Of a stretch of 64,000 bases of DNA, positions 1-64,000 are shown one piece after another. The stretch is taken from the NCBI GenBank assembly GCA_950295325.1, contig OX485803.1, positions 69,767,554-69,831,553 on the forward strand. Reading direction: 5' to 3'. This DNA comes from Polytrichum commune. Lineage: Eukaryota > Streptophyta > Polytrichopsida > Polytrichales > Polytrichaceae. The notes beneath the pieces were generated by a model, which searched no databases, was not told the DNA's origin, and saw only the letters and a list, made by a program, of their open reading frames with translations. How positions within the stretch are numbered: position 1 is the stretch's first letter; every line of letters begins with the position of its first letter. Made by a program: the position numbers and the translations under genes.

Positions 1-19
1 GCAATTTAGCGCTTGGAAT

Positions 20-565
20 TGCAATTCAAGTTGTCTTGGATGTACATGCGTTAATTCTATATGAGAGGATCAACAATGTCGTGGATTCTGCGATTTTGAG
101 GCTGGAGATAAGGCGTCTCAGAATCAAAATCCGGTAGCTAATGAATGTGTAAGTTGGATAAGGTTAATCGGTGAGTAGATAACCTAGAAAGTACATGATA
201 TATAATCACCAATTCACCTTATCCAACTTCCACACGCGTTAATTTCTGATTTTTTGATTTGAGAGATGACATATCTCCAACCTCAAAAGTGCAGGTTTAA
301 CATCATTATTGATTTTCACTTGTAGAACTAACGAGTGTACATTTAAGAGTGCTTGATCAACATTTTTGAGAGCTAAATAAGAACCACATTCACATGGCTA
401 TCACCTAGAAAATACATCAAGTGAATGCGGTTCCCATGTAGCTCTTGAGAATGCAAGTCAAGCACTCTTGAATGTACACCCGTTAGTTTTACATGAGAGG
501 ATTGACAATGTTGTGGAACCTGTGCTTTTGAGACTGGAGGTAAGGCATCTCGAGAAGTTGCGAAT
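20..565. repeat. Alternating inverted-repeat array
   Basis: An arm of about 100 bp occurs three times in alternating orientation: plus at about 34-130, reverse complement at about 245-355, plus again at about 464-560. The stretches between the arms (about 138-241 and 326-499) are themselves imperfect palindromes with similar centres containing acctagaaa. Seen directly by comparing the strands. It resembles foldback or MITE insertions stacked on each other. No coding frame is convincing here. Confidence 0.72.
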
Positions 566-1735
566 CTCTGGAATTTTTTTTATGTCCAGGAGCCCTTGCA
601 AGATGTAGTGTCAGGAACCTCTACATGTGGCGGTGGTTTTGTTGAATTGTGAGTATGATGATATATATGGAAGGTTGTATCAACCTTACAGATTGATACC
701 TGAGATTGTTTTTTTGAGGTCCTGGTTGGGGTCGAGGTAATTAGTCATTGCTTGATTGCTGTCGTGAGGGATATGGACCAAAGCTGATGACATGTGGTGG
801 TGTGATGTGATTGCAGACATCTTTTGGTACTGTAGGTCTTGTCGTCGGCACTGCATTGCTATCGTAAGTCCAAACCTTGTCTTTTCTGTGTTCTAGAGGT
901 GGGAGGTTTGTGCCTGCAAATCATTTTAATTGATCCATTCACCAATTAATTGCCGGGACATATAGATCATCTTATATAGGCCTGAACTTTGGAAATGGTA
1001 AAAAAATGACAAAGTACCATATTGTCAAGGATTTAAAACTTGGAAGTTTGAGAATCTGAATGTGGCTAAGAGTGAAGCTTAGACACCATATTGCTTAATC
1101 AACCTGAATCATTCATGGAGTCAGAAAATGTAAGTGATGAGCATTTAATGTTGAGTCAGTGGTGATGTGTACTCTACAGGGTGTAATATGTTTTCAGTGC
1201 TGACTCGACATTTAACTAGTGATTTATTCAACTTTGATTCAACTCAGAAATCAACCTCTTGGGTCTTGCAACTATAAAATAATAAACAAATGATTACGAC
1301 CCTATGTTGGTAGGCATTGATTCAATGTTGTAGTTTGATGTGATTGAATCAATGTGAAATCAATGTTGACATATGAATTCAGAGGTTTCTAATTCAAGTA
1401 TATTTGCCCATGTTCTGGGGTTGCTCTTCGGTGTTAGTATTTTACTGGTATTACTTGATTTAACTATACATGGGTTTCTCATACAGTGCTCTCTCAATGC
1501 ATGTTAACGGCATCAAGGGTTGTAATTTGAAAATGATGGCATGTTTGTGCTGTCATGCATAATGTGGCCATTTATAGTAAATTCAAGAAATAGCTATAGA
1601 TATGATGATGTATTGTTGACTTTGTTGTCAGAAAGTGAAGTCCGTATAAGTTTGCTTTTGATGGCATGACCATGTCAGTTTGCGATCGGGTGAGTATCCT
1701 CATTTGGCTCATGTCAATTCCACATAAGCTTTGGA
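566..1735. other. Noncoding stretch, nothing recognised
   Basis: AT-rich sequence with no persuasive reading frame, RNA gene or repeat boundary on either strand. Confidence 0.5.
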
Positions 1736-1866
1736 ACTCTTAAGTTTCCCCTAAAGTAATTTGTCCACAAGTTTTCTTAGAGTTTTGAATTGGAACTTGG
1801 AAGCAGTTATTTCTCGAACTCAACCAGTCATTTGTAACTAGCGTTTGGTTTATCCCGTTCATTGTT
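1736..1866 (+). repeat. Fragment of dispersed element R1
   Basis: Shares the block reading like cagttatttctcgaactc, with flanking sequence, with better-preserved copies at about 15,385-15,655 and 55,583-55,812. Only the 3' half is recognisable here, so it is an old, truncated copy. Confidence 0.55.
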
Positions 1867-1869
1867 GCA

Positions 1870-3643
1870 CACACATTCTCCGGACTGGCATCAAAGGTGT
1901 GTTGCGTACTTGGTGACAATTTGACAAACATTCAATGTCTTATTTTTTTGTTACCCCAAAACTTTGTTTTATGCAATATTTCTCTCTCGCTTCAAAGATT
2001 GTAATGCCACTCGTGAGCCTATAGATTGTTCTGGCATTTAGTTCAGTAATCCTATTCTGCAGCTGGCACCTTCACTTTAAGTTGTGATGAGATGAGTGAT
2101 ATTGCATACTATTGCTTGCAATGACAAACCCCACAATTACTTCCAAGGTAACGCATGGGTTGAAGCTTCCAGAATTTTTATCGAATTTGAGGTTGGGAAG
2201 TTCTAGTAGCACCTGCACGGGGGGATCACACCCTCTTACATTTTGTAACCACGTGCGATAATGGGGTATTTAATGGGGGGGTATTTATGCACCTCTTGCT
2301 ATTTTTTTCCTCCCTATTTGTAGATATAAAGTTGCTTTGACATATTTTTAAGCACCCTATGTTTATTTGTAATTTTTTAGAGAGACCAATTTTTAGCATC
2401 ATATATATTTTTTTATAAATTGTACAGGTACCAAATAATGAACAGAATACTATAGCATTGCAAAATCTACTATGTGAGCAACAAACGTTCCATACCATCC
2501 ATCTTGTCATTTAATCGGTTTCAATTAGTTATACCAATGCTAAAGCATTCAAAGTGTCATTCAAAACACAATCAATAACACTTGGAGTTTAGTTAAAAGA
2601 TTACCAATGAATATGGAGATGACAAAATGTACAAGCTAACATAGGCAAGTTGTAAACACGGATAGAATAAAACAAAAAATATAATCAATTGTCATAAAAC
2701 ATGAAAATTTTGCATAATTATCTACTCCAAAACAAAAGTTTGCATTCAATTAAAAAAAAATACACAAATTGAAAACATTTACTTTAATTGTGTTTACAAA
2801 CACATTTAACCTTGTACCAAATATTTACAATGTGAAGGGTTAGGATATAACTATGCACCCTCCAATACATGTCAAGGTACATATCAATATCCTCCACAAT
2901 GTCATGATAAGACAAAAAATTTGGAGAGATTTAACACCAATGATGACAGAGAACTAAAACTAATTGTTGGCATGAGACGGACATACCTCACGAGAGCGGA
3001 ACAAGCCGAATCTTTGGCGCTTGTGAAACACCCTGTGTGAATGTTGTGAATGCTATGGAGCAAAGAAAAAAGCTCCAAAAAATGTGTCTTACCTACCGCC
3101 TTTGTGCCACACTTCACCAATGCAAGACCTCCTACCCAAACACTTCACTGCCTTCACATCACTATGCTTGTCCAAACCCTAAGCAAACCCAAGGGCCGTT
3201 GAGAAGTCACAACATTCCTTCCCCCAAAAAAATCCACAATGTTTCTCTCCAATCTAACGCGTTTCATTCAAATTTGGACAAAATTTACACAATTCTTCAT
3301 CCAAGTAGTTAAACCCATAATTATTCTATTGATTCTACTACACACATTTGGGGGGATCCAATATCTATAATCCTATTTTTTTTCTACTGATTACTAAAAT
3401 GGAGGAATTATTCATCGCCTTATTTTACATATAAACATGTAGGGGACATATTTCCAAAGCTATGGTAGATCTAATGAATGTATAAATTTTACCCTCAACG
3501 AATTAAATTGACCCTATTTTTTATCTCACGTGGTTTCTAAAATTCCGATAGTCACCTCCCCGTGAGCACCTGTAAGTCACATATTTAGTGGCACTTGGTA
3601 TTTTATTGTCAAACATTATGGGCTAGGGGGTTTTAGTTCACGC
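1870..3643. other. Noncoding AT-rich stretch
   Basis: Only short chance frames and homopolymer runs are seen. No RNA gene or clear repeat was recognised. Confidence 0.45.
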
Positions 3644-4349
3644 ATGGCCGGAGGAGCGGATAGCAATGAGCAGAGCAACGAGGTTGAATCGTCTGCTACC
3701 CCCAGCAACAATGAGAGCGACAACAACGACAACAACAACAATGATAGTGATTCTCAAAGTGGGGAGACGGGGGCGCAGAGGAAGAGGGGTCCAAGCGGTC
3801 CACATGATGAGCCCAATGCGTACGAGGTTGACAGGCAACAAAGAATCAAGCGCAATACAGATGTTTTGAAAGAGCTGGGCGTAGCTAGCCTGGCAATTCA
3901 AATAAAGGCTGTGAAACTCAAAGGGAGGGAGTCGAAGGCCGTGACAATAGAGGAGCGGCGCACTGGTTCCAGCAAGTGCGTATGTGGGCCGTTGTGCCTG
4001 CCACCCTAAACCCTTTACCTAGTATGAATTGCATTTGCATTGCAAGGAGAATGGCAGAAGTCCTTCGTTGCCGCACTGCACCTCCGCACATGAGATATTG
4101 AGGTCCGTTCCCAATTTGCCGATTGAGCATGTGAAAGAGGTATTCCAAAGAATTGCTAGAATGCCACAAATATGGAGTGTTGTTTTGGACCGCATGGCAT
4201 GGCTATTGTCTGACATGTTTGAGGACTTCAAGGACGTCTTTCTTTCATACAGAGAAGGGCGAAGACCCAATTACGAGGCTTCTAAATCGCAGTGCGAACC
4301 TCTTGCCAGGGGTCATGTGACTAGATCCATTGCCAAAGTAGGGAAGTAG
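3644..4349 (+). pseudogene. Decayed hypothetical gene, acidic N-terminus
   Basis: I do not recognise the family with certainty. The first frame (3644-4009) starts MAGGADSNEQ and has an Asn/Asp/Ser-rich low-complexity region. A conserved-looking helix follows, with the pattern Arg-x2-Arg-Ile-x-x-Asn-x3-Leu-x2-Leu-Gly. The coherent reading then moves to another frame near 3970, with a Cys/His-rich segment (CACH), and hits a stop at about 4020. It continues to 4349 with a charged, helix-like segment. One frame change plus one nonsense codon suggest a pseudogene, or a gene whose introns I cannot place. The helix pattern resembles motifs in plant DNA-binding or transposon-associated proteins (inference, weak). 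Confidence 0.4.
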
Positions 4350-4514
4350 GGCGAACGCAAGGAAACGTGCGAAGAAGAGGACACCAATGAGAGGACGCAG
4401 TCTGACGAAGAGCGCACAGCGGGCCCGATTCATCAACTTCCATCAAAGGTGCATAATCCTTATCGCACAGGTCCAAATCATTGCGTCATGTTTGTAAGAA
4501 CACTCAATGTTTTA

Positions 4515-4680
4515 GAGTATATGACTAAGAGTAATAATCTTCTCTTATGATATAACTAGTAATAGTCATTTTCTTCGATAACGTGAGTACCAGTAGTCAT
4601 TCTTACTGAAGAGATGACTAGCAGTAGACATTCGCACCGACGATGTCACTAGTAGTGGTCATTCTCACCATAGATATGGT
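4515..4680. repeat. Degenerate ~31-bp minisatellite
   Basis: About five units of roughly 31-32 bp follow one another, each with a core like actagtagtcattct. Units differ at several positions, so the array is old. No gene overlaps it. Confidence 0.6.
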
Positions 4681-4959
4681 ACTTTAAGGAACTTAGTGCA
4701 TTGAAGAATACCATGGCTAGTCACGCAGTTTATCTCCGATTATGGTTGTGGGCTGACTTGTGCATTGTTAATGTGTGAAAGGAGAACGTTGTCGTGCAAG
4801 AAATTGTTTAATATGTAAATATATTATGAAATGGTTAAAGAGCAGGGTTTAAAAAAAATAAAAATAAAAATATAGACAAAAAGGAAGGGAGAGATCAGAG
4901 GAATAAAGGGAGAAGAGAAAAAACCGTGGTTATAACCATGAAATTTGGAGTCTCTGCGT

Positions 4960-5135
4960 CTTCTCACATGCTCAGGGGGTAGGTGGCGCCAACTGATAGT
5001 TACCTGCCTAGTTTTCACCAGCAGTGCCAAGTCACGTGGCCATTCGTCCGCTTATACATGTCCAAAGGGTTTCGAACCCAGACCAGTGCTATGGTGCTTG
5101 GAGCACTTTACCAGTTGGACTTCCGCGGCTTGTGT
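4960..5135 (-). mobile_element. tRNA-derived SINE-like sequence
   Basis: On the minus strand, 5043-5125 resembles a tRNA. There is a B-box-like gggttcgaaac, an A-box-like aactggtaaagtgct upstream of it, and tRNA-like spacing. The cloverleaf is imperfect, and about 70 bp of non-tRNA sequence follows on the 3' side. A retroposed tRNA-related SINE or tRNA pseudogene is more likely than a working tRNA. No target-site duplication was identified. Confidence 0.42.
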
Positions 5136-5576
5136 TTATCACAGCATGCTGAAGGGATTTATATCCCCATCCATTGTTTATACTTTATTTATTTTATATT
5201 TATTTGAATGGATTTTTATTAGAAGAAATAATCACATCTTTTGAAGAAACTTTAAAATGACGTTTTCTTGCTAGAAAATATTTATGTTATAAGAAGAAAT
5301 ACCATTTTAAAACTTCACTAGTTTGATATACTTATTTTGATTTTTTTTTAACATGTCGAATTGGAGAGTTTTTTTTTAGTCTCAAGATGAAAAACTTCAA
5401 CCAGAGCTTACGCTGGACTTTTTTTTCTATATCAACTGCCGATTCCTATTTTTTTGTCACTTACTCCTGCACCATTGCATAAGCGTCCACAAGAAGAAGT
5501 TGAGCCTTTTCGGCCGTCAAAGCAACCTTATGTGGAGCAGTGATGATACAGAAATCTTCAACAAGATGCTCGTACA

Positions 5577-5804
5577 TTGGTGATTTTGTTGCAGGTTGGG
5601 TGTGTTAAACTTGACACTCGAAATATGAAATTTGGAGGAATGTTTGAAGGCTTAAATGATGATCAATATTCTTTTTGTCTTAGATCTGTCAAAGAAAGTC
5701 GCGGCCATCAACATTGGCTAGAAGGTCCAGTTAATCCTTTGACTAAGGCTGATCGTGTAGACTACGTTGCACTTATTCTTCGACGCATCTTCAAGTTCTT
5801 GTAG
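5577..5804 (+). CDS. Short hypothetical frame, possible exon
   Basis: A 75-codon open frame of mixed, protein-like composition, with the segment WLEGPVNPLTKADRVDY. An acceptor-like ttttgttgcag lies just inside its 5' end, so this may be the last exon of a decayed gene. I do not recognise the family. The only evidence is frame length and the splice-like signal. Confidence 0.2.
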   Translation: MVILLQVGCVKLDTRNMKFGGMFEGLNDDQYSFCLRSVKESRGHQHWLEGPVNPLTKADRVDYVALILRRIFKFL

Positions 5805-7062
5805 TTGGAGTAAAATTCCTCTTGGAATTCTTTTCAACATCTTTTAGACATAAATTTGATGTTATACGTTTAGATTTTAATTTTTTTAAACTTCATCTTG
5901 TATATTTGAAGTTTGGTAAATGAAAGATAGAAATAATTTACCATTTTGGTTGATTTTTGATGCATTATGACTAATATTAAGGACAAATAAGGCTGAAGTA
6001 AGCTAATGGGGGTTAGCCAATGACTAGTTGAAGCCCATGTGACATAGGTTTGGGCTATTGTTGACTTTGGGAGGAGGCTAAGGGCTCGGGCCCCTTCTCT
6101 CCTCAAAGGGGGTTGAATTTTGAGATGTGTAGTGTGTGGAAAGCGAGAGCTCAATTTGTACTACAAATTTTTTTATAAGATTTTAGGAATTTGTACATCT
6201 TATTGGTGTTTTTCCAAAATAATATAACACGCTCTATTTTGACTTTGTATGTGATTTCTATGAGTGTTAGAGTGGAATAATGTTTGATGTGAAGAAAATT
6301 TGAAGACCGAGACTTTAAAAGCTTGTAGAAAATTCTTTATAGTATTTTTGTTTATGATATCTGAGCAAGTGAAGTGTTATTGTATCAACTCTCTACGGAA
6401 ATTTATAATTCATGATTTAGAGTGCTGAAGAGAGAGTTATGGTTTTCAAGATAAAAGGGTGTTGAGCTGCCAATCAGATTCAAGAGTGAAAGTGTGTACC
6501 AACTTCAACAGAGCATATAAAACGTTTTGTATAGATTCTGAAGATGAGTTTGGAGAGAACCTATATGATGTTGTTAGCTTTCTAAAAAGCTATCACTTGG
6601 TGTTGGCAAACCTTATATGAAATCAAAGCGCCCTGTGAAGTGAAGGGATGTGCAGCTTATACTAAATTTGGAAGTATGACCTTTGATGAGCTATGGACCT
6701 TGGACAGTACCTTACTAACTTTTCATTTATCTTGTATTTTGTTAAGCACTTTGTTAGCTTTCTAAAATGCTAAAACATTCTTGATTTGAAATTATTATGC
6801 TAATTTGGTGATTATGCAAAGTTTGACTATAATTTTACAGAGAGATCCGGGATTTTAAAGGTATGTACAAGACTTATACGGGTTTGTATATATGATGTAT
6901 TTAAGGATGAATATTTCTTACATTATCCTTGTCTCCCATGTCTTAAGCCAAAACTAATCGTAGCTGGAAATTCAATATTTTCCCAAAGCAAAGACTTCTC
7001 TACCCGACATTTGGTGCTTTCACTGAGAGGTGCTTTGGGACATCGGTTTTGGTTGAGACAAG
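5805..7062 (+). other. Noncoding leader upstream of gag-like gene
   Basis: No coding frame. Near 7000-7030 the sequence runs cccgaca followed by tttggtgctttcactgaga. This resembles the LTR end and primer-binding or leader segment that precedes gag in plant Ty3-type elements (family knowledge). An LTR ending at about 7009 is plausible, but I could not find its matching 5' boundary, so the LTR is probably truncated or too diverged. Confidence 0.4.
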
Positions 7063-8976
7063 ATGGGAGACATGGCCAATGATGTGGAGTTTGGAGGTGG
7101 TTCTGGGGAGCCTGGCCATGGTTCAAATCTTGCTGGAGAGTTTTTGAGAGCTATGCAGATGTTGATGGATCATCAATCTGCTAATGCTACTGGGCAAGAG
7201 GCTACCAAAGCATTGAGGGGCATGAGGGAACTCAAGGTAGAGATGAGTGCCCTTAAGAGGGATCAGAGGCCAAAAACCTCGGGGCCTTCAACGGGGCAAA
7301 GGGATTTTGTGGTGAGATGCATTTGGTGTGATGATCCCAATCACAAACGTGGTGATTGTGGATCATATGCAGATGCTATGAAGAGCGGCATTACTACTCT
7401 CAAAGAAGGAAGAATTAGAGATGCTGCAACAAATGAACATTTTCAAACTAATTTTGGGAAGGGAGGCATGAAGAGGTTGATGGAAGAAAAGTTGGGAATG
7501 AGCAATTCTTCACGTTGAAAGGAAACAGAGACCTACATGATTGGAGTTGATTTTAACACAACCCAAACTTCTACATATGCATATAAAGAGGTGATGGTCA
7601 GGGGAGCACAAACCATTAGAAGGTTGACTAGGTGGGATGATCCAGTTAGTGCTACTACCATCAGAGCTTATTTGATGAGTGAGAATAGGGAAAATGAATC
7701 CCATGATGCATCAGTGGAAGTAAAGAGGGTAGGGTTGTTGATGAAAGTGAGTATGAAGGGCCTGCAAATAAGAGGAAACCATCAAGCAGTAGAGATACGT
7801 CTTCAAAAGAAGGACCAACGACCAATACAAGGCAAACGCAAGAGTTACCGCCATATCCAGGTGAGAATACAACTTTATCCAAAGACAAACGAGAAGAAAG
7901 AATGGGCAACAAGAAGGGAAAAGGGAAGGAGGATGAAGCTAAGGGTAAGGGTAAGACACTAGCTTATAAACTCCAATCCGATATTGAATCTTCAGTGGAC
8001 ATGAAGGGCATTTTGGAAGAGAGAATTATGGATGCCAAGATAGAGTTTACTCTCAGAGAGGCTCTTGGCATAGCAAAGAAAAATTTCCACGAACTTATCA
8101 TTGTTGTGATCAAGAGAAAGAGGCAAATGACAGCTGATACAGTGATGACAAGGGCATTGAATATTTTGATGTGTAAAGAAGAAGAAGAGGAGATTGGACA
8201 AGTGTTTGCCTTGAGCTGTGATAATGCAGGGAATGATGACCAAACCAAAGGGCAGAGACTTATCTCTCATGGAATCTAAGTTACAAAGGTTGATATCATG
8301 GAAGGTTTTAAGTGATGAGTTGGAGGATGAAGTGTTGCAAATGCTTTTGTGTGATGGAGTGGTTGACACAAAAGAAAGAAATAATTCTACCAAGAATCAA
8401 AAGGAAATTATCACAACGAAAGCCAAGGTTTTACGATGTGGAGCTGACAAGTCATGGGGGCATGATAGTGAAGCCTTGGTAGCATTTACACATCCATTAT
8501 GGGCAAGAGCTACCACAAAGACACGTGTAAAGATTGGAGATATTGAAGAGCCAATCTTAGCATTGGTGGATCATGGCTTAGAGGTCAACATTTTATCCTG
8601 AAAGATTTATGAAAAAAGAAAATGGCCAATTGACACCAATCATGGATGGGTATTGAAAGCTGCCAACAATGAAAGAGGTAACTTTTATGGAGCATGTCCA
8701 CCAGTGGCCATAAAAATTGGTGATGTGGAGGTGGAGAAAAATTTATTTGTGCAAAATCAAGGAAGTTATCCAATCATATTAGGACAGCCATATATCACTG
8801 CAATAAGGATGGAGACCAAAGTATTGGATGATGGCTCACATTATGCCAGAATTTGCAGCCATGATGGTATGAGATCAGTCCAATTTCTTACAGTTAGACC
8901 AAATCATGAGAGGCATAGAGACAGATTCAGGGAAACTCCCATGGACTATGCCCATGAGGATTTTCTGGATTTCTAA
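7063..8976 (+). pseudogene. Retroelement gag-protease pseudogene
   Basis: The reading starts MGDMANDVEF and includes one CCHC zinc knuckle (CIWCDDPNHKRGDC, spacing CX2CX4HX4C) near 7318-7360, as in retroelement Gag. The C-terminal half contains a retropepsin-like core, ALVDHGLEVNILS, then about 60 residues later ILGQPYI, as in aspartic proteases of LTR elements. The active-site triad reads Asp-His-Gly instead of Asp-Ser/Thr-Gly. It is broken by a stop at 7516-7518, frame changes near 7725-7740 and 8250, and a stop at 8599-8601 just after the active-site loop. No reverse transcriptase or integrase follows, so this is a truncated, decayed Gag-Pro remnant. Confidence 0.8.
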
Positions 8977-10560
8977 ATTGCACACGTGGAGTATGGGGTG
9001 TCACGGGTGCAAAGAAATCATCTATTGTTGCAAACCCCAATGTTACGTCTAAGAGGTGAAACTTGTAATAAAAAAACCTCTAGTATTCTAGGCAAATGCA
9101 CTTCAATATTTATTAATGAAATCATAGAAGACTCTTACATCCATTGGATGTAACTCGTACAATTGGTTCCTAATGGCCTTATCAACTAACATGAGCCAAT
9201 TGGGCCATTATGAGACAATCATTTTGTCACAATTGATGAGATCTTCCATATTACAATTGATTATTTGCATGGTTATATATCTACATTGCCAAGAAAAAAA
9301 ATATCTTTGAAGCCCTATGTATATTTTGTACACCATATTCATATTTGAAATTTTTTTTTGTGTTACGTTGTCAGGTAGAGAGGGGTCCGCTTTGGGAAAG
9401 CACTGGGCTTTTGGCTGCAACTAGATTTGCTTGCCGGACCTTCGAATCTTCTTGTCTTCAAAAGTCTCGGTCTTCAGTTTCTTCAAACTTCAAACTCTTT
9501 TCCGTTGGCCTATCCTGTTGCGGCTCTAAACGGGTTAAGGGTAAGGGTAGGATGATAAGAAAACACAGGCCTCGGACGGGTAAACAGGACGTCAGATCAC
9601 GAGCCGACGTCCGACAGATTGGCTCCTAAACTTTCAAACCCACGGTGACCAGAAATCGCGCCTCACCAATGGGAACAACAGCATACAACCTTGTGAGTCA
9701 TCAATCCCACTTCGTTGTCACAAACACGAAATGAGGCTTTTATGGTTTCCCACAAAAACCCGCAACAATTTTACGATGCAAAAAAAATCAAGTACAACTA
9801 GCCTCCAAATCCGGCTTGGAATCACAAAAAAAAATGACAACGAACCACAAGCCACAACACACTTGAATCTTGGAAAATCTTCAAGTCTTCAAATCTTCAT
9901 ATGCACACCAAATTGATCGAATCATATTTTTACAAAAAAACTAACGATAAGTGCTACACTTCCTCAAGGTTTGTTGCAAACAAAAGACTTGTCCGTCTTC
10001 TATGGTCGGTCGAAGTCTCAGCCCTTCTTTGCAAGAGCCAACAGACCTCCCTCCATTCAAACTAGGACAACTTTTGTTTTTTTTTCTAACTTCCATTCAA
10101 GCAAGTGATCACTCTCGAGAAAACAACACCATGAAACGCAACTTCTGCTTTTTTATTTATTTCAAGATTCTCATAAAATCCACTCATATGCCATGAGCTT
10201 CCAACAACAACAAAAAAACTCTCCTCTCTCCAACCTCTTCTCTCCCTCTGAGTCTTCTCTCAAACTACACATGTGAGATAAGCCCAAAAATCCTCCTCTT
10301 ATTCTCATCACATGGCTTCTAATTATCCATTAATCTAAAAATAAACTAATGATAAAACTAGAAGTAAGACTAAAAGAGATAAGCTAAGAGTAAACTAAGA
10401 GTAAAAAAGAGAGATAACATTAAAAGGGTATACAAAAAGTCACTAAGAATAAAAAGGTAATCTATTTCTATTCCCTTTTACTTTCCTCCAAATCAAAGAA
10501 TCACAATCCAACACAAAATAAGTACACATCTATATAGTGTACGCATTTACATTACGACAA
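8977..10560. other. Noncoding stretch
   Basis: No convincing gene. A short ttacgtctaagaggtgaaa at about 9043 matches the start of the dispersed repeat at 10,561, and may be a terminal fragment of the same family. The rest is unrecognised. Confidence 0.4.
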
Positions 10561-12115
10561 CGTCTAAGAGGTGAAAAATGTTCACCAATTCCACGCAAAA
10601 TTTAGATATTGAATCACACACACACACACACACAATAACAAAAGGGGGGAAAAAAATTATGGAATTTTTGATCCACTATTTTCCCATAAGTTTTTCCCAA
10701 GTATTTCAAATTGCCATCTATTGCCACTAGAAAACAAGAACAAACAAAATTGATTTGCATCTCCATCTGCCGTTTCAAAATTGATCATCTAGACAAGAAT
10801 CAAAGTCTTAAGTTTGGAATTTAAATATATCAAATGTTATACTCAGCATTTATGGTACTTAATAAACATGAACCTACTAGACGATTTCAAGCGGATAGAT
10901 TTTGGAAAACCCCGGCTTTATTGATTGTAGAAAGACATGATTAATGATATCATGAACAACAAGGAAAACTACCATAGAGTAACATTTGCTTAACACTTAA
11001 AATGTCAAGAGCTAATTTTCACGTTGGATTGAACATGATCAACGTGGATATGATATGTGGCAAAATTTATTCAAACAAATAATAATTTTGCGTTGAATCA
11101 AATATCACCGTAAACACAGTCTTATCAATGAGTAACTTAGTGTCCATGATTAAGATTTGCCTTTGAAGCGGTTAATCAAAGTGAATAATGTCAATTTGTT
11201 GCTTGCATGGGAATCCCCCAATCACTCAACATGGCGTCAACCGACATACAAACCAACCTAGAGGATGGACAAGAACCAACGAAGTTCTTGGGCTACTCTA
11301 ATGATATGTGTATGAGTGAAGCTTAGGACAAATTTTGGCCAAGTATGGAGATATTTTGAGGAGAAATGGAATGGTTTCCAGTAATTCAAAAGGAAGAATC
11401 AATGACTGACTCAAGGAGATATTAGCTAACGGTAGATCATCTTTTTAAAAGTGTCAAACAAGGGTATGGACACTTGTGGGAGTGTTTGCCGAGAACGACC
11501 GAGCAAGTCGCGTATCACTACAATCAAGGAGGGTTTCTTCACAAACTTGTACTTCACACAAGTGATGGTACCATAGAGATACCATGATCACAAGCATCCT
11601 AAACCATTTATTAATTACTTTTATAGCATTTGGTCGCGTGTGAAAAAATGGTTCCAAGATGCACCGTATAAGGTAGACTCGCCTAAATTCAACACATCAA
11701 TCATTTGGACAGGTATATTTGAGTGGTATGTGGTTAGGTGTGGATCTAAGAATGGATACCAAAATAACACGTGTTTAAAAAAAGATTAGAGCATATGCTC
11801 AAAATATGTTAATCATTCTAAGTTCGATGATCAACGTGAATGGGAGGGGGACTTCTATGACCACCTAACGAGTACGAGAGTCTTCACTCTAATCACATAT
11901 GAGCTCTGAATTTTTTTGAGACAAATGAGTACATCCACGACTTGGATTTGCTAATCATCTCGCACTAGTTGGGTGTTTGCTTTCCTATGAGAAGTGGGTG
12001 CAGAGAGAGAAGTATCCAAATAACACACATCTACCTTATGTGGAAGATGGTCACACTTCAACCAAGTGCAAGGAGATAGCAAGTTATTGTTGGATATTTG
12101 TTATGTTTTCGTAGA

Positions 12116-12306
12116 GTGATGCGGTCATACCAAGGCTACTACACGAGATCCCATCAGAACTCTGAAGTTAAGCGCCTTTGGGCCGGAATAGTATTGGGAT
12201 GGGTGACCTCCCGGGAAGTCCCGGTGCTGCATCCATCTTTTCCTCTATGAACGGACACTTTATTCACACGGGCCCCTTGACAAGGCATTGGAGTTTCAAT
12301 TTCTTT
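12116..12306 (+). mobile_element. 5S rRNA-derived SINE (SINE3-like)
   Basis: A 191-bp insertion flanked by perfect 11-bp direct repeats gttttcgtaga (12,105-12,115 and 12,307-12,317). The related repeat copy at 44,480-44,490 has this 11-mer once and no insertion, so the boundaries are set by an empty site. The first ~120 bp are 5S rRNA-like with a well-preserved internal promoter. The last ~70 bp are unrelated and end in a T-rich run. Structure and duplication fit a retroposed 5S-headed SINE rather than a stray 5S gene. A 5S-like transcript with 3' readthrough, copied once, is the alternative. Confidence 0.82.
12117..12235 (+). rRNA. 5S rRNA-like head of the SINE
   Basis: About 119 bp align to plant 5S rRNA from the start (gcggtcatacc) through the conserved catcagaac core and the A-box region (aagttaagcg). 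They continue through the C-box (gggatgggtgacctcc) to the 3' end (ggtgctgcatcc). Several substitutions in the helices make it a derived copy, not a standard array gene. No tandem 5S array surrounds it. It may keep RNA polymerase III promoter activity, because the internal control region is nearly intact. Confidence 0.8.
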
Positions 12307-12419
12307 GTTTTCGTAGATTTAGAGGTAGTTGTAATACTCTTGTACTTCGCAGACAAGTGTTTGAATATACTCTGCATATATTGGATACATGTAATAAGAC
12401 ATGATTACCGAATGCATAT

Positions 12420-12444
12420 GGGTTTAGGGTTTAGGGTTTAGGGG
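12420..12444 (+). repeat. Interstitial TTTAGGG motif
   Basis: Three consecutive plant-type telomere units (gggtttagggtttaggg). Too short to be a telomere. Similar short runs occur at 14,234 and 40,951. Confidence 0.85.
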
Positions 12445-14060
12445 ACCTAGCCTATCAATGCCCTACAATGATTTGGTTTCAAACAATTTCGTTGTTTTGC
12501 ATAATATGTTTTAAAACATGTTGAAACCCACAAGATGTTTTGCAATGGTGAGATATTTTATCAGCCCACTTGAATCCATACATGCAAACCCAAGTGGTTG
12601 GTCTTTGAGAAGAGATCGAGGTGCCCATGTAGAGTGATGTCCCATTAATGAGTATGCCACTTTTGCTTTTATAATGTAGTTGATAATGAGGTACACTATT
12701 CATAGCAACACTATCACCTAAAATACCAATGCTATTCACAGTATTCATACTTTTCATATTGGCATTATTCATTATTTGTACCAGTGTCAATTTCTTCCAT
12801 GAAGATAGGATAGCGGAGATCCATGTCAGATGCTAAATATAAAATAACACAACCATGAATTGAATAATGGTGTGTTGGAGTGTGCCGTATATAGCCCCAC
12901 TAAAGATAAGTTTCAATCATTATTTGAGTATGTAATATTAGGGAGTCTCAAGTCTTTCTTTCAATTAGACCATCAAGTCGACATTAGCCTCTATCTCACA
13001 GAGGCACCACACTCCGCCACTCTAGGAAATTAGCCGGTTTGACACCATCCTTGGTGTACTTTTAACTTCATTAGCCTTTTGGCTTCCCGGACTTTAAAAC
13101 CAGTTGCATCTTATTTCATTAGGAATTTTCCAAAGTACCATGCTAAAAATACATAAAAATGGAGACACTTTGCACTAAGTTGCTTAGGAAATGAGACAAA
13201 TTATGAGTAGGTTGTAATTTGAAGGTGGGTGTAGGTCTAAGGAGGAGGGTGTTCATCGAAGCCCCATCCCAAAACCGCACCATATGCACAGAGGCTATGG
13301 TAGATGTGTGTTATTTGGACACTTTTCTCTTTGCATCCACTTCTTGTAGCATATGAAACATGCAATTAGTGTGAGATAATTAGCAAATCTTAATTGTGCT
13401 TGTAGCTATTGGCTTCATGCTTTTTGAATCTCGTTTGAATATCTTATCGTTTTCAAAGTAAGGACTCATGTTTTCATTCACTGTTCATATAGGTCTCCCC
13501 AATCATGTAGACCATTAAACCCATAATGGTTAGGATGTTTTGAGCACGTAATATGATATTTTTCTCAACACCTGTATTTTTGGTGTTTGTTCATAAATCC
13601 CCATCAAACCACATACTACGCAAATACAGTTATTCAAATTATTGATGTGTTGGGATTAGGCACATCAACGTTAGACCTGTAGCCAAAGCACACCTAAACC
13701 CATCCGATTGTCAACAATGCAAAATTGCGGTCAAATTTGGACCAAAAAAGGGGTGATTCTGGGACAAAGCAAGTTTGATTTTGGGTGAGCATCAGGATGT
13801 AACGAAGGGTGGGTCACTTTATTTTGTTTTATTTTGATCCCATGTACAAAAGGTATCTAAGGGCTCATAATTTTGTTGGGTGAAGCGTTGGTTTTAGTGT
13901 GGGGGCACATTAGGGAGACATCGGAGTTGATCATAAGTAAAAAAAAATGGAGAAGGTGTTGGACAAATATTGGGATGGTTTTTGGTGTTGTTTGCAATGG
14001 CAAAATGTGGGACTTGGGAGGGATTTAAATAGAGAGTGGTAGGTCTTAAAAGAACTTAAT
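12445..14060. other. Noncoding stretch with repeat fragments
   Basis: No gene is seen. About 13,270-13,460 is similar in inverted orientation to about 11,940-12,040 of repeat D1 (shared aataacacacatctacc). It also weakly resembles 34,145-34,265 in direct orientation. This indicates old scattered fragments of the D1 family. Confidence 0.45.
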
Positions 14061-14820
14061 GGGGCCATTCACGATTAGGGTACTACTTTTGGGACAAAGG
14101 ACTTAAGGACCTTGTCGCATTGATCTTGGTTTTTATCATGATTTACTATTATTTTATTAATAAATTTTACATAAATAAGTAGATAGTTCATAAGCTTTAT
14201 CAAGAAAGATTTATTATTATTATTTAATAATCACCCTAAACCCTAAACCCTAAATCCTAGGCCACATCAATGGCATTTTTTTGTTATTTAGGTGTGCATT
14301 GGAGGTCAATTATTTCCTGTTTTGCATCTTAGTACCTTGGTGTAAGTGTCATGTGTCCGTTCATATAATTTTTTTGCCCAATTCTAATAATAGACGTTCC
14401 TTTTACGTGTGGCCGTAATTATATGTATTTTTGGCCATGTTTGGTGCCTCATGTAAAATTGGGCAATTGGTATTCAATACATACTTGGTTCTATTGGTAC
14501 ACACTTGAACGATGATTGTGAGGAAAAAATTTGGGATCGTTTCGATTGATTCTTGTTGTCCTTTTCATTCCTTGATCCTAAGGTGAACAATTAAGACAGC
14601 ACTCCTGAATGTCCTTTAAGGAATCAAAATGATATCTTAGATGACCCTATTCCTTCTAAATTAACTTTGTCAGTGTACTCGATATGGAGTATGAAATGTA
14701 GGTATGATCCAAAATATGCTTCACAATACAAATCTAAGCATACCAAGCATGTGAAGTTATCCAAAAAAGTCCGTTTTCCGTTAGACGCCCAAAAGTAGTA
14801 CCCTGATCGTGAATGGCCCC
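14061..14820. mobile_element. 760-bp TIR element with telomeric motif
   Basis: Both ends carry a 33-bp inverted repeat starting ggggccattcacgat, with one mismatch between arms. A 4-bp direct repeat TAAT flanks it (14,057-14,060 and 14,821-14,824). No transposase is encoded, so it is a non-autonomous DNA element. The interior holds CCCTAAA repeats at 14,234-14,256. The superfamily is uncertain: GGGG ends recall the Harbinger family here, but the flanking duplication is not TTA/TAA. Confidence 0.75.
14234..14256 (-). repeat. Interstitial CCCTAAA motif
   Basis: Three consecutive telomere-type units on the complementary strand, inside the 760-bp TIR element. Confidence 0.85.
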
Positions 14821-14824
14821 TAAT

Positions 14825-15384
14825 ATATTTACTTAACATAGTTTTCATTTTATTTTGATTCTTCCATGTCTAAGAAAATGATTTATGTAATGTTACATAC
14901 CACTAATCCATATGGACTTCAAATATAGGATGAAATGCCCACATGATTTGTTTAAGCACCCTCTACCTTATAATAAATTGTGACTTAGGGCCATTTCACA
15001 CACAAGACTGAGAGCATGTGATCATTACACTTCAAACACTCTCATTGGTGGAAAAGGTGTAGCCGGTCCAAGTTTGCTTCACACTATGCTTGAGGGACCA
15101 ACGGAGTATGTGAATGCAAGATGGATGTAAAGTCTACATGAATTCCTACATGGCATCAAATGGATCATGTTTCATGGTTACTTGGACTATTTTCAAAAAC
15201 CATCTCTTGAGGTAGGCCTAACACAAAACCGGGAGACCATGGCACTCCGAATGCTCACAAGCATTGATTTATTCTATTTATCATGTGTGAGGACCCGCAT
15301 GAATAAAAATTCATTGAAATAGCATTTGGTTGAGGGCTTGGTTACATATGACTTCACACAACACTAGAGGATCCGTGACCACAC
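14825..15384. other. Noncoding stretch
   Basis: No gene, RNA or repeat boundary was recognised. Confidence 0.4.
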
Positions 15385-15655
15385 TACTTGGTTTTGGAGG
15401 TGTCTTGGGACGGCCTCGGTGTTTGGGGAGGATTTTTAACAACACCGGTCGATATCCTAGTGTTTTGAAGTCCAACCGGTTACATATTGACATCTTTCGG
15501 TTTTTCTTCATTAATTTGAGGTATATTCCATAAATTCCTCTAAAGTGATCGGTAATCCTCCTGAAATCTTGAAATTCAACCAGTTATTTCTCAAACTCAA
15601 CCGGTTTATCTGTAAATAGCGGCCGGTTCTACCCATTCATTAAACGGCCTTTGGA
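15385..15655 (+). repeat. Dispersed element R1, second copy
   Basis: Matches 55,583-55,812 across most of its length (shared ttgaggtatattccataaa and cggtaat blocks), and its 3' half matches 1736-1866. The ends are less clear than in the 55.6-kb copy. No coding capacity. Confidence 0.7.
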
Positions 15656-16177
15656 CATTTTCTTTTGGGCTCTGAAAATTTCATCGTAACAGCTCTTGGC
15701 TCGTGTGTGAAGTGGCGCTTACTATAGACATCTAATTTTGTGAGCACGACGGTCACTTCACTGTCCCTGTAATGCATAGAATGAGCACTTATGATGCATT
15801 TTAAGAACCAAATCAAGATCCATTTCGTCAAATGAAGCAGATTCAGTGTGTGTTATTGGTGCCCAGTCTACACTTTCAGTATAGAAACTATTTATGGCCT
15901 TGGTGCTACAAAAAATTCTTGGAATCTCATATGAACTCCAGCAAATGCAAATCAGAGTGTTGCTTACCTATGATCGGGGAGAACCGACGGCTAGTTCATT
16001 ATCAGCCGATGGATTTCCCCTCATGGCCGGTCCAAATTTCCAACCATTGGATGGCAATCTGACTGTAATTTCAATCCTCCGGCAATTAGCCGATGGACCA
16101 GAAAATGTCCCGGAAATGTAGCAACACTGTGCAAGCAAGAGTTTTTTGCTTTCAAGATACAAGGAAATACAGAGTGG
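15656..16177 (+). other. Noncoding or decayed hAT interior
   Basis: Short frames occur, for instance 15,832-16,062, but they do not form a coherent protein. About 15,970-16,120 contains palindromic ggcaattagcc and cggctagtt-type motifs, possibly a small insertion within a decaying hAT gene that resumes at about 16,140. Confidence 0.35.
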
Positions 16178-16513
16178 ATGGATCTTACTTTTGCAGATGT
16201 GTGGACATCAATTTCTTGGTCTCCATCTTTGAAAGGGAAGTATTCTAACCTTCTGATTCTTGCTGAGATTGCTAAGTGCCAATGTGTGAGTACTACAACA
16301 TGTGAAAGGGCGTATTCTGTTCAAAATACTATTAAACAAAAACTTCGTAATCGAATGTCTACATCTAACTTAGAAAGTATGATGTGTGTTGCTATAGAAG
16401 GCCCAAACAATGATTTTGATGACATTCTAACAAGTGCTCTAGATCTTTGGAAGGATGCTGCTAAGTTTCGCTATTTGTATAGCAATCCAACGCTATTTGT
16501 ATGGGGCATCTGA
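16178..16513 (+). pseudogene. hAT transposase C-terminal fragment
   Basis: The 111-residue frame contains a segment LLILAEIAKCQCVSTTTCER, then a Ser-Val-Gln run and IKQKLRNRMST, and then IEGP and a Trp-Lys motif. This is the pattern of the hAT dimerisation domain in plant ZNF862-like or DUF4371-type proteins (family knowledge). The coherent reading extends slightly upstream (about 16,140), but the catalytic N-terminal domains are absent. It is a truncated relic, and its start codon is arbitrary. Confidence 0.7.
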
Positions 16514-16921
16514 TGATGCACTTGAGGAAGTACCCTGAACCTTAAACTTTTTGAATTATGCAACCTTTCCATGACCAAATCCAATTGCTCCTATGAAGAA
16601 TTGGGGGACCCTTGGCCTTCAAGCGGTGAAGGCATTGCTAGGTTCAATTTCTGCCAAGGATATTAACTCTTCAAATTTAAAGTTTTGAACATGCCTTTCT
16701 TTTCACTTATTCAAAATTTTGTACTAAGAAATGATTTCTAATAACTTTTCATACATTTTTTAAACAATTAGTGCCGATATGAATTCCATTTAATCGGATA
16801 TTGGCCAATGAAAATATGAAAATATAGGCAATTGGCCGATTGATTTTACAAAAGACCAGCTCTTGCCAATGTAAATTGGAAAAAATCCGACCCTTCGTAG
16901 CAACTACCGGCAATTAGCCAC
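16514..16921. other. Noncoding stretch before Harbinger element
   Basis: No gene is seen. Several ggccaat/ggcaatt motifs (16,800-16,920) resemble those at 15,970-16,120 and may belong to the same small repeat that flanks the hAT fragment. Confidence 0.35.
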
Positions 16922-17411
16922 TAAGGGGCGGTTTACACTATGGACCAAGAGCCATGACCATGAAATTCTAAAATTTGTGATTGGAGAGTAAAGTGCTCTT
17001 GGTCCCATTTGGCTTTACACTACCTTGAAAAAATGAGAATGACCACTAACTTTGAGGTCCCCAAAAACTACTAAAATCTGCCATTTGGATAATGTGCCAT
17101 GGTCCAACGGGTTTTCCGTTGAGGCGAGGCAAAATGCTCGACTCAACGGAAATCAAGGGAGCCGTCAGGCTAAAAATCAACCATTGGCCGAAATTTTTTT
17201 TAATATTTTTTTTTCCCGATTTTTTTTTACGTTACTGTAGATCGTTGGGATAGAAATTTTTTACCTAGTTATCGAAGACCGTTGGGTTTAGGGTTTAAGA
17301 AGGAATAAAAACCATGTCTTCCTGTTTGCTTTGTCATGTTTTGTGCATGCACTGTTTTTTGCTGATTTTTTGCTATGTTTTGCTAAAAACATTTTCACAT
17401 TTTTTTCATCA

Positions 17412-18750
17412 ATGGAGGGGTATAGTGCAGATGGAGAAATTAGGGATTCCGAAGGAAAGATTTGGTCCCAAAATTCCGAGTGGATGAGATTTTCAAACCC
17501 AATTTCCTTGCCTTCAAATCATGTACCAGCAGAAATTCCTCAATTGCGATTTCAGCATGCTCAAAATCTGTTTTCTTCTCATTCTAATAGATATATATCT
17601 CTCTCTTCACCTCCTTTTCAAAGACTTCCTCATAGTGAGAGAGAGCTAGAAGAGATTGGAACCCAAATCCCGTGTAGTGAATTCTCAAGAGGAAAGAAGA
17701 TTTTGGAGGTGAAAAAAAAAAATGAAAAGTACCCAAATCTGCTCCAAAGAAAAGAGGCCGTCCTTCGAAGAAGAAAACTGTAACCAAGAAAGCAAAAACC
17801 AACATAATTGATCTTGAAGACATGGAGGATGTGGAGGATACGAAAACAAAGTGGAGGGATTTTGAAGTGGAAACTTTGATTGCCTTACGGGGAGAGATGG
17901 ACGAGGAGTTTGCAAGAGCAGCAAACAAACAAGGTAAAGTTTTTTTTCCATGACGTTGTAAAATTATGCAAAAAAAACTTGAATGTGATTGTATGTGGGC
18001 CGTATGATGAGGCCGTAGAAGGCCTTGGCCTTGGCCGCTAGCCCTAGCCCCCCCTCCCCCCAAAACGGGGGCGGCCGTTGCCGCGGGGGCTTCGGATTTT
18101 GGAAGCACCACGCCTCGCGCGCGAGGGGATTCGAACCCGTGTGGGCAAGATGCAAAGCCTTACCACCCACCTCCAACCATTACACCAAGACATTTTCCTT
18201 GTGTGCAACCACTCTTTTGATGATCTTTGTAATAGAAACAAACTTCCTTCTTATGCTGTAATTTTTTTCCAAGTTGCATTTTTACCCATTTTGAGCCTGT
18301 TTTTTATCATTGTCTTATCATTTTTTGTCATGTATTGTAGGACAAAATATGTGGATAAAATTACAACTCTGAATGGTGGCTGGAATTCGAGGATTTAACC
18401 GCTCATGGTTATCTTGCAAGAAGAAATATAAGAATATTTTAGCAAAGTACAGAAATGACAAGCGTGCAAATGAAATTTCGGGTTCGGACCGCAAGCAAGA
18501 GTGTAGATGGTTTGATGAAATGCATACATGGAATAGCAAACGTGCCAGTGTGCACAACCAAATTCCAGCAAGTGCCCAAGAAGAAGATGAGACATGTGGT
18601 ACACCACCTACAACTCCAGAAATTTTTCAACCTAGTCCATCTACAGCACCATCCACACAAGAAAAGAAAAAGAAGACTCAAGACAAGATTGAAGGTCTTC
18701 TTCAGCAAGTGGTAGGAAATTCTACCATTCTTATTTCTACCTTTCAGTAA
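17412..18750 (+). pseudogene. Harbinger Myb/SANT-like accessory protein
   Basis: Partner gene of the Harbinger transposase; in this family it binds element ends and helps nuclear import (known of the family). Start MEGYSADGEI at 17,412. A frame change in the poly-A tract near 17,710-17,725 precedes an AT-hook-like KKRGRPSKKK, then a Myb/SANT-like domain (KWRDFEVETLIALRGEMDEE). The domain continues across an intron with donor GTAAAG at 17,934 and acceptor TTGTAG ending at 18,340. The second exon carries an in-frame TGA near 18,371, then GFNRSWLSCKKKYKNI and a Ser/Thr/Pro-rich tail to 18,750. Frameshift plus stop indicate a dead copy. Confidence 0.75.
17940..18205 (-). mobile_element. tRNA-derived SINE in the Myb-gene intron
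   Basis: On the minus strand a tRNA-like head (about 18,100-18,195) has an A-box-like tggtgtaatggttgg and a B-box gggttcgaatcccc. A very GC-rich body (cggccgcccccg) follows, ending near an oligo-T tract on plus at about 17,940. The GC jump against the AT-rich intron marks it as foreign. It lies wholly within the inferred intron, so splicing could remove it. I could not define a clean target duplication. Confidence 0.65.
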
Positions 18751-18806
18751 TCCATAGAATTGCTGAAAAATATGGATAGGAACTTTGCAGCCTTTTTAGA
18801 AAAATT

Positions 18807-20210
18807 CTAATCGTCTTCCATACAATCAGAGCTACTATCAGAGAACTCTAGAGTTGATTGATTCTGAAGTTTAGAGTGCCATAAAGTCTTCGCCAGAATT
18901 TCATGCATTCTTGTAGCTTCACGAAGTAGGTCTACGGCCTTCTCATTTTCCTTCACTAGGAATGCTTCTACCTCTCTATCATCTATATCATCTGTAAACT
19001 CTGAATTTTCTCTATAAGATATTCTATTTTTTACCTTGTGAATTGGTGCCCTCTCGCAGCGTAGTTCTTGCCCTTCCTTCAAAATACCAATTTCGATTTT
19101 TCTTTGTAATTGTTCCTCCGCTTCTGAAATCCAGTTTTCATTGAAACCATCATTCATTGTAATGCACAAATTATGCAAAACAATGCATGTAGCAACAAGA
19201 TCCGGCACATTTTTCAATGGCACGTCAAATATCTTCATTATAATCCGCCATCTCCCCTTCAAAATTCCAAAAGCCCTCTCAACACACATCCATGTGGAAG
19301 ATTGGACAAAATTCCAATTTGCTTGGATTTGTGATAATTCTGTTTTTCCTCCTTTGAATGGACAATACATCCATGGTCTTATGGGATATGTTGCATCTTC
19401 TATTAATTTGTATGGATGTAATCTACCCTCCATACATACTCTCCTAATTTTTGTAACTTGAAAAACATCCAAATCATGGAGACTACCGGCCCAACCGAAT
19501 TCGTAATCCCAAAATTTACAATGCACATCAACAATTCCTTGAAGAATTGCTGAATGGAAGGATTTCCGACAGTAGTAATCTTCTCCCCAATATATAGGTG
19601 CTAAAACAGGAATGTGCGATCCATCGATTGCACCCACTACATACGGAATTCCATGAAGAGCTTCAAACTCCTTTGCTAAAATCCTAAACTGCGATTCGCT
19701 AGGCATTTACACGAGAATTCGTTGCAAATGTTGCCTTACGGCCTTACAAAATTCCCTCACAATTATCGAAACCGTAGATTCAGCAACCCCATAAAGATCA
19801 CCTATGAGCAACTGTCCATTGCCGGTTCCTAACCTAGACAATGAAATTGCAATTCTTGTTTCCACAGAAATTGCATTTCTCATAGGTGTATTTTTTTTAT
19901 GCAAAAACGGCCCTAATTTCTCACTAAGAAATTTAAAAGTAGCAAACTTAACTCGTGTTCTTTCTTTGAATTGACCTTCGGTATATGATCCCAGCAAAAA
20001 ACGGTCCGTGAATCCACATTGTCTTCCAATGCTCCACAAAGTTCGTGTCTCTCTTCTTCTCATGCTCTCCAAGAAGATGCTGAAAATTGCCACTTTCTCC
20101 CACTCTCCATGCAAAATCAAGGCTTGCAAGCTTACAATGTGTGAGATAAGCATGTGCAAGCACATATACAAGCCTAACATCAATACAAGGTTCCTCCTCC
20201 TCCCCTCCAT
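18807..20210 (-). pseudogene. Harbinger DDE transposase with one nonsense codon
   Basis: Catalyses cut-and-paste transposition at TTA/TAA sites (family knowledge). From the ATG at 20,210 (MEGRRRNLVL) the first part includes a helix-turn-helix-like segment (YGVAESTVSIIVREF). A TAA at 19,707-19,709 interrupts the frame, which resumes immediately with MPSESQF. The rest is a DDE_Tnp_4-like domain: first Asp in GAIDGSH (residue 28 of the second part), second Asp in GSLHDLDVF (78), Glu in ERAFGILKGRW (143). All three catalytic residues are present. An upstream in-frame ATG at 20,282 is less likely to be the start. A single stop is the only visible break. Confidence 0.88.
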
Positions 20211-20450
20211 TGTAACCCTAATTGCTGAAATTTTTAGAAGAGAAGAAAAATGAGAATAAGAGAGAAGGAGAGAGGTGGACAAGAGATGAGATGGAAGAGA
20301 GAGAAGGTGGGAAGGTAAATGAGAGGGTGATCCCCTAAATCTGCCATTTTTATATTTATATTAAAAAAATCAGCCCAAAGTTGTCCCAGTCCAAATCCAC
20401 TTTACACTACAAGAGTGACCAAGCTACTCAAAAATCCATTTTTTATTTTT

Positions 20451-20486
20451 CATGGTCATGGCTCTTGGCCAAGAGCTGTGACCATG
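20451..20486. repeat. Subterminal palindrome of Harbinger element
   Basis: A 36-bp near-perfect palindrome made of two inverted ggtcatggctcttgg half-sites lies about 55 bp inside the right end. The half-site matches part of the TIR, suggesting extra transposase or Myb-protein binding sites (inference). Confidence 0.65.
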
Positions 20487-21162
20487 AAAACGATTTAATT
20501 TTCTTGGTCATGGCTCTTGCTCCATAGTGTAAACCGCCCCTAAGGCTTCAAAAACTTCCCGAACTCTGTTGCTTACTCCAAGCGTCTGTTTCTGTATATC
20601 CATAATTATCCAATGAATTTGCATGTACAAAAAGCCAGTGGTAGTGGTACAGAACAACAACAAGTGTCCATGTTGGGTGCACCTACATATAGAGAACGAA
20701 AAACAACAAGCCCTCCACTAGGCACATCTCATACCCAAAAATGACCTAGACATTGTTACAATATCAATAACTCCAATCCATAATCAGTATCACAACTGCA
20801 ATCCCCATGATGGTCTCCTTCTAGACTCACATGTCATAACAAATTTCAAAGCAAACACTAGCACATACGAAAAAGCAACGATCCCACCAAAACTAAGGGT
20901 TGAACCTAGAACAGAAAGTAATGCCATCCATATACACTGCATACACCATAAAAACACACCCATCATATACGACGAATTGAGGAAATGAGTTCTATGGGCA
21001 GCACCTTACAAATCCCTACAACATTCATACAGGTCACACCACCTACACATGCACATGTCCCAATAAACCCCAGTACAAAATGGTATGAACTCACATACCC
21101 CCCTAAGTTAATCATCCAAATCTTAAATACCCCTTAATTATTAATCTAGAACAATGCCTAGC

Positions 21163-23310
21163 TGTAAGGCCAAACCCCCCACCCTTAAGCGTCCGTAGTC
21201 CGAGTAGTGGGTTTGGGCTCACATTCCTCCGCGGTATTGGATTTGGACTTGGATGAGTCCATAGTGCAAGGTTCACCCTTCAAGTGGTCTTGGATTTAAC
21301 TGGAATTTCATTTTTAACAACTCAATGTACGATTTCAATACGTATGTGGAGAATGCACAAGTTAACTATGTTATTTTAACCTCCTTATGCTCGGGTGCTA
21401 TTTTGTCTTTGTTTGCTTCTAACGTCCATCCGACTGCTTTAGCTACACAAGCCCTTAAGGATATCCCTCTCCTAAATGGAGTCCGTGCCGTTGACTCTAT
21501 ACTACCACTTGAACTATCACTTGTGTATTCCGTATCGCTACTATAAGAGGTCTCACTTGGTGTCTCCATACCGTACATAAGCCTTTAAGTATTAAGAAAT
21601 ACTTATGTGACTTATGTCAATCTCTCCCTCGCACCTTTGGTCTTTGCTTCCTTTGTCTTGCCATCGCGAGAGTGCTCCACATTCTCCATTAAGTTGTGCA
21701 CGTGGTTTATTTTTAAAGAGATGATGCAAGTGTTAAAAAAAACACTATTCTCTATAGTCAATCTCAAATACATTTACTTGTGAAAGCCACACATAACACT
21801 AACTAGCATAATGTAACTAACTACTTGTCTATGAGCTAATTAGGTAGGCTATCTACTAAGCTCCTTCATGAACCCATCTCTTTACTTTCTAATTACATAA
21901 ACCTAGCTCCTTCATAAACCCAGCTTCTTAGCTTCTAACTAAACAAACCCAGCTCCTTCATAAACCCAGCTCCTTCATGAACCCAGCTCCTTAGCTTCTA
22001 ACTAAACAAACCCAGGTCCTTCATAAACCCAGCTCTTTACTTTCTGACTAAACAAACCCAGCTCCTTCATAAACCCAGCTCCTTCATGAACCCACAACTT
22101 TGTAGTTGTAATCCCCAACTACCTCACTAATTATTCAAGCCCTTAACTAATCTTCCTACCTAATTTCCCTAATTCTACTAACAACCCCTTTCTAATCACA
22201 CAATTCTTCTCTAATCCTAAAATCCTAAAATCCTAGAGAGGAGAGGGGGAGAGAGAATTTCCTAACTTCACTAAGACTAACTAATCCACACAAGTATATT
22301 TTTGCACTCATCACAACATCAAGTGCTCAACTCTTAAACATGGAACTTGCAACCACGTGTATTCAAAACATGAACTTAAAGTACCACAAATTGGAATCAT
22401 GAATTAACTTTAAAATCCTTCACGTCAACACTAATTCTACCAAGAGGTCAAGCCCTCTTCAAGGCTAACAAGCCTTGGCTCTCAAACTAAAAACTAAGCA
22501 CACCCATGTGCTCCAATATGGCTTCCCACACCCACACTTATAACTCGTGGGGTGCCTTGGAGCACAAAGGAAAGAGAGGATGAGTGAGGGAAGAATGAGG
22601 GATTATATAGTAAGCTTGAGGGGGTGAGCACCCTCAAGGCTCACGATAAGCCCTTGAGATTTCCTCCTACTTAGTAGGCGCCAATCCTATCTTCTAAGTC
22701 TTCCTCCCTCAAATGATCAACAAGGATCCTAATTCGAACATTTAACTAGCCTTGGCTTTCTACCTACCACACTTTACCAAACTTGGGATGCTTCAACCTA
22801 AACTTAGCCTCCTTCGCTTTCCGCCGCCATAACTTTCTCCCCTTACTTTCCCAAATCGTCGCTCACCACTTAATTCAAACCACGATGCTTAACTCGTGAT
22901 TTGATTGGTGCTTTGAGAATTTGCTTATCCTCCACCTTGCATTCTTCCTTGGGCCTTCCCCATTAAGTGGCCATGATGAGGTGGTCCACTTGTGCGCTCC
23001 ATGTGATCCTCCATTCATCCCAATTCGAATGCACTTGCCTCTTGAGTCACTTTGGTTGTCTCCATCCATTTGTACTAGCCTACTCACTAACTACTCAATC
23101 CAAGTTCTCCTTACCTATCCTCATTCACTCAAATCCTTCCGAAGGTAAAAACACAATAACAACTCACATCCTAGCCTCTTACAACATGGTACTTCTAAGA
23201 CTAACATTTCACTCTTTTTATATTTTTGTGAAGTAACATGCTACTTCAAAGTGCATCAACTAACGTTTCAAGGGTCTAAGACTAAATGTGGGCACCCTTT
23301 TGGGCTCACA
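21163..23310. mobile_element. Solo LTR, 2.15 kb
   Basis: Begins TGTAAGGCC and ends GGGCTCACA, with short inverted TG...CA ends. Flanked by the perfect 5-bp duplication CTAGC (21,158-21,162 and 23,311-23,315). The inverted D2 copy lacks this block at about 58,530, confirming insertion. No internal retroelement genes are present, so this is a solo LTR left by LTR-LTR recombination. Orientation is unclear: TATA-like sequence near 22,600 reads on both strands. It contains its own minisatellite. Confidence 0.83.
21862..22094. repeat. Minisatellite inside the solo LTR
   Basis: Imperfect units with the core ctccttcataaacccag, separated by ttctaactaaacaaa, repeat at least four times with a complex period of about 60 bp. 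Replication slippage in the LTR could make copy number polymorphic. Confidence 0.75.
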
Positions 23311-23495
23311 CTAGCACACCCCCAAATACTTGCCACAATTCTACTACTACATAGACATATTATTGAGACTACTCTATGAAATAACCATCAGACACTGGAA
23401 TTATGAAAAAAACAAAGTATGGCATCTATAGCCCCACCAAAGGATCAAAAGTTGCCAAAAGATTATTAGGACTACAAAACATTCTACGAGCATAA

Positions 23496-24830
23496 TTGAT
23501 GGATGTACACCATACCCGCCAATTCCTCACCACCACATACTGTGATGAACCAACCCATATCTTCACATACTACCTCAATGTCCTATATCTACTAAACACC
23601 CAAATCAAGCACCCCACGTGTTCCTTAACAACCACCCAGATAAAACTATCCTTGAATCTATGGTCCAAATGTTACAATCCCGCACACAAACCACCACACT
23701 CCACAAAGTTATAGCTCGCACTAATATTGATGATAATGAACAAGCAAACGCACTAGCCAAAAGGGGAAACAAAATAAACCACAAATCCGCCATAGCACCA
23801 TATGAGCACACACCTCCCACACCATACTGTGTCCAAAAAGATTGGTGGCATTCATACGAAGGAAACACATGACAAAGGCACCATCAAACACCTCAACAAA
23901 CACATCCTTAAATATGACAAAAGACATAACTTAGTAGCTATAGTAGACCAAACACACCAATTATATAAATGGCTTGACAACAAGGACACATATAAAATAC
24001 TATCAAATGACTTTTGGAAAAATCTAATTATTATAGATAGACTAATAAGAAACCTAATCAAATTTTGAACATGACAATATATGGGCTACGCCCTAAAACA
24101 ACTCTTCTTTGGAAGAGAAGCCTAGTCATCAATAACATGCCTATATGCAACTCGCCACACGTAGATACATGAGTGCATGTACTACTTAAATGTAAACAAT
24201 TGACAACACATTCATGCACAAATAACCAAAAAAAAAAAAAAAAAAAAAACACACGACACAACACAACAAAATTGTTAGGGAACTAGGTAAACTCCTTACA
24301 TGAAACAAAATATCAAGACACTACCTACTCATAAACGCATGAACCTACAATGGACTACTCAAGATAACACTATACCAACATGGCTATTGTTGTGCACTTG
24401 CGGTGCCCACAAATGCCATTGCAATGCTACGTTTAAACTGGACATACGATGCGTCATAGGTCATCCATATAACCACCCCCACCAAAAAGGCCTACACCAT
24501 AACTCACAATACTTTTCATTGAATAATGACAAATTCCCCACATAAACTCTCGATAGGATAATATCAAAATATCAATTGCTAACCAACAACATCATAACAA
24601 GAGGATGGAACTTAGCCCCACTCATGGTCTTAGTTACAAGCACAAGAGCCACCACACATATCCCATCAATGAAAAATCTAGAAACAAAACTTAATATCCC
24701 AGTTCCAAAAATTGGCAGTACATTCAAACAAATCAACACAATAATCATGCAATATGCACACTATGTATTAATCCATAAACAAAGACTATAAAACCAACCA
24801 ATTGTTGTAGACCTCCAAAACTTGTCTTAG
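23496..24830 (+). pseudogene. LINE ORF2 3' end: RNase H and zinc-knuckle remnant
   Basis: Shifting among frames gives a coherent C-terminal non-LTR retrotransposon reading. A segment with TNIDDNEQANALAKRG resembles the last RNase H motif (Asn-Glu-Gln-Ala-Asn-x-Leu-Ala). A Trp-rich linker (QKDWWHSYEG) follows, then a Cys/His array (CNSPH...VHVLLKC) near 24,140-24,200, as after RNase H in plant and algal LINEs. Reading shifts frame near 23,600 and 23,860, and has a stop at about 24,171. A later part carries NNIITRGWNLAPLM. An AATC-type simple-repeat tail begins at about 24,960. The upstream part of D2 (20,680-21,150) also reads as broken protein, but its domain is uncertain. The inverted copy is at 57,030-58,360. 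Confidence 0.6.
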
Positions 24831-24959
24831 ACCAGCAAACCGATAGGAATTATTCAAGACACAAACCTTATGTCACCAAAACTGCAACACACCTAGGGAT
24901 ATAATACATCACAAACCGCCGAAACTTGCCTTACAATGGAAGGGGAGACTATTTATTAA

Positions 24960-25000
24960 ATAAATAAATCATTCAATCAATCAATCAATCAATCAAATTT
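24960..25000. repeat. AATA/AATC simple repeat, LINE-type tail
   Basis: Runs of aata and then aatc units (about 24,958-24,997) follow the decayed LINE frame, as in 3' tails of some LINEs. The inverted copy lies at 56,870-56,910. Confidence 0.65.
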
Positions 25001-26690
25001 ATACATAAATATACATATATGCAGTGGCACAAATTTCTTTTAGCTCAATTAAAAATTTCTTTGGAATAGGCCATTGGTTGGCAATACATATCTTGCATTG
25101 TACCACATAGCAACACTTGGCACAAGCACAATCAAGTACAAAATTTCATTACCTTGCATAGGTTTAAGTGAATTTAGAAATATATATATATATAAACTCT
25201 GAATTTTGTGAAGCAAAAAACCATAAACATTTGGAAAACACAATGATCTACAAAGCCATGCAATTTATTTCGACAATTTTTTTTTTAAAAAAAAAGCCTA
25301 CATATTTTAGAAGACGGTGCAAGTAGTATGCAAGTACATATATTTAGCATGTAATTGTCTAAAATTTGTCTAAGACAAAATAAAACTACATTAAATTGAT
25401 GTTTTCTACAAATTTTGTAATGGTGCCCTCAAGTTTATAACAAATATGAAAAAATTCCAACTACAAAATATTTAAGGTCATGAAATCTATGTCCAAAACA
25501 TGATTTAGCCATTACCTTTTGAGTAGTACTTTTAATGACAAGTTTTGAAGATCTCATCTTGATATTCTAAATTTGAGTACATAACACAACATTAGAGGGC
25601 ATCATGAAAAAATCCAATTTAAACAACATGTTGCTACTATTTTTAGGCATTGGACCAAAACATTTATGATTTTAGTATACTAGAGCACTATTTTTTGTAT
25701 ACTTGACCGTGCTTGCTCCCCACCAAGTCATTTTACATCCACATCCACTCAACTGAGTTCCTTGGGAATTAAACTTGGACTAGATAATATGGAGTTAACC
25801 CTAACTCCTCGCCAACAAGGAGCTAATGACATGGTGTTCATTCACTACCAAAACATGCCCTTAAACGCCACTTCTGATGATACTATTTTCCCACAAAAAC
25901 ACCCAATAACTATAATTACAAGTTATTGGTTATTGTTTTTGGTTCATGGATACTAAGGTAGTGTTTATTTCTTGCAAAAGGTGAAGTAGTTTGACATCCA
26001 ATGTCTTTGTCCTTTAGGACATGACCATGGATGTCTTACAACATACACTTTATTCACTCCGGTCCCCTTTCATAGGCAAGAGTTCTATATCTTCTCCTTC
26101 CACAAACATTCTTGGTCGTTGGGTTGGATCAAAATTTAATTGATCTGATTAGCAATTACAAATCATGAATGTGTGAATTTAGGAACAAAGTAAGTAGAGA
26201 TGTAAAACTTACAACAATCTAACTAGAAATATTATATTCATCTTTAAATGATCACATATAGCTAAACCCACTCGTGTTATTTATTGAACTTGCAAACCTA
26301 AGGGGTTGACTCTTCATTGGAATTGTAACTGATGTGCATGGGTGACCATGGAAAAATTCCCCCTTATACATGGGAAATTTGTAGAGAAGTACAAATAATA
26401 TACGTACTAATGGTGGGCATTTATCCCATTAAATTGACAAGCTTAGTATAAGTACATGAGGTGACTAAGGCATCCTAAGCTTCCACTTGGTTATTATTCC
26501 AAAATAATGATATAACATATGATGCCTTTTGTCAACTTTATCATGAATTTTAGCTGTCCACAAACCAAATAGGTACATCTACCTTCAACGTTATGTGTCT
26601 AAGTTTAGAATAATAGGATATATAAGATTCTTCCTTGTTCTATATTACAATGAATAGGGAGAATTGACCACTATATTACATTGTCCTACT
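25001..26690. other. Noncoding part of D2 and flank
   Basis: No gene. Up to 26,345 the sequence is shared with the inverted copy. About 26,465-26,640 is repeated directly at 59,527-59,700. A 65-codon frame at 25,762 is conserved in both copies (KLGLDNMELTLTP-like), but is too short and isolated to call a gene. Confidence 0.45.
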
Positions 26691-27115
26691 AGTGTGGGGT
26701 AACCATTCGGGGTTACGTGTTGCTATAACTTTTTTACCAACCATTTTTTTACAAACTAAGTTATATCATATTCTTCGGTGTGCTTACTAACTACACTAAA
26801 TATGCTATTTAGTGTCACTTAATATTTGGAATTACACAATGCTATATGTTTTTACTATTGATGTGATTTTTAACCAAGTAAAGTTGTAAATGTTATATAA
26901 TGTCCAAAGAACCTATGTAACATTTTTTGGTAAAATGTAAGATTTAAAGTAAATAGATACAACCTTGCGTAATTCCAAATAAAAAGTGACAATAAATATC
27001 ATATTTAGCGTACTTATGTTATTTGGGTAAATAATGACACTCTTAGTACAATGTTATAGTAATTGATTACTCTCAATGGTAACCCACACTAATAAGACAC
27101 TTTTAGTGTAGTTCC
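26690..27115. mobile_element. Foldback/MITE-like element F1
   Basis: Diverged inverted arms of roughly 180 bp, with outer ends tagtgtggggtaacc and its approximate complement near 27,080-27,100. Inner matching blocks surround ggaattac. The centre resembles the small element at 28,211-28,364. Non-coding. Confidence 0.55.
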
Positions 27116-28210
27116 AGGTGATATGGTGGAGTTTGGAAAATTGATGGTTGGAAATCAAGACTCCATGAAATTTACCGATCATTTTAGAGGAATCTATAGA
27201 ATATGCCTCAAAGTAGTAAAGAAAAACTGAAAGATCACAACATGTAACTGGTTGGACTTGAAAACACAAGGATGCCGACTGATTATGCCCAAACATCTCC
27301 CAGGACACTGCTATTTTATTCTACTGGGGGAATCTCAGAATTTGATGGTTTGTTTGTCATACCAAAGTATCAAATGCCAAAGTCACACTAACACCTTGAA
27401 TATGGCACTGATGACTTTGAAGACGTATATAATGGCCTCTACTGTGCAGTTCAATCATGTACAAAAATTAAATTGACAAATGATAAAACTCCTGAAAGGG
27501 CACATCAAATTTTTTTAAAACAATTTATGGGTAGCCAATGGCCATAGAATAACTGAGAACAATGCCCTAAGTACCTTTACTCTGGATGAGACCACCTGTT
27601 TTTTAGCCTCGGGGTGAGCAGACTTGCCACAATTCCCGGCTAGAGCTTCGTGTTGTCTACGTAAACTCCTTCATTGGGAAGGTGAAACCACAATGAACCA
27701 ATTTATAGTCTACACCTTTCTATTTCTAGACTATTTGACTCCTGCAATGGACACGAGAGACTCCATGTTAATCTAGTGAAGACAAATCAACCCTCAACCT
27801 ATGGGGAGCTTGTGTTGCAGGAAACTATCACACATGAATGTACGTTTCATTCATCCAACATAAAAACCATGAAATATCTAAGTACGCAACTAGGAGGTTA
27901 ATGTTTTTAGTTGATTTGACGACAAACATAGCTTTAGAGAAGACCTTGAATTGGTCTAGTTCAAGATATACGAGGTGAATCAACAATCATTTACCTTTAT
28001 TAACTTTTGGTGTTAAATGAATGAGAGGTAGGCTCGTCCACGATAATTTCCTGTCGTCGTTCTGTACTTAAGCACATTCATCCATGAAGGATTTGTTTAC
28101 ACAACCAGTACGAAGCTTTAGCTCAATTGCCTACCATATACTTCGTGACATCCCTAGCTATACATACCAAATACCTACACTAATTATGCCAACGGGTGCG
28201 TGTTACAATT
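27116..28210. other. Noncoding stretch
   Basis: No persuasive gene. A 74-codon frame at 27,252 lacks recognisable features. Confidence 0.4.
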
Positions 28211-28364
28211 CAGAGTTACATAGTGCTATACCTATTTAATGAGAATGAGAACATTTTACCAAGCAAAGTCATTTATGTTCTATAATGTCCTAACAACCTG
28301 GTGAACTTTTGTTAGTTAAAAGTTGAAACTCCTGAGTAAGACAATATTGCACTGTGTAACTCTG
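28211..28364. mobile_element. 154-bp TIR element related to F1
   Basis: Ends cagagttacatagtgc and its complement (gcactgtgtaactctg) form a 16-bp TIR with one mismatch. The interior shares aatgtcc and aagtcatttatg-type blocks with the centre of 26,690-27,115. It sits just upstream of the IRG gene's conserved 5' region. Confidence 0.6.
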
Positions 28365-28437
28365 TATAGCAGCCAGCACTAGTTGAGAAAATCCATGTAG
28401 TTACTTTGCTAAGTTAGTGCCTGGATAGGTACTGTAT

Positions 28438-28906
28438 TATATCTAGATACCGTTATACCTAGAAAGGTACTGTATAGTAGAACGGCCCATTCTATTGCTT
28501 AAAAGCCGGAGGATCCTCTACACAATGAAGCCTATTACGATTGCTGAAAGCGAATGTCTTAACTCCTGCATTTCGCCGCAAGATTGAATCCTTCTTCTCT
28601 CCCTGCAACACAGTTGGCGTGAAGTTGAATCATTCTGCTTCAACTTGATGTCTTCTACCTGCAGGCTTGTGGTCTTTGCTTCTCTAAGTAGCTAGCGTCC
28701 GGCCAATCCGCTGTGCAAATGAATTGGAAGGGTTAGGGCTCAGGACAGTCGAGTGATTGCACCTGAAAGCTTGGGGAGGAGTCACAGTTGACGATATTCT
28801 GGTGAGACACCCTTGATTAGAATTTGCAGATCAGCAACAAGTGTTTGCTGTTGAAACATGGACTGACAATGATATTAAATTCACACCAGACTGTTCTGCA
28901 GGGTGA
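28438..28906 (+). promoter_or_regulatory. IRG upstream region, duplicated at 63.0 kb
   Basis: The ~470 bp before the IRG-like gene recur at 62,997-63,455 with only scattered differences, ending at gcaggg in both. Noncoding sequence kept this similar suggests recent duplication of a promoter/5' leader. A TATA-like tgtattatat lies at about 28,433. The start codon of the gene is about 55 bp downstream of the end of similarity. The transcription start is not determinable from sequence alone. Confidence 0.6.
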
Positions 28907-28961
28907 TTAATACTACCGTTCGCTTGAGGCTGCACCGCCGCTTCGCTCTGATTGGGCCGAA

Positions 28962-30266
28962 ATGGGGAATTCACAATCAAGCAGGGGCTTGGACAAGAAG
29001 GGCGAGGCCACCACAGGGGTCTTTGAGAAAATTAAATCCTGGTTTGGAATTTTTCAAAAGAAACCAAGGCCATTGAATGATACCATGGAGGGGATTCGAC
29101 GGGCGAATGAATTGGGTGCAAAAGAGAGAGAATTAGCCGCAAAAGAGAGAGAATTATCCGCAAAAGAGCAAGAATTAGCAGCTGCGATAGAACGAGAATC
29201 AGCTGCTGAGAAAGAACGGGAATTGGCTGCTGCAAAAGAGCGTGAAGAGGCCGCTGCCCAGGCGGCCGTTGCCGAGGCACGCAAGCAAGAGGCGGCTGCC
29301 AAGAGCCGCGCAGATGCAGCTATGGCGGAGGCGCAGAAGGCGAACAACGCGCTCCAACAAGGCATCCGTCCCGTCGTGATGCCCACTGACGAGCAGTATG
29401 AGGCGACGATGAAGCGGATTCAGTACAGCAAGGAGAAGCTCCATTTCGCTGTTTGCGGGACCTCCGGTAGTGGAAAATCCACACTCATCAACGCATTCCG
29501 TGGCGTGAAAAGAGGCGACCAGAGCGCGGCCGCTGTCGGCGTCACGGAGACGACCTCCCAGATCACACGATACCCCGACCCCCGCCCCGAGCTCCCCTAC
29601 TCACGGTTCGTATGGTACGACATCCCCGGCGCGGGAACGACAGCCATCTCGGATTGGCAGTACTTCAACGACCAAGGGTTGTTCGCATTCGACTTCATCG
29701 TCATGGTGTACGACGTGCGCTTCACCAAGATCGACGTGAGCATCATTGAGAATTGCTACCGCTTCAACATCCCAGTGTTCATCGTGCGCAGCAAGGCCGA
29801 CCAGCACATTGACAACATGCTGAAGGATCGTGAGCTTGACTGTTTACCGGGCAGCGAGGAGTACCAAACGGTATACCAGGATGTCAAGATGGAGTATGTC
29901 AAAGAGACGAAAGCGGATTTCGAAAGGCACATCAAGAACATGGCGGGAAACCCGGAGTTCGATGCACGGGATCGGCAAATGCTTCTGGGCCAACGCGTTT
30001 ACATGGTGTCAGCCATCAATGTTCGATCTCTGGTGCTGAAGGGCCGTCAGGTCGACAGCAGCAGGCTCATTGATGAGGCTCTGCTGGTGGAGGACTTGCT
30101 CAGCACGGCCGCAAGAAGGCGCTACTTTGAGGAGGCGTGGACGGGCATTTTCAAGAGAGGGAGGGAGGCGCTCATTGGGGCATTCTCTACAGTTTTGAAA
30201 CCTTCAGGACCATCATCATCATCATCATCTTCAGGTCGCATAACAGGGCGATCAATGCCAGTGTAG
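28962..30266 (+). CDS. IRG-type GTPase-like protein, coiled-coil N-terminus
   Basis: Intact 434-residue frame starting in context gccgaaATGG. The N-terminus MGNSQSS fits an N-myristoylation signal (Gly2, Ser6), suggesting membrane attachment. Residues 45-133 form a charged Ala/Glu/Lys coiled coil with AAKEREL heptad repeats, encoded by three near-identical 21-bp DNA units. The G domain follows: P-loop GTSGSGKST (166-174), a switch Thr near 195, DIPG (220-223), RSKAD (276-280) and a G5-like VSA (349-351). DxPG plus RSKAD with a helical C-terminus matches immunity-related GTPases (IRG), which in animals remodel pathogen-containing membranes; a plant role is unknown. A Ser tract (about 418-424) precedes the end. 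GC is much higher than the flanks. No introns. Another dynamin-like or septin-like GTPase is less likely. Confidence 0.85.
   Translation: MGNSQSSRGLDKKGEATTGVFEKIKSWFGIFQKKPRPLNDTMEGIRRANELGAKERELAAKERELSAKEQELAAAIERESAAEKERELAAAKEREEAAAQAAVAEARKQEAAAKSRADAAMAEAQKANNALQQGIRPVVMPTDEQYEATMKRIQYSKEKLHFAVCGTSGSGKSTLINAFRGVKRGDQSAAAVGVTETTSQITRYPDPRPELPYSRFVWYDIPGAGTTAISDWQYFNDQGLFAFDFIVMVYDVRFTKIDVSIIENCYRFNIPVFIVRSKADQHIDNMLKDRELDCLPGSEEYQTVYQDVKMEYVKETKADFERHIKNMAGNPEFDARDRQMLLGQRVYMVSAINVRSLVLKGRQVDSSRLIDEALLVEDLLSTAARRRYFEEAWTGIFKRGREALIGAFSTVLKPSGPSSSSSSSGRITGRSMPV
29118..29180 (+). repeat. 21-bp in-frame repeats in the IRG coiled coil
   Basis: Three near-identical 21-bp units (gcaaaagagagagaatta core) encode AAKEREL-like heptads. 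Units differ by few bases, so copy number may vary between alleles and change coiled-coil length without breaking frame. Confidence 0.8.
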
Positions 30267-30289
30267 ATGACAATTGAGCTGCACAACAT

Positions 30290-30965
30290 GGTGCACCTAC
30301 TCAAGCCTTGTATGGGGCATAACCAATCAACTCATGAAGAGAAACCATAGGTTAAAACAACTGAAATGTTCTTGATAGAGAATACATGAAAGCAATTGCA
30401 ACTGGTGGGAAGTGCTCCACACTTGATGAATGACTGGATATGTTTTCATAACAAAGTCTTGTTCATTGTTTATCATGGTATAATACAATCTAATACCATG
30501 CCCATAACATGGGCAACAACAATGCATAGATTTTAGTCACCTACTTGACAAGCCGTTTCTGGGGCCTAACCAATCTACTCATAGAGAGAAATGCTCTCCA
30601 CTCGATGAATGACCAATTATGCTTTCATAACACAGTGTTGTCTGGAGCTCATTATGATACAATACAGTCTAGTATATATGTTTGTCTACGTTGTTTAGTA
30701 TCATGGAGAACAACAATGCTTGGATTATATGTTACCTACTCAAACTGTAAATATGGGGCGTAACAACTGCTCATGGACAATATAAAATGGAGATAATGCA
30801 TACAGTCCTTTCTGGATGGATAAAGAAGGATATGGGAGTTGCAACTTTCAGCAGACTCGCTCTCCACTTGATGACTGACCAATTATGTTTTCACAGAAGG
30901 GTCTTGCCCACTGCAGTATGTCCAACCCGTTCTTGTCCATCAGTTGTTATGGTGCAATACATCGT
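30290..30965 (+). repeat. ~230-bp imperfect tandem repeats 3' of IRG gene
   Basis: Three diverged units start at about 30,293, 30,538 and 30,736 (acctactcaagcc or acctacttgacaagcc variants). Each contains ccact-tgatgaatgac, atgttttcataacac and gtatcatggagaac-type blocks. They begin within 30 bp of the stop codon, so at least the first would lie in the 3' untranslated region. No protein is encoded. Confidence 0.7.
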
Positions 30966-31083
30966 GTATTTCTTTTTTTGGGTGAGTCTACATTATTTAC
31001 CACCTGGCCAGGCCCCAACCACATTATTGCTAGGATTACAATCATAATACACTACTCCCAATAGACGTCCATGCGGTTCCATG

Positions 31084-31488
31084 CACGGGGAGGTCACTTC
31101 ATTGTCAAGTTGACACCACGTGCGGACAAAGTTTGCTACCCCTATATTACATGTCATACATAATTTTAAAATTTATGATATTTTTCTACATATACATAAC
31201 CATTGATAGTATCTTTTGTATATTTTTTTGAAATTTTTCGTCAACTTTTTTTTTAATAATTGTTTTAGTTCAATTTTGTGTCATTCTAGTTAGAAACGGT
31301 ATGGTTTATGAAAAAAACAAATCATCAAATTTAGTTACCACTTTTAAGTATGTCATAGGTACTGTGTATATCTACTCATGTAAAAAAATTGATAAAATTT
31401 TGACCCATTTTGGTGGTGCAACTTACCAAAAGAAGATTTTTTTTGGTCGCACGTGGTGTTCAACTTGACAATGGAGTGATCTACCCGT
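31084..31488. mobile_element. 405-bp MULE-like MITE with 9-bp duplication
   Basis: Inverted ends about 40 bp long (acgggnagntcact, then cattgtcaagttga and caccacgtgcg) flank an AT-rich core. The 9-bp direct repeat ggttccatg lies at 31,075-31,083 and 31,489-31,497. A 9-bp duplication with long TIRs points to Mutator-like elements (family knowledge). Non-coding. Confidence 0.75.
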
Positions 31489-31556
31489 GGTTCCATGTAC
31501 ACAAACGTTCTTGCATGTGCGTGGCCGAGCCCCTAGAATGCAGCCATGGAAGTTTG

Positions 31557-33782
31557 CAAACCTTGGACAGCTAGCCAACTAGCATCACCTAGCTAAATTT
31601 TCTGGGCCCCTATTTGTCACTTAGCTTTAGCTACCTAGGGTCACCAAACCTAGTATTCTTACTTAGTTTTAGCTAGCTAACTTCTCTAGAACTCTCATTT
31701 TCACTAAGCTTTGACTAGCTAAAGAGTAGTGTGACATGCATATTCATTCTAAACCAAACAGAAATCCATTCAAATGAAACCAAAAAATATATATTTGGTT
31801 GTATTGCTCTCGGTTGGCTCTCTTATTTCATGTTGTTGTACAAGGAAATTGAAAGGCTTAAAATGAGCACGTATAGTTGGCTTCCTCACTTTCGACTCGG
31901 CTTCCTCACTTTCGACTCGCACTAGTGAGAGATCATCAACTTTATCATTGTCATTATCATCATCATCTTCATTTTCATTATCATTGGAATCATGAATGTC
32001 ATCTAGCAATTTAGGGCGAGATGGAATCAAGGTGTTCCAAATCGGAGATTCCTCGACATATGATGGATTATTAGGAATTAGGCTCATGTTCAATTTCAAA
32101 AAAATGTTGCTTCAATGAGTCCGGGTATGAAAGATGACCATTTGGGTGCAATGACATCATTCATTCCACCTAGACCACATTCACATTCTAGCTAGTTATT
32201 AGCTAACTTCAGCTAGCTAACTTTCCTTGCCCGGATTATGGCACTTAGTTTTAGCCAACTATTCTTTTGAGACACCGAATTCATGCATAACTTTAGCCAG
32301 TTAGAGCTTTTAGCTAGCTAAATAATTGCCCACTCAGAAGCAGTTTACATTATGGACCATGAAGTCGGATCATGGAAGAGGGCCTTTTTCAATGATCCGA
32401 GTTCATGGTCCAACTTTCATGGTCCGACTTCTTAAAAAATTAGTTTTGAAAGCCTTGGGCCCCTCACTAGGTGTAAACCAAATGTGGACCAAGAAGAATG
32501 ACCATGCACCAAAAAATGAATGTGATGAATTTTTTTTAAACATGCCCAAAAAGGGCTGTTTTGAGAAAAAAACAAGTTTGACCATTCTCTTGTCTTCTCT
32601 TGGGCTTCACTTGTCTTCACTTCTTGTTAAATGTGTTGAAGATGTGGATTGCAAATCTTCTCGCAACAATTTTTACAAAAAAATGAGTGATTTCATTTGT
32701 ACATGTTCAATGTAATATACATGTGACGTGTACCTTGTGTTGTCACTACACTAAATAAGATACTTAGTGTTTGTTTAAATTTAATGTTGTTACCACCGTA
32801 CCTTGCTCAACACTAATTTTCAATTCCTTGATAAATAATGTTAGAAGATTTTCTAGAAGATATGTTGGCATTCTCCTTTTATCATTGTTGATTTTATTTT
32901 TTCAGATCCTTACTTACACTAAATTAAAACATGTAACTTCCACAGACTACCTTAGTTGATATTTAATGTTTAAGTTTACATTTAATGTTACTTACTTTCA
33001 TAGGGTTATTGATATTTAGTGTATGTGTTTGTATTTAGTGTAATAAAAAGCTATGCGAAAAAGAACCGCAATCGTTTTCCCATTGCGGTTCTTTTGACCA
33101 CCCTGATCTATAGTTGCTACACTACTACTGATTTGTTTTTTCAATGGTAATTTTCACAGTTTTTGGGGCGTGAAATATACCCTTGGAAAGGTATTTTCAA
33201 GAGCTTTCCAACCATATATTACAAGCACCCAAATTTCAAAATTTCATTCGGTAGACCAAAAAAAAACAATCTGCACTCAAATTCTTGAGCTCTAGATGTC
33301 CCAAATTGTTTGATGAAACATGTGGGAGCAAGTTTAAGGGGTAAGGCATGAAAGAAATGGTATGTCTCATGGGCTATGATATGATATAGGCACATAGAGG
33401 ACGGACTTGCTTCTCAAGATACATTACATCACATAGATGTTGATAAATGAGCCTTGCCAAGTGGCAAGAGTTGTATTTTAAGCCCCCACAAAATTTTCAT
33501 TAAAAAAGTATCATAATGGCATTACTCTTGCATTTTCGTACCATACCACCTCTCTTGCCTCTCTCACCACAAAACATGTTGGACCATGGCAGTGCATTTA
33601 TTAGGCTTTGAAAATTGTATTTTGGAGACCTCGACCTTCATGGTCCCTTTGCCATTTTTTCTTGAGTATAAACCGAAGTGGTCCCGGGACAAGTTCAACA
33701 GCCAATCAACGCTCTTACAACTCCCTAGTCTAACTTCGTGGTCCATAGTGTAAACCGCCCCTTAGTTAGCTGTCCAAGGTCT
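31557..33782. mobile_element. Second 9-bp-duplication element, nested
   Basis: Ends accttggacagctag and its complement, flanked by the perfect 9-bp repeat ggaagtttg (31,548-31,556 and 33,783-33,791). After removing the Harbinger MITE at 32,337-33,761 it is about 800 bp. The interior is rich in ttagctagctaa-type palindromes, and includes a 20-bp tandem duplication near 31,880-31,918 (ggcttcctcactttcgactc). The 110-codon minus frame at 31,770-32,099 is acidic low complexity and not convincing as a gene. Confidence 0.72.
32337..33761. mobile_element. Non-autonomous Harbinger element (MITE), 1.4 kb
   Basis: Left end gaagcagtttacattatgga and right end complementary to ggggcggtttacactatgga match the TIR of the 16.9-kb Harbinger element. 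Flanks read TCA on the left and TTA on the right, a slightly mutated 3-bp duplication. Its interior matches the element at 61,461-62,682 along most of the length, but not the autonomous copy. No transposase, so it would rely on one supplied in trans. Confidence 0.82.
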
Positions 33783-33791
33783 GGAAGTTTG

Positions 33792-35230
33792 TAACTGATC
33801 AAAGCCCGATTGTGGTTTCTTTGCAGGCAAACTCTCATTAATTACGACCTAATGTTCTCTGGGTGCATGAAGCTCTTTATCTCATCTGTGCCATTGCTCT
33901 TTATCTCTTTTATGTACCGGGTTTGTAATGAAGTAGTCGGTTTCCAGAATCTGGATGCAAAGTTTGTTTGAACACGTGCAATAAATTAATGCATGTCTTC
34001 AGGATCAGAGGAGTATTATCTGTCAGGCTATAAGGAACCCATTCACAACTCATGGGGAAACAAGGGTAACCAGCAAATACATTGAGGCCCAATTTTTGCT
34101 TGATTCATTGCGGTGGTTGGGTCTTAAATGCTTACTTTATCCAAGTAGCCCACTTCTCCTACGACATGAACATGTGATTAGTGCAAGATGGGTAGCAAAT
34201 CCAAATCAAGGTTGTAGCCACTCTCGTCTTTCGTCATATTTTGCAGAGCTCATATGAATATCAAATTAGTGTGGGTAATTGGAAATTAGTGTGGCCCATA
34301 CTAATTAGACAAATCAATGTAGTTTTGTACAAATAAATATAGTGTAATGATTTTTTGGGGGAGAGGTAAGTGTATCCCAAGGTTTCTCACATGAGGAGTA
34401 CATTTCATCCAGATTTAACTTGTACCCTCAAAAGTTCATGTGTGTTAATCCATAAGGCAAATACTTGTCATCCCCCCAATGCCATACTTCAATGACTTTG
34501 TCAATATAAAGTGAACTATGAGCATGTACCCATGAAATGTTCATTTATTTTTCCAATTGCTTAATGCCATGTATACATAATCAAGGTACCTTACAACGTT
34601 ATATTCGTTAATTTGAGACTTTGGAAAGTTTCAAAATATAATTTACCCATAGTTTGGGATGCCAATATTGTGAGCATGCGGAACATTGGGAACATGATAG
34701 TTTACAAATTCATATGCAAACAATATTCACAGTCTTAAATATGGTAAGTCTTTAAATCATAATCAAAACATGAACTACACGTGGAAAATAACAATCCAAT
34801 CCCCCAAAAAATGGTTTTATGTCATTATAGAGTCCAGGATGCGCATCCCATATATAAGGGTCTTATTGAATTGGATGGCACATCCCAAACCTATTTATAA
34901 ATTTGAATGTAGCCACAATACAACCAAGTCTATAAAGTGCTCCTATCTTCCACATTAATTTCAACCTACGTTATGTTTCCCCATCTTCATCTTCCGCTTC
35001 ATATTCATTCTCAACGTCATTTTCTGCAACTGCAACACGTGCCACATTGTCTTTGACAAAATCTACATTTTTGGGGGGGACGGTCATTGTTTTTTATTTG
35101 GAACCCTACGCGCTTCCAAGTACAAAGTATGGTATCCATGTGTTATCCCTACCGGTCCGTACACTGAGTCCATGTAGATAGGCTTTTAGATTGGGTTCCA
35201 ATTAAGAAAACCACACAGGGAAGGCCAAAT
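33792..35230. other. Noncoding stretch
   Basis: No gene. About 34,145-34,265 weakly matches 13,320-13,450, and about 34,345-34,400 matches 42,722-42,740 (gggggagaggtaagtgta). Both suggest old dispersed repeat pieces. Confidence 0.4.
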
Positions 35231-35233
35231 GAG

Positions 35234-37720
35234 TGTCAGGGGTTGCATCTAGGGATCACCATTGAGTTAATTGATAGATTACAAGAGAATTAAGATTTAT
35301 TTAGGACAACAAACACAGGGAAAAAGACTTCTAGAGTGAGTTTTAGGATTGATTTAATTAAGGTTGAGGGTCACTCACAGCAGTACATGCAATTGATCAG
35401 TCACTCCCTCACAACCCACCCTCATCAGTAACATCACTCTTATAATGTGTTTTGCAATTCAGGGAGTCACAGCTCAGCCATAGACATTTAAGTACGCCAT
35501 AGTCTCAGAAACCCAAGGCAAAAACTCCTTGAGGTGAACCATAGTCTCTTCAGTAAAGTAGCCAAGTCTCAAAAGGCCACACCACAGTTAGTAAGGATAT
35601 CATGTTCCCAATTGACTCCTCCTATGGTTAAGTGATGGATTTAATTAAATTAGATATAGACCACAGTAATGAATTATTTCCTTAGTCAGTTTTAGACTTA
35701 ACACTATCTCAGTGGAATTGAATGCATTAAAATAAATTATTAAAATTAACAAAAGTCTAACGTGTGACAGTAACCTAGTGACCGAGGCTAGAACCGAACC
35801 GAACAAAGCCAGGACCGTAAGAGTCTAATCGCAGGACCATAGTCTACACAACACGGCCATAGTCTAGTCACCAGTAACAGTCACAAGTAACCAGTATCAA
35901 GTCACGTCTTATAGAGAGGGCCATAGTCTTAGTATCCAGTAACCAGTAACAAGTAGCCAGTCACTAGTAACCAAGTCAGCGTCAAGTTCTCGAAGGTGAT
36001 GCTGGCCACTCCTCCTTTTATGCTTGCCTTTGAGTGCTCCCCCTAACAATATGGGTTAAAGGCGGCTTAGCTCTCCCACGCGACTCCTCCTTCGGTCTTC
36101 ACGCGCGTGCAGCTCCTTCTCTCCTCCTTACAGGAACGGCGATTCCACTTCACAGCTTCGCAGATTCAATTCACCTACCCCTTCTCAAGGTGGTGACTGT
36201 TACTAAAATTTAACACACTCCATTGCCGCAAGCAGTCAGAACTTCATCGAATCCCACTTATTCGGCACTTAATTCATAAACAGTTTCCATTAATAAATCA
36301 TTACTCTGTAGACATAATTTTGCTCCCTGCTTAGAGTTACACACCAACTTTGTGCTCCCCGGTGTTTTCTTTCACTCAATTAGCAACTTAGCCGAAGTGA
36401 GTCTGCTCTCGGGAAATTCAATTTCTAAATTGCTTCTACCCTGAATTCGTTTCGAGTAAGCTCCGCTGTTCTCTCTTTTGACTGATAAGTTTTCAACACT
36501 GAATCCTGATTCGGATAGAGAATCAGATGTCAATCATTCACGACAACTTAACTACATCCATCACCACTCTGAGGGAAAAGAGGATTGCTCACAGAATTAT
36601 GGTCTTACTCTTTAAATGACACACTCCTCTCCTCAGATAGCCAGTCACAAGTAGTTATTTAGTTTGGAATCTCTTCATCAAGATTACTGAAATTAAGGCA
36701 TAGAGTTGACCTCAAAGGAATTTCACATTCCTATCTCGCGTCACACATATAAATAATCTCAAGGGATTTATGATGATCAAAATGCTTCACGCCTTCGATC
36801 TCGGACAATCACAAGACAAGGGGAAGAAGAAATCGCTCCTTTCACAGGTTTTCCAGTTCGACTTGCAGTTCTATAAGAATTTCCGAAGAGATAACAAATT
36901 GTTTCTCCGATGTCCAGCACAACTTCACATCAGGTAGATGAAGACTAATCCAACCAATTCACATGGCCGAATACACACATCAAGAATGAACTTCACATTC
37001 ACTCTATTATGACATGACAAGTTCCCAATTCAGACTTGCATATCAATTACGGGTTTCACACTTCTTTACTCGACTTTCAACAATGAAAATTACACAACAA
37101 TTATCTTACTCCCTTCACATGAGAAAGGTAATACACTGCTTTCCCGATCCTTCACGAACCAGAAAATGACTCTTTGACTTAATTGATTCACAACAACAAC
37201 ACAAACAACACATCACAATTTCGATTCACTTACACACAGTTGATAAGACAGCTTCACGCTGTAATATTATATTAAGAAGAGTAAGATGTACATCACAAAG
37301 GGCTTCACACCCAAGCGAAAAGCACTCAAAAAACGACAAAGCAAGGGAGGCTCTCTTCTCGAGAGGAACTGCCTTTCTCCTCTCCCTCTTCTCCTCTATA
37401 TCCCCTAAATTAACTACCTCGTCTCTTGGAATCAGATTTCATAAGGCTCTTCGACTTGGTCACATGTCTATTGCCCTACCCAAAAGACTCTTCCTCTTGG
37501 GATCTGTTTCATATGAACTAAATGTTTCACCCTTAGCTCATTTCGGATAATTGGTCACTAATGACTTACTTTAACGTCCATTTCACATTCTGAGTGCCAA
37601 TATGAATTCACATCCTATCAAAATTCTAAAATGACTATTCTGAGACCAAAAAGTTGTACCACAGTCCATTGTCCACTTAAAACCCTTTTTGATGTCCCAA
37701 CCTAAATAGGTGTGAAGCAC
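35234..37720 (-). repeat. LTR-like noncoding block, ends unresolved
   Basis: Starts at an LTR-style tgtcaggggttgcatc. On the minus strand a TATA-like gatatagaggag near 37,390 precedes an AT-rich, polyadenylation-like stretch (ttcttaatataatatt, about 37,265-37,280), as in LTR R/U5 regions. No gag or pol frame is present. I could not match a 5-bp target duplication or a second LTR, so a solo or truncated LTR is a guess. The block also contains the AGTAACCAGT cluster listed separately. Confidence 0.3.
35865..35975. repeat. Clustered AGTAACCAGT-type short repeats
   Basis: Variants of caccagtaac, aagtaaccagt and ccatagtct recur about every 10-20 bp over roughly 110 bp. This is a degenerate short-unit repeat inside the LTR-like block. 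Confidence 0.55.
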
Positions 37721-37723
37721 GTT

Positions 37724-40520
37724 CTAGTCTGTGGTGTTTGGACGGCAATATTCCATTACAATTTGACGAAAATTGAGGCTCGTTTGAACAAAATTGGGTG
37801 AAGACAATGCTTTCACCAACCAGATTGGCTTGGGGTGCTCCTCGTCTCCTTCATGTACAAGAACCATATAACCTTCGTGGTAATTAACAACCACACAAAA
37901 CGACGAAGCCGAATGATTGCGTGCAGGGCCAATGTAATGCCCGTCCACTACGAACTCTTCACATATGTCTTCATTGATGAAGAACATGGCGTTGGATTCC
38001 ATAACTATCAATCAACTTTGTGGCCAAAGTCCTTGAACCAAAGTTGTACGGGTATCGATACCAAGTATCAGCAAGGCCGAGTAAATACAATCCCAATACG
38101 CAATCAACGCTTCGTGAGTATCTCGAACACGTTTGGTGATATTTTTTTCAAACAACTCTTTCCAATGCTCAATGAATCCGGGATATACTTTTGATGAATT
38201 CCGGCCCATTCCTCATGGGGTCATACATTTGTCATCATTGTCTTGACGCCACATGATTATATTATCTCCGAGCCCCAATTAGGAAATGTCAACAAAAGCT
38301 TGAACTACATGGCAAGGACACCATCATCCCTCATATAGAAACATAATTATTGTGTTTTGGTATGTCCGACCAAACGGTCCACTCCTTTCAACATGTATGA
38401 CTTGATGAAGGCCTTGAATTTCAGTATTTCTACAATCACATGCATGACCACTGGTACATTGTCCATATCCATGTATGATTTCATGAGAAGTGGTATGATG
38501 GAAAAATCTTCTTCATGCAACTTCATGCTCCAACGGCAAAATTACGCATTAATGTCATTGTGTGTGTGCCCCACCATCAATAAAGATACAAACATCTTTT
38601 TGAAAATGCCTTTCGCCAGGTGCATCGACCAAAAATAAAACATGTATCGACATTTGTTGTTTTTAGCACAATCATCAAGTTGCATGTGTAGAGTTGGAGG
38701 CAAAGGTTTTGCAAGAATGAGTTTTTTGGTGGTTCTAGCAATAAAGACATATAGATCTCCTTCCCTTGAAGCACTGCCTCAGAAAGGGGTGTCGTTTCAT
38801 TACGATTAAAAAGGGCATTGGAAAAGTGTACCGGTGGCTTCTCAACATCGTGCAAGAGTTTTACAAATGAAAGAACCGTGTGGTTGACATCGCCAGGGTA
38901 GAAGTCCAAACCATAATGGGCATATTTAACGTCCACATGGCCATGGGCGATCATACCTAAGAAAAACAAACCATGCATGAACAACAAAAATATGAAATAA
39001 AAACCATGCAAATGAATGAAGTTGGACATTTGGCAAATGCACCCAATGCAAATTAAAGAGCCCTTAAACACACACATTTGGGATTTTCTATGAACATATG
39101 ACAACTACATGTAACTTGAAGAGACCGTCCATGGTCTTTATTTTGCATGCATAACAAGGGCATGCAGTCTTGGCATGGTCCATTTTATCATGGATGACTA
39201 TTAGAATCTCTACGGGCCTCATCATGAATAGTGCACAGTTCTTGTAGTAATCTTGACGGTGCGCCTTCTGGTTGTTGATATGCTCAATGTACTTTCTCTG
39301 GTGTCTAATACAGGATTCAATGCCTATAGGGTGGGCATCCAAAAGAACTTTCTATTTTTCACACACCATATACCTAACAAATTTGTCCCCAAATTTCTTT
39401 AAAATGTATTCCGCGAACTGTTGGTTTTTAATTACATTCAACTTGGACAAAAAAATGGGTCCACGTCTCGCTTTGTGACCTACTTCATTGATGTCCTTTA
39501 ATTTGTCCTTCCATTTTGTACATGTGGGCAACACCATTTGATCAACTTTCTCCCCTAAAGACAATGTCCTTGTCTTGTGGATATTGCATCGGACATTAAC
39601 ATTATGATGGTGGAGAGTGTCGCAGAGGCTTGGAATGTAGCCTCTCTAGGTTTCTTTGTGCCATAGTTGCCATGAAACGAGAACATCAACCCAACAATGA
39701 AGACCTTTGAAACATGTAAAAGTTAGGCTTGGAAACTACATGGATGATGTACCATGTTGTGGAGTACACTTCCACATTCTCAGGAGTCACTACCTTATGG
39801 CTATGAGTATCAATGTGCAAATTTTTGTGGACCTCGAGTTTCTTCACCGACTGCATATGGAAATCCGCAAACCACATCTGTTGACGAAGAGATTTTTTTT
39901 TGCATAAGGAAAAAATCAACAACATTTCTTTGCATAACAATCCTTTGTGCAGAAAAAGACGGATAGATTTGTCGTTCAATATGCGATCCCACCAACGTTG
40001 TTTTTCTCCGTGAGATACGTGACCATAGTCATATCTATGCATAGCTTTGTGAGGGCGCATTGTGGGCGACAAAGCAAACTATGTTTCTTTATGCCAATGC
40101 TCATGATTCCACACTCTTACTCCTTCATGGAGAACCCGTCAAATGGGCCATCGACTCAAGGAAAATCTCCACGTTACGCCACCTCAAACGGAAGCAAAGA
40201 ATTCAAGATGCACACGCTGACATCGTTGACACCAAGGGGGTTGGCATTGACACATTCACAAGGATAAGAGTTTCAACAAATCCCATTTGCCACCGGGATA
40301 CCAATCTCGTTAAGTAGAATAACATCAAGTCCCACCCAATGCTCCCTCTTGAAACCAACACATAATGGAATTCAGTGTGATCATCCTCAGAATGTTGAGA
40401 TTGTTCGTGCACTTTGAGAAATCCATTGGTGGATGTATTCACAGACACACCCACCATGCATGTCCCATCAATATTGTCAGCCGTTAGTGAAGAATATTTA
40501 GTAACACTATTTAAGGACAA
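37724..40520 (-). pseudogene. DUF7869-like gene remnant
   Basis: Reading minus-strand frames in order gives one large decayed protein. The upstream part has KWKDKLKDINEVGHKARRG (39,352-39,564), then HDKMDHAKTACPCYACK (39,088-39,342), then MIAHGHVDVKYAHYGLDFYP and LLEPPKNSFLQNLCLQL (38,577-39,104). After that come a VGHTH-like motif and a C-terminal segment HWKELFEKN (38,012-38,209), with traces down to 37,724. This order matches the DUF7869-type proteins I recall from non-seed plants and other eukaryotes; function unknown, probably mobile-element related. At least six stops or frame changes interrupt it. The 5' limit is unsure; 40,203-40,520 may be its N-terminus. Confidence 0.65.
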
Positions 40521-42974
40521 AACATCCTAGTAAATGCTTTCTCCATGATACTATCATTTATTTTACATAGTTACTTTATTATTATTGACACACATGCATT
40601 TGTTATCTTACACCTACAATCCAGTGGTATATGACAAGGCTTGTAGTCAAAAGACGTATGTAAAAAAGACATGCATGTTATGATAAGATTGAAGTCTGGA
40701 CTATGTGATCAAAATGCACTCAACACTCTTCAGGTCAAAGAGGGATAATTTCAAAGTTAACTTTTGACCTGAACCAAAGTCGTATCTGAACTCCAATATT
40801 GGATGTTTAAATAACAATCTTCATGATTCACAATAGTTGCTATTAAACAGATGAAGCAATTTCCAATCCAACCAACATTGGTAGACCAGTTGGACATGCC
40901 CACGGACCACAATAGGCCCACATATCTTAAAGGTTGGTAAGATTAAAAGATTTAGGGTTTAGGGTTTAGGGTTTAGTATTTGTGAAAGTTGTGCATGTCC
41001 AGTAGTTAATACAATAGATTACACACACAAACAATCTTGACTACTCGATAATCTATGTCGCATTAACTTAATTTATGTAGAATATACATTTGATGCTATC
41101 CAAGATTTTTGTGAAATTCGATGCACCAACGAAGGGTTGCGGCCCAATTTGCATATCACTGTGATAGCCAAGGACCTTATCAAGCATGAAGAAATGAAGG
41201 CAAAATCTACTATCTTTGGGAGGATGGGAACGTTGAGGGTTGAGGTTGTTGCCATGACAATCCCGCATCACAACTCCCAACATCCGTCATTTGTGCCCCC
41301 ACCAGGAGGGCCATAGAACCACTCATGAAGGCTAAAAAAACTGGGCATGGGGAGTAGGGAAAGCGGGTGATGAGCCAACAACTTCACCAAACTTGCCCAC
41401 TGGGGCTTAATCCAGGTGGGGGGAGGGGGGTTTGGAAGCTATGGAAGGGGGGTTAGAAAAGTAGAGAGGTTTGTAAATATTGGATATTATCTACATTAAA
41501 TAAGTTATAATTTCACTTAGATTGTATCCTTGACATATTTATATATCCAAATATTTATTTCTTTTAAAAAATTGGACCAAAATTATTGTGGGAATTTCAT
41601 ATTGTGTCATAAAACTAAGAAGAAAGCACACAAACACACAATTTTACGTGTCTCCACATCAAATTAGGGGTTTTTTTCGGAAAGGGGGTGGGGGCCGAGA
41701 AGGAGGAGACTGTAGAAGGGATAAAAAAAACAACTAAAATTTTATACATTGTTCACAAATAGCAATCCAAATGCAAGGGTATCACATGCCAAAATGGCAC
41801 AGCATAACACAAGTCCAAGCTAACTCCTTATGAGGGCCAGGGAGCGTACTCAAGGCTTACTCAACATCCACGTGGGTGTATAAAAGGGTATTAAGTGAGA
41901 GTTTGGTATACAAAATAATACACATGAAATGGGTATTGGTCCACTTAATTTTGTAGAATCATAGAGGGTTATATGAATTTCAAGGGAGAAGTGAGCATTC
42001 TACAAGGCAACTCTAAAGTTTATCATGCAAGGAGTTTCTTTCATCCAATAATTTACCCCCCACCCCCCACCCCTTGCTTGCACCCCCTAAAATATAATCC
42101 CATGAAGCAATACTTGTCAAAATCCTTTGTCATCCAAAACATTGTTTTCACCATTATGGTATGTTTTGCTCATTTGACTATGAAATTGTTGCTTGAAGCT
42201 TTAAGATTTAGGGTTCCATATTATTTTAAAGCATGCTCATAGCATTTGACACAAATCCTTGGTAAATAACATGTGTTCATAGCATTTGTTTTTTTGTTTG
42301 CATGTGTGGATTTTAGGACTTGTGAGGGAGGGTAATACTTGTCGATATTTCAAGTTTTCTTTTAGGGTTTCAATGTTTGAGGTTTTTGGAGTTGGTGATA
42401 ATTTCCTTGCACGATAATTGTTGGCATGTAAGTTTTAGGGTTGAATTGCTTACATTTTGTATAACATATGGCTCCCTTGTTGTCACCTTTGGAAATTCAT
42501 ATAAACTCGGGGTAGGCTTCAAATTTCTCCACAATTGAACCCAACTTCAACATCCACATTTGCATATTGACTAGAATCAAGATTTTGCATATCAAAGTTG
42601 TGTTTCATAGAGAACTTGAAAAGCAACCATTCATATCCATCTACAAATTTTAGGTTACAAAATTTACGTATGGATGGGTGTGATTCAACCTAGTTTATTA
42701 AAGATATATAGGGTAGTATAAACTTTGGGGGAGAGGTAAGTGTATTAGGGCCATAGGGGATGCATTGGATTCCTGTCCTTGTAGCACCTGAATGCACAAA
42801 AGATATTATTTGTTTTCCACCCAAGAATGGCATACATGTAGGGGTATTAGATCAAAGGTGATGAACACATGTGATGCATGCTTTGAATGAAGGGCCCTAA
42901 AGCACGCCTAAGGTGCCCAAAGTTTCTCACATGCAACATGACATTCACAAACTAAGGATTTTGTGATTATGCTA
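40521..42974. other. Noncoding stretch
   Basis: No convincing gene. It contains a telomere-type motif at 40,951 and C-rich and G-rich runs (41,415-41,440, 42,055-42,075). A 90-codon frame at 41,973 shows no recognisable features. Confidence 0.4.
40951..40976 (+). repeat. Interstitial TTTAGGG motif
   Basis: Three consecutive units plus a partial one. Too short for a chromosome end. Confidence 0.85.
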
Positions 42975-44530
42975 CGTCTAGGAGGTGAAAAATGTTCACC
43001 TATTGCACACAAAAATTAGGTATTTGAAACACACACACACACACACACACGCACACACAACAATTACAAAAGGAAAAAGAATTATGGAATTTTGGATCCA
43101 TTGTTTCTCCATATGTATTTCCCAAGTATTTCAAATGGCCATCTATTGCCACTAGAGAACAAGAACAAACAAAATTCATCTGCATCTCCATCCACCCTTC
43201 CAAAATTGATCATTTTGGACAAAAACGATTTGGATTTTAAATATTTCAAATATAATACTCAATACATATGATACTTAATAGACATGGACCTAATAGACAA
43301 TTCCAAACGGGTAGATTTTGAAAAACCTTAACTTTATTGATTGTGGATAGACATGATTAATGGTATCATGAGCAACAAGGAAAACTACAATAAAGTAACA
43401 TTTATTCAACACTTTAAGTGTCAAAAGCTAATTTTCACATTGGATTGAACATGATGTGATCAAAGTGGACATGATACGTAGCAAAATTATTCGGAAAAAT
43501 TAATTATTTCGCGTTGAATAAAATATCACCCTAAAGTAAGTCTTATGAATGAGTAACTTAGTGTCTGAGATTTATATTTGCCTTTGAAACAGTTAATCAA
43601 AGTGAGTAATGTCAACTTGTTGCATGCACAGGGGTCCCCCAACCAACATACAAGCCTTGAGGTTGGACAAAAACCAACAAAGTTCTTGAGCTAACTTAAT
43701 GATATGTATGTGTGAAGCTTAGGGCAAATTTTGGCCCAGTATGGAGATATTTTGAGGAGAAATTGAATGGTTTCAAGTACCACCATATATACCGGAGTTC
43801 AAAAGAAGAATCGATGACTAACTCAAGGAGATATTAGCTAAGGGTAGATAATCTCTTTTAAAGTATCGAACAATCGGTAAGGATACTTGTGGGAGTCTTT
43901 GCCGAGAATGACCGAGCAAGTTGCGTATCACTACAATCAAGGAGGGTTTCTTCACAAACTTGTACTTCACACAAGTGATGGTACAATAGAAATACCATTA
44001 CCGCAAGCATCCTAAACCATATATTTTTACAGCCCTTGGTCATGTGTGAAACATGATCCTTAAGATACACAATATAAGGTAGACTCACCTATTTGAGTGG
44101 TATGTGGCTAGGTGTGGATCTAAGAATGGACACCAAAACAACACGTGTATTAAAGAAAAAGATTGGATTACATGCTCAAAATATGTTAACCATTCTAAGT
44201 TCAATGGTCAACATGACTAGGAGGGGGATCTATATGACCACCTAACGTGTACGAAAATCTTCACTCTAATCATAGATAAGCTTCGAAATTTATGAGGTAA
44301 ATGAGTACATCCACGATTTGGATTTGCTAATCATCTCATGCTAATTGGGTGTATAATTTCCTATTGAGAAGTGGGTGCAGAGAGAAGTTTCCAAACAACG
44401 CACATCTATCTTATGTGGAAAATGATCAAACTTCAACCAAGTGCAAGGAGATAGCAAGTTGTTGTTGAATAATTGTTATGTTTTCGTAGATTTATAGGTA
44501 ATTGTAATACTCTTGTACTTTGCAGACCAG
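42975..44530. repeat. Dispersed repeat D1, copy 2
   Basis: Direct-orientation match to 10,561-12,363, including the (CA)n run at about 43,028-43,050. It preserves the empty site for the 5S SINE at 44,480-44,490. Homology stops at cagaccagtg, where TIR element A begins. Confidence 0.85.
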
Positions 44531-45452
44531 TGTGGCCGGGGATTCGTGGCACTCATGTATTTTCATTAGTGAGAGTTCATTCATCTTTGCGGATGAGATG
44601 AACCACTTTAGACACTACCTCACGTCGTCGGCTCCTTGTCTCAAGGGTTTCAAAAATACCAAGTTTTAGTAGTTCTAAATAATCCTAGTCTAATCTAATA
44701 CTTAAGGCTATAATACAAAGGGGGTTAGATAAAATAAAAATGCCTCATGTAGAAACAAGTGGGTGCATCATGCGTTGCCAACCTATCATTACTAGTCCGG
44801 TTATTTTTAAGAAACTAATATGGGCGGACATTAAATACCCCCTCACGAACTTTCGGGGGTGTCAAATCCGGGCTAGGGCAACCCTCTAAAAACAATTCTG
44901 AACCCAATTGAAAAATATTGCCCATCCCGCCCAACTTCAAAAAAAAAAACATTGCCCTTGCATTCTTGAAGGGCACTTGACTACAAATCCCATATTGAAT
45001 ACACTTCACTTCAAGGTCTAAAATCCAATATATATGTGCACTTCCAATTAATAAATAAGCAATTGATCGGGATTTCATTCCGGAAGTGAAACCATCAATG
45101 AAGCACGTAATTAACTTGGAGGTCAAAAACATTACAAAATCCTCATTAAAATTGAGGTTATAATTTTGTGACTTAAAACTATCTTTGTCATCCTAATGAT
45201 AGATTAGTGCAAGTGTTCATAAAATGACCAAAATGAAACAATGAACGTAGAATATAAAACATACAACAAAAAAATTGTATAAAAATAAATCTTAATTTTT
45301 AGGTAATATAATATGAGCTTTAAATAAATTGTATGTTATTTGGAATTAGACTTGTGGGACAACGTTATGGATGGGGTATACTTAAAAAATCATAAGTTCC
45401 TGACTATTGCCTATATGAAATATTGTAATTTTTTATCCTCATCAAATATTGT

Positions 45453-46480
45453 TGTGGGAGTCCAAATTCGACGGAAATACGGAAATACGGATTCATTTTC
45501 CGTATTTTACCCTGCTTGTATGAGGATAATAGGGTCTCTTAGGATAAACTAATTGTACTAGGAAAATAGGGCATTCTAAATCCGCCTTGCGCGATAAAAA
45601 GGTTTAAAAGGAGTTGGAGAAGGGTTCCTTCTCCACTGTTGTATTCTGGTTGCTCCTACTCTAATCAATTCTTTGATTTCTTACTCCTTGACTTTCATTG
45701 CTTGAATTTGTGTACGAATGATTCGGAGATCGTTAGCGGAAGGGAAAGAAAGCATGAGGGATAGGAGTTCTGGATAGGACATGGGAGAGGAGACCCAGAT
45801 CAGATCTAGTCATTGCCTTGCGGATCCTCTCTGGGTGTAGTGGGAGGGAAACCTCACTGTTCCGGATGGTTGAGTAACGTCTAGGTGGGATAGCCGCTGG
45901 GAGGATTAGGTGAGATCCGGAAGGGATCCGGACTTACGCCATCCGAGCTTCTGAAGAGGTCCCACCGTCCTTAGACAGATCAATCCGGAAAGTGGTATGG
46001 GTCACCCACTTATCCTGTCGAGTCAGATCTCTGGTTGGAATCCGGACTACTCTGGTCGTTGTGGTCCTTAGAGATAATCCGGAGCTCCATGTGTGACCGG
46101 CCAAGACGGATTTGATCAATCCGGATTGGTTGTGAGGGAATTTCCGGATCCCAATCTTATAAGGGACGTCTTCACCGGAAGAAACCACCTATTCTAGAGG
46201 GTAGACGTAGAGGGGTGATTAAGCCTTACAATTAGGACCTAGAAATACAATCCGGAAAGGCCAACTCCGGAAGAAGAAGAAGAGTGTCCAAAAGACCAAA
46301 AGTCCGGAAACAGGGGTTCCGGAAATTTGGCTAAGGAATAGAATATAAGCAGGTACGGAGAGTTCTAGACCTCCTACACTTCACAGAATCCCTGGACGAT
46401 ACTAGGGTCATCCGGAGAAAACCGGATTGGGCACTTAGAAACGCCAATCCGGATGTTTTTTGTTTTCGCGTGTTCCCACA
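45453..46480 (+). repeat. 5' LTR, 1,028 bp
   Basis: Starts TGTGGGAGTCC and ends TTCCCACA, with inverted ends TGTGGGA/TCCCACA. Promoter-like gataaaaaggtttaaaagg near 45,593-45,612 could serve as a TATA region. Near-identical to the 3' LTR apart from one extra internal block there. Confidence 0.93.
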
Positions 46481-46502
46481 CGATTTTGGTGCCGCTGCCG
46501 AG
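46481..46502 (+). promoter_or_regulatory. Primer-binding site region
   Basis: Just after the 5' LTR the sequence ttttggtgccgctgccgagg resembles the tggcgccgttgcc-type PBS of plant Ty3 elements, used for tRNA priming. The exact tRNA was not determined. Confidence 0.6.
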
Positions 46503-46697
46503 GATTCTAAAGCTGTAGGGGGAGGTGACGCCCTGGACCTACTGGTGCATACGATCGCAAGGCGGATTCCATTCAGCAATGTGTCCCTAGCTGGGATGAG
46601 CGGATCCCAATCGGTTGGTCCAGCGCCCTGGAGATCCGCCCGACTTGAAAACAAAAGAGGAAGTGTGATAGTGCATGATTTACCGAGCACTAACTAG

Positions 46698-48230
46698 GAT
46701 TGGAGGTCACGAACGACCTCGAGACTGGAAGGGGACGTCATAGTGTTATCATTGGACGAGTCAGCCCCGACGAGTCCGGATCCAGCAGAAGTCGCCGGAC
46801 TTTTCACACCAGACGGAGCAGGGAGGACGGAAGCGGAGTCCGACGAAGGGGAAGAAATTTCCGTCGCCCCGATGGCTCCCGCTACACGGCTCAAGTACAG
46901 TCAATTCCGGGGAGACGGAAGTCAGGATGTGGATGACTGGTACTGTGAGTTTGAATCCATTGCCACCGCCAACGAAGAGGATGCGGATACCAAAGGCCGG
47001 ATCTTCCAAGGACTGTTGAAGGGGGAGGCATTGAAGTGGTACCAAGATGTACCCGACGAGACCAGAGATGACTGGGTAGATTTCATCCAGCTATTTCTGA
47101 AGACCTTCCGAGAAGCGGGAGGTGAGGCAAGAGCTCTGGGACGGTTGAGCCGGATGGCGAAGAAACCGGAGGAATCAGTCCGGAAGTACGGTCAGAGGGT
47201 GAAGGCTCTGATCCAGAAACTAACGACTGAAATCGCCCAGAGCGTGCAGGTGGAATGGTACGTGGCAGGGTTTCCGGAAAGGATGGGTTTCTAGACCCGG
47301 CCGGCCACTCTCCGGGAGGCAATGGAAGCAGCGCAAAACTACGAGAATTCTGCGCAATCTCTCCGGAAGTCGCTTAGACAAACGGAGGAGAAGGGAAGGA
47401 AGCACACTCGGAGGAGACGGAAGTACAGCTCCCCCTCTTAATCAAGCTCTTGCAGCAAATCAGAGGCTACCCCCTTTGAGTCCTCTAGTTCCGCCGAGGA
47501 GGCCGCTAGCAGTTCAAGGGTCCAGAATCGTCATTCCGGGAGTGGTAAAGAACGGAAGGGGAAAGAGCTGATAAAGGTCAAGGTCCAAGAGGACGACTCT
47601 CGGAGGATGATGAAGAATATCCAAGACACCCTAGCAGCCATCCAGGTCAACCTGGCGGAAAACCGGAAACCTAGAAGGACTGTTCCTACCAGCCGAGCCA
47701 ACGTGTGGTGTGCCCGGTGTGGTGAGGCCGGACACTTCCCTCTGGAATGCACCCGACCCCCTCAGAAGCGGATTTAGTACGTGCAGCCGGAGGAGGAAGT
47801 CTACTACATGTATCCGGACGAGGAAGAAGAGGAGGAGGACCCCCCTCCGGTTTACCAAGTCCAGTCCACTTACGGAAGAGGACGGGCCTCCGCTCCCTTC
47901 GGTAGGACAACGACGGGATCCCGGATGGTGCAATCCGGCGTAAACCCCGGGGCGGGCATGCAACCACGTTACCCAAGCCGGCCACCCGGATACTGCTTCA
48001 ACTGCGGAAGCCCGGATCATTATGCTACCAGCTGCCCGTTCCCAAGACAAGGTCAGGGGGCGCCGCGGATCCTCCCATGCGAGAATTGCCAAGAATACGG
48101 GCATTCCGCTCCCCAGTGCCAAAAACCGGTACAGGTGAGGCCGGTATTCAAACCCGTGGAAGTCCCGCCACGGGAACAGACGGGGCTCAACTACGGCCAC
48201 ACGGCCGGAATAGATAATCCGAAAAAATGA
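46698..48230 (+). pseudogene. Ty3 gag with three zinc knuckles
   Basis: Capsid/nucleocapsid polyprotein. One frame is open from about 46,698. The likely first Met is at about 46,872, so the true start is unsure. The capsid-like region includes WYCEFESIATAN, EALKWYQDVP and a retrotrans_gag-like helical stretch to about 47,290. Three CCHC knuckles follow: CARCGEAGHFPLEC, CFNCGSPDHYATSC and CENCQEYGHSAPQC. Stops in the same frame at 47,292 (TAG), 47,439 (TAA), 47,775 (TAG) and 48,228 (TGA) break it. Each is one C-to-T change from a Gln or Arg codon. Confidence 0.88.
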
Positions 48231-48239
48231 CGAGGTGAG

Positions 48240-49604
48240 GTGGAGACGACCGAAGAGGCCGAAGGACCTGTTTTCCGGGTCACCTTGCGTAGCTCCACCA
48301 AGAACCGTCCAGAGGTAACCAGTAACGGTAGAAATAGAAGAGGCAGGCATAGAGGTAGTAAGAAGAAGTTAGTTGCAGATCCAGACTCCAGTGACGAAGC
48401 CCCCACTCTGGAAGTGCCGAAATCCCTCCCCAGGGTAAACACCGGAAGTGGGGTAGACCAACACCGGATTCGGGAAGACGTCAGTGCGGAAATAAAAAGA
48501 GAGTTAGCCGACTCCGGATCACCCCTGATCCGAACGACGGTCACGTTCGATGATGTTCCTGTCATCATACCGGCCACTCTCAAAGTAGACGAGTACGATA
48601 TTATAGAGGACATCAAATCGCAAAAGGCTAACGTCACCATCGGCCAGCTCCTCCACGACAACGTAAACTATCAGAAGGTCATCCAGGAAGCTTGGAGTAA
48701 AAGACGGAGACGGAAAACAAAGTTGCCGTCCGTCGCCACCAACTTCCTGCAGGTGGAAGATCAGGGCGCTCCGGAGGTAACGGTGGTAGTGGAAGGGTGC
48801 ACAATCCCTTGAGTTCCAGTCGATAGCGGATCCGGGGTCAACCTCATGCTGAAAGACACCGCTTTTGACCTAGGGTACACCTCCTTCGAAACCACTAATC
48901 AAGTACTCCGGATGGCGGATCAGTCCCGAGTACTCCCCATAGGGCGGCTTTCTCAAGTCCCGACAGTGATAGGGGAGGTCACATACCTACTGAACTACGT
49001 GGTCATCCGGGTCAATTCCGGAAGACCTTTCCCCATGCTGTTGGGCCGACCCTGGCTGTACATGGCCGGAGTACTCGTCGATTGGGGCTCCAAAGAATTC
49101 GTGCTCATAAGGACCAAGCAGAGGATCCCTTGGAAGCTGGACAGTTACCAAGGCGAGACCAGCGAATCAGACGGATACACGACGGACTGGTCCGATCCGG
49201 AGGAAGAGGAGGAAGCCTTGAGTTACTTCGTAGAGCCCTTCGTTGAAAGCACGGAAGTCGAGTTCGAGTTTCCATACCCGGTTAAGGAGTTAACTCAGCC
49301 AGAAGAAACCCAGGACAGAAAGACGGAAACTCCCGAGGCCGGACCAAAAGACCGCTCCCTAGGAGAGATCAATGTACCACTGTCGGCCGAATGGATACGA
49401 GATCAACTGGCTGATGGAAAGCTAACCCCAGTGGGACTGAAGGCGGAGGATGCCGATTTATGGTGGAGTGCTTTCCGAAAGGATGGCGAGGAACAGAATC
49501 CGGATAAAATCAAGACCATAGTCAGCCCCGCGGACTATGAGAAAGTAGAGGTAGAACCCGGTCGAACCTTCCTGATGCGGAAGTCTATGAGCCCGGCGGA
49601 ATGA
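48240..49604 (+). pseudogene. Ty3 protease region
   Basis: Same frame as gag. A linker (48,240-48,812) ends in a TGA directly before the protease active site. The Asp-Ser-Gly triad (VDSGSGVNLM) lies at about 48,820-48,850, and MLLGRPWL about 65 residues later is the conserved Leu-Gly-Arg motif of retropepsins. An acidic spacer rich in Glu follows to the TGA at 49,602. The protease cleaves Gag-Pol in the virus-like particle (family knowledge). The catalytic triad is intact, but the stop upstream would prevent its translation. Confidence 0.85.
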
Positions 49605-49613
49605 GCAAGCTAC

Positions 49614-50970
49614 ATGGCACTCCTAAAAGACTATTTAGACGTGTTCGCATGGGGTCCGGACGACTTGCAAGGAATACCCCCGGAATTAGGACAACATCAC
49701 ATCGACCTCATGAACGGCTCCGCCCCTGTCAGACAAAGGCAATACCGACTGAATCCGAAGTACTCGCTGATGGTGAAGGAGGAGATCGATAGTCTGTTGA
49801 AAGCCGGATTCATCTATCCAGTGTGCAACTCCGAATGGGTCTCCCCCATCGTCGTGGTACCCAAGAAGGTCGGAGCGGACGGAAAGGTAAAAATCCGGGT
49901 TTGCCAGGACTTCCGGAAGTTGAACGCCGCCACCAAAAAAGACTACTTCCCGCTGCCTTTCACAGATATCATACTGGACCATGTGTCCGGACACGAGTGT
50001 TACAGCTTCCTAGATGGATTTTCCGGATACAACCAGGTCTTCATCCGGAAGGGGGACCAATTCAAAACAACGTTCACCACCGAGTGGAGGACGTTCGCCT
50101 TTAACCGAATGTCGTTCGGGTTGTGCAATGCTCCGGGGTACCTTCCAACGACTCATGATGGACATTTTTAAGGATTTCCTGAGGCACTTCCTAGAGGTAT
50201 TCATCAACGACTTTGCGGTGTTTAGCGAACAGACGGATCACCACGACTTCCTCCGAAGAACCTTTCAGCGCTGCCGCGAAACCGGATTGAAACTGCATCC
50301 GGGGAAGTGCTTCCTGGACATGGAATCCGGGGTCCTTTTGGGACACGTTGTCAGTCGACAGGGGTTAGAGGTGGACTCGGACAAAGTCCGGGCTATCCTA
50401 GCCCTGGTAGCCCCTAAGACCGTTCGGGAGGTCAGAGGTTTCCTCGGATGCGTCGGGTACTACCGGAGGTTCATAGGGAATTATGCCAAAGTGGCCACCC
50501 CCCTGACGGAGCTCTTGAAGAGGGAGACGGACTTCGTCTGGACGGATCGGCGGCAAACGGCTTTTGAGGAACTAAAGAGGGCCTTGACTACAACACCAAT
50601 TCTTTCCCCGCCGGATTGGGAGCAAGAGTTCCATGTCACCCTGGACGCTTCCGGATGGTGCCTTGGAGCCATACTATGGCAGTACCAAGGAAGCTGGAAT
50701 GAAGGCCCCATTTATTACGCCAGCCGGCAAATGAGTCCGGCGGAGCGGAACTACACCACCACGGAGAGAGAGGCCTTAGCAGTGGTGTACGCTTGTAGGA
50801 AGTTCCGACACTACCTGTTAGGGTACCGGATCGTATTCCACACAGACCACAACTCCTTGAAGTACCTAGTCAATAAGTCCGGATTTATCCGGAAGGATAG
50901 CCTGCTGGATCCTCCTACTTCAGGAATTCGACTACGAGGTGGTGGTAAAACCCGGAAAAGCCAACTCTAA
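49614..50970 (+). pseudogene. Ty3 reverse transcriptase and RNase H
   Basis: RT starts around LLKDYLDVFAWGPDDLQGIP and continues through VKIRVCQDFRKLNAATKKD and FNRMSFGLCNAPG (49,614-50,140). A frame change near 50,140 follows. The catalytic box reads FINDFAVF; the usual first Asp of YxDD/FxDD is Asn (AAC at 50,206-50,208), which should abolish polymerisation. The thumb/RNase H part includes GFLGCVGYYRRFI, LDASGWCLGAIL, TTTEREALAVVYACRKFRHYL and HTDHNSLKYL. A second frame change near 50,905 ends this reading. Function in the family: copies element RNA into DNA and degrades the template. Confidence 0.92.
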
Positions 50971-52378
50971 CGCAGACTATTTGTCCCGACAGAGGGGACC
51001 GGAAGCGGTCTCCACCATAGAGACCTCATTTCCGGATGAGTTCCCGGATGATGTGCCCGTGCTCCACCTCTCCGGGGAGGAACCTTCCGCATACGAGGAC
51101 GTCCTCAAGTACTTGACGGAGAAAGCATACCCTCCCGGGTTGTCGCGAGAGGAGAAGATGGTCTTCCAGACCAAGGTGGGCCCCTTCACCTTAATCAAGG
51201 GAACCCTCTTCCGGATGGGTCCAGATGACCAGCTTCGGCGGTGTTTAGAGAAGCCGGAACAAGGGAAGGTCGTGAGGGCTCTCCATTCCGGCCCGTCATG
51301 AGGTCACTTTGCTGCCGTCACTACCATCCACCGGATCCGGAAAGCCGGATACTGGTGGCCGTATGTTAATAGGGACGTGAAGGCCTTTGTAGGGAGGTGC
51401 GATCAGTGCCAAAGAACGGGTGCCCCTTCGTTCCGGAACCATTGGCCGCTAACACCGATCATCCCGCTAGCACCATTCGAAAAATGGGGAATCGATTTTA
51501 TCGGCCCTATAGACCCTATGAGTGCACGGAAACGGAGGTACATAATCCTCGCCACGGATTATGCAACCAAGTGGATAGAGGCGAGTGCAACCGTAAAGAA
51601 CGACGCTATCACCGCGGCATCATTCCTATTTGAAGAAATCATGATGCGGTTCGGCCATCCGCTAGAGTTAGTGAGCGATAGGGGAAAACATTTCCTGAAT
51701 GACGTGATCTTCAACATCACCTCACAGTACTCAATCAAACACCGGAAGACGACCCCGTACAACCCCAAGGCAAATGGGTTGATGGAACGGGCCAACGGCA
51801 TAGTTGGGAAAATTTTAAATAAAATGGTGTCCGCGCACAAGACGGATTGGGACTGGAAGCTGCCTTCCGCCGTGCATGCATACAACACCTCGAAAAAACG
51901 GACTACGGATAAGAGTCCTTTCTTCCTTGTGTTTGGGCAGGGGGCTATTCATGGGGTGGAATTGGAAGTGGAGACCTTGCGGGTCATGGCGTATCGGGAA
52001 AGAAACCGGACGGAAGACCCAGGGTACCGGATGATGGCACTCCAGGACTTGGAGGAGGCCCGTACAGAAGCCCTCGAGCGTACCATTTCCGTCCAGGCTG
52101 ACCGAAAGGAGAAATTCGACGCCAAACTCCCATGGAACCACGGGATCCGGAAGGACGGATTGGTACTACTCTACGACAACCGGCATGAACGGTTTCCGGG
52201 TAAACTTCATACCCGGTGGATGGGCCCCTACCGGGTAACGGAGTTATTTGAGAACGGATCGCTCCAACTCGAGGACCTGCAAGGGAATTGGCTGGGGACC
52301 CGTGTGAACGGATCCCGAGTCAAGGAGTACCGACCAGACGTCTCAACAGGAGACGAGGAGGATACCCGTCCGGACTAA
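50939..52378 (+). pseudogene. Ty3 integrase
   Basis: Inserts element DNA into the genome (family knowledge). The frame runs from the RNase H/integrase linker with one TGA at 51,299-51,301. The zinc-binding region has a CDQCQR pair after a degenerate His pair. The catalytic core shows Asp in GIDFIGP, Asp in VSDRGKHF and Glu in NGLMERANG, so the D,D,E triad is present. The C-terminal part has GPYRVTELFENGSLQLEDL, as in GPY/F-type Ty3 integrases, and ends at TAA 52,376-52,378. No chromodomain was recognised. Confidence 0.92.
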
Positions 52379-52447
52379 GGACCTACGCCGGGTAGGTCTT
52401 AAGCCAGGTATGGTTCAATTCAGATGTTCGCGGGGACTCTCACATTT

Positions 52448-52460
52448 GGAAGTGGGGTAA
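52448..52460 (+). promoter_or_regulatory. Polypurine tract
   Basis: ggaagtggggtaa directly precedes the 3' LTR and would prime plus-strand synthesis. It is interrupted by two pyrimidines. Confidence 0.65.
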
Positions 52461-53795
52461 TGTGGGAGTCCAAATTCGACGGAAATACGGAAATACGGAT
52501 ATACGGATTCATTTTCCGTATTTTACCTTGCTTGTATGAGGATAATAGGGTATCTTAGGATAAACTAATTGTACTAGGAAAATAGGGCATTCTAAATCCG
52601 CCTTGCGCGATAAAAAGGTTTAAAAGGAGTTGGAGAAGGGTTCCTTCTCCACTGTTGTATTCTGGTTGCTCCTACTCTAATCAATTCTTTGATTTCTTAC
52701 TCCTTGACTTTCATTGCTTGAATTTATGTACAAATGATTCGGAGATCGTTAGCGGAAGGGAAAGAAAGCATGAGGGATAGGAGTTCCAGATAGGAGTTCC
52801 GGATAGGACATGGGAGAGGAGACCCGGATCAGATCTAATCATTGCCTTGCGGGATCCTCTCTGGGTGTAGTGGGAGGGAAACCTCACTGTTCCGGATGGT
52901 TGAGTAACGTCTAGGTGGGATAGCCGTTGGGAGGATTGGGTGAGATCCGAAAGGGATCCGGACTTACGCCATCCGAGCTTCTGAAGAGGTCCCACCGTCC
53001 TTAGACAGATCAATCCGGGAAGTGGTACGGATCGCTTAGTTAGCCCAGATCGAGTAGAGTCCCAGGAACCGGTAACCGGATCGATCCGTCAGAAAGAGGA
53101 GGGGAGGACCGGAATAGTTAGGATCCATGGTTGGAGGCCATCTCCGGAGTGTAGTGGGAAGGGAACCTCATTGTTCCGGATGTTTGAGTAACGTCTAGGT
53201 GGGATAGCCGCTGGGAGGATTGGGTGAGATCCGGAAGGGATCCGGACTTACGCCATCTGAGCTTCTGAAGAGGTCCCACCGTCCTTAGACAGATCAATCC
53301 GGAAAGTGGTACGGGTCACCCACTTATCCCGTCGAGTCAGATCTCTGGTTGGAATCCGGACTACTCTGGTCGTTGTGGTCCTTAGAGATAATCCGGAGCT
53401 CCATGTGTGACCGGCCAAGACGGATTTGATCAATCCGGATTGGTTGTGAGGGAATTTCCGGATCCCAATCTTATAAGGGACGTCTTCACCGGAAGAAACC
53501 ACCTATTCTAGAGGGTAGACGTAGAGGGGTGATTAAGCCTTACAATTAGGACCTAGAAATACAATCCGGAAAGGCCAACTCCGGAAGAAGAAGAAGAGTG
53601 TCCAAAAGACCAAAAGTCTGGAAACAGGGGTTCCGGAAATTTGGCTAAGGAATAGAATATAAGCAGGTACGGAGAGTTCTAGACCTCCTACACTTCACAG
53701 AATCCCTGGACGATACTAGGGTCATCGAGACAAAACCGGATTGGGCACTTAGAAACGCCAATCCGGATGTTTTTTTGTTTTCGCGTGTTCCCACA
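52461..53795 (+). repeat. 3' LTR, 1,335 bp, with internal duplication
   Basis: Same ends as the 5' LTR. It is about 300 bp longer because a block of about 280 bp (tgtagtgggagggaaacctc through the following taacgtctaggtggg region) is present twice, at about 52,865-53,020 and 53,150-53,300, joined by unique sequence (53,030-53,147). Other differences from the 5' LTR are few. Confidence 0.93.
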
Positions 53796-53800
53796 ATTGT

Positions 53801-54327
53801 ATTATCTTTAAAATCACATGGTGTATATTAATTATTTTAAATGAATTTTATATAATAAAAATAAAAATAATAATGAATTTAGTTCACCATTTTACCATAC
53901 GTTGATATATATTATTTTGACATATTACAAATGTTTGAGCAATCACACCCGTTAAAAATAAATGAATTATGAACAAAAAATGTCTATGACAACACATCAT
54001 TATTATATATTGCACACGTTGATATCTTGCGATATTTATCAAAATAACCATGTGAAATTCAAAGCCACATCATGGCCTTGGAAACAACTTATGGGAGGTT
54101 AGAAAATAGGCTTAGAGCATCCAATGCCACATCGTTGCCTCTTGCCAACTAATTGATATTTACAAAATAACTAGTAGTTCACAATAGCTATGAGGGAGAA
54201 AATAGGTCTTACATGCCAACTCCGAGGCGTTTCACTAAAGTAAGCTCTATCCGAGCTTCTTGATGGACTCATCCGATTTTTGTTACCGGATGACTTTACT
54301 TGAGTGCCACGAATCCCCGGCCATGGT
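53801..54327. other. Right part of TIR element A
   Basis: AT-rich, non-coding, ending in ggatgactttacttgagtgc and the TIR. The last ~65 bp match the end of element B. Confidence 0.55.
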
Positions 54328-54433
54328 CACCCATGCACGACAGTTACAATTCCAAAGAAGAATCAACCCCCTAGATTTGCAAGTTCAATAAATAACACAA
54401 GTGGGTTAGCTATATGTGATCATTTGAAGAATA

Positions 54434-55376
54434 CCGTAGTTTAATAGCAGGTTCGGCACAAAATAATTCTAAAAATAGATGCCTAAAATTTTGGAATATT
54501 ATTGGCATTTTTTGCCGAATATAAAATTAATTATTTTTCAAAATTGCCGAAAAGTAAGAATTTTTTACTTCTCACTAGAGTTTTACTTACAGTGGAAGCA
54601 TATGTGAATTTTGAAGGAGAGAAGCTGCTCCTTTTGTAATCAAGCTCACTTACATTAGTCCACAAAGAATATGGGTTAAGAAGTAGCAAGACTCTAGGTG
54701 AGGCTTTTCAAATGTGTTGTACACAAATTTTTGGAGTCCAATTAAGCATAGAAGATGAAGTTTTATAGAATTTTGTCCAACTAACAAAAGTTGAGAAATC
54801 AATTCTTCTTCCACCTCCAACAAGTTTTGTGTCAAAATAAGTCTTTATGCAAAAGATATGGACAAAACATTACAGCCGTGTAAAGATCACAAAATTAAAA
54901 TGCGTTCATAACAGTTTTTCGGAGCTCATTTGTGCATAGAAGATCAACTTTTTTGGAATTTTGTTGGTCTAAGAAAAGTTTAGAAATCAAGTAATCTTTC
55001 ACCTCCAACAAATTTTATGTCATTTGAAGACTCTATGCAAAAGTTGTGCGTGTTATAAAAATGAAGTCTAACTAGGTGCTTCACCTCAAAGTCTACATAT
55101 CCCATATGCATTGTTGAACACAACTCCACTCTACTTGCATAAAGCACAGAGCATTCTCAACTCTTCACTCATATCTTACTTGTCATTCAATGCAAGAGAG
55201 ATGTACAAGATATAAGTTTAAATAGAAAATTAAAAATGAATTTAAGCTGATTTTTTAAAATTTAATAGAGAAAATTGCTGAAAATATGAATATACTATTT
55301 TAAGGTGCCGAACCTACTTTTTGAACTTTAATTAAATATTAGGCAATAAGTTGCCTAACCTGCTAGTAAACTACGG
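54434..55376. mobile_element. 943-bp TIR element in a TA site
   Basis: Ends ccgtagtttaatagcaggtt and, inverted, ccgtagtttactagcaggtt are flanked by TA on both sides. Copy 1 of D2 (about 26,215) lacks the block. The TA target and lack of a gene fit a mariner/Stowaway-like non-autonomous element. The interior has a diverged tandem pair of about 210 bp (shared cacctccaacaa and tatgcaaaag). Confidence 0.75.
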
Positions 55377-55582
55377 TAATATGATACTTCTAATTAGATT
55401 GTTGTAAGTTTTACATCTCTACTTACTTTGTTCCTAAATTCAAAGATTCATGATTTGTAATTGCTAATTAGATGAATTAAATTTCGATCCAATCCAACAA
55501 CCAAAAATGTTTGTGGAAGGAGAAGAAATAGAACTCTTGCCTATGAAAAGGGACCGGAGTGAGTCTAATGTATATTGTAAGA

Positions 55583-55812
55583 CCAGTGATCGGGGAGATT
55601 TTTGGGCATAATCGGTTGAGATCCTAGTGTTTGCAAGTGCCACCGGTTACATGTTGACAACCTTCAGTTTTTCTAGATTAATTTGAGGTATATTCCATAA
55701 ATTCCTCTAAAAGTGATCGGTAATTCTCCTGCAATCTTGAACTTCAACCAGTTTTTTCTCAAACTCAACCAATTCATTTGTAACTAACTGCCGGTTCTCC
55801 CCGATCATAGTC
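55583..55812 (+). mobile_element. Element R1, best-defined copy
   Basis: A 230-bp block absent from copy 1 of D2, with imperfect inverted ends (tgatcggggaga core) and a 5-bp taaga on each side (55,578-55,582 and 55,813-55,817). Related copies lie at 1736-1866 and 15,385-15,655. It is a MITE; its superfamily is not assigned. Confidence 0.7.
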
Positions 55813-57032
55813 TAAGATATCCATGGTCATGTCCTAAAGGACAAAGACATTGGATGTCAAACTACTTCATCTTTTGCAAGAAACAAATACTACCTTAGTA
55901 TCCATAAACCAAAAATACTAACCAATAACTTGGAATTATAGTTATTGGGTGTTTTTTGTGGGAAAATAATATCATCAGAAGTGGCGTTTAAGGGTATGTT
56001 TTGGTAGTGAATCAACACCATGTCATTAGCTCCATGTTGGTGAGGAGTTAGGGTTAACTCCATATTACCTAGTCCAAGTTTGATTCCCAAGGAACTCATT
56101 TGAGTGGATGTGGATGTAAAATGACTTGGTGGGGAGCAAGCACGGTCAAGTATACAAGCAAAGTGCTCAAGTATATTAAAATCATAAATGTTTTGGTCAA
56201 ATGGCTAAAAAAGTAGTAGCAACATGTTGTTTAAATTGGATTTTTTTTTCATGATGCCCTCTATTGTTGTGTTATGTACTCAAATTTAGAATATCAAGAC
56301 GAGATCTTCAAAACTTGTCATTAAAAGTACTACTCAAAAGGTAATGGCTAAATCATGTTTTGGACATAGATTTCATGACCTTAAATATTTTGTAGTTGGA
56401 ATTTTTTCATATTCCTTTTGTTCATTATAAACTTGAGGGCACCATTACCAAATTTGTAGAAAACACCAATTTAATGTAATTTTACTATGTCTTAGACAAT
56501 TTTTAGACAATTATGTGCTAAATATATGTACTTGCATACTACTTGCACTGTCTTCTAAAATATGTAGGCTTTTTTTTTGAAAAAACAATTTGTCGATATA
56601 AATTGCTTGGCTTTGTAGATCATTGTATTTTCCAAATGTTTATGGTTTTTTCCTTCACAAAATTCAAAGTTAGTATATATTTTAAAATCATTTTCACTTA
56701 AACCTATGCAAGGTAATGGAGTTTTGTACTTGACTGTGCTTGTGCCAAGTGTTGCTATGTGAGTACAATGCAAGATATGTATTGCCAACCAATGGCCTAT
56801 TCCTAAGAAATTATTGATTGAGCTAAAAGAAAATTGTGCCACTATATATATGTACATTTATGTATAAATTTGATTGATTGATTGAATGATTTATTTATTT
56901 ATTTAATAAATAGTCTCCCCTTCCATTGTAAGGCAAGTTTTGGCGGTTTGTGATGTATTATATCCCTAGGTGTGTTGCAGTTTTGGTGACATAAGGTTTG
57001 TGTCTTGAATAATTCCCTATCGGTTTGTTGGT

Positions 57033-58360
57033 CTAAGACAAGTTTTGGAGGTCTACAACAAATGGTTGGTTTTCTAGTCTTTGTTTATGGATTAATACAT
57101 AGTGTGCATATTGCATGATTATTGTGTTGATTTGTTTGAATGTACTCCCAATTTTTGGAACTGGGATATTAAGTTTTGTTTCTAGATTTTTCATTGATGG
57201 GATATGTGTGGTGGCTCTTGTGCTTGTAACTAAGACCATGAGTGGGGCTAAGTTCCATCCTCTTGTTATAATGTTGTTGGTTAGCAATTGATATTTTGAT
57301 ATTATCCTATCGAGAGTTTATGTGGGGAATTTGTCATTGCGGTATGTACATTCTATGAAAAGTATTGTGAGTTATGGTGTAGGCCTTTTTGGTGGGGGTG
57401 GTTATATGGATGACCTATGACGCATAGTGTGTCCAGTTTAAACGTAGCATTGCAATGGCATTTGTGGGCCCACAAATGCCATTGCAGGTGCACAATAACA
57501 ACCATGTTGGTGCAGTGTTGTCTTGAGTAGTCCATTGTAGGTTCATGCGTTCATGAGTAGGTAGTGTCTTGATATTTTGTTTGATACAAGGAGTTTACCT
57601 AGTTCCCTACAATTTTGTTGTTTTTTTTGGTTTATTGGTGCATGAATGTGTTGTCAATTGTTTACATTTAAGTAGTACATGCACTCATGTATCTACGTGT
57701 GGCGAGTTGCATATAGGCATGTTATTGATGACTAGGCTTCTCTTCCAAAGAAGAGTTGTTTTAGGGCGTAGCCCATATATTGTCATGTTCAAAATTTGAT
57801 TAGGCTTCTTATTAGTCTATCTATAATAATTAGATTTTCCAAAAGTCATTTGATAGTATTTTATCTGTGTCCTTGTTGTCAAGCCATTTATATAATTGGT
57901 GTGTTTGGCCTACTATAGCTACTAAGTTATGTCTTTTGTCATATTCAAGGATGTGTTTGTTGAGGTGTTTGATGGTGCCTTTGTCATGTGTTTCCTTCGT
58001 ATGAATGCCACCAATCTTTTTGGACACAATATAGTGTGGGAGGTGTGTGCTCATATGGTGCTATGGCGGATATGTGGTTTATTTTGTTTCCCTTTTGGCT
58101 AGTGCGTTTGCTTGTTCATGATCATCAATATTAGTGCGAGCTATAACTTTGTGAAGTGTGGTGGTTTGTGTGCGGGATTGTAACATTTGGACCATAGATT
58201 CAAGGATAGTTTTATCTGGGTGGTTGTTAAGGAACACGTGGGGTGCTTGGTTTGGGTGTTTAGTAGATATAGGACATTGACGTAGTATGTGAAGATATGG
58301 GTTGGTTCATCACAGTATGTGGTGGTGAGGAATTGGCGGGTATGGTGTACATCCATCAAC
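57033..58360 (-). pseudogene. LINE ORF2 3' remnant, inverted copy
   Basis: Minus-strand counterpart of 23,496-24,830 with similar frame breaks. It has the same N-terminal fragment (MMDVHHTRQF), the HDKGTIKHLNKHILEYDKRH segment and the NNIITRGWNLAP segment. Shared breaks mean most decay pre-dates duplication of the region. Confidence 0.58.
57451..57486. repeat. Perfect 36-bp palindrome
   Basis: An 18-bp arm (tgcaatggcatttgtggg) is followed immediately by its exact complement. The other D2 copy has only one arm here (about 24,400-24,430), so the second arm arose in this copy by inverted local copying. Confidence 0.88.
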
Positions 58361-59039
58361 TATGCTCGTAGAATGTTTTGTAGTCCTAATAATCTTTTGG
58401 CAATTTTTGATCCTTTGGTGGGGCTATAGATGCCATACTTTGTTTTTTTCATAATTCCAGTGTCTGATGGTTATTTCATGGAGTAGTCTCAATGATCTGG
58501 CTATGTAGTAGTAGAATTGTGGCAAGTATTTGGGGGTTAGGCATTGTTCTAGATTAATAATTAAAGGGTATTTAAGATTTGGATGATTAACTTAGGGGGG
58601 TATGTGAGTTCATACCATTTTGTACTGCAGTTTATTGGGACATGCGCATGTGTAGGTGGTGTGCCCTATGTGAATGTTGTAGGGATTTGTAAGGTGTTGC
58701 CCATAGCAATCATTTGCTCAATTCATCGTATTTGATGGGTGTGTTTTTATGATGTATGCAGTGTATATGGATGGCATTACTTTCTGTTCTAGGTTCAATT
58801 CTTAGTTTTGGTGGGATTGTTGGTTTTTCGTATGTGAGAGTGTCTGCTTTGAAATTTGTTATGACATGCGAGTCTAGAAGGGGACCATCATGGGGATTGC
58901 ACTTGTGATACCGATTATGGATTGGAGTTACTGATATTGTAACAATGTCTAGGTCATTTTTGGGTATGAGATGTGCCTAGTGGAGGGCTTGTTGTTTTTT
59001 GTTCTCTATATGTAGGTGCACCCAACATGGACACTTGTT

Positions 59040-59524
59040 GTGGCTGGGGATTCGTGGCACTCATGTATTTTCATTAATGAGAGTTCATTCATCTTTGCGG
59101 ATGAGATGAACCACTTTAGACACTACCTCACGTCGTCGGCTCCTTGTCTCAAGGGTTTCAAAAATACCAAGTTTTAGTAGTTCTAAATAATCCTAGTCTA
59201 ATCTATTATTTAAGGCAATAATACAAAGAAGGTTAGACATTAAAAAAATAAAACAAATGCCTCATATAAAAGCAAGTGGGTGCATCATGCGTTGCCAACC
59301 TATCATTACTAGTCCGGTTATTTTTAAGAAATTAATATTGGCGGACATTAAATATCCCCTCACGAACTTTCGGGGGTGTCACATCCGGGTTGGGACAACC
59401 CTCTAAAGAAATTCCTGAACCCGACCGAAAATTGATGCCCATCCCGATTCCCGACCTACTTCAAGCGGACTCATCCAATTTTTGTTACCAGATGACTTTA
59501 CTTGAGTGCCACGAATCCCCGGCC
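59040..59524. mobile_element. TIR element B, ~485 bp
   Basis: Ends tggctggggattcgtggcac and its approximate complement. It shares its first ~330 bp and last ~65 bp with element A and carries no gene. It preserves the empty target for the Harbinger MITE found in element C (tatttaatgtccgcc-type site at about 59,340-59,355). Confidence 0.75.
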
Positions 59525-59526
59525 AG

Positions 59527-59700
59527 TCAGAGGCATGCTATGCTTCCACTTGGTTATTATTCCAAAAGAATGATATAATATATGATGCCTTTTGTCAACT
59601 TTATCATGAATTTTAGGTGTCCACAAACCAAATAGGTACATCTACCTTCAACGCTCCGTGTCTAAGTTTAGAATAATAACATATATAAGATTCTTCCTTT
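59527..59700 (+). repeat. Direct copy of 26,465-26,640
   Basis: cttccacttggttattattcc onward matches copy 1 with few changes. It continues the segmental duplication, but in direct orientation, unlike the neighbouring inverted D2 block. Confidence 0.8.
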
Positions 59701-59713
59701 GTGTGAACGGTTA

Positions 59714-60128
59714 GAGCATCCCCACCAGATCAGGTACACGACAAATAGAGTATATACTATTTTATACCTTTGGGGAGCCCTTCATTTTGGGTGGGGCAGC
59801 TCATCTTGAGTCAAAGCCCACCAAATCCTAGGCATACCCCCGGTATAATTAGGAAGCAATCAATAAGACAACGACACCTATTATTTGATATGGATTAAGT
59901 AGGATATCGGAGTATCTGATATTTAAGTAATCTCTTGGAAGGCCGGAGGACTTCCATTATATGAATCATTTATGGCGGAGGAAGGTCTTTACTATATCCG
60001 GACCGGTTCTAAATTATGGGGGACCGGACATGGGTGGGGATCAATTTATGCCGGTACCGCCACCTAAGAACCCGGGATGCCCCATTTTTGGCGTTGCATG
60101 TCCCATGCCCGCTCTGGTGGGGATGCTC
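59714..60128. mobile_element. 415-bp MITE, GAGCATCCCCACCAGA ends
   Basis: A 16-bp perfect TIR (gagcatccccaccaga) flanked by TA on both sides (ggTTA left, TAAtg right). These ends resemble the widespread plant MITE type beginning gagcatctcca. The interior is non-coding. It interrupts or abuts the segmental duplication. Confidence 0.75.
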
Positions 60129-60351
60129 TAATGCACCCACTTGCTCTTAAAAATATGCCGAATAGTAATGATGGGTTGGCAACCCATGATGCACCCACTT
60201 GCTCTACATTAGGCAGCCATTATTAGATGAACTAAACGTTGTAATTATTAACATGTTTCAATTATGTTGGGATGGTTTTAGACACGAAGGTTAAGTATTT
60301 TTGGTGGCCTTGAAACAAGGAGCTGACACCATAAGGGTCATTCTAAATGGC

Positions 60352-61460
60352 GGACATTAAATCCCCCCTACAAACTATGGGGGGTGTCAGATCCGGGCTG
60401 ATGCAGCGTCCAGGGAAATTTCTGAACCCCGCTGAAAGCTGGTACCCGCCCCGACCAACTTTGAAAAAAATATTGCCCTTGCATTTTTGAAGGCCGATTG
60501 ATTACAAATCCCATATTGAGTGTACTTCACCTTCAATGTCTAAAATCCAATATATATATGTGCCTAATCAATTAGTAAACAAGTAATTGATTGGGATTTC
60601 ATTCTGGAAGTGAAACCATCAATGAAGCATGTAATTAACTTGGAGGTCAAAAAAATTACAAAATCCTCATGAACATTGAAGTTATAATTATTATGACTTA
60701 CCATTTGAAATTGCTTGTGTCATTCTAAAATGACACTTAAATTAAGTGTGCCGATTTAGTATGTATATTTTATGATATTTTAGGTAATTTTTTCTACTTT
60801 CACAAGTATTCATAGGCAATTGATTGATTCCAGTAATTACTGGAATTAATTAATTAATAATATTACTCGATTTAATTGGATTTAATTTCAGTAATTACAT
60901 TTTATAATTAAATAGTCTTACTTAATTTGATAAGCAGAATTTCTGATTTATTTGGGCTTAATTAGGATTAATTACATTAAATCACACTTAATTGGTTTGA
61001 ATGTGGATGAATACTTGTGAAAGTAGATGGCATTACTAAAATATTATAAAATATACATAGTAAATCAGCACACTTAATTTAAGTGTAATTTTAGAATGAC
61101 AAAGGCAACTTCAAATGGTAGGTCATAAAAATTATAACCTCAATGTTCATGAGGATTTTGTAATTTTTTGACCTCCAAGTTAATTACATGCTTCATTGAT
61201 GGTTTCACTTCCGGAATGAAATCCCAATCAATTACTTGTTTACTAATTGGAAGTGCACATATATATTGGATCTTAGACCTTGAAGGTGAAGTGCACTCAA
61301 TATGGGATTTGTAATAAAGCGGCCTTCAAGAATGCAAGGGCAATGTTTTTTTCGAAGTAGGTCGGGATGGGCACCAATTTTCGGTCGGGTTCAGGAATTT
61401 CTTTAGAGGGTTGTCCCAACCCGGATGTGACACCCCCGAAAGTTCGTGAGGGGATATTTA
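60352..61460. repeat. Long foldback, ~440-bp arms
   Basis: Left arm about 60,352-60,790 and right arm about 61,025-61,460 are reverse complements of each other with modest divergence (shared gaagtgaaaccatcaatgaa). They are separated by about 230 bp rich in attaatta-type palindromes. Transcription across it would give a long hairpin RNA. Confidence 0.8.
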
Positions 61461-62682
61461 GGGGCGGTTTACATTATGGACCATGAAGTCGTCCCACGTA
61501 AGAGGTCTATTTTGCGTGGGACGACTTCATGGGACGACTTCCATGGTCCGAGTTACTAAAATATTAGTTTTCATGGTTCATGGGCCCTTCACTAGGTGTA
61601 AACTGAATGTGGACCATGAAGAATGACCATGCGGCAAGAAGTGGATGTGCTGATTTTTTTAATATAAGCCCAAAAAGGGCAGTTTTGGGGGAAAATGAAG
61701 TTTGAGCATTTTGTTGACTTCAATTTGCCTTCACTTGCCTACACATGTCTTCACTTATCTTGTCAATTAGTTTTTTCTTCTTTTCACCTTAAAGTTTGAT
61801 CATTCTCTTGTCATCTCTTGGGCTTCAACTGTCTTCACTTTTTGTTAAATGTGTCGAAGATGTGGCTTGCAAATCTTCTCACAACAATTTTTACAAAAAA
61901 AAAATGAGCGACGCAATTGTACATGTTCAATGTAATTTACATGTGACATGTACCTTGTGTTTCACTACACTAAATAGGATATTTAGTGTTTGATTATATT
62001 TGATGTTGTTACCACCCAACCTTCCTCAACACTAAATTTCAATTCTTTGATAATTAATGTTAGAAGATTTCCCATTGCGCTTCTTTTGACCACCCTGATC
62101 TACAGTCACTAAACGACTATGTATTTTCTTATTTCTTTTTCAACTGTATGTTTTAAATATTTTGGAGCGTGTAATATACCGTTGGAAAGGTATTTTCAAG
62201 ACCTTTCCAATGGTATATTACACGCCTCCAAATTCCAAACATTGCAGCTGGTAGACCAAAAAAACAAATCTGCACTTGAATTCTTGAGTTCTAGATGTCC
62301 CGCGTTGTTTGATGAAACACGTGTAAGCGGGTTTAAAGGGTAGGGCAAGGTAGTGCTGGTGTGTCTCATGGGCTATAATATAATTAAGGCACATAAAAGG
62401 TAGATTCATTAAAACATTCGTGAAATGGCATTTCTCTGACATGGGCCCTTGCTTTTTTCTACCAGACCACCTCTCTTGCCTCTCTCAACGAAAAACCCGT
62501 TGGACCATGTCAGTGCATTTATTAGGCCTTAAAAATTATATTTTGGGGACCTCAACCTCCGTGGTCCCTCTGCCATTTTTTCCTTAGTGTAAACCGAAGT
62601 TGTCCCGGGACAACTTCAAGAACCAATCAGCTGCCTTGCAGAGCCCTGGTCCAACTTCATGGTCCATAGTGTAAACCGCCCC
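61461..62682. mobile_element. Non-autonomous Harbinger element (MITE), 1.2 kb
   Basis: TIR ggggcggtttacattatgga and its complement, flanked by a perfect TTA duplication (61,458-61,460 and 62,683-62,685). Element B shows the uninterrupted target. Homologous throughout to the element at 32,337. Contains a strong hairpin at 62,161-62,232. Confidence 0.9.
62161..62232. repeat. 31-bp-arm hairpin inside the MITE
   Basis: Left arm 62,161-62,191 (tttggagcgtgtaatatacc start) and right arm 62,201-62,232 pair with about three mismatches or bulges around a 9-nt loop. The related MITE at 32,337 has the same region with much poorer pairing (33,167-33,238). Confidence 0.78.
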
Positions 62683-62996
62683 TTAACGTCCGCCAATATT
62701 AATTTCTTAAAAATAACCGGACTAGTAATGATAGGTTGGCAATGCATGATGCACCCACTTTCTTTTATACGAGGCTTTTTATTTTTATTTTTTGAATGTC
62801 TAACCTTCTTGTGTTATTGCCTTAAATAATAGATTAGACTATGATTATTTAGAACTATTAAAACTTGGTATTTTTGAAACCCTTGAGACAAGGAACCGAC
62901 GACGTAAGGTAGTGTCTAAAGTGGTTCATCTCATCCGCAAAGATGAATGAACTCTCATTAATGAAAATACATGAGTGCCACGAATCCCCAGCCATA

Positions 62997-63455
62997 TCGG
63001 CATACCATCATACCTAGAAAGGTACTGTATAGTAGAACGGCCCATTGTATTGCTTAAAAGCCGGAGGATCCTCTACATAATGAAGCCCATTATGATTGCT
63101 GAAAGCAAATGTCTTAACTCCTGCATTTCGCCACAAGATTGAATCCTTCTTCTCTCCCTGCAACACAGTTGGCGTGAAGTTGAATCATTCTGCTTCAACT
63201 TAATGTCTTCTACCTGCAGGCTTGTGGTCTTTGCTTCTCTAAGTAGCTAGCATCCGGCCAATCCGCTGTGCAAATGAATTGGAAGGGTAGGGCTCAGGAC
63301 AGTCGAGTGATTGCACCTGAGAGCTTGGGGAGGAGTCACGGTTGATGATATTCTGGTGAGACACACCTGATTTGAATTTGCAGATCAGCAACAAGTGTTT
63401 GCTGTTGAAACATGGACTGACATTGATATTAAATTCGCATCAGATCTGCTTGCAG
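62997..63455 (+). promoter_or_regulatory. Second copy of the IRG upstream region
   Basis: Near-identical to 28,438-28,906, ending at tgcaggg. It starts immediately after the TIR of element C. Sequence beyond differs from the IRG gene, so only the promoter/leader part was kept or the gene body was replaced. Confidence 0.8.
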
Positions 63456-63497
63456 GGCGCCATTCACTTGCCCTAGTATTAATTTGCTATTGGAAAA

Positions 63498-63605
63498 ATG
63501 GGGGGTTCTCCGTCGAAGGTCATGGCAGAATTGCTGGTCCCCATGATGGAAAGCATCAAGGGCTTGATTGGAATGTTACATAATCAACGGATCATTAGCA
63601 GATGA
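63498..63605 (+). CDS. 35-codon ORF starting MGGSPSK, possible IRG-related exon
   Basis: Lies 43 bp after the copied IRG upstream region, close to where the IRG start codon would be. Begins MGGSPSKVMAELLVP; Gly2 and Ser6 again fit an N-myristoylation signal, as in MGNSQSS of the IRG-like protein. It has a short amphipathic, Met/Leu-rich helix and then TGA. It could be a first exon, a truncated paralogue or a micropeptide. No G-domain motif is seen before the window ends. Position relative to the copied promoter is the main support. Confidence 0.4.
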   Translation: MGGSPSKVMAELLVPMMESIKGLIGMLHNQRIISR

Positions 63606-64000
63606 CCCTTACCTCACACTTACGTAGGAATTATCTTACGGTCATTGCATGTACTCTAACTCCCTTTCAAGTCTGTCACTTACCTTGATCATGGTTGACA
63701 CAGGGATTACAGTATTAAGCTCAGTTCTGTCAGAAAATCTCTCTCTCTCTGCTGTTGAAAGCAGACTTATGTGGTTTGGCTCACATATCAGCAAAGTATT
63801 CATGTTGGCATCTTTGCGTCGTGTCTAGAGACTTTCAACACTGCTGTGTTTTGGAAGAGGCAGGACTCAGGACAGAGTATCTCCTCATAGCTTGGTGAGT
63901 CATACATGGTTGACGTTTTCCTGGTGAGATTTGTGCACATCAATGCAATGAATGGTTGATGCTGAAGTCAATGACTTCCATGCATAAGTTCATTGGCTGC
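63606..64000 (+). other. Tail with degenerate leader repeat
   Basis: No gene is seen. About 63,855-63,935 contains ggactcaggacag, then cttggtgagtca, gttgacg and ctggtgaga in the same order as in the IRG upstream region (28,738-28,808 and 63,290-63,362). This suggests a third, diverged piece of that leader. The window ends here. Confidence 0.45.

Follow-up and report, generated by a model that had tools for sequence, protein, structure and literature searches.

SINE3 families, in which a 5′-terminal head derived from 5S rRNA is followed by a further 3′ part and the element is bordered by target duplications, have been described from vertebrates (PMC3747384), Lepidoptera (HaSE3 and PxSE4/5; PMC8010984) and Aspergillus (AfuSINE3; PMC5063351). 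The heads of such elements lie far from cellular 5S: in the sections of these sources that treat the comparison, AfuSINE3 heads match A. fumigatus 5S at 50–65% (PMC5063351) and PxSE4/5 heads match Bombyx 5S at about 63% (PMC8010984). In mammals, 5S rRNA retropseudogenes with target duplications are documented, including ‘tailless’ copies that are made by LINE machinery, lack an oligo(A) tail and, in the examples presented, are 3′-truncated (PMC5322556). Land-plant SINEs are described as tRNA-derived in the relevant part of a 2022 review (PMC9033089), and in the literature examined the only plant retroelements with 5S promoters are Cassandra LTR elements. Two proposals for the origin of Cassandra appear in the portions of that literature covered here, the insertion of a SINE3 into an LTR (PMC10886601) and, alternatively, the landing of an LTR element near a 5S array (PMC10853983). 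No 5S-headed plant SINE was found among the papers listed in searches of the open literature, by title and the start of the abstract, a scope that does not establish absence from print.

The locus described here is a 5S-bearing insertion in a 64-kb window, that is, the whole stretch of DNA analysed. The insertion, its boundaries, its duplication, its empty site and its 5S head are real. As checked on the window sequence, the inserted piece comprises 190 bp (12116–12305, +) plus 12 duplicated bp, and lies in copy 1 of a repeat, D1 (10560–12360, +). The longest exact target duplication is the 12-bp TGTTTTCGTAGA, with its left copy at 12104–12115 (+) and its right copy at 12306–12317 (+). A first-pass annotation had given a 191-bp insert and an 11-bp duplication; the insert and the exactness of the duplication stand, and both sizes were off by one base. 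The window contains the 11-mer GTTTTCGTAGA at three positions of the + strand (12105, 12307 and 44480) and at none of the − strand. Two of these occurrences border the insert, and D1 copy 2 (42974–44533, +) has the third as its only one, at 44480, within the unoccupied target site TGTTTTCGTAGA (44479–44490, +). When the two flanks of D1 copy 1 are joined, their alignment with D1 copy 2 crosses the site uninterrupted, which that of the filled copy does not. The left-flank alignment covers about 210 bp (183 identities, 24 mismatches and 4 gaps) and the right-flank alignment is short (38/42 identities) because D1 homology stops at about 12360/44533. The insert is missing from D1 copy 2, which carries the target sequence once, so the filled and empty sites that had been reported for this window are both present, and retroposition, as proposed in the same annotation, is supported by the 12-bp duplication and the D1 copy 2 alignment. 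Judged from this uninterrupted alignment across the empty site, the insertion most likely postdates the separation of the two D1 copies.

Two further features adjoin these sites. About 105 bp downstream of the right duplication are three TTTAGGG telomere-type units (12423–12443), a plant-like sign. The first-pass annotation called the genome plant-like, which is plausible. Just past the empty site, D1 copy 2 is terminated by a member of a repeat family that carries GGCCGGGGATTCGTGGCACTCA near its start (44531–45175, 59039–59446, 62683–62994 and parts of 60343–61460); the letters GGCCGGGGATTCGTGGCACTCA are also present at the end of copy 2 of another repeat, D2.

The head of the insert is a full-length 5S rRNA-like sequence. 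When the window was scanned with cmscan against all 4227 Rfam families, 5S rRNA was the sole match at the gathering threshold (RF00001; 12117–12235, +; model positions 1–120/120; 101.3 bits; E 5.3e-21). A single nucleotide of the insert precedes this match, and the entire 5S is carried. A second 5S was not detected in the window at E ≤ 1, where the two further matches were both sub-threshold and from unrelated families. A tandem 5S gene cluster was considered and rejected, since the window holds one 5S and that one lies within a filled/empty-site pair. Of the 34 consensus pairs, 30 form standard pairs (21 identical to the Rfam consensus, 3 altered on one side and 6 on both) and the other 4 do not; this number of standard pairs, with 6 changed on both sides, fits a head that was copied from a lineage-specific, functional 5S RNA and has since decayed to some extent. 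Folding of 12117–12306 as RNA gave a stability not above that of shuffled sequences (z −0.35; 65 of 200 shuffles as good).

The internal Pol III promoter is almost intact. Boxes A and C were scored against the consensus of a Cassandra search query, which has the same 18-nt spacing in the part of the source that gives it (PMC7215508). Box A (AGTTAAGCGCCT; 12166–12177, +) has one mismatch to RGTTAAGYRHGY, and box C (GGGATGGGTGACC; 12196–12208, +), 18 nt past box A, has none to RRRATRGGTRACY. Together with the full-length Rfam match, these boxes bear out the earlier description of the head as 5S with its internal promoter almost intact. A TTTT lies 2 nt beyond the end of the Rfam match (12238–12241, +), where the terminator of a 5S gene would be expected, and a second one within the right duplication (12308–12311) could mark the end of a Pol III transcript of this copy.

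A 5S promoter within a non-coding plant retroelement recalls Cassandra-type TRIMs, the known 5S-bearing retrotransposons of vascular plants, and the insert might be such an element in the form of a solo LTR, a fragment or a retroposed transcript. The two boxes and their spacing fit the Cassandra query consensus with a single mismatch, as true 5S genes also would. However, TRIMs have duplications of 4–6 bp, against 12 bp here, in the figures given by PMC4717578; the 5S lies at the terminus of the insert, whereas no member of the 81-element Cassandra set, as presented in the consulted part of PMC10853983, has it at an LTR terminus; and the Met primer-binding site attributed to Cassandra in an excerpt of PMC7215508, TGGTATCAGAGC, is absent from the whole window at 0–1 mismatch. 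The insert starts with GTGATG and finishes with TTTCTT, without the TG...CA ends of an LTR. Cassandra elements differ in their LTRs, short duplications, internally placed 5S and primer-binding site, none of which the insert has. A Cassandra LTR was rejected on the duplication length, the 5S position and the missing primer-binding site, and a Cassandra origin in any of these forms is very improbable.

The remaining 70 bp of the insert (12236–12305, +) form a 3′ tail that is not 5S and has a T-rich end (TTTCAATTTCTT). An exact target duplication of 12 bp is typical of target-primed reverse transcription. Four features point to this process acting on a Pol III transcript that began at the 5S 5′ end: the 12-bp duplication, the empty paralogous site, a 5′ boundary no more than 1 nt from where the 5S starts, and the T-rich 3′ terminus. 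A duplication and an insert are not by themselves proof of an RNA intermediate, and a piece of 5S rDNA might have been captured directly as DNA, for instance to fill a break under repair. Such capture is improbable here: the 5′ boundary at the 5S start and the T-rich 3′ end resemble those of a Pol III transcript, and the exact 12-bp duplication is of the length expected from target-primed reverse transcription.

Between the two readings that invoke an RNA, we slightly prefer a one-off event over the 5S-headed SINE family proposed in the first-pass annotation. The insert would then be a single read-through 5S retropseudogene with the flank of a 5S gene as its tail, a reading that we place just short of an even chance. 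A Pol III transcript would have started at the 5S rRNA 5′ end, passed the TTTT directly after the 5S and terminated in a U-rich run some 70 nt downstream. Through the target-primed reverse transcription of a LINE, this RNA would have been copied into DNA at a nick in D1 copy 1 and inserted there, with the 12-bp duplication as the trace of the event, and the tail would be the flanking sequence of the 5S gene. We infer the RNA intermediate, the Pol III read-through, the use of LINE machinery and the tail origin. A tail taken from the flank of a 5S gene would be expected to carry a TTTT such as the one 2 nt past the 5S match. As in a retropseudogene, the insert is a 5S RNA copy with a target duplication, and its site is empty in a paralogous copy of the host repeat. 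It resembles the mammalian ‘tailless’ copies in joining 5S to target duplications with no oligo(A) tail; unlike them, it is full length, extends 70 nt beyond the 5S and sits in a plant-like genome. The 5S retropseudogenes presented in PMC5322556 are 3′-truncated rather than full-length read-through copies, which speaks against this reading.

The other reading makes the insert a member of a SINE3-like family, with a 5S promoter head, a 70-bp tail recognised by a partner LINE, a T-rich end and multiplication by target-primed reverse transcription. We regard this as a serious but tentative contender, somewhat less probable than the one-off copy. The composite head-tail build, the near-intact type 1 promoter boxes, the full 5′ end and the 12-bp duplication are all consistent with it. 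A 5S-derived head with type 1 boxes A and C, and a LINE-type duplication with an empty site, are what SINE3 elements would present. A random 64 kb would also be less likely to contain a one-off copy than one belonging to a multicopy family, a consideration that favours the family and tells against the one-off reading. The T-rich 3′ end, which is not poly(A), also favours the family, since Au and p-SINEs of plants terminate in T runs according to the pertinent part of PMC3747384. The heads of p-SINEs are tRNA-derived. That of Au is likewise derived from tRNA in the treatment of PMC9033089, whereas the head here is 5S. Against a family, the insert has a single copy in the window, a count that supports the retropseudogene, and its internal TTTT could shorten the transcript. 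Compared with described SINE3 elements, the insert is a single copy within the window where they form multicopy families, it is 190 bp long as against 259–343 bp for AfuSINE3 and 389 bp for PxSE4/5, and its head is apparently closer to 5S.

This closeness was gauged in a proxy genome search, in which two reading frames of the insert were used as queries against 5.8 billion predicted proteins. The search returned 13 candidates, 12 of them with E ≤ 10, and all 12 were antisense readings of 5S-like DNA. Over the 26-residue peptide of the 5S part (antisense frame), the insert has one difference from eight of these 12 ORFs, two from three and three from one. At the peptide level, the head is near the 5S types of public assemblies, in contrast to the distant heads of SINE3 elements elsewhere, and this counts against the family reading. 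The 25 residues past the 5S in the 12 ORFs scored 9–24 against the insert tail, no better than chance; the best of these ORF-flank scores was matched by 302 of 1000 shuffled tails, and the flanks belong to other genomes and have little bearing on the host. That 12 of the 13 candidates (E ≤ 10) are without the tail also speaks against a family, in a search of low sensitivity for tail repeats, since short frames from thinly sampled genomes rarely enter such protein sets. What slightly favours the read-through copy is that the head is probably close to cellular 5S and that a TTTT occupies the place of a 5S terminator. We note that two of the public ORFs, P0241 and P0244, have a nearly identical antisense flank beside the 5S (longest contigs 1005 and 8756 bp). 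This flank lacks the run of lysines expected from a T-rich terminator, and could stem from 5S spacers that are related to each other or from a further repeat with a 5S head.

Exact patterns for the tail, the junction and the 5S were also sought in two contig collections, viral_contigs and genome_contigs, with no match in a 5S context; the only pattern matches there were two 18-mers without such context. These collections are viral and bacterial/archaeal and hold little plant DNA, so that a null is expected of them and weighs only weakly against a family. The plasmid and phage collections gave no match, and the letters of the 5S sequence had no match in the text of papers.

The tail has no strong match elsewhere in the window, and its best one lies within repeat D2 (20657–26351 and 54321–59041). 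Under permissive scoring this match covers 42/57 positions at 26040–26093 (+; E 4e-4), and default blastn of the tail against the window retrieves a 25-bp piece only (E 0.024). When 1000 dinucleotide shuffles of the tail were run over the window, one scored as high as the D2 match. This weak similarity recurs collinearly in the two D2 copies and extends to the insert 3′ end, with a score of 21 for copy 1 (reached by 0 of 2000 shuffles) and of 16 for copy 2 (reached by 4 of 2000), the copies not being independent of each other. We treat it as a lead only. A spacer-derived tail would not be expected to resemble D2 right up to where the insert ends; taken at face value, this likeness speaks against the one-off copy and for a family. 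D2 homology continues beyond 26093, to 26238 and then, past a gap, to 26351, which indicates that the tail-like stretch is, as far as seen, not a LINE 3′ terminus. The first-pass annotation had called D2 a LINE and suggested comparing the tail with it. The comparison did yield the weak collinear match, but the LINE assignment was not confirmed: none of eight ORFs scanned in the D2 stretches has a Pfam match above the curated cut-off, and peptides of the tail and D2 together gave no Pfam matches. The more specific proposal of a recently active plant or algal 5S-headed SINE family, with a head still near cellular 5S, a T-rich end and a 3′ part from a D2-related element, is unlikely on present evidence.

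Within D2, an ORF at 23549–23872 has an RNase H-like motif, seen by eye only. A repeat of about 215 bp (15419–15634, 27105–27310 and 55586–55802) breaks up D2 copy 2 next to the part that resembles the tail and is missing from D2 copy 1; its ends resemble inverted repeats by eye, and it is probably a MITE.

Each reading would carry its own consequence for how 5S promoters come to lie outside 5S arrays. A one-off read-through copy would mean that the non-LTR machinery of the host accepted a 5S Pol III transcript, and would provide one route for scattering 5S promoters. A 5S-headed plant SINE, by comparison, would supply the source that the SINE3-into-LTR proposal for Cassandra requires; it would be a living model of a SINE-like Cassandra precursor and the first 5S-headed SINE of green plants in the literature examined.

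Other mobile elements and one protein-coding frame were identified in the same window. A transposase ORF at 18807–19706 (−), which we take to be of the PIF/Harbinger type, matches DDE_Tnp_4 and Plant_tran, a plant-like sign, and its closest match among the best 120 of 254 is 92% identical. LTR-retrotransposon ORFs occupy 46698–52378 (+), with gag and integrase above the Pfam cut-off and reverse transcriptase below it; the domain order suggests a Gypsy-type element. An open 451-aa frame at 28911–30266 (+) matches the IRG-type (interferon-inducible) GTPase family, and its top three matches are 77–84% identical. Among the best 120 of its 457 matches, the named plants, a further plant-like sign, are a liverwort, Calypogeia fissa (48% and 46%), and a moss, Ceratodon purpureus (40%), and the others are mostly fungi.
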